From: Duganella sp. Leaf126
GTDB taxonomy: Bacteria > Pseudomonadota > Gammaproteobacteria > Burkholderiales > Burkholderiaceae_D
Length of the DNA stretch: 64,000 nucleotides
Direction: 5' to 3'
Assembly: GCF_001423125.1 (NCBI RefSeq)
Contig: NZ_LMNW01000031.1
Coordinates: 459,268-523,267, forward strand
The notes below the pieces were generated by a model. The model made no database searches, was not told the DNA's origin, and was given only the letters and a program-made list of their open reading frames with translations. Shown here piece after piece: positions 1-64,000 of this stretch; within the stretch, counting starts at the first letter, position 1; every line of letters starts with the position of its first letter. Made by a program: the position numbers and the translations under genes.

Positions 1-396
1 GGTGCCTTCGTCGGTGCCGGCGTGGATCTGTTCGACCGGCGGCGTGAGCCAGATCGCGGTCACGCCCAGCTGGTCGAAGTAGCCGTCGTTGATCTTGTTG
101 ATCAGGCCAGCGAGGTCGCCGCCCATGAAGCCGCGCAGCGGCGCGGCGTCGTTGCGGCGGCCGTAGGCCAGGTCGTTGCCGGTAAAGGCATTATTAAAGC
201 GGTCGGTCAGCACGAAATACACGGTGGCGTTTTCCCACACGAACGGCTGCACCGCCTTGGCGGGCGCCCCCGCCACCAGCGGCGGCGGGCCCTTCTTCTT
301 GACGCCGGTGGGCTGGGCTGCGGCGCTGCCGCCGGTTGCGGCCAGGGCCAGTGTCGTCGCTGCCAGGGACATCGCGGTCCACCGTGTCAATTTCAT
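1..396 (-). CDS. Alpha-amylase (GH13), N-terminal part, cut by window edge
   Basis: Secreted GH13 alpha-amylase; hydrolyses alpha-1,4-glucans to maltodextrins outside the cytoplasm. Only the first 132 codons are in the window. The start at 396 follows a good AAGGAAG ribosome site and opens a signal peptide (MKLTRW, then a hydrophobic Ala/Leu stretch ending near AAAQ). After it come the family landmarks VWENATVYFVLTDRFNNAF, GGDLAGLINKI and LGVTAIWLTPPVEQI, which are the first beta strand and conserved region of the TIM barrel. It lies 20 bases downstream of phosphoglucomutase on the same strand, so it is probably the last or a late gene of the same operon. The catalytic Asp/Glu residues lie beyond the edge and cannot be checked. 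Confidence 0.85.
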   Translation of the reverse strand, partial: MKLTRWTAMSLAATTLALAATGGSAAAQPTGVKKKGPPPLVAGAPAKAVQPFVWENATVYFVLTDRFNNAFTGNDLAYGRRNDAAPLRGFMGGDLAGLINKINDGYFDQLGVTAIWLTPPVEQIHAGTDEGT

Positions 397-416
397 GCTG
401 TCTTCCTTATGGTGTG

Positions 417-2159
<1,743 letters not shown>

Positions 2160-2162
2160 TTA

Positions 2163-3488
2163 TTAACGTTCAGGGGCTGCGTTATCTTGAACGGACAGTG
2201 TCAACACGGCCGCTACCAGCATGCACAGGCCGCCCAGCATCAGGGTTTTGACCGCTTCGCCCATGAACAGGTGCTTGGTCACGAAACCGAGCAGCAGGCC
2301 GCTGACGATCTGCGGAATCACGATGAAGAAGTTGAACACGCCCATGTAGTAACCCATGCGCTGCGGCGGCAGCGCGCCGGCCAGGATCGCGTACGGCATG
2401 GTCAGGATGCTGGCCCAGGCGATGCCGACGCCCACCATCGGCAGGTAGGACAGCTGGACATCGTGCACCGCGAACAGGCTGATCAGGCTGACACCGCCGA
2501 TGGCCAGGCACAGCGTGTGGGTGAATTTGCGGCTCGTGTGGCGCGCCAGCAGCGGCAGCAGGAAGGCCGCCAGCGCCGCCACGCCGCTGTAGACGGCAAA
2601 CATCACGCCCACGTGGTTGCCGGCGGCCTGGAACGCGGCCGACTGGGCGTCGGTGGTGCCGAACACGTTTTTGCCGATGGCGACGTTGGTATAGATCCAC
2701 ATCGCGAACAGGCCGATCCAGGTGAAGAACTGCACGGCCGCCAGCTGCACCATGGTCTTGGGCATGCCGATAAAGCCGGCCAGGATTTCGCGCAGCGCGT
2801 GCAGCAGGCCCTTGTTGCGTCGCTGCTCGGCGCGGAACGCTGCCATGTCGGCCGGTGGCAACTCCTTGGCGGTCAGCACGGTCCACAGCACGGCGCCCAT
2901 GTAGATCGCGCCGCCGGCATAGAACGAGTAGCGCACGGTATCGGGAATGGCGCCAGGCGCCGCCACGTTGGACACGCCCAGGTAATCGGCAAAGATGGTC
3001 GGCAGCAGCGAAGCGATCACCGCGCCCCAGCCGATGAAGAAGGTCTGCATGGCAAAGCCGGCGGTCTGCTGCGACGCGCCCAGCTTGTCGCCGACAAAGG
3101 CGCGGAACGGCTCCATCGAGACATTGATCGCACCGTCGAGCATCCACAGCACGGCCACCGCCATCCACAGCGCCGACGAATGCGGCATCAGGAACAGCGC
3201 GATCGACGCGAACAGCGCGCCCATGAAGAAGAACGGCCGGCGCCGGCCCCAGGTCGGGTGCCAGGTATTGTCGCTCAGGTAGCCGATCACCGGCTGCACC
3301 AGCAGCCCGGTGACCGGGGCGGCCAGCCAGTACAGCGATAAATTGTCGGGATCGGCGCCGAGGGTGGAGAAGATCCGGCTGGTGTTGGCGTTCTGTAGTG
3401 CAAAGCCGAACTGGATGCCGAAGAAGCCAAAACTCATATTCCACAACTGCCAGAACGACAGGAGTGGCTTGTTGCTGTGTGCGTGCAT
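2163..3488 (-). CDS. MFS sugar (maltose-type) transporter
   Basis: Inner-membrane transporter of 441 aa with about twelve hydrophobic segments. The N-terminus (FWQLWNMSFGFFGIQFGFAL) and the loop GYLSDNTWHPTWGRRRPFF are characteristic of the GPH/SLC45-like MFS proteins found with maltose and sucrose utilisation genes in Xanthomonas and Caulobacter. Established knowledge: such proteins import di- or oligosaccharides with protons. The context (phosphoglucomutase and amylase downstream, divergent alpha-glucosidase) supports maltose or maltodextrin. It starts the leftward operon; a 114-base gap separates it from pgm. Substrate is inferred from neighbours only. Confidence 0.88.
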   Translation of the reverse strand: MHAHSNKPLLSFWQLWNMSFGFFGIQFGFALQNANTSRIFSTLGADPDNLSLYWLAAPVTGLLVQPVIGYLSDNTWHPTWGRRRPFFFMGALFASIALFLMPHSSALWMAVAVLWMLDGAINVSMEPFRAFVGDKLGASQQTAGFAMQTFFIGWGAVIASLLPTIFADYLGVSNVAAPGAIPDTVRYSFYAGGAIYMGAVLWTVLTAKELPPADMAAFRAEQRRNKGLLHALREILAGFIGMPKTMVQLAAVQFFTWIGLFAMWIYTNVAIGKNVFGTTDAQSAAFQAAGNHVGVMFAVYSGVAALAAFLLPLLARHTSRKFTHTLCLAIGGVSLISLFAVHDVQLSYLPMVGVGIAWASILTMPYAILAGALPPQRMGYYMGVFNFFIVIPQIVSGLLLGFVTKHLFMGEAVKTLMLGGLCMLVAAVLTLSVQDNAAPER

Positions 3489-3536
3489 GCTGCGCGTCCC
3501 GAATATTTAAAATTTGTAGCAAAATAACATGCTGGC

Positions 3537-3546
3537 ACACCGGTGT
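3537..3546. promoter_or_regulatory. Candidate operator between the MFS transporter and alpha-glucosidase
   Basis: The divergent intergenic region 3489-3648 contains the perfect 10-base palindrome ACACCGGTGT with a central CG, the symmetry typical of LacI-family operators, which control many maltodextrin loci. No regulator gene is in the window, so this is only a suggestion. Confidence 0.3.
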
Positions 3547-3648
3547 CAAACAAAGTTTTCCCTAGTAAAATGACGAAAAACAGGGGCTTACTGCCAGTTT
3601 TTGTAGTTGAATGTAGCCAAACAACAAAATGACGGGACACCACTCACC

Positions 3649-6093
3649 ATGATACGCATTTCCCTCCCCCATCTGGCCGCCGGCCTGCCGCTGGCTGTGC
3701 TGGCGCTGGCCCCGGCCACTGCTGCCGAACGCCGCTTCGAAGCGATGGTCGCGTCCAGCGGCCAGCTCGATATCCGCACCAGCGACGGCCGCTACGTGAT
3801 CAAGCCCTACTCGGCCGCCATCATGGAAACCACGTTCATCCCGGCCGGCGAGACGGCCGATCCGGCCTCGCATGCCGTGGTGCTGACGCCGGACACCGTG
3901 CCGGCCACGGCGCAGGACAAAGGCGACCGCATCGAATACGCCACGCCCGGCATCGCGGTTACCGTCACCAAGTCGCCGTTTCGCCTCAGCTACAGCTACA
4001 AGGGCAAGCCGCTGGTGGCGGAAAAGCGCGGCTACCTGAAGGTGCGTGACGATGTGGCCACCGGCAGCAAGGACATCAACAAGGGCGAAGCGCGCGAGCT
4101 CGACGCCATCGAATTTGCGCTTGACGCCGACGAAGCGCTGTATGGCGCCGGCGCCCGCGCCGTGGGCATGAACCGACGCGGCAACCGGTTCACCCTGTAC
4201 AACAAGGCCGACTACGGCTACGGCGCCACCTCGAAGCAGCTGAACTACGGCATGCCGATCGCCATGTCGTCCAGGCTGTATGCGCTCCACTTCGACAATG
4301 CCCAGATCGGCTACCTCGATTTCGACAGCAAGAAGGACAACAGCCTGACCTGGGAAACCATCGGCGGGCGCAAAACGTATCAGGTGGTGGCCGGCGACAG
4401 CTGGCAGGACATCGTCGCCAACTACACGCGCCTGACCGGCCGCCAGCCCTTGCCGCCGCGCTGGGCCTTCGGCAACTTTGCCATGCGTTTCGGTTATCAC
4501 AGCGAAGCCGAGGCGCGCAAGACTGTCGATCAATTCAAGCGCGATGACATCCCGCTCGACGCCATCGTGCTCGACCTGTACTGGTTCGGCAAGGACGTCA
4601 AGGGCACGATGGGCAACCTGGACTGGGACAAGGATAACTTCCCCAACCCCACCGGCATGATTGCCGACTTCCAGAAGCAGGGCGTGCAGACGGTGGTGAT
4701 CTCGGAACCGTTCATCGTCAACACGTCCGGCCGCTGGCAGGAAGCGCTGGACAAGCACATCCTCGGCACGGGGCCGGACGGCAAGGCACTGTCCTACGAT
4801 TTCTTCTTCGGCCACACGGGCCTGATCGACATCTTCGGCGCGCCGGGCCGCGACTGGCTGTGGAATATCTACAAGGGCTTGCGCCAGCAGGGCGTGAAAG
4901 GCGTGTGGGGCGACCTCGGCGAACCGGAACTGCACCCCACCGCCATGCGCCACGCTACCGGCAGCGCCGACGAAGTGCACAACATCTACGGCCACCAGTG
5001 GGCGCGCCTGGTGGCAGAGGGCTACCAGAAGGACTTTCCGACCGAACGCCCGTTCATCCTGATGCGCGCCGGTTACTCGGGCACCCAGCGCTACGGCATC
5101 ATCCCGTGGTCGGGCGATGTCGACCGCAGCTGGGGCGGTCTGCAGTCGCAGCCGGAAATCGCGCTGCAGATGGGCATGCAGGGCGCCGGCTATATGCACT
5201 CGGACCTGGGCGGCTTCGCCAACCCGGTCGAGGACGACGAGCTGTATGCGCGCTGGCTGCAGTACGGCGTGTTCCAGCCCGTATTCCGCCCGCACGCGCA
5301 GGAGGAAGTGCCGTCCGAACCCGTGTACCGCAACGCCGCCACCCGCGCCCTGGCGCGCCAGGCGATCCGCCTGCGCTATGCGCTGCTGCCGTATAACTAC
5401 ACGCTCGGCTTCGAGAACAACCAGCTGGGCATGCCGCTCATGCGCCCGATCGTGTACGAGGAGCCGCACAACCCGAAAGCGCAGGCGATGTCGTCCACTT
5501 ACCTGTGGGGCCACGACCTGCTGGTGACGCCAGTGCTGACCAAGGGCGCCACCACGGCGCAGGTGTACTTCCCGGCCACCGCCGCCTGGTTCGACTTTTA
5601 CACGGGCGAACGCCATGCGGGCGGCGCCAGCGAGACCGTGGCCCTGCGCCCCGACCATCTCCCGGTCTACGTGCGCGCCGGCGCCTTCATCCCGATGACG
5701 GCCGTGGTGCCCACCACGCGCGACTACAGCACCCGCCGCATCGCCCTGCACTACTACCACGACGCCTCGGTCACCGCCGGCAGCGGCCAGCTGTACGACG
5801 ACGACGGCGTGACCGCGCAGGCCTATGAGCAGGGCAAGTATGAATTGCTGCGGTTTGCCAGTACGCTGAAAGGCCGCACGCTGACCTTGCGCATCGACAC
5901 GGAAAGGGGCAGGCAGCAAGCGGGCGTAGCGCGCGGGTTCGATGTCAGCGTGCATAACGTGGCCAGCAAGCCCGCGACCGTGAAGGTAGGCGAGCAACCG
6001 CTTGCCTTTAAATGGAATGCCACCAGCAAGCTGCTGACCTTGACCTTGCCGGTCGACACAGCCACGTCGCGCCAAATCGCCATCACGCTCTAG
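3649..6093 (+). CDS. Secreted alpha-glucosidase, GH31 family
   Basis: Exo-acting alpha-glucosidase of 814 aa. Releases glucose from maltose and maltodextrins, probably in the periplasm. The start at 3649 is preferred over an in-frame ATG at 3607 because it begins a clean signal peptide (MIRISLPHLAAGLP to ATAA). Landmarks in order: substrate-site region DAIVLDLYWFG, the nucleophile region GVWGDLGEPELHP (Asp of WGDLGE), the acid/base region WSGDVDRSWGGLQ, and HSDLGGF/ YARWLQYGVFQPVFRPH. The WGDLGE form of the usual WxDMNE motif is noted in TonB-linked polysaccharide-utilisation GH31 enzymes. It diverges from the MFS-pgm-amylase operon. A C-terminal beta domain ends at residue 814. Confidence 0.93.
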   Translation: MIRISLPHLAAGLPLAVLALAPATAAERRFEAMVASSGQLDIRTSDGRYVIKPYSAAIMETTFIPAGETADPASHAVVLTPDTVPATAQDKGDRIEYATPGIAVTVTKSPFRLSYSYKGKPLVAEKRGYLKVRDDVATGSKDINKGEARELDAIEFALDADEALYGAGARAVGMNRRGNRFTLYNKADYGYGATSKQLNYGMPIAMSSRLYALHFDNAQIGYLDFDSKKDNSLTWETIGGRKTYQVVAGDSWQDIVANYTRLTGRQPLPPRWAFGNFAMRFGYHSEAEARKTVDQFKRDDIPLDAIVLDLYWFGKDVKGTMGNLDWDKDNFPNPTGMIADFQKQGVQTVVISEPFIVNTSGRWQEALDKHILGTGPDGKALSYDFFFGHTGLIDIFGAPGRDWLWNIYKGLRQQGVKGVWGDLGEPELHPTAMRHATGSADEVHNIYGHQWARLVAEGYQKDFPTERPFILMRAGYSGTQRYGIIPWSGDVDRSWGGLQSQPEIALQMGMQGAGYMHSDLGGFANPVEDDELYARWLQYGVFQPVFRPHAQEEVPSEPVYRNAATRALARQAIRLRYALLPYNYTLGFENNQLGMPLMRPIVYEEPHNPKAQAMSSTYLWGHDLLVTPVLTKGATTAQVYFPATAAWFDFYTGERHAGGASETVALRPDHLPVYVRAGAFIPMTAVVPTTRDYSTRRIALHYYHDASVTAGSGQLYDDDGVTAQAYEQGKYELLRFASTLKGRTLTLRIDTERGRQQAGVARGFDVSVHNVASKPATVKVGEQPLAFKWNATSKLLTLTLPVDTATSRQIAITL

Positions 6094-6588
6094 CATTACA
6101 TCATCGTAGGCTGGCCGGTAGCAACCGCTGGCCTGCCCCCCCCCACGGGACCTCGAAAAATCGTCGCGAGCGGCCCAATATCATGTTGCGTAGCGCAAGC
6201 GTACGGAGGTACGCTGAGCACCGGAGAGGCGAAAGCGGGTCGCGCAGTAGGTTTTTCGCGGTTCCCTATGCGAACAGCGGCTTTTTCAGCTGCACCGCGC
6301 GATCCATCTGCACCTCTCTGACCGCGTGCTCGGCAGTACTCATTAAGCGCGCCGCACCGCCCTCATTGGTACCAGAGGCGACAGGGTGAACCAACAAACA
6401 ATGTTAAAATCTTGCCTCACAGATTTCTGCATGTGCCGAGCAGCACTTGCTAAATCACAAAATCCGGTATTTCTGCGCTCCTGCCCTGTTTGAATAAGAT
6501 AACGGCGTAATGGCATGAATATTAATAATCTCTTTTGGCGTTCGAATGCTCATTACATCTCTAATACCTTATTACGTACGGCGCGGCA
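6094..6588. other. Gene-free stretch at the left boundary of the flippase insert
   Basis: About 495 bases with no supported gene. It starts with a 9-C run (about 6136-6144) and a perfect hairpin AGCGTAC-GGAG-GTACGCT (6198-6215) lacking a T tract. From about 6390 on base composition becomes AT-rich, like the flippase gene that follows. A short minus-strand open frame around 6268-6378 has protein-like composition but no start or family I recognise; it may be a remnant. Confidence 0.5.
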
Positions 6589-7854
6589 ATGAGCCTAATT
6601 AAATCGAGCTTTTTAAATGGTATCGCAGTTGCGGTAAAAGTCGGCTCGGCGATGATCCTCAACAAGGTGCTGGCCGTGTATGTGGGACCCGCCGGCTATG
6701 CAATGATCGGACAGTTTCAGAACGCGCTGGCAGTCGCGCTCAGTGTGGGCGGCGGCGTCTTGGGACCAGGCATTACCAAGGGGACGGCCCAGCATTTCGA
6801 TGATGTCAAGCAGCAGCACATCCTTTGGCAGACGGCGATCAAGCTAACGTTGTCGGCGACATTACTGGCCAGCCTTACCTTCATCATTGGCCATCAGTGG
6901 TTCTCCGGTCGCCTGCTGGAGCGCGCCGATATGGGCACTGTATTCATCGGACTCGGTTTAGCCCTGCCGGCAATCGCCGTCAACAATCTTTTGCTGGCAA
7001 TCATCAACGGTAAAAAGGAAGTCTCTATTTATGTCAGCGCCAACATCATCGGTAGCCTGCTCAGCCTGATCGTCGTGGGAACGCTCACTTATCTGGGAGG
7101 GTTATATGGCGCCCTGCTGGCAATCGCCATCAGTCCGGCTGCCGCATTGCTTGCCACTGCAGCGCTTGTTTCAAGGCGTGCGTGGTTCAAGGCGGCGTTT
7201 TTATGGGGCAAAGTAGAACGTAGCACGGTCCGCGAACTGTCCGGCTTCGGGTTGATGGGTCTGACGTCTGCATTGATGGCGCCGCTATCCTATATGTTCA
7301 TTCGTAACCACTTGTCGGCGACGCTGGGATTGGACGCAGCCGGTTACTGGCAAGCTTCCTGGAAGATCAGCGAAATTTACCTGATGTTGGTCACACTGAC
7401 ATTGTCGATGTACTATTTACCTCGCATAGCAGAGATCAAATCGCGGCTCGAGTTAAAAGCAGAAATCATCAAAGTCTATAGTGTAGTCCTGCCCATAGTC
7501 ATAGTCGCCGCTGTGGTGATGTATCTGCTGCGAGACTTCATTACCGCCCGGCTGTTTTCCAGTGCATTCGCGCCCATGCGCGATCTTTTTTTCTGGCAAT
7601 CGACCGGCGATATTCTAAAGATCGGTTCATGGATACTCAGCTACATCCTGTTGGGAAGAGCCATGGTGCGTATTTTCGTGATTACTGAAATTGCATTCTC
7701 AATATCTTTTTATCTGCTTACAGTAGCGTTTACTTCGCGCTACGGCATACAGGGCGTGGCAATGGCTTACGCATGTAATTATCTCGCTTATTGGGCAATC
7801 ATGGCGATACTGGTCAAAAATGAAATGAAAAGAATGGAAACATCGCATGCGTAA
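6589..7854 (+). CDS. wzx: Polysaccharide flippase, Wzx family
   Basis: Integral membrane protein of 421 aa with twelve or so hydrophobic segments; resembles WzxE/O-antigen translocases of the MOP superfamily (N-terminus MSLIKSSFLNGIAVAVKVG, followed by NKVLAVYVGPAGYAMIGQFQ). Such proteins move undecaprenyl-diphosphate-linked repeat units across the inner membrane. It overlaps the following glycosyltransferase by 8 bases, indicating translational coupling. It is more AT-rich than the flanking carbohydrate genes, with codons such as TTA and ATA that they avoid, so probably acquired. The exopolysaccharide locus further right has no flippase of its own; this one is the likely partner. Confidence 0.88.
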   Translation: MSLIKSSFLNGIAVAVKVGSAMILNKVLAVYVGPAGYAMIGQFQNALAVALSVGGGVLGPGITKGTAQHFDDVKQQHILWQTAIKLTLSATLLASLTFIIGHQWFSGRLLERADMGTVFIGLGLALPAIAVNNLLLAIINGKKEVSIYVSANIIGSLLSLIVVGTLTYLGGLYGALLAIAISPAAALLATAALVSRRAWFKAAFLWGKVERSTVRELSGFGLMGLTSALMAPLSYMFIRNHLSATLGLDAAGYWQASWKISEIYLMLVTLTLSMYYLPRIAEIKSRLELKAEIIKVYSVVLPIVIVAAVVMYLLRDFITARLFSSAFAPMRDLFFWQSTGDILKIGSWILSYILLGRAMVRIFVITEIAFSISFYLLTVAFTSRYGIQGVAMAYACNYLAYWAIMAILVKNEMKRMETSHA

Positions 7855-8797
7855 CCGATACGACGACACCCGCGCCTTAGTCTCCGTACTCATCCCTTTG
7901 TATAATCACGCCCGCTACATCGAAGAATGCCTTGATAGCATTCTGATGCAGGGCGCCGAAAATATCGAACTTATCCTGATTGACGATGGATCATCGGATG
8001 ACGGCTTCTCACTGGCCACTGCTTGGAAAGAAAAGCACGGCCATCGTTTCGCGCGCATTGAATTCGATCGTCAGTCCAACGCGGGCATTACCACCACGTT
8101 CGATCGCCTGTTGCGCAGAAGTACAGGCTCAGCAATTGCAGTCGTTGCCAGCGATGACGTTCTGCTGCACGACTCGATCGCCAAGCGCATGGCGTTACTG
8201 CGGCAGCCTGGCGTGATGGCCGTATTCGGCGACGCCATCCCGATTGATGGCGAGAGCAGGGTTACCGGAACGAGCGCGATTGCAGAGCTTGGAAGGCCGA
8301 GCTCGCGTGCGGCGTTGGCAGATGTCCGAACCCTGCCCTGGGAACTGATTTTCCGCTGGAACGTTTATGGCTCGGTCCTGCTTTGTCGCAGGGAGGCAGT
8401 CATCAATCCTGATTCCGACTCGGTGCTGAATCTCGATATTTTTTGCGAAGATATGCAGCTGTATTACCAACTCAGCACCAAAGGTACGCTACGTTACCTG
8501 AACGAACCTGTGGCGCAATACCGGGTACACGGCTCGAACACGTGCTTTGTAGAAGAGAATATTCCGAAACTAAGAAAAAGCGGATACGAGGCCCAAAAGT
8601 TTGCAATGCGTACAATGCCTTTCTGGCGCCGATTGGTGGTAGGGCTGCAGGCCTTCACCTACCATCGTTGGGATAAGAGCCTGCGTGGCCGACTGATTTT
8701 TCCGTTAGTAGCAGCGGCGCACGTTGTCCTATTGGGTTCGCGATGTTTCTACGATTTTTATCGCGTACGCCTGCTAAAGCAAAGTCGGAAAATGTAA
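7847..8797 (+). CDS. Glycosyltransferase family 2
   Basis: Cytoplasmic GT-A-fold glycosyltransferase, 316 aa. The N-terminus has the GT2 nucleotide-binding start VSVLIPLYNHARYIEECLDS, IDDGSSDDG and the DxD-like region AVVASDDVL; the C-terminal third has a basic, hydrophobic tail (residues about 265-300) that probably associates with the membrane. It shares 8 bases with the flippase gene upstream, so it most likely adds a sugar to the same lipid-linked repeat unit. Donor and acceptor cannot be told from sequence. No further gene follows in this direction; the next gene is convergent. Confidence 0.88.
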   Translation: MRNRYDDTRALVSVLIPLYNHARYIEECLDSILMQGAENIELILIDDGSSDDGFSLATAWKEKHGHRFARIEFDRQSNAGITTTFDRLLRRSTGSAIAVVASDDVLLHDSIAKRMALLRQPGVMAVFGDAIPIDGESRVTGTSAIAELGRPSSRAALADVRTLPWELIFRWNVYGSVLLCRREAVINPDSDSVLNLDIFCEDMQLYYQLSTKGTLRYLNEPVAQYRVHGSNTCFVEENIPKLRKSGYEAQKFAMRTMPFWRRLVVGLQAFTYHRWDKSLRGRLIFPLVAAAHVVLLGSRCFYDFYRVRLLKQSRKM

Positions 8798-8951
8798 TGT
8801 CCTACCGCGTGGCTGACGCGCGCGCACGATCCTGCTCATCGGTGGGCATCGGCGCGGCCGGTGCGAGTTCACTGAGGTAGAGAAAGTCAGAACGGGAATG
8901 TGCTGAAATTGTGACCCGCGTCCAGAGAACGATATACTGCTAAATTTTTGT

Positions 8952-8982
8952 AAAAAAACCTCCGCCGGTTTCCCGGCAGAGG
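8952..8982 (-). terminator. Rho-independent terminator of the TonB-dependent receptor
   Basis: Ten-base stem (CCTCCGCCGG with CCGGCAGAGG, one G-T pair) around a TTTC loop at 8959-8982. Read on the minus strand it is followed by seven T. It lies about 45 bases past the receptor stop codon. Confidence 0.85.
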
Positions 8983-9024
8983 CCCAAATACACTGCGGAG
9001 AGAGCAGTTTAAAACAGGGAGGAC

Positions 9025-11766
9025 TTAGAACTTGTAGTTCATGCCCGCGATCACGGTACGGCCGTATTTTGCATATTCCAGCTGCTGGGCACGGTCGCCG
9101 TTGTAGGTTTCGTAGGCGGCGTTACGCAGATTGTTCACTTGCAGCACCAGGCCCACACCTTTCATGGCGCCGGTGTTGAAGGTGTAGCCGACCTGCAGGT
9201 CGATGATGTTCTCGCCGACCACGTAGCGCAGCGCCCGGTCGTTGGAGAAGTTGCCGATCTCGCCGACGAAATCGGAGCGACGACGCTGGCTGACACGGGT
9301 CTCAAAACCGTCTTTCTCGTAGTATGCGGTCAGGTTGGTCGTGCGCTTGGACAGGCCAGGCAGCGGAATATTGTTGCCGATGCTGCCGCTCGGATCCTCG
9401 ATCGTGATCTTGCTGTCGGTGTAGGTGGCGCTGGCGGAGACGCCAAAGCCGTCCAGGGTCTTGGTCAGCATATTCAGCGGCAACGAACCGGACAGTTCCA
9501 CACCTTTCAGGATGCCGCCCTTGCCGTTGTAGGCAGCGCTGAAGTCACCGGTGGTCGAGCGCAGTGGCTGGCCATTGGTCATCAGGAAGTCGGCCGGGAA
9601 GTAGGTCGAGAAATCGGTGCGACGGGTCTGCGTAAAGATATACGTATCAAGCTTCTTGAAGAAGGCTGCTGCAGCAAAATAGGCTTTCTTGTCGAAGTAC
9701 TTCTCGTACGAAATATCGAACGCCTTGGCGCGCCATGGGTCGAGTTGTGCGTTACCGCCGCTGCCGTTCGGTTCGCCCTTGGTCAGGTCGACGTTGATTT
9801 CACGTGCCGAACGCAGCTGGTCTACGCGCGGACGCGCCAGTTGCTTGGCCAGTGCCAGGCGCACGGTCTGCTGGTTATCGAAGCCGAACGCCAGGTTCAT
9901 GCTAGGCAGGATGTCGGTGTAGCTCTTGCCATCGTGGATGGGCTGGATCTGGCTGCCGACCGGCTTGCTGTTGTCGAGGTAGCGCGAGTCCGACGACTGC
10001 TTGGTGTTCTGCATCTGCACGCCGATGTTACCGCGCAGGCTGACCGCTGGCGACAGTTCGGTGTCGATATTGGCCTTGGCGAAGCTCGTGATGACTTTTT
10101 CGTTGACGGTCCACGCTTTCGGGATCAGGTAGGTCAGGTCTTCGCTGGGCAGGAACGACATGTACTGGCTGACGAAGCCGGGCACATTCCAGGTCGGGAT
10201 CGAACCGGCGCCGGCAAAGCCCAGATCGGCTGCACCGTATTGCAGGTTGCCCGGAACGGCGACCGGCCCGCCGACCAGGTTGATCGCGCCTTCGGCCTGA
10301 CGCTTGCTCTTGCTGCGGTCGGCGTAATTGACGCCGAAGTCGAAGCTCGAGAACGCTTTTTCCAGCGCGCCTGCTGCGCGCACATTGGCGGTCAGCTTGG
10401 CGCCTTTCAATTCGTCTTCGACGCGCGGCACCTTGCCGTAGCCGGAGCCGTAGATGGTGTTGCCAACGTACAGGTTGTTGGAATTGCTGTAGTCGAGACC
10501 GGTCGTCAGGCGCGAGTAACCGCCATTGCCGTAGCCAAGGGCGACATTGTCCAGCAGGGCCGAGGCGCCGCCATTGCTGTATTGCAGATTGTTTTCCAGG
10601 CCGGTCTCGTTGCGCTTGGCTTTCGAATAGCTGAGGTCGCCGAAGATGGTCCAGTCGCTGGACTTGTATTCGTTGCTCCAGCCGATTGCGCGGATCTCAT
10701 CCTTGCGCTTGTTATACATGCCGCGCACCAGCGGACGCACATTGTTGAGCGTGCCGCCGGCGATGGTGCCATTGTTGACCACGACAGGGTTGTAGTTGGA
10801 CTCGCCTTGTGACAGCGAAATCTCGAGCTGGTTGGCGGTTTCCTCGGCCTTGAAGCGCGACGCGTAAGCGTCGATCATGCTGGTCCACTGCTTGTTCGGG
10901 CGGTACTGCAGCACGCCCATCAGGCCGTCGCGCTGGTTGGTGCCGCTGCGGGCCACGGCCTTGATGCCGTCCGAGGCGAACGTGCCTGCCGGCAGACCGG
11001 CACGGGCATCGCGCTTCCATGGTTCGTACAGGCCGGTTTCGTTGGTCAGAAGCGGAGTTTCCAGGTGGGCATAGCCCAGTGCGATACCGATCGTGCGGTC
11101 GGCGAACTGGTCGATGTAACTGGCCGAGAAGCGGTTGCCGGTATCCTTGGCGTTGCCGATCTTGCCGAGCGAATTTTTTTCGCCGCGGGCATTGAGCGCC
11201 ACGGTGCGGCCGGAGAACGCCAGCGGACGCGCGCTCTGCATGTCGATGGTGCCCGACAGGCCCTGGCCGACCAGGCCGGCGTCCGGGGTTTTATACACGG
11301 TCACGCCCGAGATCAGCTCCGACGGGTATTGGTCGAATTCGACACTGCGGTTGTCGCCGGTCGAGACTTGCTCGCGGCCGTTGAGCAAGGTGGTGGAAAA
11401 GTCCGGCGACAGGCCGCGCACGCTGATCACCTGGGCACGACCGGCCACGCGCTGGGCGGCCAGGCCCGGCAGGCGCGAGATCGACTCGGCGATGCTGACG
11501 TCCGGCAGCTTGCCGATATCTTCAGCGGAAATCGCCTCGACGATGGAATTGGAATCTTTTTTGACCGAGATTGCGTCCTCGATACCGCGACGGATGCCCG
11601 ACACCACCACCGATGCAACAGGCGCCTGCGCATCGGCAACGTATTCGGGCGCAGTGCTCTGCGCCATGACGGGCATGGCGAAGGCGGCGACAAACAGCGC
11701 GCACCCTGCAGCGACCGGGTTGAGTTGGAACGCAGCAGGGCTGCGCTTGTTGGCAAAGATACTCAT
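9025..11766 (-). CDS. TonB-dependent outer-membrane receptor, probably for maltodextrins
   Basis: Outer-membrane active transporter of 913 aa. Signal peptide at the N-terminus (FVAAFAMPVMAQS), TonB-box region VASVVVSGIR, plug with the hallmark SIVEAISAEDIGKLPDVS, then a 22-strand barrel ending in the aromatic terminus VIAGMNYKF needed for outer-membrane insertion. The plug signature belongs to the Xanthomonas/Caulobacter carbohydrate receptor group. A strong GAGGGGA ribosome site precedes the ATG at 11766. It diverges from a secreted glycosidase and is within the maltodextrin gene set, so oligosaccharide import is the probable job; the specific ligand is inferred. Confidence 0.92.
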   Translation of the reverse strand: MSIFANKRSPAAFQLNPVAAGCALFVAAFAMPVMAQSTAPEYVADAQAPVASVVVSGIRRGIEDAISVKKDSNSIVEAISAEDIGKLPDVSIAESISRLPGLAAQRVAGRAQVISVRGLSPDFSTTLLNGREQVSTGDNRSVEFDQYPSELISGVTVYKTPDAGLVGQGLSGTIDMQSARPLAFSGRTVALNARGEKNSLGKIGNAKDTGNRFSASYIDQFADRTIGIALGYAHLETPLLTNETGLYEPWKRDARAGLPAGTFASDGIKAVARSGTNQRDGLMGVLQYRPNKQWTSMIDAYASRFKAEETANQLEISLSQGESNYNPVVVNNGTIAGGTLNNVRPLVRGMYNKRKDEIRAIGWSNEYKSSDWTIFGDLSYSKAKRNETGLENNLQYSNGGASALLDNVALGYGNGGYSRLTTGLDYSNSNNLYVGNTIYGSGYGKVPRVEDELKGAKLTANVRAAGALEKAFSSFDFGVNYADRSKSKRQAEGAINLVGGPVAVPGNLQYGAADLGFAGAGSIPTWNVPGFVSQYMSFLPSEDLTYLIPKAWTVNEKVITSFAKANIDTELSPAVSLRGNIGVQMQNTKQSSDSRYLDNSKPVGSQIQPIHDGKSYTDILPSMNLAFGFDNQQTVRLALAKQLARPRVDQLRSAREINVDLTKGEPNGSGGNAQLDPWRAKAFDISYEKYFDKKAYFAAAAFFKKLDTYIFTQTRRTDFSTYFPADFLMTNGQPLRSTTGDFSAAYNGKGGILKGVELSGSLPLNMLTKTLDGFGVSASATYTDSKITIEDPSGSIGNNIPLPGLSKRTTNLTAYYEKDGFETRVSQRRRSDFVGEIGNFSNDRALRYVVGENIIDLQVGYTFNTGAMKGVGLVLQVNNLRNAAYETYNGDRAQQLEYAKYGRTVIAGMNYKF

Positions 11767-12147
11767 TGATGTCCCCTCTGTACGACACTAGTAATTTCCC
11801 CGTGGTCATGGCGCACTTGGGTGGCGACTACACGAGGAAGCAGAAAAATAACGTTCTATAGACGTTCCAGAAAGAATTTTGTATTAAAACTAGATTCAGT
11901 GTCAATTGAACTTCGTGCCACTTACAGATTCATAGTGACGCAATACTGCGCCTCCCCGGGAAGGAAGCGATTCTCGTTGTATTTCAGCTACAATAAATGT
12001 GGCAAGTGGTTGTAGCAGAACTACAGTTTTTCGCTTGAAAATGCGCAATTTCTGAAACCACATGCCAAAACGCTCAGTAAAGTTGCGGCGCTTCATCGCC
12101 TGATGCGAGCGCCGTGTAGTACGACTACGAACGAAGACGAGGACCTC
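11767..12147. promoter_or_regulatory. Divergent control region, receptor / six-hairpin glycosidase
   Basis: A 381-base AT-rich region between two divergent genes. It contains the near-palindrome AACGTTCTATAGACGTT (11850-11866) around a perfect TCTATAGA core, a possible operator. No clear -35/-10 pair could be fixed for either gene. Confidence 0.35.
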
Positions 12148-14700
12148 ATGACTTTGCACCGATTGCCGGCACCGGCCTTGTGCGTGGCGCTCGCCATGCC
12201 CCTGGCGGCCGCTGCCAGCCCCGCCAGCACCAGCGTGGTGTACCCTGCCCCGCACGGGCAAGCGCACACCGTGCGCGTGAGCACGCCCGACGTGCACGCG
12301 CTGTTGCGCCACTACACCCAGATCACGACCCAGCCCGTGCGCCAGGGTCAGCACCTTGATGGCAAGCAGGAAACCAGCTACGAGGAAACTGCGCAATTAC
12401 CCACCGTCCGCAGCGGCAGCCTGGCGTTCGACGCCCTGTTTGCCCTGGCTGGCGCGGAAATGCGGCGCGACGCCGTCAGCCAGATCCAGGACGGCAGCTA
12501 CAACGGCGGCAAGCCGATTGCCTGCGATTGCTTCAAGACGGGCGAGCTGTGGCACTACGTGTGGACGCGCGACCTGTCCTATGCCGCGGCGCTGTCGCTG
12601 GCCATGCTCGATCCGCAACGGGTACGCAACTCGCTCACCTTCAAGCTGGCGGGCTGGCGCGCCGGTGTGACGCCCGGGGCGCAGGTGGCGGGCAGTGCCG
12701 ACGGGCTGCAGATCGTCCAGGACACGGGCAGCGGCGGCAGCTGGCCGGTCAGTACCGACCGCATGAGCTGGGCATTCGGCGCCGACGAAGCACTGAAGGC
12801 GCTGCCGCCCGCCGAGCGCCAGGCGTTTGCCGTCACCGCCCTCAAGGCCTTGCGCAACACCATCGAGAACGACCGCCTGGCCGCCTACGACACAGGCGAC
12901 GGCTTGTACACGGGCGAGCAATCGTTCCTCGACTGGCGCGAACAAAGCTACGCCGCCTGGATACCCGATGACCTGGCCAGCATGGCGACGTCGAAAGCGC
13001 TGTCGACCAACGTCGCCCATTACCAGGCGCTGACGCTGGCCGCCAGGCTGGCCCGCGAACAGGGCGACGCGGCGCTGGCGCGCCGCTACGACGGCTGGGC
13101 GGCAGCACTGAAACTTGCCATCAACCGTCGCTTCTGGCAGGCCGACACCGGCATGTACAGCAGCCTGACGGCCGGCCACTTCGATGGCGCGGCGCTATAC
13201 AAGTACGACTGGCTGGGCCAGTCGCTGGCCATCATTCACGGCATCGCCGACACCGCGCAGGCGCAGAGCATCCTGGCCCACTATCCGCACGGTCCGCTGG
13301 GCGCGCCCGTGATCTTCCCGCAGCAACAGGGGGTGGCGGTGTACCACAACCGCGCCATGTGGCCATTCGTCACGGCCCACGGCCTGCGTGCAGCGGCCAT
13401 GACGGGCAACGTGGCCGTGGCCGACGCCGCCTACGACACACTGCTGCGCGGCGCCGCCCTGAACCTGTCGAACATGGAGAACTTCGAATGGCTGTCGGGC
13501 CAGCCGCTGCTGACCGATAAACAGGCAAAAGCCGACCTCAGCGGTCCGGTGGTCAATTCGCGTCAGATGCTGTGGTCGATCGGCGGTTACCTGGGCATGG
13601 TAGTGGGCGAGATTTTCGGCGTGCGCACCACCGACACCGGCATCGTGCTGCATCCGTTCGTCACCGCGAAGTTACGGCGCGAAGCGTTCGGCGCCAGCGA
13701 CGCCGTCACCCTGAACAATCTGCAGCTGCGCGGCAAGCGCCTGCAGGTGCAGTTGCGGCTGCCGGCAGCGGCACCGGCCGACCGCCAAGGCTATTATGCG
13801 ATCGACAGCATTACCGTCAATGGCAAGCGCACCGGCGCGACGCTGGACTGGTCGGCACTGTCCGACGACAACCACATCGAAGTGCGCCTGGGCCAGCTCC
13901 TGCCCGGCCAGCAGGCCATCCGCCGCGTCGATGGCACACCGCTCCACGTCGATCCCGCCTTGTACGCGCCGTTCGAGCCGCGCGCCACGCTGGCTGCCGG
14001 CCCAGTCACCGGCGCCACGACCGTGCAGATCGCCTATCCTGGCAATGCCCAGGGTGTGGTGTACAACGTCTATCGCAACGGCCAGCCGGTCGCAACGGGA
14101 TTGACGGCCAGCACCTGGACCGACCGCGCGCCCGGTACGGCAGGCAATGCCTGCTACGCGGTGGAAGCCATGTACGCCAGTTCCGGTAACCGCAGCCATC
14201 ACAGTGCGCCCGTCTGCGTGCAGGCCGGCCAGACCATTGCCGTAGACGACGCCCGGGTGCAATCGCGTCCGGCAGTCGATGGGGGCCGCATTGCGCACTG
14301 GGGCGCGCCGCAAGACACTTTTACCGTGCGCGACGTCGACATCATGCGCGGCGGCAAGTATGTGCTGCAACTGCTGTATCGAAACACCGCGCACCAGGTC
14401 AACCTGGGCATCACTGGTGGCGTGAAGTGGATGGCGGTCAGCGATGAAGCGGGCCGGCAAGTCGCTGCCGGCGTGGTGCAAATGCCACACTCGCCCGAAA
14501 GCGCAGGACCATCGTACTCGACGCCACTGCGCGCCTCGCTGAAACCGGGCCGTTACCGCCTCACCTTGCAAGACTTTTATAATATGAGCTACCTGAAAAG
14601 TAATACCTCGTACGGCGACGCGGGCGGCGTCGGCGGTCCTGCAAACCGCGCAGATCTGCATGGCGTGCGCATCATGCCGGCGCCGGATGAGCTGCCTTAA
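12148..14700 (+). CDS. Secreted six-hairpin (alpha/alpha)6 glycosidase
   Basis: Exported protein of 850 aa. The start at 12148 is chosen over 12103 because it gives a signal peptide (LPAPALCVALAMPLAAAAS) and follows GACGAGGA. Residues about 65-520 look like an (alpha/alpha)6 toroid: KTGELWHYVWTRDLSY, TDRMSWAFGADEAL, YTGEQSFLDWREQSY, KYDWLGQSLAI, MENFEWLSGQ and SIGGYLGMVVGEIFGV. Similar toroids occur in GH15, GH37, GH63 and related families; I cannot assign the family. A fibronectin-like module and a C-terminal beta domain follow (about 620-850). Divergence from the TonB receptor suggests it processes the oligosaccharide that receptor imports. Confidence 0.75.
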   Translation: MTLHRLPAPALCVALAMPLAAAASPASTSVVYPAPHGQAHTVRVSTPDVHALLRHYTQITTQPVRQGQHLDGKQETSYEETAQLPTVRSGSLAFDALFALAGAEMRRDAVSQIQDGSYNGGKPIACDCFKTGELWHYVWTRDLSYAAALSLAMLDPQRVRNSLTFKLAGWRAGVTPGAQVAGSADGLQIVQDTGSGGSWPVSTDRMSWAFGADEALKALPPAERQAFAVTALKALRNTIENDRLAAYDTGDGLYTGEQSFLDWREQSYAAWIPDDLASMATSKALSTNVAHYQALTLAARLAREQGDAALARRYDGWAAALKLAINRRFWQADTGMYSSLTAGHFDGAALYKYDWLGQSLAIIHGIADTAQAQSILAHYPHGPLGAPVIFPQQQGVAVYHNRAMWPFVTAHGLRAAAMTGNVAVADAAYDTLLRGAALNLSNMENFEWLSGQPLLTDKQAKADLSGPVVNSRQMLWSIGGYLGMVVGEIFGVRTTDTGIVLHPFVTAKLRREAFGASDAVTLNNLQLRGKRLQVQLRLPAAAPADRQGYYAIDSITVNGKRTGATLDWSALSDDNHIEVRLGQLLPGQQAIRRVDGTPLHVDPALYAPFEPRATLAAGPVTGATTVQIAYPGNAQGVVYNVYRNGQPVATGLTASTWTDRAPGTAGNACYAVEAMYASSGNRSHHSAPVCVQAGQTIAVDDARVQSRPAVDGGRIAHWGAPQDTFTVRDVDIMRGGKYVLQLLYRNTAHQVNLGITGGVKWMAVSDEAGRQVAAGVVQMPHSPESAGPSYSTPLRASLKPGRYRLTLQDFYNMSYLKSNTSYGDAGGVGGPANRADLHGVRIMPAPDELP

Positions 14701-14885
14701 GAAGAAATAGGTTGCATTGCAGCACGCCAGTCCTATGGTGCGCGCTTGCCAGGTGTTACCATGTCGAATGACAACGGTTCAACCTGGCGTTGCCAACCTT
14801 GTCACAGGAAGATGACTCTCAGTAAGAAATACGCCGGCAGATGCGCGAAAAAAATTGCACATTAGAAATTATTCTATTGTTCCAA

Positions 14886-14913
14886 TTGATTGATTAGTAA
14901 AAGCCGGTACAAT
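14886..14913 (+). promoter_or_regulatory. Sigma-70-type promoter for the YjbE-like gene
   Basis: TTGATT (14886-14891), 16-base spacer, TACAAT (14908-14913). The predicted transcript starts about 40 bases before the ATG at 14960, with GAGGA as ribosome site. Confidence 0.6.
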
Positions 14914-14959
14914 GCCTGCTGTAGTCAAGACGTCTCTTTACTCCACTTTGAGGACCCTC

Positions 14960-15196
14960 ATGAAAAAAATCGCTATCACTGCCGCAGTTCTGGCATTCGC
15001 CGCCGGTCAAGCTTTCGCTCAAACCGCTCCTGAAGCACCAGCTCCTGCACCAGCACCAGCTGCTGCTGGCGCAGCCGGCACCGCTGGCCTGAGCACCGGT
15101 GCCCTGGTTGCTATCGGTGCTGCTGTTGCTGCTGTGGCTGCTGCTGCTTCGGATTCGAATTCGGGCACCACCCACCACGCTACCAGCCATCATTAA
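14960..15196 (+). CDS. Small secreted Ala/Pro-rich protein, YjbE-like
   Basis: Seventy-eight residues. The ATG at 14960 follows a GAGGACCCTC leader and begins a classical signal peptide, MKKIAITAAVLAFAAGQAFA, with cleavage predicted before Q21. The mature part has a Pro/Ala stretch (APAPAPAPAAAG), a hydrophobic glycine/alanine segment (about residues 43-63) and a Ser/Thr/His tail ending in HHATSHH. Layout and composition resemble YjbE, the first gene of the E. coli yjbEFGH exopolysaccharide operon, whose biochemical role is unknown. The presence of a YjbH-domain protein 15 kb away in the same locus supports the comparison, which rests on architecture rather than alignment. Confidence 0.65.
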   Translation: MKKIAITAAVLAFAAGQAFAQTAPEAPAPAPAPAAAGAAGTAGLSTGALVAIGAAVAAVAAAASDSNSGTTHHATSHH

Positions 15197-15246
15197 TTTG
15201 TCCCCTGTCGCTACCGTCCTGAAGGATCGACGGTAATGCCAGCGTA

Positions 15247-15274
15247 CAGCGGCAGGCCTACGGGCCGGCCGCTG
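15247..15274 (+). terminator. Hairpin terminator or attenuator after the YjbE-like gene
   Basis: CAGCGGC-A-GGCC-TACG-GGCC-G-GCCGCTG forms an 11-pair stem with a TACG loop, followed by TTTCTC. The weak T tract suggests partial read-through into the lipid kinase gene 16 bases on. Confidence 0.6.
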
Positions 15275-15290
15275 TTTCTCTGCTTTCCCC

Positions 15291-15647
15291 ATGAAGAACC
15301 AGCCCTTCCACAGGCGCCTAGGGTTTGCGTGGCACGGCATCAGCAGCGCATGGCGCGCTGAAATGAGTATGCGGCAACAAACCGTCGCTACCTTAGGTGT
15401 AATACTGACACTGCTCTGGCTCCGACCCGCTCCCGTTTGGTGGGCCTTACTATTGCTCAACTGCGGCTTGGTACTTGCCGCGGAGTTATTTAATAGCGCA
15501 CTCGAGCATGCGCTCGATCATTTGCATCCCGAACCTCACCCCGCGATCGGGTTAGCTAAAGACTGCGCTGCCGGCGCGGTATTACTCCTTAGTATCACCG
15601 GAGTTGTTTTATTTGCCTGCTTTTTATTCGCTACGTTTTCTCGCTAA
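15291..15647 (+). CDS. dgkA: DgkA-family lipid kinase (diacylglycerol or undecaprenol kinase)
   Basis: Inner-membrane kinase of 118 aa, the length of DgkA. After a short amphipathic N-terminus (FAWHGISSAWRAEMSMR) come three hydrophobic helices and the catalytic motifs ELFNSALEHALDHL and LAKDCAAGAVLL. Established knowledge: E. coli DgkA phosphorylates diacylglycerol, while the Gram-positive relatives phosphorylate undecaprenol. Lying between the YjbE-like gene and the initiating transferase of an exopolysaccharide locus, undecaprenol phosphorylation to feed the lipid carrier pool is an attractive reading, but the substrate cannot be decided from sequence. Confidence 0.88.
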   Translation: MKNQPFHRRLGFAWHGISSAWRAEMSMRQQTVATLGVILTLLWLRPAPVWWALLLLNCGLVLAAELFNSALEHALDHLHPEPHPAIGLAKDCAAGAVLLLSITGVVLFACFLFATFSR

Positions 15648-15709
15648 CGGTATCATGTTGCTCCGCAACATCGCTCACTTGACGAATTTAGAATGTTACA
15701 TGAGCGAAA

Positions 15710-15738
15710 TTGCAGAGTTTGACCCTGATCGGTACAAT
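15710..15738 (+). promoter_or_regulatory. Promoter upstream of wbaP
   Basis: TTGCAG (15710-15715), 17-base spacer, TACAAT (15733-15738). It implies a leader of roughly 165 bases before the wbaP start, containing a GCAA tetraloop hairpin (ACGGC-GCAA-GCCGT, 15822-15835). Confidence 0.55.
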
Positions 15739-15912
15739 GTTTTAACGTTTAAGATTTCTTTTTTCCACAACAAACCGAAGCGATCGTCTGGTCGCATTTG
15801 ACACCGTGATTTCACACTCCAACGGCGCAAGCCGTCGTAGCCTGCCGCATGCAAGACGCGTTTATGATACCGATTTCTGCGTCAATTTTCTTTCCGCAAG
15901 GAGTAGCGACGC

Positions 15913-17373
15913 ATGAAACCGATAGACGCATTTCTCCTGCCAAACAAAGCTTGGCATGCCAGTAAAGTTGCCGAACGTAGCTTATTACTGACCAGCGACT
16001 TGCTGGCACTGTTGCTGGCCGTTGCCTTGGGCCATGGATTGCTGATGGCGAGCGGAGTTGCTGGTGCTGGCAAAGCCGGTGGAGTGTTGTCGTCGTTGAT
16101 GTTGACACCGGTAGCTCTGGTACTGTTCTGGAACCAAGGTCACTATAGCAAGCGCAAGCCGTACGCCCGCGAGGTACGCGAAATGTTACATGCATGCGGT
16201 GGCTTATTCTTCGCCCAGGTGGCGCTGGCATTTTTCAGCGGCTGGGAGATGCCTCGCTTGTTACCGCTCGTCCAGTGGATCTCGGCGCCGGCGTTGCTGC
16301 TGACGCTGCGGGCGCTGCTCAAGTTCAGCATGCTGAGACACGGCAGCTGGAGCAGACCAATGGTCATTGTGGGCACCGGCGCCAATGCAAGAGAAACCGC
16401 GCGCGTTTTCGAAGCAGAACGCTTGATGGGTTACCATCTAATTGCCTTCCTCGACTTGCCAGGCAGCACAACCACCTCTGTTCAGTATCACGACCGCCGC
16501 GGGCGATCGGTACCGTGTCTACATTTGGGCGCGCAAACCGCAATTACCCTCAAACAACTTGGCTCTCCTCATGTCGTGCTTGCACTGGACCAAGGCGGCA
16601 TGGAGTCCTCGCAAATGCTGATTCAGCAACTGAGCCGCGATTGCACCAATCTGCAGATCGTCCCCTCACTACGTGGTCTTCCGCTGCATGGCATGTCGAT
16701 CAATCATTTTTTCGCCCATGACGTCATGGTGCTGGGTATGCGGAACAACCTCGCACAGCGCGGGCCACAGATGCTCAAACGGGCGTTCGACGTGTTCTGT
16801 TCAGCGCTGTTACTCGCACTGACCTCTCCACTTTTCCTTTGGGTAGCGATCCAGGTAAAACTGGGCGGAGGAGGTGGCGTGTTCTTTGGTCACATGCGTA
16901 TAGGTCAGAATGGTGTGCCATTCCCCTGTTACAAATTCCGTACGATGGCCGTCAATGCCGACGTGCTGCTTAAGGAATTGCTGGAAAATGACGCCGCAGC
17001 TCGTGAAGAATGGGAACGCGACTTCAAACTCAAGAATGATCCACGGGTCACCAAGATTGGCCGTTTCCTGCGCAAGACCAGCTTGGACGAGCTGCCACAG
17101 TTATGGAACGTGTTGAAAGGCCAGATGAGCTTGGTTGGCCCACGTCCGGTAATTCGTGCAGAACTTGAACGTTATGGGGAACAGGTTGGTTACTACCTGG
17201 AAGCGCGGCCAGGCATTACCGGACTCTGGCAAACAAGCGGTCGAAACGATGTCAGCTACGAAACACGTGTAAATCTAGATGCCTGGTACGTCAAGAACTG
17301 GTCACTATTTACCGATATCGTTATTTTAATCCGCACGGTGAAGGTACTACTGGTCAAAGAAGGCGCGTATTAA
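15913..17373 (+). CDS. wbaP: Undecaprenyl-phosphate sugar phosphotransferase, WbaP type
   Basis: Initiating enzyme of repeat-unit synthesis: transfers a hexose-1-phosphate (galactose or glucose in characterised members) from its UDP-sugar to undecaprenyl phosphate at the inner membrane. 486 aa, full length for the WbaP architecture. About four N-terminal hydrophobic segments (residues 20-145), a Rossmann-like central domain starting VIVGTGANARETARVFEAE, then a membrane re-entrant helix and the bacterial sugar-transferase domain: KRAFDVFCSALLLALTSP, CYKFRTMAVNAD, FLRKTSLDELPQLWNVLKGQ, MSLVGPRPV and ARPGITGLWQTSGRND. AAGGAG precedes the start at good spacing. It is the only initiating transferase seen. 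Confidence 0.94.
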   Translation: MKPIDAFLLPNKAWHASKVAERSLLLTSDLLALLLAVALGHGLLMASGVAGAGKAGGVLSSLMLTPVALVLFWNQGHYSKRKPYAREVREMLHACGGLFFAQVALAFFSGWEMPRLLPLVQWISAPALLLTLRALLKFSMLRHGSWSRPMVIVGTGANARETARVFEAERLMGYHLIAFLDLPGSTTTSVQYHDRRGRSVPCLHLGAQTAITLKQLGSPHVVLALDQGGMESSQMLIQQLSRDCTNLQIVPSLRGLPLHGMSINHFFAHDVMVLGMRNNLAQRGPQMLKRAFDVFCSALLLALTSPLFLWVAIQVKLGGGGGVFFGHMRIGQNGVPFPCYKFRTMAVNADVLLKELLENDAAAREEWERDFKLKNDPRVTKIGRFLRKTSLDELPQLWNVLKGQMSLVGPRPVIRAELERYGEQVGYYLEARPGITGLWQTSGRNDVSYETRVNLDAWYVKNWSLFTDIVILIRTVKVLLVKEGAY

Positions 17374-18230
17374 GTCCTTGGCGCCCTCCGGCATACGTCC
17401 TTCAGATGGTGATTTTTGCGTCACGCACCATCATTCAGGTCCTCAGCAAGGCACCTAAGCGGGCAAGCCGGGAGCCAAATTTGTCCAACGTGGAGTTGTT
17501 GAATCAGTGCTCGCAGCACAGTTCAGAGACGGCTATTCATCCTTGGTTCACTTTAAAAGCATTCCGCCAGAAATTTACTTCACACCGAACTGGCTCCGTA
17601 AAATCACCGCGTCAGCCGACTCCGCGGCGAACTCGCGAAAAATAAAGTCCCGGCCCAGACTATTGGTAGCGGATGAATGCCGGGCCGCCTGATAGACCGG
17701 TGCTGAACTAATCGGCTTGACCAGGCACGTGGCCTTCGAGCTATCGTCGACATGATGCGAGACACGTGGCGGTCAGAGCATCGATGCTGCTTGTGTAGAT
17801 AGCGCTCCAGCGCAACAAGTGCGACGAAATCGGGACTTTAGAAAGTCAGAGGAGACCGCTTGACCGTCCGACGCACATTTTTAATCAGGACGAGATGGAT
17901 GCATATTGGGCCGAGACGCACGGCACAGATGACTAACTACGAAGCGATATATGGGCATTGCGCACTCCGCTTTAGTAGGCCACCTCACAGCCGCCTAATG
18001 CAACCTGAAACAACTGATGTTTCTCAACGAGGCGAACCGGTGCTGTTTTAAGCGTCCCCCTATAGAGCAACTAGCCGATGCACTCGCTTTCCGCGTCATC
18101 CCGCTAATCAAAGTGCGACTTGGCGCAAGCCAGCCGAACTATCAAAAAATCGTCGGTGGCGGCTTGCGCACTGGTCAGAGCCGTGGAGATCGCGATACTA
18201 AAAAACGGGAAACTTTGATTTCTAGCTCAG
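17374..18230. other. 857-base stretch without a supported gene
   Basis: Between wbaP and the convergent GT2 gene. Only short open frames occur (17406-17645, 17860-18051, 18017-18241, all plus strand), without ribosome sites or recognisable domains, and stop codons break every frame. It looks like decayed sequence at the junction of the rightward and leftward halves of the locus. No transposase motif or terminal inverted repeat was recognised. Confidence 0.5.
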
Positions 18231-19112
18231 TCACATCTTAAACCCGTCACGCACGCCAGAGAAAAAATGCTTTCGCAAGCGACCTGTAAAAAATCGATAT
18301 TTAAGTGGACGAGTCAAAAGATAAAACGACAATGCAGCAATTTTTTGCAGGCCACGGTAGTTCTTTCGAATAAAGTAAATTCGGTTACGCTCACAATAAT
18401 AGGTTGCAAAGGGAGAAAGAGCACCGCCAGTGCTACTGCTTACCTTATGTTTCACCGTTCCATCAGGCCAATAATAAATACTGAACCCTGCTTGATTGGC
18501 ACGCCAGACAAAATCGGTATCGTCCTGATAGACAAAATATTTCTCATCCATTAGACCAATTTTTTCGAACACCGATCGATGGATCAACATAAAACATGTG
18601 GGGGCGTAATTAACATGCATACCAGTTGAAAATTCAGAGCCGTCATCCATCCCCTCTCCACGGTGTATTGTTGTCCCTTTCCAGGGAATAATGGCACCGC
18701 CGGCACACCATATTTTTCCAGAATCGAAGAAAGTAATTTTTGGTACCACCATCTTTTCTTGCCTGGCTTGCGCCATAGAATACATTTCAGCGAGAAGTTT
18801 CGGGCTTTCGAATTCTATATCATTATTTAATAGAACAATGTATTCGCAACCCATCTCCAATGCGAGCTCTGTACCCTGATTATTACCTTTTGCAACGCCC
18901 ACATTTTCTTTATTTTTGATGAGCGTAACATTCTTCATGCCATGCGCGTCGATTAACTCACGTGCAGCGTTATACGACTGATCATTCAAGCTATTATCAA
19001 GTATAAACAGCCAATAGTCCTGACATTCTTGAATTGCAAGACTCTCAAAGAAACCAGGCAGCACAGACTCGCTGTTGAACAGGACCGTTACGAGTCCAAG
19101 CTTCACGCTCAT
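18231..19112 (-). CDS. Glycosyltransferase family 2 (rhamnosyltransferase-like)
   Basis: Cytoplasmic or membrane-associated glycosyltransferase, 293 aa. N-terminal GT2 features: LGLVTVLFNSESVLPGF, LFILDNSLND, NVGVAKGNNQG and the metal-binding-site equivalent VLLNNDIEF; later PTCFMLIHRSVFEKIGLMDEKYFVYQDDTDF, split here only for description, is the acceptor region common to the COG1216 group that includes rhamnosyltransferases. Its start overlaps the stop of the upstream epimerase (ATGA). It is the last gene of the leftward exopolysaccharide transcription unit. Donor sugar is unknown; the neighbouring epimerase hints at a deoxyhexose. Confidence 0.88.
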   Translation of the reverse strand: MSVKLGLVTVLFNSESVLPGFFESLAIQECQDYWLFILDNSLNDQSYNAARELIDAHGMKNVTLIKNKENVGVAKGNNQGTELALEMGCEYIVLLNNDIEFESPKLLAEMYSMAQARQEKMVVPKITFFDSGKIWCAGGAIIPWKGTTIHRGEGMDDGSEFSTGMHVNYAPTCFMLIHRSVFEKIGLMDEKYFVYQDDTDFVWRANQAGFSIYYWPDGTVKHKVSSSTGGALSPFATYYCERNRIYFIRKNYRGLQKIAALSFYLLTRPLKYRFFTGRLRKHFFSGVRDGFKM

Positions 19113-20242
19113 TTATAAAGACCCCGCGATTTCATTTCCTCAATACTCTGATCATAACTATCTTTTTGTACCGCTTGTTGATTAACCCACGTGGTAAATT
19201 TTTTAATGCCTTCGACGAAGTTAATTTTTGGCTCAAAACCCAGCAAATTTTTAGCCTTTGTCAGATCCGCAAAGTTATGGCGAATATCGCCCAGACGATA
19301 GGCGCCAGTTACGGTGATCGGTACGTTAACGTTGTATTGCGACACGAGGGTATTTGCGACAGTTAAAACATCTGTAGCAACGCCCGAACCGATACCGAAT
19401 ACCTCACCGTTTGCTTCGTCTTTGAGTAGTGCAGCGGTTGTTGCCTGTACGACATCACTGATAAACACAAAGTCACGGCTTTCTTTACCATCCTCGAAAA
19501 TGTCAATTTTATTACCATTTTTGATTCGCGTAGAAAAGATCGACAAGATGCCAGTGTAAGGATTGCTTAACGACTGACCAGGGCCATAGACATTTTGGTA
19601 GCGCAACGCGGTCGCGCCGATGCCAAGGGACCCGCACACAGTCATCACCATCTGCTCTTGATTTTGTTTGGTAATACCATATACCGAAGAAGGATGGATT
19701 TTAGATTCTTCGTCGGTAGGCAATAATTCCAGCACGTCTCCCGTTGCGCTGCATAGTGGATCGAAGCGTCCTGCTTTCATATCGCTATCCAACCGTTGAC
19801 CTGGATAAACTATTCCAAGCGCTTTCGATCGGTATTTTCCTTCACCATAGATCGAGCGCGAAGAAGCTACCACGACTTTTTTAATAGAATGCTTGGTGTT
19901 GGCAAGCAAATCCAGCATCAACGCGGTGCCACCGATATTAACGTCAACGTATTTCTTGATCTCATACATCGACTGCCCGGTTCCCGTCTCGGCAGCCAAG
20001 TGCACGATTGCATCTTGTCCAGGGAGTACCGACAACCAGGACGCCTCGTCGCAAACTGAACCCTTAACAAATCTTACTTTATCACGAACACTCAAGAACA
20101 AAGGCGACGACGTCGTTGGATCATCTCCATGAATCTGGGGTGACAGGGTATCTAGAACCGTTACCTCATGCCCAAGACCGATCAGATGCAATGCTAAATT
20201 CGAACCGATAAATCCCGCACCACCCGATATCAATACATTCAT
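19109..20242 (-). CDS. NAD-dependent nucleotide-sugar epimerase/dehydratase
   Basis: Extended short-chain dehydrogenase/reductase, 377 aa from the ATG at 20242, where the nucleotide-binding fold begins at once (MNVLISGGAGFIGSN). Other landmarks: IVHLAAETGTGQSM, the serine region VVVASSRSIYGEG, catalytic YGITK and RYQNVYGPGQSL. Length and the segment SPLFLSVRDKVRFVKGSV recall dTDP-L-rhamnose 4-epimerase-like enzymes rather than GalE or RmlB. It would make a nucleotide-sugar donor for the exopolysaccharide. No rml genes are in the window, so the precursor would come from elsewhere. The substrate assignment is tentative; the SDR class is firm. Confidence 0.85.
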   Translation of the reverse strand: MNVLISGGAGFIGSNLALHLIGLGHEVTVLDTLSPQIHGDDPTTSSPLFLSVRDKVRFVKGSVCDEASWLSVLPGQDAIVHLAAETGTGQSMYEIKKYVDVNIGGTALMLDLLANTKHSIKKVVVASSRSIYGEGKYRSKALGIVYPGQRLDSDMKAGRFDPLCSATGDVLELLPTDEESKIHPSSVYGITKQNQEQMVMTVCGSLGIGATALRYQNVYGPGQSLSNPYTGILSIFSTRIKNGNKIDIFEDGKESRDFVFISDVVQATTAALLKDEANGEVFGIGSGVATDVLTVANTLVSQYNVNVPITVTGAYRLGDIRHNFADLTKAKNLLGFEPKINFVEGIKKFTTWVNQQAVQKDSYDQSIEEMKSRGLYK

Positions 20243-20355
20243 ATTTTTTCCAATCCATTCTAAATTTACAACTTGATTCAGCAGAAGCAAGCTTTCTTGA
20301 AGAAAAACATTTTAAGTTTCACACAGAAACTATTTTAATTTACCAAAGAAATATT

Positions 20356-21813
20356 TTATTCCATTCGAAATTTAATATTCGTGCGATCAATAATACGCGT
20401 TGTCGAGTATCCCTCGTGAAAATCGAGCGCAATCACTTCTCCGCCAGCTTCAGTAACAACCTCGTAGCCGACGATTTCCTCTACCGGATAATCCCCCCCC
20501 TTTACCAACACGTCTGGTATCAGCTTACGAATAATTCGCTCTGGCGTATCCTCGTCAAATTCCACCACCCAATCAACACTCTTTAATGCCGCCAGCACAT
20601 GCATGCGATCGGCACACCCATTAATGGGTCGTGCGTTTCCTTTTAGGCGTTTTACAGAGGCATCAGTATTCACAGCGACCACTAGTAGGTCGCCTAAACG
20701 ACGTGCGGCCTCCAAATAGCGAGTGTGGCCGACATGTAATATGTCGAAGCAGCCATTGGTGAAAACGACACGTTTCCCGTTTTCCTTGGCGGCAGTAACT
20801 CGGGCCAGTAGAGCGTCTTCCGCCATGATCGGCTGCTCCACTCCACCCACTCCATAAAGCACATGTTCAAGCTCGATCGTGGTAATGGCGGAAGTTCCGA
20901 ATTTTGCCACAACGATTCCGGCCGCCATATTTCCCAGCCTGCAGGAAAGTTCCAGATCCTTCCCACTAGCCAGCGCAGTTCCCAAAGTCGCGATAACGGT
21001 ATCGCCAGCGCCAGTAACGTCAAAAACTTCCCGCGCCTCCGTGGGCAAATGCAAGGGTGGCTCATTTTGGCGCAGCAACGTCATTCCGTGCTCGCTACGC
21101 GTAACCAGTAAGGCGTCGAGGCCAAGCTTTTCTCTCAAAACCAGCCCTTTCGCAACGATCTCGCCTTCATCTGCGCAATGGCCTACCACCGCTTCGAATT
21201 CAGCCATATTAGGAGTGATCAACGTCGCGCCGGAATATCGAGAGTAGTCGACGCCTTTCGGATCGACGATTACCGGCTTACATTGCCGACGGGCCTCCGC
21301 AATCATGTCTTCGATAGATGACAGGGTACCTTTGCCGTAGTCAGAGAGAATCACTGCATCGACGGTTGCCAGGGCATCAATAAACTTCGCGTACAAACCG
21401 CCACGATCGAAACATCCCTCACTGCCTAGCGAACTTTCGAAGTCAAGCCGCATCAGTTGCTGGTTGCGCGAAACCACCCGCAATTTTGTAATTGTGGGGC
21501 AATTTGAAGAAACTACGAAATCGGCTTGTACGCCAAATGCGGCCACTGAATTAGTCAGCAAGCGTGCGGCATCGTCGTTCCCCACAACACCAAGTAACCT
21601 AACGCTGGCACCAAGACTGGCAACATTGACGGCGACGTTGGCAGCTCCACCTGGACGCAGATCATCTTTGTCGATATTAACTACCTGGACCGGAGCCTCA
21701 GGGGAAATCCTTCCTGTGGCACCTGACCAATAGCGATCAAGCATCACATCACCGACCACCAGCACGCGCGCGGTATCCAGGCGTAGGCCTAACTCAAGTT
21801 CTTGAAGAGACAT
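20356..21813 (-). CDS. hldE: Bifunctional heptose-7-phosphate kinase / heptose-1-phosphate adenylyltransferase
   Basis: Cytoplasmic enzyme of 485 aa making ADP-D-glycero-D-manno-heptose from heptose-7-phosphate (with GmhB acting between its two steps). N-terminal PfkB-type kinase (about 1-325): VVGDVMLDRYWSGATGRISPE-like start, RPGGAANVAVN, and the ATP/catalytic motif DVTGAGDT. C-terminal nucleotidyltransferase (about 345-480): FTNGCFDILHVGHTRYLE with HVGH, and KGGDYP. The gene is 10 bases downstream of gmhA and in the exopolysaccharide unit rather than beside core-LPS genes. A run of eight G (coding strand; C at 20493-20500) falls in the KGGDYP codons and could slip. Confidence 0.95.
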   Translation of the reverse strand: MSLQELELGLRLDTARVLVVGDVMLDRYWSGATGRISPEAPVQVVNIDKDDLRPGGAANVAVNVASLGASVRLLGVVGNDDAARLLTNSVAAFGVQADFVVSSNCPTITKLRVVSRNQQLMRLDFESSLGSEGCFDRGGLYAKFIDALATVDAVILSDYGKGTLSSIEDMIAEARRQCKPVIVDPKGVDYSRYSGATLITPNMAEFEAVVGHCADEGEIVAKGLVLREKLGLDALLVTRSEHGMTLLRQNEPPLHLPTEAREVFDVTGAGDTVIATLGTALASGKDLELSCRLGNMAAGIVVAKFGTSAITTIELEHVLYGVGGVEQPIMAEDALLARVTAAKENGKRVVFTNGCFDILHVGHTRYLEAARRLGDLLVVAVNTDASVKRLKGNARPINGCADRMHVLAALKSVDWVVEFDEDTPERIIRKLIPDVLVKGGDYPVEEIVGYEVVTEAGGEVIALDFHEGYSTTRIIDRTNIKFRME

Positions 21814-21823
21814 CGTGCACCTA

Positions 21824-22405
21824 TCAGGCCAATTTCAGCTTATGCTCAACGAGCTCGATCATGATGTGTAACATTTTGATATGCAGCTCTTGCACGCGAT
21901 CTGCGAAACTCCCAGCGGGCGTACAGAGGCTAATGTCGGCGAGTTGGTCTAGCGGACTCCCTTCACGCCCCGTCAGACCGATGACAAACACGCCCAGCCT
22001 TTTAGCGCTATCGACTGCGTTGAGTACAGACGGACTAGTTCCGCTTGTGCTAATGGCGATCAGACAATCTCCGCTACGGCCATGTGCTTCGATGAACCGC
22101 GAGAAAACGAAATCGTATCCATAGTCATTGGCTACACATGTGATATGCGCTGGATCACTTATTGATAGCGCCGCCAGTGCCTTTCGATTTTTACGGAAGC
22201 GGCCAGAGAGCTCTTCTGCGAAATGAATGGCATCGCACATCGATCCTCCGTTGCCGCAAGACATTGCCTTACCATCACTCTTAAAGGACTCAGCCAACAT
22301 AGTGGCAGAACGGTCCAGATTAGACAGAACGGTATCGTTTCTCAGCAAGTTATCCAGGCCAATCTGCGCCTCGCTAAGAGAATGCTTAATAATTTCAATA
22401 CTCAT
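21824..22405 (-). CDS. gmhA: Sedoheptulose-7-phosphate (phosphoheptose) isomerase
   Basis: First enzyme of ADP-heptose synthesis: converts sedoheptulose-7-phosphate to D-glycero-heptose-7-phosphate in the cytoplasm. 193 aa, typical size. One SIS domain with the GmhA signature SCGNGGSMCDAIHFAEELSGRF split across residues about 50-72, then ISTSGTSPSVLNAV (phosphate-binding) and a C-terminal helix with ELHIKMLHIMIELVE carrying the metal/active-site Glu and His. It sits directly upstream of hldE and downstream of a GT9 gene. Together these argue that heptose is made for this polysaccharide. Confidence 0.94.
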   Translation of the reverse strand: MSIEIIKHSLSEAQIGLDNLLRNDTVLSNLDRSATMLAESFKSDGKAMSCGNGGSMCDAIHFAEELSGRFRKNRKALAALSISDPAHITCVANDYGYDFVFSRFIEAHGRSGDCLIAISTSGTSPSVLNAVDSAKRLGVFVIGLTGREGSPLDQLADISLCTPAGSFADRVQELHIKMLHIMIELVEHKLKLA

Positions 22406-22452
22406 ATTATTCCGGTTGCTCTTGCAATATATTATATAAATTTTTCAAAATA

Positions 22453-23469
22453 CTACGAAGACACATTTTTTGACAATGCGCACAGGACGCGTTGAGGTTC
22501 GATAGAGCGAATACAGATAAATTCTGAATCGGTTCCATCGCATTTTGTCATATTATTACAGGGGTAATACTCACAGCCACCACTTTTGGCAAGAAGTATA
22601 CTGTTAGGTGGAGGCCACATCGTGGGATCACTACCCGCGTTGATCAAAACATTTTTAACGCCCTGGCGTTGAGCCATATGAACGCCAAAGCTATCGAGAC
22701 CGACGAAAATATCTAGATTAGCAACTTCATTTGTAAAATCAGATAATGATTTAGTATAAATTCTCACACGTGGCAATATTGGGGAAAAAATCCGCTCTAG
22801 CGTTGGACGCTCCGATCCTGCGCCAAATAATGTAACATCATGGCCATTATCCACGAGCTGCAAAGCAAGATCCCGCCAATTTTCTTCCGGCCACATGCGG
22901 CAGCGTTTCGAGGCGAATGGATGGAGGCCAATTTTGAGCTTTTCCCCTGAAATCCCTCGAACACTGGAGAGTATGCTCGTTTGATTTCCTTTGGTAAGTG
23001 CAGCGAGAAACATGCCATAGGATTCATACACCCCTGGACAACTCGACGGTATGACAACTGAGGGTACACCTGATCCAAACGGATTACGAATGATCTGCTT
23101 AAATGGGTGACCGTCCTGCCAACCGATATACTCGTGCTTCTGTGCGCCAATCAATCGCGCGAAAAACCGTTCACGAAAATCTCCAATTAGATCCATGGAA
23201 GTAGTCAGTCCCAGACGGCGTAATTTCCGTACCGCCTTCATAAATTGATAGGCATTTTTCCAACCAAAATTTTTTGTCGTTCCTACCGGAAACTGAGAAC
23301 AAACCACCCGACAATTCTCAATGTTTTCAAACAAAAAGGCCACTTGCGGCCGAACCCACGCGACATAATGCTCAGCATATCCACTTAAAGCGAGTTTTTC
23401 CAGAAACGCACTTTGAATTACAGCGTCCCCAAGATTTCTCGAAACAATCAGACAAACAGTTCTTTTCAT
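22453..23469 (-). CDS. Glycosyltransferase family 9 (heptosyltransferase-like)
   Basis: GT-B-fold transferase, 338 aa from the ATG at 23469 (an in-frame TTG at 23481 is less likely). Family features: N-terminal CLIVSRNLGDAVIQSAFLE, LKIGLHPFASKRCRMWPEENW in the donor half, DVTLFGAGSERP, and LDIFVGLDSFGVHMAQ followed by NAGSDPTMWPP, the ADP-heptose-binding region of the GT9 family. Known members add heptose from ADP-heptose to LPS core. Its position immediately upstream of gmhA-hldE makes a heptosyl transfer to the exopolysaccharide repeat unit the most economical idea (inference). Four C-terminal cysteines (CEYYPCNNMTKCDG) may bind metal, as in other GT9 proteins. Confidence 0.85.
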   Translation of the reverse strand: MKRTVCLIVSRNLGDAVIQSAFLEKLALSGYAEHYVAWVRPQVAFLFENIENCRVVCSQFPVGTTKNFGWKNAYQFMKAVRKLRRLGLTTSMDLIGDFRERFFARLIGAQKHEYIGWQDGHPFKQIIRNPFGSGVPSVVIPSSCPGVYESYGMFLAALTKGNQTSILSSVRGISGEKLKIGLHPFASKRCRMWPEENWRDLALQLVDNGHDVTLFGAGSERPTLERIFSPILPRVRIYTKSLSDFTNEVANLDIFVGLDSFGVHMAQRQGVKNVLINAGSDPTMWPPPNSILLAKSGGCEYYPCNNMTKCDGTDSEFICIRSIEPQRVLCALSKNVSS

Positions 23470-23487
23470 TTTTGCAAGCAATTCTCA

Positions 23488-24489
23488 TCAAGCTAAGGCA
23501 CGTAAAGGCAAAACCTCGTCCAGCCAGCCATTGAGCGTATATTTTTCGATAACTTCCTGCGGCAGTTCGCAAAATTCGCTCTCCAAGAATTCTCTTGGAA
23601 TCCTAATATTTTCCCTGTCTATGACCAGCACGTTTTCTGGTCGATAAAAATCGGTTTTCGTGGCAAACGCGTTCGTCGTAATAATTTTCTTGCGTGCCCC
23701 TACAGCTTCCAGCGTTCGCATTGTGAGGCCGGTTTGAATAGGGCGCTCGATATCAACAACTATACGGCTGCGAGCAAGAAGCATTTTTAGTTCGTCCTTG
23801 AATACCGGTTTGAAAATAAATTCAGCTCGTTTCGCAGTCCAGAAGGCCGGTTGCAGAATTCGTCGCCCCATATAGACCAAACGGGAAGAAAAATACATAA
23901 TTTTTTTAAAAGTCATGCCATTCGGAACAGAACTCTGCATCCGTGACAGAACCTGATAACGGTCCGAGTGGATCGTGCCAAAGAAAAAGAGGTCGATGTC
24001 TGTCTTCGTCGGCGGCAATCGAAAATATTCGTCGAGACAAAATAACGGGCGATATTTAAGCCTGACATCATTCTGTGCGTCTACCGGGTCAAATGTAAAA
24101 GCCCGATCAAATAAACCCACCTTCGTAGGACTATCGGACGACATGTTTTTATAACTGTCCCAGAAATAAAGCGTAAAACGCGCGTCGGGCAATGCGAGGC
24201 GCAGCCGACGTATCGCCTCACAAGACAAGGCCTGCCCTTTTATCACCAGGACGTCGGTGATCGGGTGCGAGCGCGCGCGTTCGGTGACAGCCTCAAAATA
24301 GGCTTCTGCTTTCCCACGCAGTATGCGAGGTGAAATCCTAATCAGCGCTTTGGTCAAGGTATCAGCCGCAGGACGGTCATCTACCAGCATGGCATTGATA
24401 CCCCGTCGTGCCAATGCCGTCTTGATTTCCTCGGAGTAGCCGAAGAAATCTGGTGAGATGATAAGACAGCTATAAATTTCAGAAGACAT
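23488..24489 (-). CDS. Putative glycosyltransferase, GT-B-like (CgeB-like)
   Basis: 333 aa from the ATG at 24489. Not clearly assignable. The N-terminal half has alternating hydrophobic strands and helices starting CLIISPDFFGYSEEIKTALA; the middle has FTLYFWDSYKNM, LFDRAFTFDPVDA and DIDLFFFGTIHSDRY; the C-terminal half has RSRIVVDIERPIQTGLTMR followed by EAVGARKKIITTN, the pattern of the donor-binding half of CgeB-type and some capsule GT-B proteins, where a Glu helps hold the nucleotide. It is packed between GT9 and the polymerase with spacings of a few bases, so it is almost certainly part of the same operon and pathway. Confidence 0.65.
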   Translation of the reverse strand: MSSEIYSCLIISPDFFGYSEEIKTALARRGINAMLVDDRPAADTLTKALIRISPRILRGKAEAYFEAVTERARSHPITDVLVIKGQALSCEAIRRLRLALPDARFTLYFWDSYKNMSSDSPTKVGLFDRAFTFDPVDAQNDVRLKYRPLFCLDEYFRLPPTKTDIDLFFFGTIHSDRYQVLSRMQSSVPNGMTFKKIMYFSSRLVYMGRRILQPAFWTAKRAEFIFKPVFKDELKMLLARSRIVVDIERPIQTGLTMRTLEAVGARKKIITTNAFATKTDFYRPENVLVIDRENIRIPREFLESEFCELPQEVIEKYTLNGWLDEVLPLRALA

Positions 24490-24499
24490 TTTATACAAT

Positions 24500-25798
24500 C
24501 TAGACTTTATTTTGGGACAGAAGGTCGGAACTCTTGAACCGCTTTTTTTTCATCCCAAAACCGAAACAAACATACATAATTGATGCTATGACAGGAATTG
24601 CATGTATGCTTAACACATAAAATTCGATGAAAAATTTACCGACGGTTGTATATATCATCATGACGAGAATGGCGCTAACGATTGAATCTTGGAAATTCAT
24701 ACCCTTTAGCGCACGTAGGAATACCCCGGTAATAAAGCCAGACAAGGCCGGAATTAACAGCACGCCCAGCCAGCTAAAATTTACGTATCCCCACAAGGCA
24801 GTAGTGAGGCGCAGTCCGCCAGTAACCATTTCCGAAATATCAGCCCCAATGTCATTGTAAGTAAGCGTCCACACGCTTGGATTCCACATATAGTTGCTTG
24901 GGACCAGTCCGCCAACCATCGTTTTTCCGTATGTAAATGGAGAATATTGGGAAAATCCCTGAAGAAACTCGATCTGGTCTGCGATGTCTGGAGTTCCCGA
25001 TCCAATGATCGAAGCTATCGAATCCAGCGAATAGAAAGATCCAAATCGCTCGATGCCGGTCAACAAGCCTAATATCAAGTAGCTGGCGCTACCAATAGGA
25101 AAGATCACGCCTAAAAAACATGCGAACGCGATACCGGTCCAACGCTTTCTGGCGGCCAAAACGCCCACAAACACAAGAACGCCGCTCAGTGATGCCCCTC
25201 GAGCCAATGAAATCATCAGCAAGAAAATCATCGCAAGCGCGAGCCACATGTAAATTCTCTTTTTGTAGTACCACCACAAAGTCAGTACGATCGGCAACAT
25301 TCCTACCATCACTGCAAAACTAAATCTAAACAGATAAGCAGCCCGCTGGTATGGTTCAAAATATTCGTTTTTGAACTGTTTGGCACTCATCGGATCAGCT
25401 GCGAACATGGGTACAAAACCCATTAACGCATACGCCAGACATATGCCGACGGAAGCTACACATGCCAGCATTATGACTCTGCGGGTAACTGCCTTCAAAT
25501 CGATATTTGCGGGAGAGATCGGATTTAATTTTTTTCGCAGCCAATGGTGGCACGGTGAGTAGAATCCAAGTGCCATACCCAGAATCAGGGCGATGGTACC
25601 AAAGACATTGACATACATATATAGTTCATTGGTATTCGCGTCCACGATATCCCAGACATCCGTGTACAATCCTGGAACAATATATGCAGTTACACAGAAG
25701 CCCAAGTTCAGGTGAGCCGGGACATTCCAGCGGTTGGGCCAGAATATATAAGGCGCCAGCAATTGCAGCACTAGTGCAATAACAGTCAGGGCGTACAA
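24500..25798 (-). CDS. wzy: Polysaccharide repeat-unit polymerase, Wzy-like
   Basis: Integral membrane protein of 432 aa with about eleven to twelve hydrophobic helices and one large periplasmic loop (about residues 245-320, FLQGFSQYSPFTYGKTMVGG to the DIGADISEMVTGG stretch), the topology of O-antigen/EPS polymerases. The start is TTG at 25798, preceded by AGGTGA; no ATG lies nearby. The start overlaps the end of the acyltransferase gene by 13 bases. Sequence identity in Wzy proteins is poor, so the call rests on topology and location between acyltransferase and glycosyltransferases. It would link flipped repeat units in the periplasm. Confidence 0.8.
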   Translation of the reverse strand: MYALTVIALVLQLLAPYIFWPNRWNVPAHLNLGFCVTAYIVPGLYTDVWDIVDANTNELYMYVNVFGTIALILGMALGFYSPCHHWLRKKLNPISPANIDLKAVTRRVIMLACVASVGICLAYALMGFVPMFAADPMSAKQFKNEYFEPYQRAAYLFRFSFAVMVGMLPIVLTLWWYYKKRIYMWLALAMIFLLMISLARGASLSGVLVFVGVLAARKRWTGIAFACFLGVIFPIGSASYLILGLLTGIERFGSFYSLDSIASIIGSGTPDIADQIEFLQGFSQYSPFTYGKTMVGGLVPSNYMWNPSVWTLTYNDIGADISEMVTGGLRLTTALWGYVNFSWLGVLLIPALSGFITGVFLRALKGMNFQDSIVSAILVMMIYTTVGKFFIEFYVLSIHAIPVIASIMYVCFGFGMKKKRFKSSDLLSQNKV

Positions 25799-26850
25799 TT
25801 AATCACCTGTTGTTTGGTGATCGCACTGGTGCGATGTTTAAGGAAAGGCTTTTCTATAAAGTTCCAAGAAAACACAGCAGCAGAAAATACAACCATTATC
25901 GTTCCCAACATCGTGGCTACTGGATTACTGGAGAAATAGCCCAACGCTATAGCCGTTTGCACAATTGGCACATGAAACAGATAAATACCAAACGAAAAAT
26001 CGCCGTGCTTTCCAACGTCCCCAAGACGAGGTAGCGTCAGTGCCGCCCAGCTAACAATCGCAGCCACTGCAAGAGGAGCGCCGAGGCGGAACAGCCATCC
26101 GTTAGTCGAAGCATAAAATACGAGAGCTAGCACGGCAGCATAGGTCGGTAAACGTGCGCCATCACGAGTTGCATAATAACACCATGCTCCGCCCACAAAA
26201 TAGGCAAGTTGACCTGGTAATTGCTTAGCAAGCCGTAGATAAAAATCATTCCCTGCATGTTCGCCAAAAAAAGAGAAGCCAGACATCCATGCAGAGGAGA
26301 GCACAAACAACATGCCCAATACTGGTCGATAGCCGATTCGCCGCGATGCCCAAACAATCACTGGCGCACAGGCATAAAATAGAACCTCGATCTTGATTGT
26401 CCACAGCGATACATTTACAGCACTCTCATACTGATGCACAAATACACCAGGCAACGAAGGTGCACTGAAATTTGCCAGAGCCAAATTCATTCCGATATAA
26501 CGCCAGAACCCTACATTGGAGAAATAATCTACAGCACTTAATGACGACATTGTCGACAGAATAATGGCAGCGCCAACAACCACAAAAACATATGCAGGGG
26601 CGATCCGAAACAGCCTTTTTTTTCCGTATTCCAAGAGCGAACGTGATTTTTCGCAACTCATGGTAACAAGATATCCGCTAACCACGAAAAAGGCCTGGAC
26701 CGCGAAGGTCGCCGAAATATTCATTGTCCAGCTAAGTACTGGTGACTGAGACAGTATTCCAATGTGAAAAAAAACGACCATGCTTGCGAAAACTAGCCGC
26801 AGCAAGTCAAAATTGTTTTTATGAGGAACAGGAAGGTTTGTAGAATTCAT
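25786..26850 (-). CDS. Acyltransferase, family 3 (OafA/YrhL type)
   Basis: Membrane O-acyltransferase of 354 aa. Start at 26850, where the family N-terminus follows at once (FDLLRLVFASMVVFFHIGIL, with the conserved His); an upstream in-frame extension to 26949 is not supported. About ten hydrophobic segments, with the motif YGKKRLFRIAPAYVFVV after the first two helices. Established knowledge: members acetylate or otherwise acylate sugars of O-antigens and exopolysaccharides. Here it is likely to acetylate the repeat unit. The intergenic space upstream to the co-polymerase gene is 191 bases, AT-rich, without a clear promoter. Confidence 0.9.
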   Translation of the reverse strand: MNSTNLPVPHKNNFDLLRLVFASMVVFFHIGILSQSPVLSWTMNISATFAVQAFFVVSGYLVTMSCEKSRSLLEYGKKRLFRIAPAYVFVVVGAAIILSTMSSLSAVDYFSNVGFWRYIGMNLALANFSAPSLPGVFVHQYESAVNVSLWTIKIEVLFYACAPVIVWASRRIGYRPVLGMLFVLSSAWMSGFSFFGEHAGNDFYLRLAKQLPGQLAYFVGGAWCYYATRDGARLPTYAAVLALVFYASTNGWLFRLGAPLAVAAIVSWAALTLPRLGDVGKHGDFSFGIYLFHVPIVQTAIALGYFSSNPVATMLGTIMVVFSAAVFSWNFIEKPFLKHRTSAITKQQVINCTP

Positions 26851-27041
26851 TATGTTATTAGTCTTGGACACTATCTGGTTCCGGCATCGGGTACGTCGGT
26901 ACAAGACTCCACACAACAAGGAGGGCCAACACGGATTTACGCACTCCATTTCTGAGACAGACAGGAGATAGAGTGCCTGTGTGATTACTGATTAATTTCT
27001 TTATTTGACATCCGCAATGTTAATTGACGCAAAATAGAAAC

Positions 27042-28256
27042 TCAGCTTTTCCACGATGCTTTGAGTTTTTTCCATCGAATTTGCCCAGCTTCGGACTGAC
27101 GTGATCTCACATAAGCATCGCGTAAGTACGCAATAACGACGCCCAATACACTGCCAATTACCAATCCTCCCAAAATGGTCAGTAACCTCTTCGGTCGAAT
27201 TTTCTTTTCAGCAGGTTCCGCGGTATCAAGCTGTTGTATTAAGGACGAATCCTTGGCTTCATCAACCTTTGCCACTTCGAACTGCCGTGCCAGCATTTCG
27301 AACATTGTTTCTTGATACTTGACGTCGCGGACACGGCGAATGTATTCCACCCCCACTTCCGGGATTTGCCCGGTTGGGATCATTGGATTTCCGCTTGCCG
27401 CTTTCCCCCCTGTTTGCAGTTTTGCCAACTGCTCTTTCAGGCTGCGTAACTCTTCTTGAGCACGTAACACTTGCGGATTAGTAGAGGTTGCAAAGGTTTT
27501 GGTAGCACTCAATTGCACCTCCCGCGCCGCAATCTGTGCCTGTAATTGGGCCGTATTTGCGATGATGCTCTTGACTTGCCCGTCGAGCTGCAGCATGCCT
27601 GTTTTCTTCTGCACATTTTGCAATGCAATTTCAGCAGTCGCCAGATCATCTTTGGTGGCTTTCAGCTGTCTTTCAAAGAAGACCCGACGCTTGGCAGCCT
27701 CTGAAACGGCCAGATCTTTGGTCAGTGTACTCAGTTCAGCAATGTAAGCATTGGCGATATTAGCGGCCAGCTTAGGGTCTGTATCCTCGACGACAACAGT
27801 AATCATGCCATCTTTACCACTGGTCACTGCGGTATTCTGGAGCAGTGTCTTACGCGTATCGGACATGGTCTCCAGATCGTAGTGATGTTGGAGATCAAAT
27901 TTCTTGATCAAAGCATCACCGATCACGCGACTTTTAAGCATACCGACATACATTTCGTTGGGGTTTTTCAACCCCGCCAAGCCACCAGCAGCTCCTGCCA
28001 GTCCCCCCAGCTGACCCAGCATTGCGGTCATTCCAGACGTGCTTTGCTGTTGTGGTGGCAGAATGACGGTTGTTGAAACAAACACTGGCGCACTCAGCAC
28101 TGCTACCGCGACCGCAATCGCAGTAGTCAAAACCGGAACCCCGATTAGGATTTTTCTTTGACGCCCCAGCGCCGACAGTCCATCCAACAGATGAAACTCT
28201 TCCTCAGCTTCATGTTCAGGGGGACGCTCTGCCGGATTATGTGCGTTTTCAACCAT
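27042..28256 (-). CDS. wzz: Polysaccharide co-polymerase, Wzz family, no kinase domain
   Basis: Inner-membrane protein of 404 aa controlling chain length. N-terminal cytoplasmic tail, transmembrane helix 1 (about 37-58), a large periplasmic domain with PVFVSTTVILPPQQQ, a glycine-rich segment GQLGGLAGAAGGLAGLKNP, long coiled-coil helices (about 195-300), then IRPKRLLTILGGLVIGSVLG as the proline-containing lead and helix 2, and a short basic tail. There is no Walker-type tyrosine kinase after helix 2, and no Wzc/Wzb-like gene occurs in the window. It follows the Wza-like gene by 43 bases. Confidence 0.92.
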   Translation of the reverse strand: MVENAHNPAERPPEHEAEEEFHLLDGLSALGRQRKILIGVPVLTTAIAVAVAVLSAPVFVSTTVILPPQQQSTSGMTAMLGQLGGLAGAAGGLAGLKNPNEMYVGMLKSRVIGDALIKKFDLQHHYDLETMSDTRKTLLQNTAVTSGKDGMITVVVEDTDPKLAANIANAYIAELSTLTKDLAVSEAAKRRVFFERQLKATKDDLATAEIALQNVQKKTGMLQLDGQVKSIIANTAQLQAQIAAREVQLSATKTFATSTNPQVLRAQEELRSLKEQLAKLQTGGKAASGNPMIPTGQIPEVGVEYIRRVRDVKYQETMFEMLARQFEVAKVDEAKDSSLIQQLDTAEPAEKKIRPKRLLTILGGLVIGSVLGVVIAYLRDAYVRSRQSEAGQIRWKKLKASWKS

Positions 28257-28299
28257 GATTTACTTTCGTTATCTTATTCAACAGCGGCCTACGACCGTT

Positions 28300-30300
28300 T
28301 TAATCTTTCAGTACTTTCAGACCTGCAGCGCCTAAACCGAACTGATAGAAAATCGAGGTCCACTCTTTCAAGCTTTGCGCCCAAGACGTGTGCGGGACCG
28401 CTTCCGGAATCACGATGGTATCGCCAGCATTGATCTTGCTGCTGCCGATGCCGGAGAACCAGCCTGAGTCATTGGCGCTATGCGTAGTCCCGTCCGCCCG
28501 AAGGATATACATTTGCGAGGTGTCCGCAGTCTGGTTCGCTCCGCCTGCGAGCTTGACATAGTCGCTGACAGTACGATTAGGACGATAAATGAAAGAGTTT
28601 TGCTGGAATACCGCACCCATCACGTCCACCGTGTCTGGACGGCGCGGGATGTGGATGTTGTCGCCATCGCGCAGAGCCAGGTCTGGCAAGTTTTTGATCA
28701 TGGCGTCACCATCGGTCAATTCGAGCACGATGCGGCCTTTGGACTTGACTGCAGCCATGCGCTCAGCATTGCTACGCTGGCGTTCAAGTTGCGCATTGAT
28801 CAGCGTCACCGCGTCCTTGTCCGACGTGGCGGCCAGTTGTTGGGACGAGCCGATTTCTAGGTCGCGCATGAACCGCTTAGACATTTCATCGAGTCGTTCC
28901 TGCTGTATGCGACGTACAGATTCACGCGTAACTTCGGTCGCAAAGACATAGGCCTTGTCAGTCACCCCCAGACGAGCCACGAGGGAGCGCAAGGTTTCTC
29001 CTTCCCGGATCTGGAAAGCGCCGCTCTCTTTCACTTCGCCAGAGACGCGTACGTATTCATTGCTGATCGCGGCTTTTACTGGCACAGCAGATGGTGCAAA
29101 GATACGAATCACATCGGCTGGCATGAGTGGCAAGGCTGCCAGGCCCGGATCTCGCTCGGCCGGCGCAGAATGCAGCGTGGCGACGGTTTTAAAATCGTTG
29201 TTGACGTTTTTCTCTACAATAACCTGCTTGGCATCGGCTGAAGAGGCGAAACCACCGGCCCAGCTCACAGCGTCGGCAATCGACGACGGACCCTTCATTT
29301 CGAAAATTGCTGGACGTTTTACATCGCCAGTCAACGCAACCATCGAACCAACTTGCGGCACATACACGACGTCGCCGTCCTGCAGCGGAATGTCGTGAGA
29401 TTTGTCCCCTCTGAGCAAGATGTCGTACATATCGAACGTCGTCACCACCTTGCCACCACGCTTAACCTCGATATTACGCATCGACCCAGTAGCGTCCGGA
29501 CCGCCAGACGTAAACAGCGCGTTAAGCAACGTGCTCATTGCGCTCAGCGTGTACGTTCCCGGACGAACGACATTGCCAACGACATAAATCTGAACCGGTC
29601 GTACTTGTGAAATACTTACGGCCAAGTCAAAGTTATTGAAGTTTTTGCTGACAGCACGCTTCAAGTAAGCTTGCAGATCGCCATATCTTACGCCGGCAAC
29701 ATTGACAGAACCCACTCGCGGGATATAGATCGCGCCAGCGCGGTCGACCTTGGCGGCAACGTCGATATTGACCATGCCCCACCCGCGGATTTGTAGTTCG
29801 TCGCCAGTGCCGACCAGGTAATCTTGGTTGACTTGCGGCGCCGTCACCGGAGAAAAAGTGCTCGGTACACCATCGAAAAGGTCGGAGCCAAAAATGGTCA
29901 GCTTTTTACCTGTCGCACGGGAGCTGTCGATGACAGTGGCGACGAATTTCTCAAAATCGCCCGGCTTGCGCGGCTGACGTGGACCAGAACGCATGAATTG
30001 AGAATCTTGCTGATTTGCCGATCGCTGCCACTCGTATGGAAACTGTGACTGTCCCGGAGACAACTGTGATTGCGACGACTGTGATTGGCCAGGTTGCGGC
30101 AGCTGCGAACGACCGTTGGTGATGGTTGGCAGTTGCGGGGTCTCCGCCCCAGGTAATACGGCGGCGGTGGCGTAGTCATCGTCCTCACGCTCCGGCGATG
30201 CACTTTGCGCCAAGGCGGTAGACGTCAACGCACTCAACATGCACGCTGAGAAGATGACTTGCGTCAAAATCGGCTTTGCTTTCGGACTAGGCTTTTTCAT
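28300..30300 (-). CDS. wza: Polysaccharide export protein, Wza-like with multiple SLBB domains
   Basis: 666 aa, much longer than E. coli Wza (about 380). N-terminal signal sequence ending ALAQS, a Gln/Ser-rich low-complexity linker (about 45-85), then a Poly_export domain (DYLVGTGDELQIRGWGMVN to about 250), and about four SLBB beta-grasp modules (VVGNVVRPGTYTL; ALTGDVKRPAIFEM; RVSGEVKESGAFQI; VMGAVFQQNSFIYR). A C-terminal amphipathic helix (WAQSLKEWTSIFYQFGLGAAG) resembles the helix that lines the Wza outer-membrane pore. I see no convincing lipobox, so it may not be acylated as Wza is. It is the exit channel for the polymer. Confidence 0.9.
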   Translation of the reverse strand: MKKPSPKAKPILTQVIFSACMLSALTSTALAQSASPEREDDDYATAAVLPGAETPQLPTITNGRSQLPQPGQSQSSQSQLSPGQSQFPYEWQRSANQQDSQFMRSGPRQPRKPGDFEKFVATVIDSSRATGKKLTIFGSDLFDGVPSTFSPVTAPQVNQDYLVGTGDELQIRGWGMVNIDVAAKVDRAGAIYIPRVGSVNVAGVRYGDLQAYLKRAVSKNFNNFDLAVSISQVRPVQIYVVGNVVRPGTYTLSAMSTLLNALFTSGGPDATGSMRNIEVKRGGKVVTTFDMYDILLRGDKSHDIPLQDGDVVYVPQVGSMVALTGDVKRPAIFEMKGPSSIADAVSWAGGFASSADAKQVIVEKNVNNDFKTVATLHSAPAERDPGLAALPLMPADVIRIFAPSAVPVKAAISNEYVRVSGEVKESGAFQIREGETLRSLVARLGVTDKAYVFATEVTRESVRRIQQERLDEMSKRFMRDLEIGSSQQLAATSDKDAVTLINAQLERQRSNAERMAAVKSKGRIVLELTDGDAMIKNLPDLALRDGDNIHIPRRPDTVDVMGAVFQQNSFIYRPNRTVSDYVKLAGGANQTADTSQMYILRADGTTHSANDSGWFSGIGSSKINAGDTIVIPEAVPHTSWAQSLKEWTSIFYQFGLGAAGLKVLKD

Positions 30301-30351
30301 GCTGGTCTTTTAAAGATAAATAGTGTTATTCGGTTGCGGCGGAAGCCGCCA

Positions 30352-33300
30352 TCAATAATTTTTTTGCCACGATACGCTGACAGACTTAGGTCCCGGAACA
30401 ATCGCTAACCCGCCGCTGCCCTGCTCACGTTGCGCGTGCCATAGCCAACTGCCCACTGCATAGCCGATCACTCCACCTGCAACGGTATCGGATACCCAGT
30501 GCTTGCGGCCTGCCACTCGGCCTGCTGACCCCAGCGCGGCCACACCATACAACCATGGCGCATCGTATTCTTTGGCAAACGGCGTGATTGCTGCGAATGA
30601 CACCGTTGCATGCCCGGACGGGAAGGATGCATCAGAGCGTGAAGAGCTGTCACCGACACGCGACCACGGACCGCGCTCTTCATCAGGTCTGGCACGGCCT
30701 ACGGCGTATTTGCCCACCAAAGTAAATCCGGTAGCGATACCGATCGACTGCAGGGAAATCAAACCGGTATTGCTCATACGCTTGTCGCCCAGTGCAAACG
30801 CGGCGCCTGCTGCACCGACCAGCGCGTAAGGCAGGGCGTTGCCATAGGTATTAAGTCCGCTGATGACCTTCTTGTCCTGATACTTCTTCATCTGGCGATC
30901 GACCGGCTTGTCAGCCAGCGAAGAGACGAGCACTGCGCCGACTGCCAGGGTAGCGGGGCGCAGCCATTGCTCACGCGCCGGCACGACATTCAGCGACTGG
31001 TCGATGCGCTCACGCACCATCGGTAGCGGATTTTCGAATGGTGTATCCGGTGGGCTCACTGCCAGCAATTGCTGTTCATCGGGCCGTTCGGCAAAGTTGC
31101 CAAGTCCGTCGTAGGAATTCATGTCGCGCCGCGGCTTCTCAACCATATCGTAGAGATCGCCGGGTGACGCGACCATCTGTCCGATGTCCCGCGTCCATGG
31201 AGAGAGTGAAAAGCCGATTGAATTCTGCGAATCGAGCGGCAGCATAGTGCGGAGCGGAATTGAGAGGAACACGCCGCGATCCTGGTAGGGCTTGCTCGGC
31301 GTTCCCGGCGAGGTAATATCATTGCCGTTGGTATGTGAGTACCATGCACCGACCTCGATGCCGGACTGGAAGCGACGTTTGAACTCGATGCGTACCCCCT
31401 CGTCACGGGCAAGGAAACGCCCAGCCCGGGCGGTAACTGTAATGCCCCGGGCAAACTGATAGTGCAGAGAGGCAATTGCAGTGACGGTCTTATAGTCAAG
31501 ACTGTCGAACAAGCGCTTATAGCCACGCTGTTGTAACGCGTCGACCGACAGATCAGCAGCCCATTTGCTGCTTTGGGGCAGATACAAGACTTGACCGCCC
31601 GCACCACGAAACATGTCTTCGTACAGACCGACGGAACCGCGGACATACCAACGCTCGGCCGGATTGGCGTATTTATTGATCAACAGCCGGTTCAACGCAA
31701 AACGGCTCTCACCGAGATACTTGGCGACATCGGTACGCACATGCGGCAAGTTACTGTTCGATGGCTGCCTGACCCCGGAAACCGTTTCGAGAATCGAGAC
31801 GCTGGCAGCTGTATTCAGATAAAGGCCGTCACCAAGACGTCGATCGTAATTGGCGGCAGCCGACAGGGAATATCGGAAGGCTCCGCTAGGATCATTAAAG
31901 AAAAACCCGAGTTTGGGGGCGACCTTCAAGCGGTTGCTTTCGCGGTCCACTGATGTCAGCTGCACGACATCACCCTCATGTCCAACCGCCACGCGCAATT
32001 TTCCATCAGCTTCGACGCCCGTGACATTTGCCGCACTGCCCGATACCACAGAGTCTTTCGCCGGAGCGACCGCAGCAACGACGTCGGTCACCGCAGAAGA
32101 TGTCGGCGCAGAAGGCGCAGCCGGAGACGCCACTGCAGACGCACCGCAGGGGGCTGGTGCGGACGGTGCCTCAGCCGCGCTGGTGAGCGCAACCTTCTGC
32201 TCTGGGGTAGCGGATGTGTCGAGCAGGCCCGCAATCCAACCTTGCTGGTCATCGGTGATGACATCGTCCCGGTTAGGGTAACGAACCAGCACCACATCGT
32301 TAAACGCTTTGCGGTCGATCTTTCCCGCCAAATAATCTTGAAGTTTCGGTAGATCGAAGAATTCGTAGGTGACCAGTGGCTGGTCGAGCTTGGTATACGT
32401 GACCTTGATCGTCATTACGCCAGCTGGCGCAAACGCCAGCGCCGTGCGCATGGCACGCCCGACCGCTCGCCCCGTGTCGTAAATACGGTTGTTGGTAAAA
32501 GTAAGATTGAGGACGCTGCCGGTAAGAGAAACGCGGATATTCTGATAATCCTGGGCCGCCAGCGCTTTGATCAGATCCGCGCCATAGCCCGCGTCTTGGC
32601 GCCACTCGGGTATTGATGGCGGCGTGATCGGATCTTTGTCTTCGAAAAACGGTGGCTCATAGATCTTGGGGACATATTCGCGCTCATTGAACGGAATACT
32701 GACGAAAGCGTTAAAACTAAAATTGTCGCGTCCACGTGCGGCTTGTATGCCCAGCCACCCCCAGCGATACTCAAGGCCCACCGCCGGGCCTTTACGACGC
32801 TGATCGGCACCCGACATCTGCGGCAGGTAATCCTTTTTATAATCAGTGGAGTTGTACTCGGCTACTACCGACCAGTTGGGATGGCTGACGGGCGTCCATC
32901 GCAAGCCGGCAAAAGTGCCACTCATGCGTTTGGTACCATAACCGAGACTGACCTCAACATTGCGGGTCGCTCCGAAAGTCTTGCTACCCACTGCATAATA
33001 GCTTTTGAACAGCTGGGTACCAAAAACGTCGGTCGCACCTACCGCGACCGATGGTAGCCAGGCGCGCTCGGTCCACAACTGGACTTTGCCATCGATAACC
33101 TTATCCTTGTAACGGCCATAGCCTGCGCCATAAGCGAGCTCTTCTTGAGAACCACCAAACGGTGGAATACCGACAATCGAGACATAGCGGGCGGTGGCCT
33201 GGACCGACGGCAAAATTGTAGAACTGACCCACAACTGACCATATGGGCTGTCGTAACCGTAGCCTACGCTGAACGTACCATCGGCTTCAACCGCAGCGCT

Positions 33301-33429
33301 GGGCATATTAATGTACCCTGACTGCCCATTGTTGCTTGGCGTCGCGGCGACGCTGTCGTGACCTGCAAAGATCAAACAGCCACACCAGGTATATTTAACC
33401 GATTTTCTAAGCGCGCTTAACAAGTCCAA
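30352..33429 (-). CDS. YjbH-domain outer-membrane protein fused to a PAP2 phosphatase
   Basis: 1025 aa. The N-terminal 800 residues or so are YjbH-like: QSGYINMPSAAVEADGTFSVGY, a first barrel-like region, a helical insert near 280-360, a Ala/Pro/Ser linker (about 415-455), and a second beta-rich region. The last 190 residues are a complete PAP2 (type 2 phosphatidic acid phosphatase) domain: K907-x6-R914-P915 (KYAVGRARP), PSGH at 937-940, and R971-x5-H977-x3-D981 (GRVAGRKHWVSD). All catalytic residues are present. The start is a TTG at 33429 with GAGGAG upstream at long spacing; a signal-like segment follows. It begins the leftward export operon. YjbH proteins are implicated in exopolysaccharide export; PAP2 enzymes dephosphorylate lipid phosphates such as undecaprenyl diphosphate. 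Confidence 0.88.
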   Translation of the reverse strand: MDLLSALRKSVKYTWCGCLIFAGHDSVAATPSNNGQSGYINMPSAAVEADGTFSVGYGYDSPYGQLWVSSTILPSVQATARYVSIVGIPPFGGSQEELAYGAGYGRYKDKVIDGKVQLWTERAWLPSVAVGATDVFGTQLFKSYYAVGSKTFGATRNVEVSLGYGTKRMSGTFAGLRWTPVSHPNWSVVAEYNSTDYKKDYLPQMSGADQRRKGPAVGLEYRWGWLGIQAARGRDNFSFNAFVSIPFNEREYVPKIYEPPFFEDKDPITPPSIPEWRQDAGYGADLIKALAAQDYQNIRVSLTGSVLNLTFTNNRIYDTGRAVGRAMRTALAFAPAGVMTIKVTYTKLDQPLVTYEFFDLPKLQDYLAGKIDRKAFNDVVLVRYPNRDDVITDDQQGWIAGLLDTSATPEQKVALTSAAEAPSAPAPCGASAVASPAAPSAPTSSAVTDVVAAVAPAKDSVVSGSAANVTGVEADGKLRVAVGHEGDVVQLTSVDRESNRLKVAPKLGFFFNDPSGAFRYSLSAAANYDRRLGDGLYLNTAASVSILETVSGVRQPSNSNLPHVRTDVAKYLGESRFALNRLLINKYANPAERWYVRGSVGLYEDMFRGAGGQVLYLPQSSKWAADLSVDALQQRGYKRLFDSLDYKTVTAIASLHYQFARGITVTARAGRFLARDEGVRIEFKRRFQSGIEVGAWYSHTNGNDITSPGTPSKPYQDRGVFLSIPLRTMLPLDSQNSIGFSLSPWTRDIGQMVASPGDLYDMVEKPRRDMNSYDGLGNFAERPDEQQLLAVSPPDTPFENPLPMVRERIDQSLNVVPAREQWLRPATLAVGAVLVSSLADKPVDRQMKKYQDKKVISGLNTYGNALPYALVGAAGAAFALGDKRMSNTGLISLQSIGIATGFTLVGKYAVGRARPDEERGPWSRVGDSSSRSDASFPSGHATVSFAAITPFAKEYDAPWLYGVAALGSAGRVAGRKHWVSDTVAGGVIGYAVGSWLWHAQREQGSGGLAIVPGPKSVSVSWQKNY

Positions 33430-33750
33430 CTACCCAAAAAAATACTCCTCATTCGCTACGTCCTAGAGCATTAGGAGTTGAGCAAGCTGGAGATGGAATT
33501 CGAACCGGTCGGGGCGTGATGCCCAACCTGGTGTGTGCATGATGACGTGACGCCGCTCTCCGGGAATCACGCGGGCCACATCATACATGAGGGGCTGCAG
33601 TTTCACCGACGGCTTTGATTTTTAACAAAATTCAGCTATCAATCCGGCCTATTTTACCATCGTTAATAAAAAAGTACCCCGAATTATTGCTGTGAGGCTC
33701 TACCAATAGCGCGGCATGGCCCCCTAAAAAGCCACACCGATATTCATCTG
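33430..33750. promoter_or_regulatory. Upstream region of the leftward exopolysaccharide operon
   Basis: 321 bases with no gene. The AT-rich part (about 33615-33690) is the likely promoter zone for the operon that begins with the YjbH-PAP2 gene, but no -35/-10 pair could be fixed with confidence. No JUMPstart/ops element was seen. Confidence 0.4.
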
Positions 33751-34266
33751 TCAAGATGGAAAATCGACCGCATACACATTCGTCACCCGCTCCCCCGGCG
33801 GCAGCACCTGCACCCCCTCGAAATGCATGCCCAGCTTGTGCAGCAGGCTGATCGACTTGACATTGCCGGGTGCGGTCAGGCCCAGCACGCGGGTCATGCC
33901 GAGCGGGCCGCGCGCCAGTTCCAGCACCGCGCGCGCGGCCTCCAGCGTGTAGCCGCGACCGAAGTGTTCGGGGCGGATGGCGTAGCCGATGTCGGCATCG
34001 GGCAGGAAATCGCGGCGGATCAGGCCGCACATGCCGAGCGCCCGGCCATCTGCCTTGCGCTCCATGACGTACAGCGAGAAACCGTGGCGGTGCTGCATTG
34101 CCATCGGCCCCTCGGTGATCGCCGTGCGGGCCTGCGCGATGCTGCGGATGCCCTTGTCGCCGATGAACTCGAGCCAGGTGGGGTCGTTCACCAGGTCGTG
34201 GTAAAACTGCGCGTCGTCGGTGGTGATGGTGCGCAGCCGCAGGCGCGCCGTGTCCAGGATGATCAT
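33751..34266 (-). CDS. GNAT N-acetyltransferase, RimJ/RimL type
   Basis: 171 aa. Starts MIILDTARLRLRTITTDDAQFY, the usual N-terminus of the RimJ/RimL-like group (acetyl-CoA-dependent N-acetylation of proteins or small amines). Later ADIGYAIRPEHFGRGYTLEAARAVLE is the acetyl-CoA pyrophosphate loop region and NVKSISLLHKLGMHFEG the C-terminal signature. Its ATG overlaps the stop of the upstream GNAT gene (ATGA), so the two are translationally coupled. The substrate is unknown. Confidence 0.88.
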   Translation of the reverse strand: MIILDTARLRLRTITTDDAQFYHDLVNDPTWLEFIGDKGIRSIAQARTAITEGPMAMQHRHGFSLYVMERKADGRALGMCGLIRRDFLPDADIGYAIRPEHFGRGYTLEAARAVLELARGPLGMTRVLGLTAPGNVKSISLLHKLGMHFEGVQVLPPGERVTNVYAVDFPS

Positions 34267-34847
34267 GCGTCGGGCCAGTGTGCCGGGTCTTCGAGCAGCT
34301 GGTACATCACGTACACATCGACATAGCCGAGGTAGCGGTGATAGTAGGCGCGCGGCAAGGTGCCGACGATGGAAAAGCCCAGCTTTTTCCACAGCAGCAC
34401 GGCAGCGACGTTGGAGCTGACCACGTAGTTGAACTGCATTGCCAGATAGCCGTGGCCACGCGCCCGGGCCAGGCAGTCGTGCCCCAGCAGGGTGCCGACG
34501 CCGATGCCCTGCGCTGCCGGCGCCACCATGAACGAGGCATTGGCCACATGGCCGCCGCGGTCGCGCTGGTTGGCGTTGAGGCGGTACATGCCTAGCAGGC
34601 GATCGCCGTTGAGCTCTGCCACGAAGGTCTCGATGCCGGGTCCGAACCAGTAGGCGTGGCAGTCGTCGCGGCTGGTGTCGGCAGCAAAATAATAGGTGTC
34701 GCCGCTGGCAATCAGTTCCTGGAAGATGGCCCACATGGCGCCGAAGTCGGCTTCCGTGGCGGGGCGGATCGCAATTTCTTTCAAGACAACTCCCTGCGGT
34801 GGCGGCGATGTTTTATTGTCATGGATTTCTGCAGGCAAGTCCAGCAT
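34263..34847 (-). CDS. GNAT N-acetyltransferase
   Basis: 194 aa, a single GNAT domain. IAIRPATEADFGAMWAIFQEL opens the fold; NASFMVAPAAQGIGVGTLLGHDCLARA is the acetyl-CoA binding loop (Q/R-x-x-G-x-G/A), and NVAAVLLWKKLGFSIVGTLPRAY the C-terminal signature. The first 22 residues (Pro-rich) precede the domain; a TTG near codon 22 is a possible shorter start. It lies 27 bases after the deaminase and overlaps the second GNAT gene. What it acetylates cannot be told. Confidence 0.88.
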   Translation of the reverse strand: MLDLPAEIHDNKTSPPPQGVVLKEIAIRPATEADFGAMWAIFQELIASGDTYYFAADTSRDDCHAYWFGPGIETFVAELNGDRLLGMYRLNANQRDRGGHVANASFMVAPAAQGIGVGTLLGHDCLARARGHGYLAMQFNYVVSSNVAAVLLWKKLGFSIVGTLPRAYYHRYLGYVDVYVMYQLLEDPAHWPDA

Positions 34848-34874
34848 ACCGCCTTGCCGCAGCGGCGCGCCCGT

Positions 34875-36149
34875 CTACCTGCCGAGACGGAAATCCACGC
34901 ATCCGGGCCGCCCCGGCAGATGCAAGCTGGCGTGCGCGGGCGGCGACTCGGCCACGATCACACCGCGCCGCATCACCAGCCGGCGCGCCGCGCGCAGGCG
35001 GATCGCTTCCACCGGGTCGGCCGCGTCGAGCAGCACCAGGTCGGCATGGCAGCCGACCGCCACGCCGTAGCCGTCCAGGCCGAGTATGCGCGCCGGCGTG
35101 TCGGTCACGGCGGTGTAGCAGGCGCGCATCGCGTCCTGCCCCGTCATCTGCGCCACATGCAACCCCATGTGCGCCACTTCCAGCATGTCGCCCGAGCCCA
35201 GGCTGTACCACGGGTCCATCACGCAGTCGTGACCGAAGGCGACATCGATGCCGGCAGCCAGCATTTCCGGCACGCGCGTCATGCCGCGCCGCTTGGGGTA
35301 GGTGTCGTGGCGCCCTTGCAGCGTGATATTGATGAGGGGATTGGCGATGGCCGCCACCCCGCCCTCGCGGATCAGCGGCAGCAGCTTGCTGACATAATAG
35401 TTGTCCATCGAATGCATGGAAGTCAGGTGCGAGCCGGTCACGCGACCATGCAGACCCAGCCGGTTGCTGTGATAGGCAAGGGTTTCGATATGGCGCGACA
35501 GGGGGTCATCCGATTCGTCGCAATGCATGTCCACCCGCAAGCCCTGTTCGGCGGCAAACTCGCACAGCAGGCGCACCGACTCGGCGCCGTCGGCCATGGT
35601 GCGCTCGAAGTGCGGGATGCCGCCCACCACGTCGACGCCCATGGCAATCGCACGCTGGAGGTTGGCAAAGGCGGTCGGACTGCGCAGCAGGCCATCCTGC
35701 GGGAATGCCACCAGCTGCAAGTCCAGATAAGGCGCCACCCGGCGCTTGACCTCGAGCAGTGCCTCCACCGCCAGCAGACGGTCATCGCACACGTCCACGT
35801 GCGACCGGATCGCCAGCAAGCCGCGGGCCACGGCCCAGTCGCAGTATTGCAAGGCGCGCTCGACCAGTGCCTGCTGGCTCAGCTCGGGCTTGAGCTCGCC
35901 CCACAGCGCAATGCCTTCGAGCAGCGTGCCGGAAGCATTGACGCGCGGCAGGCCATAGCTGAGCGTGGCGTCCATGTGGAAGTGGGCATCGACGAACGGG
36001 GCGCTGACCAGGTCGCCGCAGGCATCGATCTCGCGCCCGGCGGTGACGGCCAGCGCGGGCGCGATGGCAGCAATGCGCCCCTGCGCAATGGCGATATCGA
36101 CGCCGCTGCGTCCGTCGGCAAGATTGGCGTTGCGTATGACCACATCCAT
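34875..36149 (-). CDS. codA: Cytosine deaminase
   Basis: Cytoplasmic amidohydrolase converting cytosine to uracil and ammonia (CodA homologues may also act on isoguanine). 424 aa against 427 for E. coli CodA, with matching landmarks: metal ligands in APFVDAHFHMD (HxH), SHVDVCDDRLLAVEALLEVK, QLVAFPQDGLL, VVGGIPHFERT, the metal/catalytic region DMHCDESDD (HCDE), SHLTSMHSM, and FGHDCVMDPWYSLGSGDML, with the metal-binding Asp. It is the first gene of a leftward unit with two GNAT genes. No cytosine permease is next to it. Confidence 0.92.
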   Translation of the reverse strand: MDVVIRNANLADGRSGVDIAIAQGRIAAIAPALAVTAGREIDACGDLVSAPFVDAHFHMDATLSYGLPRVNASGTLLEGIALWGELKPELSQQALVERALQYCDWAVARGLLAIRSHVDVCDDRLLAVEALLEVKRRVAPYLDLQLVAFPQDGLLRSPTAFANLQRAIAMGVDVVGGIPHFERTMADGAESVRLLCEFAAEQGLRVDMHCDESDDPLSRHIETLAYHSNRLGLHGRVTGSHLTSMHSMDNYYVSKLLPLIREGGVAAIANPLINITLQGRHDTYPKRRGMTRVPEMLAAGIDVAFGHDCVMDPWYSLGSGDMLEVAHMGLHVAQMTGQDAMRACYTAVTDTPARILGLDGYGVAVGCHADLVLLDAADPVEAIRLRAARRLVMRRGVIVAESPPAHASLHLPGRPGCVDFRLGR

Positions 36150-36252
36150 GGGAACCCCGTCGGTGTATAGATATTCCGATTGTAGCCAGTTTCAGCTCGC
36201 GGCAGGAATTGTTGCGGCGCAGTAGCCGGTGCTGGCGTTTTCTGAGTTGATC

Positions 36253-36266
36253 TTGCGATAAATCAA
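36253..36266. promoter_or_regulatory. Weak FNR/ANR-like box upstream of the phasin gene
   Basis: TTGCG-ATAA-ATCAA matches the TTGAT-N4-ATCAA consensus in 8 of 10 positions, about 165 bases before the phasin start. Only suggestive. Confidence 0.25.
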
Positions 36267-36432
36267 ACAAGCCGCGATAAGGCTGGACACTGCATTTTTC
36301 CATGTGGCACTCTTACACGCGTTTTAATGCGCCGTTTGCGCCCGTGGCACAAAAAATAACTTCTCAAGCCCCGTGTTCGTGGCTAGAATATTCTCATATT
36401 GCATCGCAACAGACCCGTCGCCAGGAGAAACC

Positions 36433-37179
36433 ATGTCTTCGATTACCGAACAGTTTTCCGCCGTTACCAAGTCGCAGCTCGAAACCCAGTTCCACGTGTT
36501 AAACAGCCTGGCGCACACTGCGCTCGACAGCACCGAAAAACTGCTTGCCCTGCAGCTCAGCACTACCAAGGCCTCGGTCGAACAATCGTCGGCAACCGCG
36601 AGAAAATTGCTGGCATCGAAAGATGCCGGTGAATTCTTCTGCGCCGGGCGCGAGGCGCCGACCGGCATCGACAGCCTGCTGGCGTACGGCCGCGAACTGT
36701 TTGCCATCGCCAGCGGCGTGCAGGCGGAATGGATCAAGAGCACCCGGGTAACGCCGCTGCCGCACGCCGCAGCAGCGGCGGCGGCTCCCCTGGCCGCGGC
36801 AGCGGAAGCGACTGCGCCCGTTGCCGAGGTGCCGGCGTTGCCGGCGTTGCATCCGGCGACGGCCGCAGCACCGCGCCAGCCCGATACCGCGCCCGTGGTG
36901 GCAGTGCCGGCAGCCGAGGCGGCGGCGCCTGCCGCTAGTATCGCCGCCGCCGTCTCGGCGGTGGTCCACGGCGACGAGCCGCCTGCACCGGCGCCGCTGG
37001 CGGCCACGGTCGCCCCCACCGCGCCCGAAGCGATCCAGCCGGGACTCAAGCCGATTGCCGACATCGAGGCTGCAGCCAAGCCGATCGCGCTGGCGGCCGA
37101 CAGCAAGACGCCCAAGCTGAAAGCGGTCGCACCAAAGGCCAAAGCTGCCGACCTCCCTGCCGGCAAACACAAGAAATAA
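36433..37179 (+). CDS. phaP: Phasin family protein
   Basis: Polyhydroxyalkanoate-granule surface protein, 248 aa. Start at 36433 after CCAGGAGAAACC; upstream in-frame codons to 36373 are not used. The first 115 residues are the helical phasin domain (EQFSAVTKSQLETQFHVLNSLAHTALDS, described in two parts: the family start and the amphipathic helix; then LLAYGRELFAIASGVQAEW). The rest is a low-complexity Ala/Pro/Val tail ending in a basic KLKAVAPKAKAADLPAGKHKK-type segment, which may interact with DNA or granule partners. No PHA synthase is in the window. Confidence 0.88.
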   Translation: MSSITEQFSAVTKSQLETQFHVLNSLAHTALDSTEKLLALQLSTTKASVEQSSATARKLLASKDAGEFFCAGREAPTGIDSLLAYGRELFAIASGVQAEWIKSTRVTPLPHAAAAAAAPLAAAAEATAPVAEVPALPALHPATAAAPRQPDTAPVVAVPAAEAAAPAASIAAAVSAVVHGDEPPAPAPLAATVAPTAPEAIQPGLKPIADIEAAAKPIALAADSKTPKLKAVAPKAKAADLPAGKHKK

Positions 37180-37518
37180 ACCGCGCCGCCGGGCCACGCC
37201 GGCGCCGTCTTGCCGCCGCGTGCGGGCACCTGCCACCACCTGCCAGCGCCTGCCACCAGCTGGCACCCACCGACCGGGTGCTCGCCTGCGCGGGTACGCG
37301 CTGACAAAAACACTGCGGTAGCAACACTGACAGCCAGTCCGATACGCGGCGCCGGCCCTGCACAACGGGCCGGCGCCTTCATCGGCAGCCGGCACGCGCG
37401 CTGCGCGCCCCCTTGCCTTGCTGTATCCTAGCGGACTACGCGCTGGCACGATGGTTGCCAGCCCATCGGGCGCCCTGCGACGATTGATTGGCGCGCCCCA
37501 ACGCTATTCCGAGGCTAC
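37180..37518. other. Intergenic stretch with short CCTGCCA repeats
   Basis: 339 bases. A GC-rich inverted repeat just after the phasin gene (GCGCCG and CGGCGC arms near 37183-37210) might end transcription but lacks a T tract. About 37226-37265 holds three imperfect copies of CCTGCCA(C/G)C. No gene seen; it should contain the promoter of the ABC pair. Confidence 0.45.
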
Positions 37519-39273
37519 ATGTCTACTCTTTCCGCGCTGCTGGGCGGCTTCGTCCGCCAGCACAAGCGCGCCTATGTCCTGTCCGGCCTGATGCTGGCAG
37601 GCGTGGCAGCGCTCACTGTCTGGGTGCCGCGCAAGGTCGGCGCCATGATCGACGGGCTGGCCGCCCATACGCTGTCCGGCAACGCCCTGATGGTCGACAT
37701 CGCTACGCTGCTGCTGATCGGCCTGGCGATCTATTTCCTGCGCGTGGCATGGCGCCAGCTGCTGTTCGGCGCCGCCTACCGGCTGGGCGTGTCGCTGCGC
37801 ACGCGGCTCTACGCACGCCTGTCCGAACAGGGCGCCGCCTTTTACCAGCGCCAGCGCACGGGCGACCTGATGGCGCTGGCCACCAACGATATCGACGCCA
37901 TCGAGATGGTGGCCGGCGAGGCGATGCTGGCCGGCTTCGACGGCGCCCTCACCCTGGTCATGGTGCTCGGCATCATGCTGCTCGGCGTCGACTGGCGCCT
38001 GGCCTGCATTGCGCTGCTGCCGTTCCCGCTGATGGCGTGGGCGTTCTGGTATATCTCGGGCCACATCCACACCGCGTCCACCGATTCGCTCAAACGCTTC
38101 TCGGACCTGAACGACCATGTGCAGGAAACCCTGTCGGGCGTGCGCACGCTGCGCGCGCTGGGCCTCGAACAGCGCAGCGCGCGCCAGTTTTCGACACTGG
38201 CGCAGCACGCCTCGGACGCCAGTCTGCGCGCCCAGGTATGGGAAGCCGCATACGAGCCGGCCGTCGGCCTGACGCTGGCCGCCGCCAGCACGCTGACGCT
38301 GGGCCTGGGCGGCTATCTGGTGTGGCAAGACCAGCTCACCATCGGCTCGCTCACCGCCTTCACCATGTATTTGGGCCAGCTGATCTGGCCGATGTTCGCG
38401 GCCGGCTGGGTGCTGTCGCTGATCGAGCGCGGACGCGCCGCCTGGCAGCGCCTGCAGCCGATGCTCGACGCGCCGCTGGCCATCGACGACCATGGCACGC
38501 TGACCGCCATCGCGCCCGGCGCGCTGGTGCTCGATCACGTGCGCTATGCCTACGAGGAGCAGACCGTGCCCGCCCTGCAGGACATCTGCCTGACGCTGGC
38601 CCCGGGCCGGACCCTGGGCCTGGTGGGACCGACCGGCAGCGGCAAGTCCACCCTGCTGCGGGTGCTGATGCGCCAGCTCACGCCGCAGGCGGGCACGGTG
38701 ACCTGGAGCGGCCAGCCGCTGGCCGCCTACACGCTGCATACGCTGCGCGCCGGCATCAGCTGGGTGCCGCAGGAGTCGTTCCTGTTCTCGGCCTCGATTG
38801 CCGACAATATCGCGCTGGCGCGCCCGAACGCCACCCGCGCGCAGATCGAGCATGCGGCCACCCTGGCCGCCGTGCACGACGACATTTTGAAATTCGCGCA
38901 AGGCTACGAGACCGAGGTGGGCGAAAAAGGCATCACGCTGTCCGGCGGCCAGCGCCAGCGCGTGGCGATCGCACGCGCCCTGCTGGCCGATAACGATCTG
39001 CTGCTGCTCGACGACGCGCTGTCGGCGGTCGATACCGGCACCGAGACGCGCATCCTCGAACACCTCGAAGCACTGCGCCAGGCACGGGCCGGGCGCAGCG
39101 CGGTGATTGCCAGCCACCGCCTGAGCGCGGTGGTCAACGCCGACCTGATCCTGGTGCTGCGCGACGGCCGCATCAGCGAATCGGGCAGTCATGAACAACT
39201 GCTGGCGCAAGACGGCTGGTATGCCAGCCAGTGGCGCTACCAACAACTGGAGGCCTCGCTTGACGCCCTCTGA
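37519..39273 (+). CDS. mdlA: ABC exporter half-transporter, MdlA-like
   Basis: 584 aa: six-helix exporter domain (about 1-315) fused to an ATPase domain. Walker A is GPTGSGKST, signature LSGGQRQR, Walker B LLLLDDALSAVD with Asp in place of the catalytic Glu, then the switch His in SHRLS. That substitution is what MdlA-type subunits of heterodimeric exporters show. The next gene, overlapping or almost abutting, encodes the complementary subunit. Substrate unknown; MdlAB-like exporters move hydrophobic compounds. Confidence 0.9.
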   Translation: MSTLSALLGGFVRQHKRAYVLSGLMLAGVAALTVWVPRKVGAMIDGLAAHTLSGNALMVDIATLLLIGLAIYFLRVAWRQLLFGAAYRLGVSLRTRLYARLSEQGAAFYQRQRTGDLMALATNDIDAIEMVAGEAMLAGFDGALTLVMVLGIMLLGVDWRLACIALLPFPLMAWAFWYISGHIHTASTDSLKRFSDLNDHVQETLSGVRTLRALGLEQRSARQFSTLAQHASDASLRAQVWEAAYEPAVGLTLAAASTLTLGLGGYLVWQDQLTIGSLTAFTMYLGQLIWPMFAAGWVLSLIERGRAAWQRLQPMLDAPLAIDDHGTLTAIAPGALVLDHVRYAYEEQTVPALQDICLTLAPGRTLGLVGPTGSGKSTLLRVLMRQLTPQAGTVTWSGQPLAAYTLHTLRAGISWVPQESFLFSASIADNIALARPNATRAQIEHAATLAAVHDDILKFAQGYETEVGEKGITLSGGQRQRVAIARALLADNDLLLLDDALSAVDTGTETRILEHLEALRQARAGRSAVIASHRLSAVVNADLILVLRDGRISESGSHEQLLAQDGWYASQWRYQQLEASLDAL

Positions 39274-39277
39274 TCCC

Positions 39278-41080
39278 ATGCTTGCACAATCCGATACTCC
39301 CTCGGTCGGCGCCCAGACGCGCCAGGCCTTTGCGCTGCTGCGGCGCGCCGCCCACCCGGACCGCCACCACCTGGGCTGGGCCGTGCTGTGGCTGATGCTC
39401 GCTGCCCTGTTCGAGGTGCTGGGTCCCCTGATGGGCAAGGCGCTGATCGACGAGCACCTGCTGCCGCGCCACCTCGACTGGCCGCGCATGGCCATGCTGC
39501 TGGCCGGCCTGCTGCTGACCGGCTGGATCGCCAGCGGCCTGCGCTACCTGCAACTGGTGCGCCTGTCGGGACTGGCCATGCGCTCGGTGATGCGGCTGCG
39601 CGAAATGGTGTACACCCACGTGCTGCTGCTGCCGATGTCATTCTTCGACCGCGCCATCACCGGCCAGCTGGTCTCGCGCGTGACCAACGACACCGAGGCC
39701 GTGAAGAACCTGTACATCCAGGTCCTGTTCGTGATGTTGGACAGCACCATCGTGCTGGTGGGGACCATCGCCGCCATGGCCTGGCTCGACATCCGGCTGA
39801 TGGGCATGGTGCTGGCGCTGCTGCCGGCCGTGCTGGTCATCGTCTACCTGTACCAGCGCTGGAGCGCGCCGGCCGTCACCCGCGCGCGGGCCCTGCGCAG
39901 CGACATCAACGGCCAGGTGGCCGAATCGATCGGCGGCATGAGCGTACTGCAGGCGAACAATGCACAGCAGCGCTTCGGTGCGCGCTTTGCCGCCACCAAC
40001 GACGAACACTACCGGGCGCGCCAGGCCGAGCTGCGCGCCAATGCCTGGCTGCTGCGGCCCGCGCTCGACCTGTTCAACGTGATCCTGCTGGCGGTGGTGA
40101 TCTTCGTGTTCGGCCAGCGCCAGATGACCGCCACCGAGGTAGGCGTGCTGTATGCGTTCATCAGCTACCTGGCGCGCGTGATCGAGCCGCTGATCCAGAT
40201 CACCATGCAGTTCAGCCAGCTGCAGCAGGCCGTGGTGGCCAGCGCCCGCGTGGCCACGCTGCTCGACGAAGCACAAGCAAAGGAGCACTCGGCAGCCTCG
40301 CTCGGCCAGGCCGCTGCCAGCGCGCAGCCGGCGGACAGCGCGACGCTGCCGGCGGTGGCGATTAGCCACCTTAACTTCGCCTACACCCCGGGCCAACCGG
40401 TGCTGCACGACCTGTCGCTCGAGATTGCGGCCGGCGCCTTCATCGGCATCGTCGGCCATACCGGCAGCGGCAAGTCCACCCTGCTCTCGCTGCTGCTGCG
40501 CTTTTATCCGGCGCCGCACGGCAGCATCGTGCTGCACGGCGTGGCGCTCGACGACATCGACAACGAACGCTTCCGCGCCGACGTGGGCCTGGTGCCGCAG
40601 GACCCGTTCCTGCTGGCGGCGTCCGCCCGCGACAATATCGACATGGGGCGCGGCCTGACGCAGGCGCAGATCGAAGCGGCGGCGCGCGCGGCCCATGCGC
40701 ACGACTTCATCGTGGCGCTCGAACGCGGCTACGACACCGAACTGGGCGAAGGCGGCTCGCGCCTGGCCGTGGGCCAGAAGCAGCTGATCGCGATTGCCCG
40801 CGCCCTGGCCGGCCAGCCGCGCATCCTGCTGCTCGACGAAGCAACCTCGCACATCGATTCGCAAACCGAGCAGGTGGTGCAGGCCGCGCTCGACGAGCTG
40901 CGCGGCAAGGTGACGGTGATCGCCATCGCGCACCGCCTGTCCACCATCCGCGACGCCGACCGCATCATCGTGCTCAATCACGGCCGCATCACGGAAACCG
41001 GGCCGCACGAGAAGCTGATGCAGATCGAGGGCGGCTTGTACCAGCGCCTGTACCTGCTGCAGCAACTGACGATGAACTGA
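39278..41080 (+). CDS. mdlB: ABC exporter half-transporter, MdlB-like
   Basis: 600 aa from the ATG at 39278, four bases after the previous stop (a TTG at 39260 is an alternative that would overlap). Exporter membrane domain (about 20-340) and ATPase domain with Walker A GHTGSGKST, a divergent signature LAVGQKQLIAIA and intact Walker B ILLLDEATSHID. The divergent signature pairs with the MdlA-like site whose catalytic Glu is missing, so one composite ATP site is degenerate and the other canonical, as in heterodimeric exporters. A duplicated 11-mer spans the stop codon. Confidence 0.9.
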   Translation: MLAQSDTPSVGAQTRQAFALLRRAAHPDRHHLGWAVLWLMLAALFEVLGPLMGKALIDEHLLPRHLDWPRMAMLLAGLLLTGWIASGLRYLQLVRLSGLAMRSVMRLREMVYTHVLLLPMSFFDRAITGQLVSRVTNDTEAVKNLYIQVLFVMLDSTIVLVGTIAAMAWLDIRLMGMVLALLPAVLVIVYLYQRWSAPAVTRARALRSDINGQVAESIGGMSVLQANNAQQRFGARFAATNDEHYRARQAELRANAWLLRPALDLFNVILLAVVIFVFGQRQMTATEVGVLYAFISYLARVIEPLIQITMQFSQLQQAVVASARVATLLDEAQAKEHSAASLGQAAASAQPADSATLPAVAISHLNFAYTPGQPVLHDLSLEIAAGAFIGIVGHTGSGKSTLLSLLLRFYPAPHGSIVLHGVALDDIDNERFRADVGLVPQDPFLLAASARDNIDMGRGLTQAQIEAAARAAHAHDFIVALERGYDTELGEGGSRLAVGQKQLIAIARALAGQPRILLLDEATSHIDSQTEQVVQAALDELRGKVTVIAIAHRLSTIRDADRIIVLNHGRITETGPHEKLMQIEGGLYQRLYLLQQLTMN

Positions 41081-41093
41081 GCATGAACTGAGC
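41072..41093. repeat. Tandem 11-bp duplication across the mdlB stop codon
   Basis: ATGAACTGAGC occurs twice in direct tandem (41072-41082 and 41083-41093). The first copy contains the stop codon TGA. Confidence 0.9.
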
Positions 41094-41352
41094 CCGAGCC
41101 GCAGGGGCAGCGGGAGCAGGGGCGCCAGCAGCCCGTTGCCGCGGAACGCGGGCGGCGGCGCACGCGTCACTGTTGCGCCGCCGCGCCGCATTGTGTCTTG
41201 ACACGGCTAAATGCAACATCGCGCTGCATTTCTTGGTTGCAATACGCATATAATTGTCGAAGCTGAACAGACATACATGCGAAGGGGTGGCGTTGGCAGG
41301 ATCGGGATATCGCGATGGCAGGGGCAAGGCGCACCGGCAGGTCCGGGCGCTG

Positions 41353-43485
41353 ATGCGGGCAGCCGTGCTGGCGTCCACCCTGGCGCTGCACCACGCATAC
41401 GCCGAGGTGCCTGCAGCTGCGCCGGTGCCGCCGCAGGTCACCGTCGAAGCGCTGCGCGCGCGCCTGATCGACATCCGCGAGCAAAGCCGCTTCGTTCCCG
41501 AAAAGGCGCTGGCGGCGCTGGAACTGCTGGCGCCCGAGCTGGCAAACAAACCGCCCGCCTTGCAGGCCGACCTGCTGATCGTCGAAGCCGACGCCCTGAT
41601 GCGCCAGGGCCGTTACACCGACGCCATGGTGGCGACCGAAAAAGCCATGGCCATGGGCCGTGCGCTGCACGACGACGCCATCGTCGCCAACGCCCAGCTG
41701 ACCAAGGCCTATGTGCTGTCGGCGCGCGCCGATATCGAGGCGGCCCACGCGCTGGCGTTCGAGGCCGAAAAGCTGGCCCTGCGCACCGACAACGCCGCCC
41801 TGCGCGCCCACGCCACCATCACCGCCGGCCAGACCTTCGCCGAACAGGGCAATTTCCCGCAAGCGCTGGTCAAGCTGCAGCAGGCGGTGGACATGGCGCG
41901 CGCCGTCACCACCGATCCCACCACGCTCGCTGCCGCCCTCAATGCCCTCACCCTGCTGCTGGTGCAGATGAAGGAATTCGACCAGGCCGCCGCCAGCTTC
42001 GACGAACTGATCGCCGAAACCACCCGGCTCAATTCGCCGGGCCGCATGTCGATCGCCAGGAACGCCGAATACTGGCTGGCCAGCGATACCGGCCAGCTAC
42101 AGCGCGCCATGCGCGCACTGCGCGCCAGCCTCGAGATCCAGCGCAAGATGGGCGCCGAGCGCATGGTCACCTCCACGCTGGTCAACCTGGCCGACCTGCA
42201 CCTGAAACTGCACGACTATCCGCGCGCAGCCCAGTATGCGCAGGAGGCGCTGCATCTCACCCAGCGCAGCAACAATGCCTCGGTCGAGGCCACGGCCCGC
42301 GTCAACCTGGGCAATGCGCTGCTGGCCATGGGCCGTATCGAGGAGGGCAAGCGCCAGTTCGAGGCCGGCATGGAGCGCTATGACAAGGAAAACAACAAGC
42401 CGGAACTGCAGCTGGTCGTGCGCGAGTACGGCGTGGCGCTGGAAAATGCCGGCGACCTGTCCGGCGCCTTGAAGGCGTATCACCGCGAGCGCGAGCTGTC
42501 CGACGAACTGTTCGAGCGCCAGCGTCAGAAGTCGATGATGGAGCTGCAGGAAAAATACGAAGCCGAGAAAAAGAAGCGGCAGATCGAGCTGCTCAGCCGC
42601 GAGAACCAGCTGCAGACGGCGGAACTGGACAACCGCCAGCTGCAGCAGCGCATCTGGTGGCTGCTGGCGCTGGTGTGCGCACTGGCGGCGGCCGTGGGTG
42701 CGCTGTTGTACCGCAAGGTGCGCCAGGCGAATGTGCTGCTCGAGGAAAAGAACCTGGAACTGAAAACCCAGTCGACCCGCGATCCGCTGACCTCACTGTA
42801 CAACCGGCGCCACTTCCAGGACTATATGCGCACGCTGGCGCCCACGCCTGGTCCGCCGGCGCCATCGGACTGGTCGCAGGCCGAGCGGCGCACCGCCCGC
42901 AGCGACGACCTGGTAGGGGCGCTGTTCCTGCTCGACGTCGATCACTTCAAGCATATCAACGACAGCTACGGCCACGCCGCCGGCGACGCCGTGCTCAAGG
43001 CGATCGCCACCAAGCTGCAGGTGGCGCTGCGCGAAACCGACATGATCGTGCGCTGGGGCGGCGAGGAATTCCTGGCCTTCCTGCCGGCCGTGCCGCGCGA
43101 CGGCCTCGATGACATTGCGCGCCGCATCCTCGACGGCATCGGGTCGCAGCGCGTGGCTTACCAGGAGCACCAGATCGCGGTCCATGTTTCGGTGGGATTT
43201 GCGCCTTACCCGCTGACGCCGGGCGCCACGCCGCTGGCGTGGGAGCGGGCGGTCAACCTGGTGGACATGGCGCTGTACCTGGCCAAGTCGCATGGCCGCA
43301 ACCGCGCCTATGGCGTGCGCGGTTTCGCCAATATCGATCACACGTCGCTCGAGGCCATCGAACAGGATCTCGAACGGGCATGGCGCGACGGTTATGTGGA
43401 TCTGCACGTGGTATTGGGCGGCACGCCGGAAGCACCGCCGCCGACGCGGGACAACGTCGTGCCTCTGAAGCGCGCCGGCGTGTAG
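41353..43485 (+). CDS. TPR-containing membrane diguanylate cyclase (GGDEF)
   Basis: About 710 aa from the ATG at 41353, which gives a signal-like start (MRAAVLASTLALHHAYAEV); in-frame GTG 41287 and TTG 41254 are alternatives. A periplasmic helical-repeat (TPR-like) sensor of about 400 residues, a coiled coil, one transmembrane helix (RIWWLLALVCALAAAVGALLY) and a cytoplasmic GGDEF domain: DPLTSLYNRRHF, LDVDHFKHINDSYGH and RWGGEEF (43057-43071). RETD five residues before GGEEF is an intact inhibitory site. It should make cyclic di-GMP from GTP under feedback control. The insert APTPGPPAPSDWSQAERRTA within the GGDEF domain is unusual. Confidence 0.9.
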   Translation: MRAAVLASTLALHHAYAEVPAAAPVPPQVTVEALRARLIDIREQSRFVPEKALAALELLAPELANKPPALQADLLIVEADALMRQGRYTDAMVATEKAMAMGRALHDDAIVANAQLTKAYVLSARADIEAAHALAFEAEKLALRTDNAALRAHATITAGQTFAEQGNFPQALVKLQQAVDMARAVTTDPTTLAAALNALTLLLVQMKEFDQAAASFDELIAETTRLNSPGRMSIARNAEYWLASDTGQLQRAMRALRASLEIQRKMGAERMVTSTLVNLADLHLKLHDYPRAAQYAQEALHLTQRSNNASVEATARVNLGNALLAMGRIEEGKRQFEAGMERYDKENNKPELQLVVREYGVALENAGDLSGALKAYHRERELSDELFERQRQKSMMELQEKYEAEKKKRQIELLSRENQLQTAELDNRQLQQRIWWLLALVCALAAAVGALLYRKVRQANVLLEEKNLELKTQSTRDPLTSLYNRRHFQDYMRTLAPTPGPPAPSDWSQAERRTARSDDLVGALFLLDVDHFKHINDSYGHAAGDAVLKAIATKLQVALRETDMIVRWGGEEFLAFLPAVPRDGLDDIARRILDGIGSQRVAYQEHQIAVHVSVGFAPYPLTPGATPLAWERAVNLVDMALYLAKSHGRNRAYGVRGFANIDHTSLEAIEQDLERAWRDGYVDLHVVLGGTPEAPPPTRDNVVPLKRAGV

Positions 43486-43566
43486 GAACACCTGCGCAGA
43501 GTGCGTGGCGGGCAGCGCGCCGGCCGGGCGGCGCACTGGCCTGGTTTGCTTTTGCTTATTTTTTGC

Positions 43567-43950
43567 TTACTTGTTGGCTTCGCGCTCGGCAGCCTTTTGC
43601 TGCATGTTCTCGCCCGCTTGTTCGAGCTTGCGGCCTGCCTTGTCGGTCGCCTCATTGAGCTTGGTGCCAGCCTGGTCGGCCGCGCGGTCGAGCTTTGCGC
43701 TGGTTTCCTTGGCCGCCTGGTCCATCTTGTGACCGGCCTCGTTCATTTTCTGTTCCGCTTCGCGGCTGGCCTGGCTCATTTCCTGGCTGGCGCGCTCGCT
43801 GGCCTGGTCGATCTTGCGGCCGGCCGTCTCGGCAGGGCCGGCGCCGACCGTGTCGTCCTTCTTCTGGCAGCCGCCCAGCAGCGCCGCCATTACCAGTACC
43901 GCACCTGCCGTCTTGCCCAGCGTCGTGATCGTGTTATGGATGGTATTCAT
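43567..43950 (-). CDS. Small lipoprotein with LEA-like 11-residue repeats
   Basis: 127 aa. The ATG at 43950 has AAGGAG six bases upstream. Signal sequence ends in the lipobox LLGGC, so the protein is probably lipid-anchored. The rest is a highly charged helix of repeating units of the kind KxDQAxxxAxx (RKIDQASERAS, QKMNEAGHKMDQAAKE, AKLDRAADQAG, TKLNEATDKAG, RKLEQAGENMQ), the 11-residue periodicity of late-embryogenesis-abundant and apolipoprotein-like helices. Function unknown; stress protection or envelope tethering are possibilities. Confidence 0.75.
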   Translation of the reverse strand: MNTIHNTITTLGKTAGAVLVMAALLGGCQKKDDTVGAGPAETAGRKIDQASERASQEMSQASREAEQKMNEAGHKMDQAAKETSAKLDRAADQAGTKLNEATDKAGRKLEQAGENMQQKAAEREANK

Positions 43951-44026
43951 GCACATCTCCTTGAACAATGATTGTTGTCAGGAGCGTACAACGGCTTGCG
44001 CGAATGCAGCGCACGCTTCGAGGAGG

Positions 44027-44479
44027 TCAGGTGCCGATCTTTTTGGGCGGTGGCGGCGGGGCAAACGCAATCGTATCGGACTCGGGCGCCGTCTCCAGCG
44101 CGTCCGACTGGGCCAGCCAGTGGCGCAGTTTTTCCATGCGGCGGATCAGGATGCCCTTGCTGTTGATGTAGCCGACCTGTTCGAAATTCTCGGGCTTGCT
44201 GATCATTTTGGAGACCGTGGGCAGGTTGTCCGCCAGGCGGTCGAACGCCTTGCGCGCCTTTTGCTCCCACTTGACCAGGTTCGGTTCGTTGAAACGGTTG
44301 CTTTCGTAATAGATCGTGAGCGTACGGTCATGGTTGCCAAAACCGACAATGGCGGCGCCGAGGCGCACCGTTTCGAGCACGTCGCCCTTGATGTTGGCAG
44401 TCGGCACGAACAAGGCCGCCCGTGCCGTGGGGCTGTCCGGTCGTTCCAGCGGCAAATCCTGTCCCATTAATACGGTCAT
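44027..44479 (-). CDS. Conserved-looking hypothetical protein
   Basis: 150 aa from the ATG at 44479 (CAGG six bases upstream). No domain recognised. It is soluble, mixed alpha/beta (ARAALFVPTANIKGDVLE, VGFGNHDRTLTIYYE), with a helical basic middle (VKWEQKARKAFDRL) and a Pro tail ending PPPPPKKIGT. Codon use is like its neighbours and the frame is well kept. It is transcribed away from the aminopeptidase gene and 77 bases upstream of the lipoprotein gene on the same strand. Confidence 0.6.
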   Translation of the reverse strand: MTVLMGQDLPLERPDSPTARAALFVPTANIKGDVLETVRLGAAIVGFGNHDRTLTIYYESNRFNEPNLVKWEQKARKAFDRLADNLPTVSKMISKPENFEQVGYINSKGILIRRMEKLRHWLAQSDALETAPESDTIAFAPPPPPKKIGT

Positions 44480-44653
44480 ACGCATCCTGTTGTGATCGCC
44501 ACGAGTTGCCTTTGGGCTATATTCTGGATTTTATATCGTGGTAATGGCGCAAGACAAGGAGAATGGCCGACAACGGCAGCATTCGGCGCCGCAGCGTGGC
44601 GTGCACGCGAATCGGCGGCGATGGCGAGCCGGACTGCGGCCCCGGCTGTATCC

Positions 44654-44659
44654 TATAAT
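44654..44659 (+). promoter_or_regulatory. -10 element for the aminopeptidase gene
   Basis: A perfect TATAAT lies 31 bases before the start codon. No good -35 is at 16-18 bases. The C-rich short leader has no ribosome-binding purines. Confidence 0.4.
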
Positions 44660-44689
44660 GCGGGCTTCCCGACCTTTCCCCCCCGCCCG

Positions 44690-45772
44690 ATGTCCGTTCC
44701 CGTCCCCGCCCACGCTGCGGCGCAGTCTGCCGACCCCGTACCCGCACCGGCGCCCATGCCGCGAGAAGCCGTCGATGCGGCCGAGCGCCACCTGCGCGAC
44801 ACCCTGGCCATCGCCATCGGCCACGCACCGCCGCATGCGGCGCTGATCGTCCACGATCAGCGCACCGGTCTCGCCCTGGCGTTGACCGAAGCCTATCGCC
44901 GGGTGGCACCGACTGCGCGCTTCATCGACTTCGACACCGTCACCCCGGACGACGTGCTGGCCGCCTTCGCCACGCTGGCGGCCGGCGACCTGGTAGTGCT
45001 GGTCCAGTCCACCAGCTTCCGGCTCGAGGCATTCCGCATCCGCATCGAGCTGTTCAAGCGCGGCCTGAAAGTGATCGAGCACGTCCACCTGGCGCGCATG
45101 CCCGGTGCGCAGGGCCTGGCCTACATCGATGCGCTGGCCTACGACCCGGCCTATTACCGCGGCGTCGGCCACGCGCTCAAGGCGCGCATCGACGCCGCCA
45201 GCGGCGGCATGGTCGACAGCGGCGATGGCGCCCAGCTGGTGTTCGGCACGCCGTTCGAGGCGGCCAAGCTCAATATCGGCGATTACACGGGCATGACCAA
45301 CATCGGCGGCCAGTTCCCGCTGGGCGAAGTGTTTACCGAAGCGCGCGACCTCGAAGCAGTCAACGGCCGCGCGCGCATTTTCGTGTTCGGCGACACCTCG
45401 TTCCACGTCAACCAGCCGCCGATACCGGTCACCATCATCGTCGAACAGGGCCGCGTAACCGGCACCGAAAACAGCACGCCCGCTTTCGACAATATGCTGG
45501 CCATCATCCGCGCCCACGAGGGCGAGGTGTGGCTGCGCGAACTGGGCTTCGGCATGAACCGCGCCTTCTCGCGCACCCGCATGGTGGACGACATCGGCAC
45601 CTACGAGCGCATGTGCGGCATCCACCTGTCGCTGGGCGCCAAGCATGGCGTGTATGCGAAGCCGCAGTTTAAGCGCAAGGATGCGCGGTACCACGTCGAT
45701 GTGTTCGCGCTGACCGAGGGCGTGTACCTGGACGGCCAGCGGGTCTATGCGGACGGTGCCTGGCGGCCCTGA
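44690..45772 (+). CDS. M29-like (AmpT-type) aminopeptidase
   Basis: 360 aa from the ATG at 44690. Resembles leucyl/thermophilic aminopeptidases of family M29 (COG2309), cytoplasmic metallo-exopeptidases. C-terminal landmarks: GEVWLRELGFGMN (metal-binding Glu), HLSLGAKHGVY and YHVDVFA, spaced as in the family; the N-terminal third is more divergent, with an ordinary alpha/beta domain (ALIVHDQRTGLALAL). Alanine- and proline-rich first 25 residues. Its end overlaps the convergent LysR gene by 28 bases. Catalytic activity is inferred. Confidence 0.7.
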   Translation: MSVPVPAHAAAQSADPVPAPAPMPREAVDAAERHLRDTLAIAIGHAPPHAALIVHDQRTGLALALTEAYRRVAPTARFIDFDTVTPDDVLAAFATLAAGDLVVLVQSTSFRLEAFRIRIELFKRGLKVIEHVHLARMPGAQGLAYIDALAYDPAYYRGVGHALKARIDAASGGMVDSGDGAQLVFGTPFEAAKLNIGDYTGMTNIGGQFPLGEVFTEARDLEAVNGRARIFVFGDTSFHVNQPPIPVTIIVEQGRVTGTENSTPAFDNMLAIIRAHEGEVWLRELGFGMNRAFSRTRMVDDIGTYERMCGIHLSLGAKHGVYAKPQFKRKDARYHVDVFALTEGVYLDGQRVYADGAWRP

Positions 45773-46707
45773 GCCAGCAGCCCACGCTGCTGCAACGCCC
45801 GGTCCCACGGCGGCGCCGGCTGGTATTCGGCCACCAGGTGATCGATCAGCGCGCGCACCTTGGCCGACGGCTGGCGGCTGGCCGGGTACAGCGCGGACAG
45901 GTGGTTGAGCGGCAGGTCCCAGTGGCCCAGTACCGGCACCAGCGCGCCGTCCAGCAAGGCGCGCCAGGCCAGGAAAGTCGTGTGGTACACGATGCCGAGT
46001 CCCTGCAGCGCCGCCTGGTGCAGCACCAGGCCGTTGTTGGACGTGAACGCCGCCTGCACCCGGACCGTCTGGCGCTGGGTTCCGGTTGAAAACTGCCACG
46101 TCGTGCCGGCCGTCAGGTGGCTGAAGTGCAGGCAGCGGTGCGCCTGCAGGTCGTGCGGCGCAGCCGGCGTGCCGTGGCGCGCCAGGTAGGCGGGACTGGC
46201 GCACAGCACGGCGCGGCACGGCGCCAGCGGCCGGATCGCCAGCGCGTGCACGTCCGGGATGCCGCCCACGCGCACCGACAGGTCGAAACCGTGTTCGATC
46301 GGATCGAGCAGCGCATCGTCGACGTGCAGCGACGGCGCCAGCTGCGGATGGAGCAGGCTGAAACGCGCCACCGACCCGGCCAGCCACTCGCTGCCGAAAC
46401 TCGATGGCGCCTGGATGCGCAGCGGCCCGGCCAGCGCCGGACCGGCAGCGGCGCTGGCCACCGCGCGCCCTGCCTCGTGCGCCTGGGCCACGGCAGCCGC
46501 GCACGGCGCCAGGTAGGCCTGGCCGGCGTCGGTCAGGCTCACTTCGCGCGTGGAGCGGTGCAGCAGGCGTACCTGCAGCCGTTCCTCGAGCTGCAGCACG
46601 TGCTTGCTGACCATGGCGCGCGTCAGCCCCAGCCGCCGGCCCGCTTCGCTGAAGCTGCGCAGGCGCGCCACCTCGACGAAAATTTCCATCGCACGTAATT
46701 GGTCCAT
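45745..46707 (-). CDS. LysR-family transcriptional regulator
   Basis: 320 aa. Start at 46707 after an ideal AGGAGGAGA site. N-terminal winged helix (AMEIFVEVARLRSFSEAGRR, LGLTRAMVSKHVLQLEERL, LLHRSTREVSLTDAG) and a LysR substrate-binding domain (about 90-295). It belongs to the CrgA/AaeR-like subgroup by its N-terminus. Divergent from the PhyH dioxygenase-isomerase pair, which it probably controls through the sites at 46727-46769. Confidence 0.92.
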   Translation of the reverse strand: MDQLRAMEIFVEVARLRSFSEAGRRLGLTRAMVSKHVLQLEERLQVRLLHRSTREVSLTDAGQAYLAPCAAAVAQAHEAGRAVASAAAGPALAGPLRIQAPSSFGSEWLAGSVARFSLLHPQLAPSLHVDDALLDPIEHGFDLSVRVGGIPDVHALAIRPLAPCRAVLCASPAYLARHGTPAAPHDLQAHRCLHFSHLTAGTTWQFSTGTQRQTVRVQAAFTSNNGLVLHQAALQGLGIVYHTTFLAWRALLDGALVPVLGHWDLPLNHLSALYPASRQPSAKVRALIDHLVAEYQPAPPWDRALQQRGLLAQGRQAPSA

Positions 46708-46726
46708 GGTCTCCTCCTGCCGGGGA

Positions 46727-46769
46727 TTGTCGCCAGATTGACGACAATGTGTCAACCTGTCGCCGATTG
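46727..46769. promoter_or_regulatory. Probable LysR operator in the divergent promoter region
   Basis: Perfect inverted repeat TTGTCG-N9-CGACAA (46727-46747), which includes the T-N11-A pattern typical of LysR proteins, and a second partial copy TGTCGCCGATTG (46758-46769) repeating the left half TGTCGCCAGATTG with one base missing. Confidence 0.6.
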
Positions 46770-46827
46770 TTGCCGGCAGCAGCCGCGCTTACAATCGTGG
46801 TTTTCCTTTTCAGCCTGGAGCCGCGAC

Positions 46828-47667
46828 ATGTTGACAGACGCGCAAAAACTGCAATACCAACGCGATGGTTACCTGGTGGTGCCCGATTTTAAAAGCGCCG
46901 CCGAGATCGCCGTGCTGCGCGAACGCGCCGCCGAGATTGTCAACCAGTTCGATCCGGCCGCGCAATCGGGCATCTTCAGCACCATCGAGCAGGAGAAGAC
47001 CACCGACGATTACTTCCTCGGTTCCGACAACACGGTGCGCTGCTTCTTCGAGGAAGAAGCTTTCGGCGCCGACGGCCAGCTGAAACAGGACAAGTCGCTG
47101 TCGATCAACAAGATCGGCCACGCCATGCACGATCTCGACCCGACCTTCCGCGCCTTTACCGCCGACGCGCGCCTGAACGCGATCGCCCGCGACATCGGCC
47201 TGGCGGACGCCAAGGTGTGGCAATCGATGTACATCTTCAAGCAGCCCGGCATTGGCGGCGAAGTGCGCTGGCACCAGGACGCTACCTATTTCGACACCGA
47301 CCCGGTCAGCGTGACCACGTTCTGGTTCGCGCTCGAAGACGCCACGCTCGACAACGGCTGCATGTGGGCCGAACCGGGCGGTCACCGCGGTCCGATGCGC
47401 GAACGCTTCCTGCGCAACGGCGACCAGGTCCGCATGGAAAAGCTCAGCGACCTGCCATGGCCCGACGACAGCACGGCCGTGCCGCTGCCATGCCGGGCCG
47501 GCAGCCTGGTCGTGTTCCACGGCCTGCTGCCCCACTACAGCGCGCCCAACCGCTCGGCGGTGTCGCGCCACGCCTACACGCTGCACGTCACCGACGGCGC
47601 CACGCACTACTCGCCGCAGAACTGGATCCAGCGCGACGCACGCCTGCCGGTGCGGGGCTTTATCTGA
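46828..47667 (+). CDS. Phytanoyl-CoA dioxygenase family protein (PhyH)
   Basis: Fe(II)/2-oxoglutarate-dependent oxygenase of 279 aa. The start at 46828 fits the family N-terminus LTDAQKLQYQRDGYLVVPDF. Iron ligands are visible as HxD in WHQDATYFDTDP and the distal His in FHGLLPHYSAPNRS with the 2OG-binding Arg. Its stop overlaps the start of the next gene (TGATG). Hydroxylates an unknown small substrate; the partner gene suggests a sugar or polyol-related compound (inference). Confidence 0.9.
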   Translation: MLTDAQKLQYQRDGYLVVPDFKSAAEIAVLRERAAEIVNQFDPAAQSGIFSTIEQEKTTDDYFLGSDNTVRCFFEEEAFGADGQLKQDKSLSINKIGHAMHDLDPTFRAFTADARLNAIARDIGLADAKVWQSMYIFKQPGIGGEVRWHQDATYFDTDPVSVTTFWFALEDATLDNGCMWAEPGGHRGPMRERFLRNGDQVRMEKLSDLPWPDDSTAVPLPCRAGSLVVFHGLLPHYSAPNRSAVSRHAYTLHVTDGATHYSPQNWIQRDARLPVRGFI

Positions 47668-48482
47668 TGAAGGTCGAGATTTTTGCGGCCCACTGGGGCA
47701 ACAACGAACTGCCGGCCGCAGTCTTCATCGAGCGTGTCAAGGCGGCCGGTTTCGACGGCATCGAGCTGTCCCTGCCGCTCGATCCGGCCGCGCGCGACGA
47801 CTGGACCGGCCGCATTGCCGACGCCGGCCTGGCGCTGATCGTGGGCCAGTGGGAAACCGCGCTGGCGCCGGAATTTGCCGCCCACCGCGCGGCGCTGGAA
47901 GCGCTGTTGCACAATGCCTGCGCGGCGCGCCCGCTGCACGTCAATTCGCAGACCGGCAAGGATTACTTCAGCGTCGAGCAGAACCGCGAACTGCTGGAAC
48001 TGGCGGCGGCGATCGCGCGCCAGCACGGCGTGCCGATCTATCACGAAACCCACCGCAGCCGCTGGAGCGCGCACCCGGCGCTGGCGCTGCCCTACCTGCG
48101 CCAGCTGCCCGACCTGTGCCTGACGGCAGACCTGTCGCACTGGTGCTGCGCCTGCGAGTCGCTGCTGGGCGACCAGCCGCAGCTGCTGGCCGAAACGCTG
48201 CCGCGCGTGCGCCACATCCATGCCCGCGTGGGCCACGAACAAGGGCCGCAAGTGGCCGACTTCCGCGCACCGGAATCGCAGCCGGCGCTGGCCGCGCACC
48301 TGGCATGGTGGGACGAGGTGGTGCGCCTGCGCCGCGCCGCCGGCGCCGAACGGCTGACCATGACGCCCGAATTCGGACCGGTGCCGTACACCCAGACCTT
48401 GCCGTACACGGGTGCGGCGGTATCGAATGCCTGGGACCTGAACGTGGCGATGCTGGGTCTGCTGCGCCAGCGCTACGGCTGA
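47667..48482 (+). CDS. Sugar phosphate isomerase/epimerase, xylose-isomerase-like TIM barrel
   Basis: 271 aa. Start ATG at 47667, sharing the A of the preceding stop. Features of the AP-endonuclease-2/xylose-isomerase-like barrel: MKVEIFAAHWGNNE, GFDGIELSLPL, PLHVNSQTGKDYF, PIYHETHRSRW (metal-binding Glu), LCLTADLSHWC (Asp and His), RHIHARVGHEQGPQ and MTPEFGPVPY (final Glu). The metal site looks complete. Co-transcribed with the PhyH gene; likely successive or cooperating steps of one pathway under LysR control. Confidence 0.88.
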   Translation: MKVEIFAAHWGNNELPAAVFIERVKAAGFDGIELSLPLDPAARDDWTGRIADAGLALIVGQWETALAPEFAAHRAALEALLHNACAARPLHVNSQTGKDYFSVEQNRELLELAAAIARQHGVPIYHETHRSRWSAHPALALPYLRQLPDLCLTADLSHWCCACESLLGDQPQLLAETLPRVRHIHARVGHEQGPQVADFRAPESQPALAAHLAWWDEVVRLRRAAGAERLTMTPEFGPVPYTQTLPYTGAAVSNAWDLNVAMLGLLRQRYG

Positions 48483-48526
48483 CGCAGCAGACCCGGCACC
48501 GCGCCGGCCGATTGCAGCCGGATCGG

Positions 48527-49654
48527 CTACCGGTGCAGCGACAGCAGCGGACCGATGCCGTGCTCGAGGTCCTGCACCGTGTCGGCATAGCGCTCGGCGA
48601 TGTCGCGGAACTCTTCCTCGGCCACCAGCATGGCGTCCACCACGTCCGGGTCGAAATGCTCGCCGCTGGCCTGGCGTACCATTTCCACCGCGGTTTCGTG
48701 GGTAAAGGCGGGCTTGTAGACGCGCTTGGAAATCAGCGCATCATAGACGTCGGCCACCGCCATCAGGCGCGCCGCCAGCGGAATCGCTTCGCCCCTCAAG
48801 CCTTCCGGGTAACCGGAGCCATCGTATTTTTCCTGGTGCGAGTAGGTGATCTCGCGCGCGTAACGCAGGAAGGTATTGGTGTAGCCGAGGTGGTTTTCCA
48901 CGTTGACGATGGCGTCGCGGCCGTACACGGTGTGCATCTTCATCACCGAGAATTCGGCCGGGGTCAGCGGCCCCGGCTTGAGCAGGATGGCGTCCGGGAT
49001 CGACACCTTGCCGATGTCGTGCAGCGGCGCGGCCTTGTACAGCGCCTTGATGTTGGCGTCGCTGAGCTCTTCGGCAAAGCGCGCATCGCCCTGCAGCCGG
49101 CGCGCCAGCGCCACCACGTAATGCTGGACGCGGCGCAGGTGATTGGCGGTTTCGTATTCGCGCGTTTCGGCCAGCGAGGCCAGCGCCCAGATCATGGCGT
49201 CGAGCATCTGCGACAGTTCCGCCGTCACCTCTTCCACCACGTGTTCGAGCAGGTTGCGCTGCTGCTTGAGCAGTTCGCGCGCATGGCGCAGCTGCAGATG
49301 CGTCTCCACCCGGGCGCGCAGCACGTCACCGGCAAATGGCCGCGCGATCACGTCCACCGCGCCGGCGCCCAGGGCGCGCGCTTCGTCAGGCTCGGCCTGC
49401 ACCAGCAGCAGCGGAATGTCGGCCGTATCGGGACTGGACTTGAGCTGCTGGCACACGCGGTAGCCGTCGATGTCGGGCAGTTCGGTCGACAGCACCAGCA
49501 GGTCGGGGCGCGGCACCTGTTCCATGACCATCAGCGCGGCGCGCCCGCTGTTGGCCAGGCGCACTTCGTAGCGGTCCTGGAGCTGGCCGTTCATCCGGAT
49601 CAGGTAATCCGGGGCCTCGTCCACGATCAGCACGATGGCTCGTTTGGCATTCAT
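48527..49654 (-). CDS. HD-GYP phosphodiesterase with degenerate receiver domain
   Basis: 375 aa. Residues 1-125 form a CheY-like fold, but the phospho-acceptor Asp is Ser56 (PDLLVLSTELPDIDG), the conserved Thr is Gln (LLLVQAEP) and the Lys is Arg (IARPF), so it is unlikely to be phosphorylated. After a coiled coil comes an intact HD-GYP domain: AAPLHDIGKVSIPDAIL and SHQEKYDGSGYP, with downstream AVADVYDALISKRVYK. It should hydrolyse cyclic di-GMP and act opposite to the GGDEF protein 5 kb away. Confidence 0.92.
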   Translation of the reverse strand: MNAKRAIVLIVDEAPDYLIRMNGQLQDRYEVRLANSGRAALMVMEQVPRPDLLVLSTELPDIDGYRVCQQLKSSPDTADIPLLLVQAEPDEARALGAGAVDVIARPFAGDVLRARVETHLQLRHARELLKQQRNLLEHVVEEVTAELSQMLDAMIWALASLAETREYETANHLRRVQHYVVALARRLQGDARFAEELSDANIKALYKAAPLHDIGKVSIPDAILLKPGPLTPAEFSVMKMHTVYGRDAIVNVENHLGYTNTFLRYAREITYSHQEKYDGSGYPEGLRGEAIPLAARLMAVADVYDALISKRVYKPAFTHETAVEMVRQASGEHFDPDVVDAMLVAEEEFRDIAERYADTVQDLEHGIGPLLSLHR

Positions 49655-49712
49655 CTACCGGCACTCCTGAAAATTAGCTATTAGCAACATCATACCCTGT
49701 CGCGCGCGACTA

Positions 49713-49742
49713 ATTGCAGGTCATCGCTTGCAATCGTATAGC
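49713..49742 (+). promoter_or_regulatory. OhrR promoter with overlapping operator
   Basis: TTGCAG (49714-49719), 17-base spacer, TATAGC (49737-49742). The inverted repeat ATTGCA-N10-TGCAAT (49713-49734) covers the -35 and spacer, the expected place for an autorepressor. Confidence 0.6.
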
Positions 49743-49762
49743 GCACTACCCATAATGGGTTC

Positions 49763-50251
49763 ATGGACACCACACCCTCCCCCGCCACCGCTGCCCCCGC
49801 CACCGTGGAGGCCGGCACCGGCCGGGCGCCGCTGCTGGACCAGCAGCTGTGCTTTGCGCTGTATTCGACCTCGCTGGCGATGAGCAAAATCTACCGCAAG
49901 CTGTTGCGCGGTCTCGGCCTGACCTACTCGCAGTACCTGGTGATGCTGGTGCTGTGGGAAAAAGACGAACAGACCGTCTCCGCCCTGGGCGAGCGGCTGT
50001 TCCTCGATTCGGCCACGCTGACCCCGCTGCTCAAGCGCATGGAGGCGGCCGAGCTGCTTACCCGCACCCGCGCCGCCGTCGATGAGCGCCAGGTCATCAT
50101 TCAGCTGACCGCGCGCGGCGACGCGCTGCGCGCACAGGCGGCCAGGCTGCCGCCCTCCATCCTGCAAGCGACGCGCTGCTCGGTCGAGCAGGTGGTGGAC
50201 ATGAAACAACAACTCGACGCCCTGCGCGCCAGCCTGATGGCCGCCGGCTAA
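49763..50251 (+). CDS. ohrR: OhrR-like MarR-family organic-peroxide sensor
   Basis: Cytoplasmic repressor, 162 aa. After an Ala/Pro N-tail comes the OhrR signature [17 protein letters not shown] with reactive Cys30, then a winged helix ([35 protein letters not shown]). A second cysteine, Cys139 ([10 protein letters not shown]), places it in the two-Cys class, which responds to organic hydroperoxides by an intersubunit disulfide. An Ohr peroxidase gene would be usual nearby, but the next gene encodes a dioxygenase instead, 19 bases on. Confidence 0.9.
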
Positions 50252-50270
50252 CACCGTCTCCGATATCATC

Positions 50271-51017
50271 ATGAAGCCATTCACTCCGATCTACACTCCA
50301 CGCGCGCAAGCGGCCGAAGCGCTGCGCACCCAGGGCTATGCACTGCTGTCGCCGCAGGACGTGGCGGCGCTGGCCGGTGTGCCGCGCGATGCACTCGACG
50401 CCCTGGCCCCGAGCTGGGACACGCTGGCGCCCGACCAGTACCTCAAGGATGGCGGCCGCTATCGCCGCCGCCGCCATTCCTGCTTCGTGCAGCACGGTGC
50501 GCAGATCACGCAGACGCCGCACCGCGCGCACTGGCAGCCGCTCGAATACAACGCCCTGCACGGCGGCATGCACCGCCTGTTCGAGCCGGTGATGCCGGCC
50601 ACCGTGGCGCAGCCGGCGTGGCCGGCGCTCATCGCCGCCATCGGCCAGCTGTGCAGCGTGGCCCGCAATACCGACGCGCCGTGGTACGTGGAGGCGCACC
50701 AGTTCCGCATCGATACCGCCGACGGCATCGGCCGTCCCACGCCCGAGGGCGCGCACCGCGACGGCGTCGATTTCGTGGCCGTGATCCTGGTGGCGCGCGA
50801 CCAGGTCAAGGGCGGCGAAACCCGCGTGTTCGAGGCCGACGGCCCGACCGGCAGGCGCTTCACCATGACCGAGCCCTGGACCCTGCTGCTGCTCGACGAC
50901 GCCACCGTGATCCACGAATCGACGCCGATCCAGCCGCTGCATGTTTATGGTCACCGCGACACCCTGGTGCTGACCTGGCGCGCGGGCGGATTCCAGGGCG
51001 AGGAAAAACCCCTGTAG
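50271..51017 (+). CDS. 2OG-Fe dioxygenase (BsmA / amino-acid hydroxylase-like)
   Basis: 248 aa. Belongs to the group with L-isoleucine 4-hydroxylase and BsmA-like biofilm proteins by its layout: FRIDTADGIGRPTPEGAHRDGVDFVAV (HxD iron ligands), VKGGETRVFE, and ATVIHESTPIQPL with the distal His, then RDTLVLTWRAGG with the 2OG-binding Arg. Follows ohrR by 19 bases and is likely co-transcribed. Substrate unknown; a free amino acid is a reasonable guess from the family. Confidence 0.85.
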   Translation: MKPFTPIYTPRAQAAEALRTQGYALLSPQDVAALAGVPRDALDALAPSWDTLAPDQYLKDGGRYRRRRHSCFVQHGAQITQTPHRAHWQPLEYNALHGGMHRLFEPVMPATVAQPAWPALIAAIGQLCSVARNTDAPWYVEAHQFRIDTADGIGRPTPEGAHRDGVDFVAVILVARDQVKGGETRVFEADGPTGRRFTMTEPWTLLLLDDATVIHESTPIQPLHVYGHRDTLVLTWRAGGFQGEEKPL

Positions 51018-51072
51018 CCGCCTAAATCCGCTATAGTCTTACCAGAAAATCAAAGCACCAGGAGGGTGGCCA

Positions 51073-52425
<1,353 letters not shown>

Positions 52426-52456
52426 AAAAATAATCGACACCCGTAGTTTTACGGTA

Positions 52457-52560
52457 TTGCAGCGCAACATAAAAGGGGATATATTGGACCTGTCTCCTCC
52501 AACCGTTCGCTGAACATTGGAATTAAGCCCGCCACCGGCAACGGTCGCGGGCATTTTTTT
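52457..52560 (+). ncRNA. Candidate small RNA with own promoter and terminator
   Basis: TTGCAG (52457-52462), 17-base spacer, TATATT (52480-52485), then about 40 bases without an open frame, then a hairpin GCCCGC...GCGGGC (52527-52552) with seven T. A transcript of about 70 nt starting near 52492 would carry CUCCUCC (52494-52500) in its 5' part, an anti-ribosome-site sequence. It could also be only the kinase gene terminator with a chance promoter. Confidence 0.4.
52527..52560 (+). terminator. Rho-independent terminator
   Basis: Stem GCCCGC-CACCGGCAACGGTC-GCGGGC with an inner CCG/CGG pairing, followed by ATTTTTTT. Ends the histidine-kinase transcript and/or the candidate small RNA. Confidence 0.85.
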
Positions 52561-52628
52561 ACCCGCGACACATGCGGATGGCATGACGGCGCGATGCTGC
52601 CGTGCAGCACCCGACGCGTCCATAAACC

Positions 52629-52658
52629 AAACGATCGATTTAGTTATATCAATCGTTT
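52629..52658. promoter_or_regulatory. Operator for the TetR-type regulator
   Basis: AAACGAT (52629-52635) and ATCGTTT (52652-52658) are perfect 7-base inverted arms, 24 bases ahead of the regulator start; an inner CGATT/AATCG pair extends the symmetry. Probably bound by the regulator encoded next. Confidence 0.55.
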
Positions 52659-52681
52659 AGATTGTGTGCTGTAATCGCGTG

Positions 52682-53368
52682 ATGCCTACCACATCGATCA
52701 CCCCTCCTGCGGACGAGGTCCGCAAGCCGCGCGCGGACGGCGAACAATCGCGCGACCGGCTGCTGCACACGGCCATGCGCCTGTTCGGCCAGCACGGCTT
52801 TTCCAAGACGTCCACCCGCGCCATTGCCGGGGCGGCCGGCGTCAACGTGGCTGCCATCAGCTACTATTTCGGCGACAAGGCCGGCTTGTACCAGGCCTGC
52901 TTCGGCTTCCTGTGCACCACGCCCGGCGGGAATGTCGCCGCCTTCGAACAGCCGCACTTCACGCTGCGCGAGTCGCTGCAAGGCTATTACCGGCAGATGC
53001 TGGCGCCGCTGATGCAGCACGAGGAGGCGGACGTGATGCTGCGCCTGTTCTACCGCGAGATGCTCGAGCCCACCGGCCTGTGGCAGCGTGAAATCGACAA
53101 CAACATCAAGCCCGAACACAGCGCGCTGCTGCGGGTGTTGTGCCGCCACCTGGGCACGCAGGACGTCACGCCCGACCTGCAGCGCCTGGCCCACGCGATT
53201 CCCGGCCTGTGCGTCACCCTGCTGATCGGGCGCGACGTGATTGCCGCCGTGTCGCCAGAGCTGGTCGCGTCCCCCGCCGCGCTGGCGGCATGGGCCGAGC
53301 GCCTGGTTGATTATGCCGAGGCGCTGGTGCAGTGCGAACAGACCAAACTCCAACGAAGGACAGCATGA
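52682..53368 (+). CDS. TetR/CerR-family regulator of the efflux operon
   Basis: 228 aa. N-terminal TetR helix-turn-helix (RDRLLHTAMRLFGQHGFSKTST, RAIAGAAGVNVAAISYYFGDKAGLY) and a CerR-type C-terminal domain (DUF1956). Start at 52682; the in-frame codon at 52664 is weaker. Its stop overlaps the start of the NodT gene (ATGA), making it the first gene of the regulator-channel-adaptor-pump operon; autorepression through 52629-52658 is likely, with ligand release by an exported compound. Confidence 0.9.
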   Translation: MPTTSITPPADEVRKPRADGEQSRDRLLHTAMRLFGQHGFSKTSTRAIAGAAGVNVAAISYYFGDKAGLYQACFGFLCTTPGGNVAAFEQPHFTLRESLQGYYRQMLAPLMQHEEADVMLRLFYREMLEPTGLWQREIDNNIKPEHSALLRVLCRHLGTQDVTPDLQRLAHAIPGLCVTLLIGRDVIAAVSPELVASPAALAAWAERLVDYAEALVQCEQTKLQRRTA

Positions 53369-55101
53369 ACACGACTTTACGCACGCCGCTGGCCGTACTG
53401 CTGGCAGCGGCAATGGCGACGCTCAGTGCCTGCGCCGTCACCACGCCGGCGCCGCAGGTGGACCCGCAAGCGCCGTTGCAGTGGCAGGCACCGCTGCCCC
53501 ATGGCGGCAGCCGCGCCAACCTGGCCAGCTGGTGGCGCCACCAGGGCGACGCGCTGCTGGCCGAGCTGATCGAGTCGGCGCAGACGGTCAGTCCCACCGT
53601 GGCGTCGGCCGCCGCGCGCATTGCCCAGTCGCGCGCCGACCAGGTGGCTGCCGGTGCGGCACTGGTACCGAATCTGGACGGCACCGGCAGCATCAGCCGC
53701 GCCAACCAGCAGTCGCTCACGCCAATGGGCACGACGTCGCAGGTGGCGCTGCAGGCGTCGTGGGAGCTCGACCTGTTCGACGCCAACCGCGCCGTGCGCG
53801 ACGCAGCCGATGCCCGCTACCAGAGCGCGCAGGCGGGCTGGCACGACGCCCGGGTCTCGGTGGCGGCCGAAACGGCCAACCAGTACTACGCGCTGCGCGC
53901 CTGCCAGCGGTTGATGGAGGTGGCCCGGCAGGACGCCGCTTCGCGTGCCGACACCGCGCGCCTGACTGCACTGTCGGCCAATGCCGGCTTCGAGTCGCCG
54001 GCCAACCTGGCGCTGGCGCGCGCCAGCGCCGCCGACGGCAACAGCCGCTACCTGGCCCAGCGCGCCAGCTGCGACGTCAACCTCAAGGCGCTGGTGGCGC
54101 TGACCGCCATGCCGGAAACAGCGCTGCGGCGCCGGCTGGCCCGCGACGACTCGACGGCGGTGCAAGCGGTTGCCGCCGGTGCGCGGGCCACGGCGCGTGC
54201 CATCGATGCACCGGTTGCAGGAACTGCCGCCGGATCTCCGGCCACGGCGCCTGCCATCAATGCGCCGGTCGCAGGAACTGCCGCCGATGCGCCGGCGATG
54301 GCACGTACCGTCGATGCACAGGTCGCAGGGACTGCCGCCGGATCTCCGGCCACGGCGCCTGTCATTGATGCGCCGGTCGCAGGAACTCGCTTCGATGCGC
54401 CGGCCATGGCGCGTACGATCGATGCGCCGGTCGCAGGATCTGCGGCCGATGCGCCGGCCTCAGCGCATACCATCGATGCACCGCTCGCAGGTCCTGCCAT
54501 CGGCGTGCCGGAACTGCCGGCGCAAACGCTGGCCCAGCGCCCCGACGTTTTCACCGCCGAGCGCGAGGTGGCTGCCGCCAGCGCGGAAGTCGGCGGCGCG
54601 CGCGCGCAGCGTTATCCGCGCCTGGGCCTGTCGGGAGCGATCGGCATTGCCAATTTCCACAGCGCCGGCGTCAACACCAGGACCGATACCTGGACCATCG
54701 GTCCGCTGTCGGTATCGGTGCCGGTGTTCGATGGCGGCCGGCGCCGCGCCAGCGAGGCGGCGGCCAGCGCGCGCTACGACGCTGCCGTGGTCAACTACCG
54801 CGCCACCGTGCGGCAGGCCGTGAGCGAGGTCGAACAGGCGATGGTCAACCTCGACAGCACGGCACGGCGCGCGCTCGACGCCAGCACCGCCACGCAAGGC
54901 TACCGCAGCAACTTCGACGCGGTGGAGCAGCGCTACAAGAACGGCATGGCCAGCCTGTTCGAACTGGAAGACGCGCGCCGTACCCGGCTGGCCGCCGAAC
55001 AGAACGAAGTCACGCTGGCGCGCGAACGCAACGCCGCCTGGGTGGCGTTATACCGCGCAGCCGGCGGCGGCTGGACCGCCCCTGCCCCTGCCCCAAAATA
55101 A
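53365..55101 (+). CDS. NodT-family outer-membrane efflux lipoprotein with an inserted repeat
   Basis: 578 aa, about 100 more than usual. Lipoprotein signal ending LSACA (lipobox LSAC). Outer-membrane factor repeats with AALVPNLDGTGS and, in the second half, AQRPDVFTAEREVAAA, GLSGAIGIANF, PVFDGGRRRASE, and ELEDARRT. Between the two structural halves (residues 280-385) is an 18-residue repeat (IDAPVAGTAAGSPATAPA-type) in six copies, which accounts for the extra length. The protein should form the outer-membrane duct for the adaptor and RND pump encoded just downstream. Confidence 0.9.
   Translation: MNTTLRTPLAVLLAAAMATLSACAVTTPAPQVDPQAPLQWQAPLPHGGSRANLASWWRHQGDALLAELIESAQTVSPTVASAAARIAQSRADQVAAGAALVPNLDGTGSISRANQQSLTPMGTTSQVALQASWELDLFDANRAVRDAADARYQSAQAGWHDARVSVAAETANQYYALRACQRLMEVARQDAASRADTARLTALSANAGFESPANLALARASAADGNSRYLAQRASCDVNLKALVALTAMPETALRRRLARDDSTAVQAVAAGARATARAIDAPVAGTAAGSPATAPAINAPVAGTAADAPAMARTVDAQVAGTAAGSPATAPVIDAPVAGTRFDAPAMARTIDAPVAGSAADAPASAHTIDAPLAGPAIGVPELPAQTLAQRPDVFTAEREVAAASAEVGGARAQRYPRLGLSGAIGIANFHSAGVNTRTDTWTIGPLSVSVPVFDGGRRRASEAAASARYDAAVVNYRATVRQAVSEVEQAMVNLDSTARRALDASTATQGYRSNFDAVEQRYKNGMASLFELEDARRTRLAAEQNEVTLARERNAAWVALYRAAGGGWTAPAPAPK
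54202..54519 (+). repeat. 54-bp tandem repeat, about 5.9 copies, inside the NodT gene
   Basis: In-frame units start at 54202, 54256, 54310, 54364, 54418 and 54472. Units 1 and 3 share GSPATAP ends, units 2 and 4 share DAPAMART ends, giving a 108-bp higher-order repeat; the last units have drifted. Confidence 0.92.
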
Positions 55102-55119
55102 AACCCTGAGACCGCACTT

Positions 55120-56265
55120 ATGAAAACTCTGAAATCGCAGCGCAAACCCGTCGCGCTGGCCGTGCTGGCGCTACTGGTCATCGGCGCCGTCGCCTGGTAT
55201 GCCAGCACCCGCCAGCACGCCGACGATCAAAAGAACGCGGCGCCGAAGCCGGCGCTGACGGTCACCGTGGTCAAACCGGCCACCGCGCAGCTGCCGGTCA
55301 CGCTGACCGCCAACGGCAATGTCGCCGCCTGGCAGGAGGCCAGCGTCAGCAGCGAATCGAACGGCCTGCGCCTGACCGAGGTGCGGGTCAATGTCGGCGA
55401 CACGGTCAAGGCCGGCGATGTGCTGGCCGTGTTCTCGGCCGACACCGTCAACGCCGACGTGGCGCAGGCCAAGGCCACGCTGCTCGAGGCCCAGGCCAGC
55501 GCCGCCGACGCGGTCGCCAATGCCGCGCGCGCCCGCTCGCTCAAGGACAGCGGCGCGCTCAGCACCCAGCAAATCAGCCAGTACAACACGGCCGAGCAGA
55601 CTGCCAACGCCCGCATCGCCTCGGCCCAGGCGGCGCTGGCCACGCAGCAGTTGCGCCTCAGGTACACCAGGGTGCTGGCGCCCGACAGCGGCGTGATCTC
55701 GGCGCGGACCGCCACCGTGGGCGCCGTCTCGGCGCCCGGGACGGAGCTGTTCCGCATGATCCGCCAGGGCCGCCTGGAGTGGCGCGCCGAGGTGGTGTCG
55801 CAGGACCTGCGCAGCATCGCCCCCGGCGCCGTCGCGCTGGTCAAGGCGGCCAACGGCAGCACCACCACCGGCAAGGTGCGCATGATCGCACCGACCGTGG
55901 ACCAGCAAACCCGCACCGCGCTCGTGTATGTGGACCTGCCGCAGAACGCGGGATCGAAACAGGCGCCGTTCAAGGCCGGCATGTTCGCCAGCGGCCAGTT
56001 CGAGCTGGGCTCGTCGTCGGCGCTGACCGTGCCGCAGCAGGCGGTGGTCGTGCGCGATGGCTTCAGCTTCGTGTTCCGCCTGACACCGGACCAGCACGTG
56101 GCGCAGGTCAAGGTGCAGCCGGGCCGCCGCATCGGCGACCGCATCGAGGTGATCGGCGGCCTGCAGGCCGATACGCCGGTGGTGCTGCGCGGCGCCGGCT
56201 TCCTCAACGACGGCGACCTGGTACACGTGGTGGCGGAACCGGCCGCAGCGCGGACTGCAGAATAG
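55120..56265 (+). CDS. RND efflux periplasmic adaptor
   Basis: Membrane-fusion protein of 381 aa. One N-terminal membrane anchor (VALAVLALLVIGAVAWYAS), barrel-sandwich (lipoyl-like) halves VRVNVGDTVKAGDVLAVFS and VLAPDSGVISARTATVGAV, a short alpha hairpin (about 105-180), beta barrel (LEWRAEVVSQDLRSIAPG) and membrane-proximal domain (LTVPQQAVVVRDG to GLQADTPVVL). It links the RND pump encoded 8 bases downstream to the NodT channel. No lipobox, so held by the anchor. Confidence 0.93.
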   Translation: MKTLKSQRKPVALAVLALLVIGAVAWYASTRQHADDQKNAAPKPALTVTVVKPATAQLPVTLTANGNVAAWQEASVSSESNGLRLTEVRVNVGDTVKAGDVLAVFSADTVNADVAQAKATLLEAQASAADAVANAARARSLKDSGALSTQQISQYNTAEQTANARIASAQAALATQQLRLRYTRVLAPDSGVISARTATVGAVSAPGTELFRMIRQGRLEWRAEVVSQDLRSIAPGAVALVKAANGSTTTGKVRMIAPTVDQQTRTALVYVDLPQNAGSKQAPFKAGMFASGQFELGSSSALTVPQQAVVVRDGFSFVFRLTPDQHVAQVKVQPGRRIGDRIEVIGGLQADTPVVLRGAGFLNDGDLVHVVAEPAAARTAE

Positions 56266-56273
56266 GGACCGCC

Positions 56274-59200
56274 ATGAACTTTTCCGCTTTATCGATCAGG
56301 AATCCGATCCCGGCGATCATGCTGTTCGCGCTGCTCACGCTGGCCGGCCTGATGGCCTACAAGGCCAACCCGGTCCAGGATTTTCCCGACATTGAACTGC
56401 CCATCGTCACCGTCACCGCCACGCTCGACGGCGCAGCGCCGGCGCAGCTGGAAACCGAAGTCACGCGCAAGATCGAAGATTCGGTGGCCACGCTGCAGGG
56501 CGTGAAAAACATCTATTCGACCGTGCTCGATGGCGTCTCGACCACCACGGTCGAATTCATCCTCGAAAAACCGCTGTCGGACGCCGTCAACGACGTGCGC
56601 GACGCGGTGGCGCGCGTGAAAGCCGACATGCCGGCCGAACTGCGCGATCCGTCCGTCACCAAGACGGCCACCGCAGGGCGCGTGGTGCAAACCTTTACTG
56701 CCACGGCAGCCAACGTGCCCGGCGAAAAAATGGACGCGCAGGCCTTGAGCTGGTTCGTCGATAACACCGTGACCAAGCGCCTGCTGACGGTGCCGGGCCT
56801 CGGTGCGGTCAAGCGCGTGGGCGGCGTGTCGCGCGAAATCCGCGTGGAGCTCGACGACGCACGCATGGCGGCGCTGCGGGTGTCGGCGCTCGATGTCTCG
56901 CGCCAGCTGCGGCTGGTGCAGCGCGAGGCGCCGGGCGGGCGCGGTGACGTGAGCGGCGCCGAACAGTCGGTGCGCACCATCGCCACCGTCAAGAGCGCAG
57001 CCGAACTGGCCGCCATCGAACTGCCGCTGACCGACGGGCGCCGCGTGCGGCTGGACCAGGTGGCCACCATTACCGACACCGTCGCCGAACCGCGGGCGCT
57101 GGCCATGCAGGACGGGCGCGAAGTGGTGGGCTTCGAGATCTTCCGCACCAAGGGCGCCAGCGAAGTGGCCGTGGCGCGCGGCGCGCGCGCAGCGATCAGA
57201 CAGCTCAACCTCGACAACCCGAAAGTGGTGCTGCAGCAGGTGATCGACAATGCGATCCCGGTCGAGGAAGACTTCGACGGCTCGATGCACCTGCTCTACG
57301 AGGGCGCGCTGCTGGCGGTGCTGGTGGTGTGGTGGTTCCTGCGCGACTGGCGCGCCACGCTGGTTGCCGCCGCCGCCCTGCCGCTGTCGGTAATGCCGGC
57401 CTTTCTCGGCATCTGGCTGTTCGGCTACACGCTCAACATCGTCACCCTGCTGTCGCTGGCGCTGGTGGTCGGCGTGCTGGTGGACGATGCCATCGTCGAA
57501 ATCGAAAACATCGAGCGCCATCTGCGCATGGGGAAAAGCCCGATGGAAGCGGCGCTGGAGGCGGCCGACGAAATCGGCATGGCGGTGATCGCCACCACGT
57601 TCGCGCTGGTGGCCGTGTTCCTGCCCACCGCCTTCATGAGCGGCGTGCCGGGCCTGTTCTTCAAGCAGTTCGGCTGGACCGCCGTGATCGCGGTGCTCGC
57701 CTCGCTGGTGGTGGCGCGCCTGCTCACGCCGATGATGGCGGCCTACCTGCTCAAGCCCGCACGTCACGAACAAAAGCCGGACGGCTGGCTGATGACGCGC
57801 TACATGCGCAGCATGCGCTGGTGCCTGACGCACCGCCGCATCACGGCCATCACATCGCTGGTGTTTTTCGTGTGCTCGATCGCGCTGGTGGGGCTGCTGC
57901 CCACCGGCTTCGTGCCGGCGGCCGACCGCTCGCAAACCCAGATCAAGCTGGAACTGCCACCCGGCGCCACGCTGGCCGAAACGCGGGTGGTGGCCGAGCG
58001 CGCGCGGCTGGCGGCAATGCAGGTGCCCGGCATCGCCGCCGTGTTCAGCTCCATCGGCGGCGGTTCGAGCGGCGACGCCTTCGCGCCCGGCGCGGCGGCC
58101 GAGGCGCGCAGCGCCGTACTCACGCTCACCACCGTGCACCGCACCGAACGCCAGGCCTCGATGGCCGACCTGGAAGCGCAGCTGCGCACCCGGCTCGACG
58201 CCGTTGCCGGCGCGCGCTTCAAGGTGGGTCCGCCCGACACCGGCGTCAAGATGCAGCTGGTGCTGCGCAGCGACGATCCGGTGGCGCTGCGCGAGACGGC
58301 GCTCAAGGTCGAGCGCGAAATGCGCACGCTGCAAGGCGTGGGCAATGTGCGCTCGAGCGCCTCGCTGGTGCGCCCCGAGATCATCGTCACGCCAGACTTT
58401 GCCAGGGCCGCCGACCTGGGCGTGACGGCCGCGTCGATCGGCCAGACCGTGCGCGTGGCCACGGCCGGCGACTACGATACCGACCTCACCAAGATGAACC
58501 TGCCCGAGCGCCAGGTGCCGATCCGCGTCAAGCTGCCCGACGCCGTGCGCGCCGACCTCGGCGCCATCGGCCGCCTGACCGTGCCGGGCAAGAACGGACC
58601 GGTGCTGCTGGCCACGGTGGCCACCATCACCATGGAAAGCGGCCCGGCCCAGATCAGCCGCCTGAACCGCAGCCGCAACGTGACGTTCGAGGTGGAGCTG
58701 GGCCGGCGCACGCTCGGCGAAGTGAACAAGGAAGCGCGCGCCCTGCCCACGCTGCAGAACCTGCCCAAGTCGGTCAAGATCGCGGAACTGGGCGACGCCC
58801 AGGAGATGGCGGCGCTGTTCAACAGCTTCGGCACCGCCATGCTGATCGGCGTGCTGTGCATCTACTGCGTGCTGGTACTGCTGTTCAAGGACTTCATGCA
58901 GCCGCTGACCATCCTGGCCGCCCTGCCGCTGTCGATCGGCGGCGCCTTCGTGGCGCTGCTGCTCACGGGCCGGGCCCTGTCGATGCCGTCGATGATCGGC
59001 CTGATCATGCTGATGGGGATCGTCACCAAGAACTCGATCCTGCTGGTCGATTACGCCATCCTGGCGCGCCAGGCCGGCATGGACCGCTTCGACGCGCTGG
59101 TGGACGCCTGCCACAAGCGCAGCCGCCCGATCCTGATGACGACGATCGCCATGGGCGCCGGCATGCTGCCGCTGGCGCTGGGCTGGGGCGCCGACCCCAG

Positions 59201-59336
59201 CTTCCGCTCGCCGATGGCGATCACCGTCATCGGCGGCCTGATCACCTCAACCCTGCTCAGCCTGCTGGTGGTGCCCGCCGTGTTTACCTACGTCGACGAC
59301 ATCGAGCACTGGCTCAAACGCCGGCTGCGCCGCTAA
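56274..59336 (+). CDS. RND multidrug efflux transporter, HAE-1 type
   Basis: 1020 aa, full length. N-terminal NPIPAIMLFALLTLAGLMAY and NPVQDFPDIELP, two large periplasmic loops, twelve helices. Proton-relay residues are visible: Asp-Asp in VGVLVDDAIVEIENIERHL (TM4) and Lys in MLMGIVTKNSILLVDYA (TM10). Start at 56274 after AGGGACC. Drives export of hydrophobic or amphiphilic compounds from periplasm/inner membrane through the adaptor and NodT channel. Its TAA at 59334-59336 shares bases with the stop codon of the convergent NodT gene. Confidence 0.95.
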   Translation: MNFSALSIRNPIPAIMLFALLTLAGLMAYKANPVQDFPDIELPIVTVTATLDGAAPAQLETEVTRKIEDSVATLQGVKNIYSTVLDGVSTTTVEFILEKPLSDAVNDVRDAVARVKADMPAELRDPSVTKTATAGRVVQTFTATAANVPGEKMDAQALSWFVDNTVTKRLLTVPGLGAVKRVGGVSREIRVELDDARMAALRVSALDVSRQLRLVQREAPGGRGDVSGAEQSVRTIATVKSAAELAAIELPLTDGRRVRLDQVATITDTVAEPRALAMQDGREVVGFEIFRTKGASEVAVARGARAAIRQLNLDNPKVVLQQVIDNAIPVEEDFDGSMHLLYEGALLAVLVVWWFLRDWRATLVAAAALPLSVMPAFLGIWLFGYTLNIVTLLSLALVVGVLVDDAIVEIENIERHLRMGKSPMEAALEAADEIGMAVIATTFALVAVFLPTAFMSGVPGLFFKQFGWTAVIAVLASLVVARLLTPMMAAYLLKPARHEQKPDGWLMTRYMRSMRWCLTHRRITAITSLVFFVCSIALVGLLPTGFVPAADRSQTQIKLELPPGATLAETRVVAERARLAAMQVPGIAAVFSSIGGGSSGDAFAPGAAAEARSAVLTLTTVHRTERQASMADLEAQLRTRLDAVAGARFKVGPPDTGVKMQLVLRSDDPVALRETALKVEREMRTLQGVGNVRSSASLVRPEIIVTPDFARAADLGVTAASIGQTVRVATAGDYDTDLTKMNLPERQVPIRVKLPDAVRADLGAIGRLTVPGKNGPVLLATVATITMESGPAQISRLNRSRNVTFEVELGRRTLGEVNKEARALPTLQNLPKSVKIAELGDAQEMAALFNSFGTAMLIGVLCIYCVLVLLFKDFMQPLTILAALPLSIGGAFVALLLTGRALSMPSMIGLIMLMGIVTKNSILLVDYAILARQAGMDRFDALVDACHKRSRPILMTTIAMGAGMLPLALGWGADPSFRSPMAITVIGGLITSTLLSLLVVPAVFTYVDDIEHWLKRRLRR

Positions 59337-60913
59337 TTGCCGGGAGCGGTGGCGGTCCAGCCGCCGCCCATGGCGCGGTACAGGTCGACGGCGGCGGTGA
59401 GGAGGCGGGTGCGCAGTTGCAGGCTGCCGACGTCTGCGCTGTAGAGCGTGCGCTGGGCGTCGAGTTCTTCGAGGTAGGACGCGTAGCCGTTGCGGTAGCG
59501 GTTGCGGGCGATGCGCAGCGTTTCCGCTGCGGTGGCGCGGCGGGCGTCGTTCTGGACCGCCTGCTCCTTCAGCCGGGCGATGGCGCCTAGGCCGTTGTCG
59601 GTTTCGGCAAAGGCATTGCGCACGGCGCTTTCGTAGGCAACGATGGCCTGGTCGCGCTGGGCCGCCACCGCGTCGGTCTGGCTCTGCACGCGGCCGCCGT
59701 CGAACAGGGGCGCGGCCAGCGCGCCGGTCAGGTGCCACAGCCTCGTGGGCGCATGCACGAAGTCGTGCATGGTGAGACTCTGGATGCCGCCGACGGCGGT
59801 CAGCTTGAACGAGGGCAGCAGCTGGTCGCGCGTGGCCTGCAGGTTGGCGTTGACCGCCACCAGGTTGTACTCGGCGCGGGCAATGTCGGGCCGGCGCCGC
59901 AGCAGCGCCGATGGCAGGCCTTCCGGCACCGGCGGCGCCTGCAGCGCGGTCAGCTCGGCGCCGCGCGCCACCGGCCCCGGATTGCCGCCCACCAGCAGCG
60001 ACAGGGCGTTTTCCTGCTCGAAGATCTGGCGCTGCAATTGCGGCACCGTCTCGGCCGTGCTCTGGTACTCGGCCTGCGCCTGCAACCATTCGAGGCGCGA
60101 ACTGTAGCCGACCTCGAACTGGCGCTGGGCCAGATCGCGCGATTGCTCGCGCAGCTTCAGGGTCGCCTGCGTCAGCGCCAGCTGGGCGTCGAGCCCGCGC
60201 AGGTTCAGGTAGCCGGTGGCCACGGTGGCGGCAATCGACAGCGCCACCGCGTCGGCATTGGCCTGCTCCGCCTGGTAGGTGGCGGTGGCGGCATCGGTGG
60301 CAGCGGCCAGCCGGCCCCACAGGTCCACCTCGTAACTGGCTTGCACCTCGGCCTGGTACACGTTGCTGATCACGGGCACGCCGCCCGACACCTGCCGCGC
60401 GCGGGTGGACGCGGTGTCGGCCGACACCGCGGGCAGCTGGCCCGCTGCCGCCACGCCGACCAGCGCGCGGTACTGCGCCACGCGGGCGCGCGCCACGCGC
60501 AGGTCGCCGTTGTGCGCCAGCGCCTGCGTCACCAGGTCGCTCAATACCGGATCGCCGAACGCGCGCCACCACTGCTGCGCGACGGGACCGGCGCTCTGGC
60601 CCTGGCCGGCCGACGGCGTGCGCCAGGCGGCCGGCGTCTGCAAGGTCGATGCCGGCGGCGGCGCCACGGTGGCCGCGCAGCCGGCCAGCGCCAGCGCCGC
60701 GGTCAGCGCCAGCATGCGGGTCACCGGTCTGAGAGCGGGGATGGCTGCCGTTCCGGTAGCAGTGTTCACAGCAGCATTACCCGCCATCCCGGCGCTAACC
60801 ATGGTCGCTGCGCCGGCGTTTTCCGCGTCTGGGTGGGCTACCCTGCTGCAGATAAGGTTTCTCGCCGCGCTGGCAACGGCCGGCACGGTCGATCGCGTCG
60901 CCGCGCGCCTCAT
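59333..60913 (-). CDS. NodT-family outer-membrane efflux lipoprotein (EmrAB-linked)
   Basis: 526 aa from the ATG at 60913, which overlaps the adaptor stop (ATGA). The lipobox LALAGC is only at about residue 85, leaving an odd Ala-rich N-terminal extension; a start near the Met before LALTAALALAGC (about 60715) would give a normal lipoprotein signal. The duct motifs follow: EVDLWGRLAAATDA, LPSALLRRRPDIARAEYNL, LPSFKLTAVGGI, PLFDGGRVQSQ, YASYLEELDAQRTLY. It should be the outer-membrane exit for the EmrAB-like pump. Confidence 0.9.
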   Translation of the reverse strand: MRRAATRSTVPAVASAARNLICSRVAHPDAENAGAATMVSAGMAGNAAVNTATGTAAIPALRPVTRMLALTAALALAGCAATVAPPPASTLQTPAAWRTPSAGQGQSAGPVAQQWWRAFGDPVLSDLVTQALAHNGDLRVARARVAQYRALVGVAAAGQLPAVSADTASTRARQVSGGVPVISNVYQAEVQASYEVDLWGRLAAATDAATATYQAEQANADAVALSIAATVATGYLNLRGLDAQLALTQATLKLREQSRDLAQRQFEVGYSSRLEWLQAQAEYQSTAETVPQLQRQIFEQENALSLLVGGNPGPVARGAELTALQAPPVPEGLPSALLRRRPDIARAEYNLVAVNANLQATRDQLLPSFKLTAVGGIQSLTMHDFVHAPTRLWHLTGALAAPLFDGGRVQSQTDAVAAQRDQAIVAYESAVRNAFAETDNGLGAIARLKEQAVQNDARRATAAETLRIARNRYRNGYASYLEELDAQRTLYSADVGSLQLRTRLLTAAVDLYRAMGGGWTATAPGN

Positions 60914-62094
60914 CGCTGGCCACCGTCGTCGGCGTCGTTGAGCACCGCCGACGTATCGATGCTGACGATCACCGACATGCCGGGCGCCAGGCGCTGGGCG
61001 CGCGCCTGGCCGGGGTCGATGCGGATGCGCACCGGGATGCGCTGAGCGATCTTGACGTAGTTGCCGGTGGCGTTATCGGCCGGCAGCACGGAAAACTCCG
61101 AGCCCGTGGCCGGCGAGATGCGTTCCACCTGCCCGGTCAGCTGCGCGCCGTCGAGGGCGTCCACCTTGAAGGTCGCGCTCTGCCCCACGCGCACGTGGTT
61201 CATCTGGGTTTCCTTCAGGTTGGCGATGACCCACAGCTGGCGCGGCACCAGTCCCATCAGCTGCGCGCCCGTATTCACATAAGCGCCCTTGCGCACCGTG
61301 ACCTGGCCCAGCTGGCCGTCTTCTGGCGCGACGATGCGGGTATTTTCCAGGTCCACCCGGGCCGCCTTGAGCGCCGCTTCGGCACTGGCTACCGCCGCTT
61401 CCAGCGACTGCTTGTTGACGGTCACCGACCGCACCTGCTGCCTGGCGATCTCCAGGTTGGCGCGCGCCTGCGCCACGGCAGCGGCGGTTTGCGCCTGCGC
61501 CGCGCGCGATGCGTCCTGCTCGCGCAGCGACAGCGAGCCATCTTCGGCCAGCGCATCCACGCGCCGCACGTCGGCCAGCGACTTGGCCGCCTGGGCCTGG
61601 GCATTGGCCAGCGCCGCCTGGTTCAGCGCCACGCCTGCTTCGGCCGTGCGCTGCGACTGTCCCCAGTTGGCCAGCGCCGCCTGCTGTGCGGCCAGCTGCG
61701 CCGCCGCCTGGTCGTAGCGCTGCTGGTAGATGCGGTCGTCGATCCGGGCCAGCAGTTCATCCTTTTTGACGAACTGGAAATCCTGCACATGCACTTCGGT
61801 GACGTAGCCGGCGATCTGGGTGCCGATCAGCGTCACCTGGCCGCGCACCAGCGCATTTTCGGTGGAGACGATGGGCGTGGTGAACGGCGGCAGGCGCCAG
61901 GCATACAGCACCACCAGCACGCCGACGATGGCGATCAGCGCGAAGACGATGGTGGATATGATCTGGATGCGCCGGTGCGGCGTGGCCTCTTGCCTGGTGC
62001 CGGCCACGGCGGCCGTGGCGGCAGCGGCAGCCACTTCGGCCACGCGTTGATCGGAAGGCTGGGGTTTGTCGGACTGATTGTCGTTATCGGCCAT
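60910..62094 (-). CDS. EmrA/HlyD-type membrane fusion protein
   Basis: 394 aa. Cytoplasmic N-tail, one membrane helix (IISTIVFALIAIVGVLVVLYAW), then lipoyl half VTLIGTQIAGYVTEVHVQDFQ with VKKDELLARIDDRIY, a long alpha hairpin (about 110-235, Ala/Gln rich), second half IVAPEDGQLGQVTVRKGAYV and EmrA-like end LAPGMSVIVSIDT. It bridges the MFS pump encoded 15 bases upstream and the NodT channel downstream. Confidence 0.93.
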   Translation of the reverse strand: MADNDNQSDKPQPSDQRVAEVAAAAATAAVAGTRQEATPHRRIQIISTIVFALIAIVGVLVVLYAWRLPPFTTPIVSTENALVRGQVTLIGTQIAGYVTEVHVQDFQFVKKDELLARIDDRIYQQRYDQAAAQLAAQQAALANWGQSQRTAEAGVALNQAALANAQAQAAKSLADVRRVDALAEDGSLSLREQDASRAAQAQTAAAVAQARANLEIARQQVRSVTVNKQSLEAAVASAEAALKAARVDLENTRIVAPEDGQLGQVTVRKGAYVNTGAQLMGLVPRQLWVIANLKETQMNHVRVGQSATFKVDALDGAQLTGQVERISPATGSEFSVLPADNATGNYVKIAQRIPVRIRIDPGQARAQRLAPGMSVIVSIDTSAVLNDADDGGQR

Positions 62095-62109
62095 GGCGAG
62101 TGTGAAAAA

Positions 62110-63783
62110 TTATCGGGATTCGGAATTGGTCAGCGCGACAGCGGCCATGCCGGTCTGCGCATTCTGGAACAGCTTGGGCGGACACACCACGCAGATGGTC
62201 CACAGGTAGCGGGCCAGCATCCACGTCAGCGTCAGCAGCGCCACCACGGTCACCATCAGGAACACGTCGTTGTAGGCCAGGACGTTGGCTTCGCGCGTGG
62301 CGGCTGCGCCCAGCGAGGCCACGCCTTGCGCGCTGCGGATGGCGGGATCGCCCACCACGCCGCCCAGCGCCGCCCCGCCGTTCTGGATGCGCGCCGCCAC
62401 CAGCGGATTGAGCAGCGTCAGGTGTTCGGTCAGCAGGCTGGAATGGTACTTTTCGCGCAGCACCTGGAAAGTGCCGACCATCGCGCTGCCCAGCAGGCTG
62501 CCCAAGGTTTGCGTGATCGAGAACATCACCGAAAAGCTGACCAGGTTATTCGGTGCGGCCACCACCGCGCCAAAGCCGGACAGGAAGGTGGGGCCGACAA
62601 ACAGCGCGCCGCCAAAACCGAGCAGGAACTGGCTCAGGTACATCTCGGCCGGGCGCGTGAGGCTGGTGGCGCGCGAGTCCATATAGGAGCCGATCGCCAT
62701 CACCACCAGCGAGAACATCAGCTGAGCGGGAATGCGCGGCGGGGTGATGGTCCAGGCGCTCACCAGCATGCCCAGCACGGCGCCGGCCATCACCACCAGC
62801 CACAGCGTCTGCATCTGGTCATTGCTCAGGCCCAGCGACTGCAAAAATCCCACCGTGCCGGTCGCCTCCGACTGCACGATGCGGATCAGCAGTACCGACA
62901 GGGCCAGCCGCGTCATGTCGCCGGTGGTCAGCCAGCGCGTGTTGATCAGCGGGCGGGCGCGGTTATGCTCGATCAGCAGCGCGGCCGCGATCAGCACGAT
63001 GGCGCCGGCCAGGCACAGGCCGAGCCAGCGCGATTCGAACCACCACACGGTGCGCCCCAGCGCCAGCACGGCCGACAGCAGCGCCACGCCGGGCGCGAAC
63101 AGGCCGAAGGTGACGAAATCCATTTTTTCGAAGGCCCGGATGCGGTCCCCCGGCGGCAGCTTCAGGTACAGCACGCAGCCAAGCGACAGCAAGGCCAGCC
63201 CCAGCTCGAAAAAGTACAGGCCGCGCCACTCGGCGATTTCCATCAGGCTGGTGGAAAACAGCCGCGCCATCGGCGTGGCCAGCTGCGAGAAGCCGATGCC
63301 GAGCACCACCCCCTTGATGCGGTGCTGGGCCGGGAACGCCTGCAGCACGTAGTACAGGCCCAGGGTGGTCAGCGCGGCGCCGCTCATGCCGTGCGCCGCC
63401 CGCACGGCGATGGCCGACGCCAGCCCGTGCACGAACAGGTGGGCCACCGTCGCCAGCGCGTACAGCACCAGGAACAATTCGGTAAACAGGCGCAGCCCGT
63501 ACTGCTGGCGGAATTTCACCAGCAGCAGGTTCATCGACACGTTGGCCATCACGTAGGCGGCCGGCAGCCACTGGATCTCGGACGAGAACACGCCCAGCGA
63601 ACCTTGCAGGTACGGCAGGTTGACGATCACCAGCGCATTGCCGAGACCACCGGTAATGGCGACGATGAAGCCGATCACGAAAAACGCCACGCGGCGCGGG
63701 GAGGAATGGTGGGGGCTGGACGGCGACCCGGGCAAGGTGGGGCGCTCGTGCGGTTGCCAGACTTGGGGGGCGTAGACGTCCAT
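62110..63783 (-). CDS. EmrB-like MFS drug exporter (DHA2, 14 helices)
   Basis: 557 aa, about fourteen hydrophobic segments: the first is RRVAFFVIGFIVAITGGLGN, then IQWLPAAYVMANVSMNLLL at the position of the DHA2 motif. Proton-driven export; with the adaptor and channel it forms a tripartite pump spanning both membranes. It differs from typical EmrB in losing several charged residues of motif A. First gene of the leftward operon; no ribosome site is obvious before the ATG at 63783. Confidence 0.9.
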   Translation of the reverse strand: MDVYAPQVWQPHERPTLPGSPSSPHHSSPRRVAFFVIGFIVAITGGLGNALVIVNLPYLQGSLGVFSSEIQWLPAAYVMANVSMNLLLVKFRQQYGLRLFTELFLVLYALATVAHLFVHGLASAIAVRAAHGMSGAALTTLGLYYVLQAFPAQHRIKGVVLGIGFSQLATPMARLFSTSLMEIAEWRGLYFFELGLALLSLGCVLYLKLPPGDRIRAFEKMDFVTFGLFAPGVALLSAVLALGRTVWWFESRWLGLCLAGAIVLIAAALLIEHNRARPLINTRWLTTGDMTRLALSVLLIRIVQSEATGTVGFLQSLGLSNDQMQTLWLVVMAGAVLGMLVSAWTITPPRIPAQLMFSLVVMAIGSYMDSRATSLTRPAEMYLSQFLLGFGGALFVGPTFLSGFGAVVAAPNNLVSFSVMFSITQTLGSLLGSAMVGTFQVLREKYHSSLLTEHLTLLNPLVAARIQNGGAALGGVVGDPAIRSAQGVASLGAAATREANVLAYNDVFLMVTVVALLTLTWMLARYLWTICVVCPPKLFQNAQTGMAAVALTNSESR

Positions 63784-63895
63784 CGGTGCCGGTATTGTTG
63801 GTATTTTTTTGACGGGTATGCGTTACTGCGGCAGCCAGTATTGCACATTACTATCGTGAACCCTCACACCCAAAATGGGGACCGGAAAAACCGGC

Positions 63896-63927
63896 AAAAA
63901 AAACGCCGCCGCATTGCTGCGGCGGCG
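63896..63927 (-). terminator. Rho-independent terminator of the gene at the right edge
   Basis: Nine-base stem CGCCGCCGC / GCGGCGGCG with ATTGCT loop (63904-63927). On the minus strand it is followed by eight T. Confidence 0.85.
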
Positions 63928-63947
63928 CCTTGCGGGTCAGCGACCGG

Positions 63948-64000
63948 TCAGACCATCGCGCCTTCCGCCTCGCGCTGGAAGTTGCGGTGCGCGCCCAGCG
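63948..64000 (-). CDS. C-terminal end of an unidentified gene, cut by window edge
   Basis: The last 16 codons of a possible minus-strand gene ending LGAHRNFQREAEGAMV and TGA at 63948-63950, 20 bases before a strong terminator in the same direction. Too short to identify. Confidence 0.4.
   Translation of the reverse strand, partial: LGAHRNFQREAEGAMV

Follow-up and report, generated by a model that had tools for sequence, protein, structure and literature searches.

A YjbH/GfcD-type outer-membrane protein with an appended PAP2 phosphatase domain, encoded in a polysaccharide export operon of Duganella sp. Leaf126

Results

Gene content of the fusion locus

The analysed DNA, a stretch of 64,000 nucleotides from Duganella sp. 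Leaf126 referred to as the window, contains a gene for a YjbH protein that continues into a PAP2 domain. The gene lies on the minus strand (33429..30352), runs without interruption and has TTG at its putative start; the N-termini of aligned homologues resemble that of the window protein. It is the first gene of an operon that also encodes an OPX exporter and a Wzz protein (Table 1), so that the export genes which an earlier interpretation of the letters alone (the sequence-only reading) had proposed to look for next to the fusion are indeed present. The name YjbH is also in use for an unrelated Spx adaptor in Firmicutes.

Table 1. Positions of the fusion gene, its parts and neighbouring polysaccharide genes in the window
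Feature	Position	Strand	Basis or remark
Undecaprenyl-phosphate sugar transferase (Bac_transf)	15913..17373	plus	
Rest of polysaccharide cluster: acyltransferase, polytopic membrane protein (possible Wzy), GT9, GmhA-like SIS, HldE-like, epimerase, GT2	18231..26949	minus	
Wzz/GNVR chain-length protein without kinase	27042..28256	minus	
OPX (Wza-like) exporter with Poly_export and SLBB domains	28300..30300	minus	Directly downstream of fusion gene
YjbH-PAP2 fusion gene	30352..33429	minus	Single unbroken ORF, 1025 aa
Signal-peptide-like segment, residues 1-26	33352..33429	minus	Predicted; model helix 3-22, '...SVAATP' at end
YjbH N-terminal barrel, residues 29-275, 12 strands	32605..33345	minus	Pfam; AlphaFold2 strands 52-246
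YjbH middle (periplasmic) alpha/beta domain, residues 276-405	32215..32604	minus	AlphaFold2; homologous to M2 of second architecture
Ala/Pro-rich linker, residues 406-480	31990..32214	minus	pLDDT <50; length differs among relatives
YjbH C-terminal barrel, residues 481-765, 13 strands	31135..31989	minus	Pfam; AlphaFold2 strands 489-725
Plug segment and junction, residues 766-815	30985..31134	minus	Fixed length; PAP2-less relatives stop here
PAP2 domain, residues 816-1005; catalytic K907, R914, S938, H940, R971, H977, D981	30415..30984	minus	Pfam, alignment, AlphaFold2, Foldseek
C-terminal beta hairpin, residues 1006-1025	30355..30414	minus	AlphaFold2, low confidence

The genome encodes only one YjbH and gives three OPX-type matches, and a genome search for YjbF/GfcB found none. 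OPX or Wzz genes were present in the examined flanks, which were not always full length, of 36 of 65 fusion loci from named genomes and were not found in those of the other 29; in 24 of the 65 an OPX gene lies directly downstream on the same strand. At a Massilia fusion locus lacking both, the neighbours are still polysaccharide genes, including those for a SIS protein, a GHMP kinase and a nucleotidyltransferase.

Heptose-pathway-type genes (GmhA-like, kinase/nucleotidyltransferase) occur both in the window cluster (20356-22405) and in a second cluster (L041:7026-9340), and their position beside the fusion in both genomes suggests that the polymer may contain heptose. Judged from translations only, positions 2163-14700 of the window probably form a sugar-utilisation island with a sugar transporter, an alpha-glucosidase-like and a glucoamylase-like protein and a TonB-dependent receptor. 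Elsewhere in the same genome (L143:553-2493) a 646-residue PAP2-type acid phosphatase is encoded that has a signal-peptide-like start and, towards its end, an autotransporter-like passenger repeat.

Domain anatomy and predicted fold

Pfam assigned three stretches of the window protein, spanning approximately residues 29-764, to YjbH (PF06082; E 2.2e-140, 470 bits against a cut-off of 24), with the profile being covered over the whole family length, and residues 891-1002 to PAP2 (PF01569; E 1.6e-17, 63.9 bits against a cut-off of 27.2). A full-length AlphaFold2 model built from 67 sequences (mean pLDDT 80, approximately 90 in the PAP2 core) was read for secondary structure and gave, in chain order, 12 strands, a mixed domain (residues 273-405), 13 strands, a plug helix (residues 759-771) and the PAP2 helices. 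These strand counts agree with the published model of E. coli GfcD (PMC11494523). A Foldseek search of the full-length model against the PDB returned barrels with E >0.001 and low TM-scores, which are informative for the fold class only. The domain search and the structure prediction of the whole frame thus both recovered YjbH and PAP2. The sequence-only reading had let the YjbH-like part extend over about 800 residues; its assignment holds, but the real end lies near residue 776, with PAP2 comprising residues 816-1005. All motif positions (K907, R914, P915, P937-S938-G939-H940, R971, H977 and D981) are exactly where that reading had placed them.

Modelled alone, the PAP2 domain reached a mean pLDDT of 90, with 95-98 in the core. 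Foldseek related this model to B. subtilis PgpB, acid phosphatases, glucose-6-phosphatase, LpxE and E. coli PgpB, all of them PAP2-type folds, with a probability of 1.00 for PgpB, LpxE and the acid phosphatases and a best E of 2.7e-4. TM-scores were 0.57/0.63 for B. subtilis PgpB (5jki), 0.71 (target TM) for LpxE (6ebu) and approximately 0.5 for the acid phosphatases. Confidence of the model and resemblance to solved structures argue against a C-terminal part that is not folded as PAP2. The nearest solved proteins by sequence are soluble class A acid phosphatases, enzymes whose substrates are small phosphate esters.

In 54 of 54 aligned fusions the distance between D758 in the plug and K907 in PAP2 is 145-151 residues, whereas the linker from the middle domain to the second barrel (segment 398-486) varies from 19 to 95 residues in the same set. 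This constant spacing next to a variable linker argues for a defined placement of PAP2 and not for a loose tether. PAP2 is appended after the plug, the point at which PAP2-less relatives end.

Distribution and conservation of the fusion

The same architecture recurs in other genomes, where the sequence-only reading had suggested searching for it: a scan of named genomes identified 78 related loci, 65 of them fused, mostly as full-length frames, and 13 with YjbH alone. The related loci come from Duganella, Janthinobacterium, Massilia, Telluria, Herbaspirillum, Chromobacterium, Vogesella, Aquitalea, Pseudogulbenkiania, Crenobacter, Craterilacuibacter, Chitinimonas, Sulfuricella, Gallionella and others; according to the record titles the fused loci are nearly all from Betaproteobacteria, many of them soil or water bacteria. 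Since dozens of independently sequenced genomes carry the fusion, an assembly join or a frameshift at the junction is ruled out. YjbH and PAP2 in one frame of 1025 residues, as originally described, are hence borne out by profiles, fold prediction and wide conservation, and the case for a YjbH/GfcD-type outer-membrane protein with an appended, apparently active PAP2 domain is, as far as sequence evidence goes, solid.

Genome samples of increasing breadth showed how the fusion is spread. Among the 61 genomes searched first the whole fusion was present in one genome of the same genus (64% identity) and in two genomes of other families (approximately 40-46%); with 1 of 36 same-genus genomes it is rare in the genus. 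In the family sample 20 of 196 genomes, the window's own included, gave a match running into PAP2 in a long frame, and besides these one genome had only a 151-residue PAP2 piece and another a YjbH without PAP2. Both architectures (see below) were present in the order sample, in several families. No fusion was seen outside the family in the phylum sample of 398 genomes, where a long-frame PAP2 of this kind occurred in two (the window genome and one family member) and the remaining matches were stand-alone PAP2 relatives. The plasmid search matched YjbH proteins, most of them from Alphaproteobacteria, in their second barrel only. The explanation that the PAP2-less relatives are split genes was rejected, as the flanks examined contained no PAP2 of this clade.

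Mean identity among the fusions is 51% for PAP2 versus 54% and 62% for the barrels, which suggests that PAP2 is nearly as constrained as the barrels. The dN/dS ratio relative to Duganella is low, with dS being saturated. The existence of barrel relatives without PAP2 (13 of 78 loci) implies that PAP2 is dispensable for YjbH function. Such close relatives, together with the attachment of PAP2 directly after the plug segment, would suit a catalytically idle structural cap or plug regulator; all catalytic residues are, however, invariant in 54 of 54 aligned fusions, so we regard this as the most improbable of the explanations considered. The catalytic residues are likewise kept in 31 of 31 sequences covering both architectures and one stand-alone sibling.

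A second architecture and the history of the PAP2 domain

At least 11 genomes of the same taxonomic order encode a second architecture (GfcC-Nbar-M1-Cbar-M2-PAP2 type), in which a PAP2 domain of the same clade is combined with another YjbH lineage. The seven proteins extracted at full length comprise 1211-1486 residues, with approximately 260-350 extra residues at the N-terminus. The six scanned with Pfam have a GfcC-like domain, which scores weakly (18-28 bits around a cut-off of 20), and in the four loci tested a GfcB/YjbF-like gene with scores near the cut-off is located directly upstream. In five of the seven full-length proteins the middle domain is present a second time, located between barrel and PAP2. 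We observed such a GfcD middle-domain copy, after the second barrel and just before PAP2, in L124:4643-8668 as well as in L123, L131, L132 and L133; the single middle domain of the window protein matches this post-barrel copy (M2), not the one located between the barrels.

In the PAP2 tree the sibling clusters with the fused domains of both architectures, apart from other PAP2 proteins (SH-aLRT 90); within this cluster the two architectures are intermixed with moderate support. The tree of the second barrel needs approximately 10 changes of fusion state, at least three of them on well-supported branches. Repeated changes of fusion state and intermixed architectures indicate that PAP2 was lost, gained or exchanged repeatedly. 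One genome encodes both a stand-alone PAP2 sibling from this clade and, at a different place, a GfcC-YjbH protein lacking PAP2. The C-terminus of stand-alone PAP2 relatives (L136:6004-6789, also L148, L149, L151, L152, L159 and L163) is a short amphipathic strand whose final residue is Phe and which resembles the last strand of outer-membrane barrels; several of these proteins have a signal-peptide-like start.

With class A acid phosphatases as the best solved sequence relatives, the domain might also be a soluble-class periplasmic phosphatase that is attached to an outer-membrane protein by chance and serves phosphate scavenging. Exporter genes in the operon, two architectures that both involve capsule proteins and the fixed plug-to-PAP2 geometry all argue against this, making it improbable.

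Location of the PAP2 domain

The best 19-residue hydropathy of the PAP2 segment is 1.31 (1.1-1.75 in relatives) versus 1.8-2.3 for a canonical membrane PAP2 protein of the same genome; the window PAP2 lacks the strongly hydrophobic transmembrane helices of inner-membrane PAP2 enzymes. With helices of such weak hydrophobicity the domain is expected to pass the Sec translocon. In GfcD the middle domain sits at the periplasmic entrance of the second barrel (PMC11494523), and the middle-domain homologue between barrel and PAP2 in the second architecture thus argues for a periplasmic PAP2. We infer that PAP2 lies at the opening of the second barrel, next to the middle domain and on the face of the outer membrane turned towards the periplasm. 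As strand 13 of GfcD appears to be parallel to strand 1, the chain exits on the outer side and must return through the lumen; should it not pass back, PAP2 would be on the cell surface.

These properties bear on the roles that the sequence-only reading had offered. Two of these were recycling of the undecaprenyl diphosphate carrier and release of the polymer from it, which PAP2 would have to carry out at the inner membrane across the periplasm. PAP2 enzymes typically use undecaprenyl diphosphate as a substrate, and the cluster, which includes a Bac_transf initiating enzyme, resembles those of the Wzx/Wzy type, but the short link of fixed length to an outer-membrane protein, helices that are not of the inner-membrane type, and BacA and several other PAP2 proteins, canonical membrane ones included, in the same genome make carrier recycling the weakest of the roles offered and render this explanation very unlikely. 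Moreover, ordinary PAP2 phosphatases act on terminal phosphates, whereas freeing the polymer from undecaprenyl diphosphate would require a phosphodiester-type reaction such as other members of the superfamily carry out.

The third was that of an outer-membrane phosphatase modifying the lipid A (or phospholipid) that surrounds the polysaccharide channel. Such a role has been put forward for P. gingivalis LpxE, a lipid A 1-phosphatase of the PAP2-barrel type that is proposed to reside in the outer membrane and for which a reduced helix hydrophobicity has been reported (PMC12704123). Our PAP2 model matches an LpxE structure (6ebu) in Foldseek. Domain order and barrel type differ from P. gingivalis LpxE, though, the NCBIfam output contained no LpxE model (the nearest PAP2 model was SepP with 17.2 of 250 bits), and a periplasm-facing domain would be out of reach of lipid A in the outer leaflet. 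We consider this role unlikely, yet the least so among the rival explanations.

Discussion

Comparison with known systems

The window protein shares with GfcD/YjbH (PF06082; group 4 capsule operon gfcABCDE, yjbEFGH) the 12-strand barrel, the middle domain, the 13-strand barrel, the plug and a nearby OPX gene; it differs from these systems in its C-terminal PAP2, in that no GfcB was found in the window genome and in a kinase-less Wzz in place of Etk. P. gingivalis type LpxE likewise combines a predicted outer-membrane barrel with a PAP2 domain of low helix hydrophobicity, but there PAP2 comes first and is followed by a small 8-strand barrel, no polysaccharide export protein is involved, and the organism belongs to the Bacteroidota. 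Bacterial membrane PAP2 proteins such as PgpB and LpxE have the fold and the catalytic motifs in common with the window PAP2, whereas they are single-domain inner-membrane proteins with strongly hydrophobic helices. Class A non-specific acid phosphatases (PhoN, E. blattae) are alike in core fold and catalytic residues but are small soluble periplasmic enzymes without barrels, while the window PAP2 is part of a 1025-residue barrel protein. Composite translocons of Myxococcus also combine an OPX protein with a partner outer-membrane barrel, which is of another family and has no phosphatase (PMC9601211, PMC9603273). We found no description of a YjbH-PAP2 fusion in the literature searched, the coverage of which excludes most subscription journals. 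Both halves are known families, and what is new, within that literature, is their combination.

A possible role in polysaccharide export

We favour a reading, to which we assign a probability of roughly 45%, in which the PAP2 domain is a phosphatase that is tethered to the outer membrane and faces the periplasm; positioned where the second barrel opens, it would act on a phosphate that the cargo carries at its lipid or reducing end. The fusion protein would be the double-barrel outer-membrane component of an OPX/Wzz polysaccharide export system. When the polymer, or a lipid carrying it, enters the second barrel, PAP2 would strip off a phosphate exposed on the lipid anchor or at the reducing end, and this dephosphorylation might be linked to export, or to release through the lateral gate that has been proposed for GfcD (PMC11494523) into the outer membrane. 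Candidate substrates are the 1-phosphate of lipid A, another lipid phosphate or a phosphate of the polymer. That the fusion would bring lipid-phosphate hydrolysis to the polymer exit is plausible.

Some other members of the PAP2 superfamily are phosphotransferase-like. A more far-reaching and rather improbable variant is that PAP2 cuts or transfers the lipid-phosphate linkage of the polymer in such a manner upon entry into the GfcD-type gate, as the last step for some lipid-anchored or released capsules; if so, carrier release would be an outer-membrane event.

The favoured reading, a phosphatase acting on the cargo at the second barrel, bears on what GfcD/YjbH proteins move, on how capsular polymer leaves or stays on its lipid, and on the nature of the anchor. 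With a catalytic mutant, the fusion offers a one-residue handle on the cargo of the barrel. It would be a second example, built differently, of an outer-membrane barrel linked to a PAP2 enzyme. As a natural enzyme fusion, it would mean that phosphate chemistry belongs to the export machine in at least one large bacterial group, and it suggests that phosphate removal may be part of the placement of surface polysaccharide in some bacteria.
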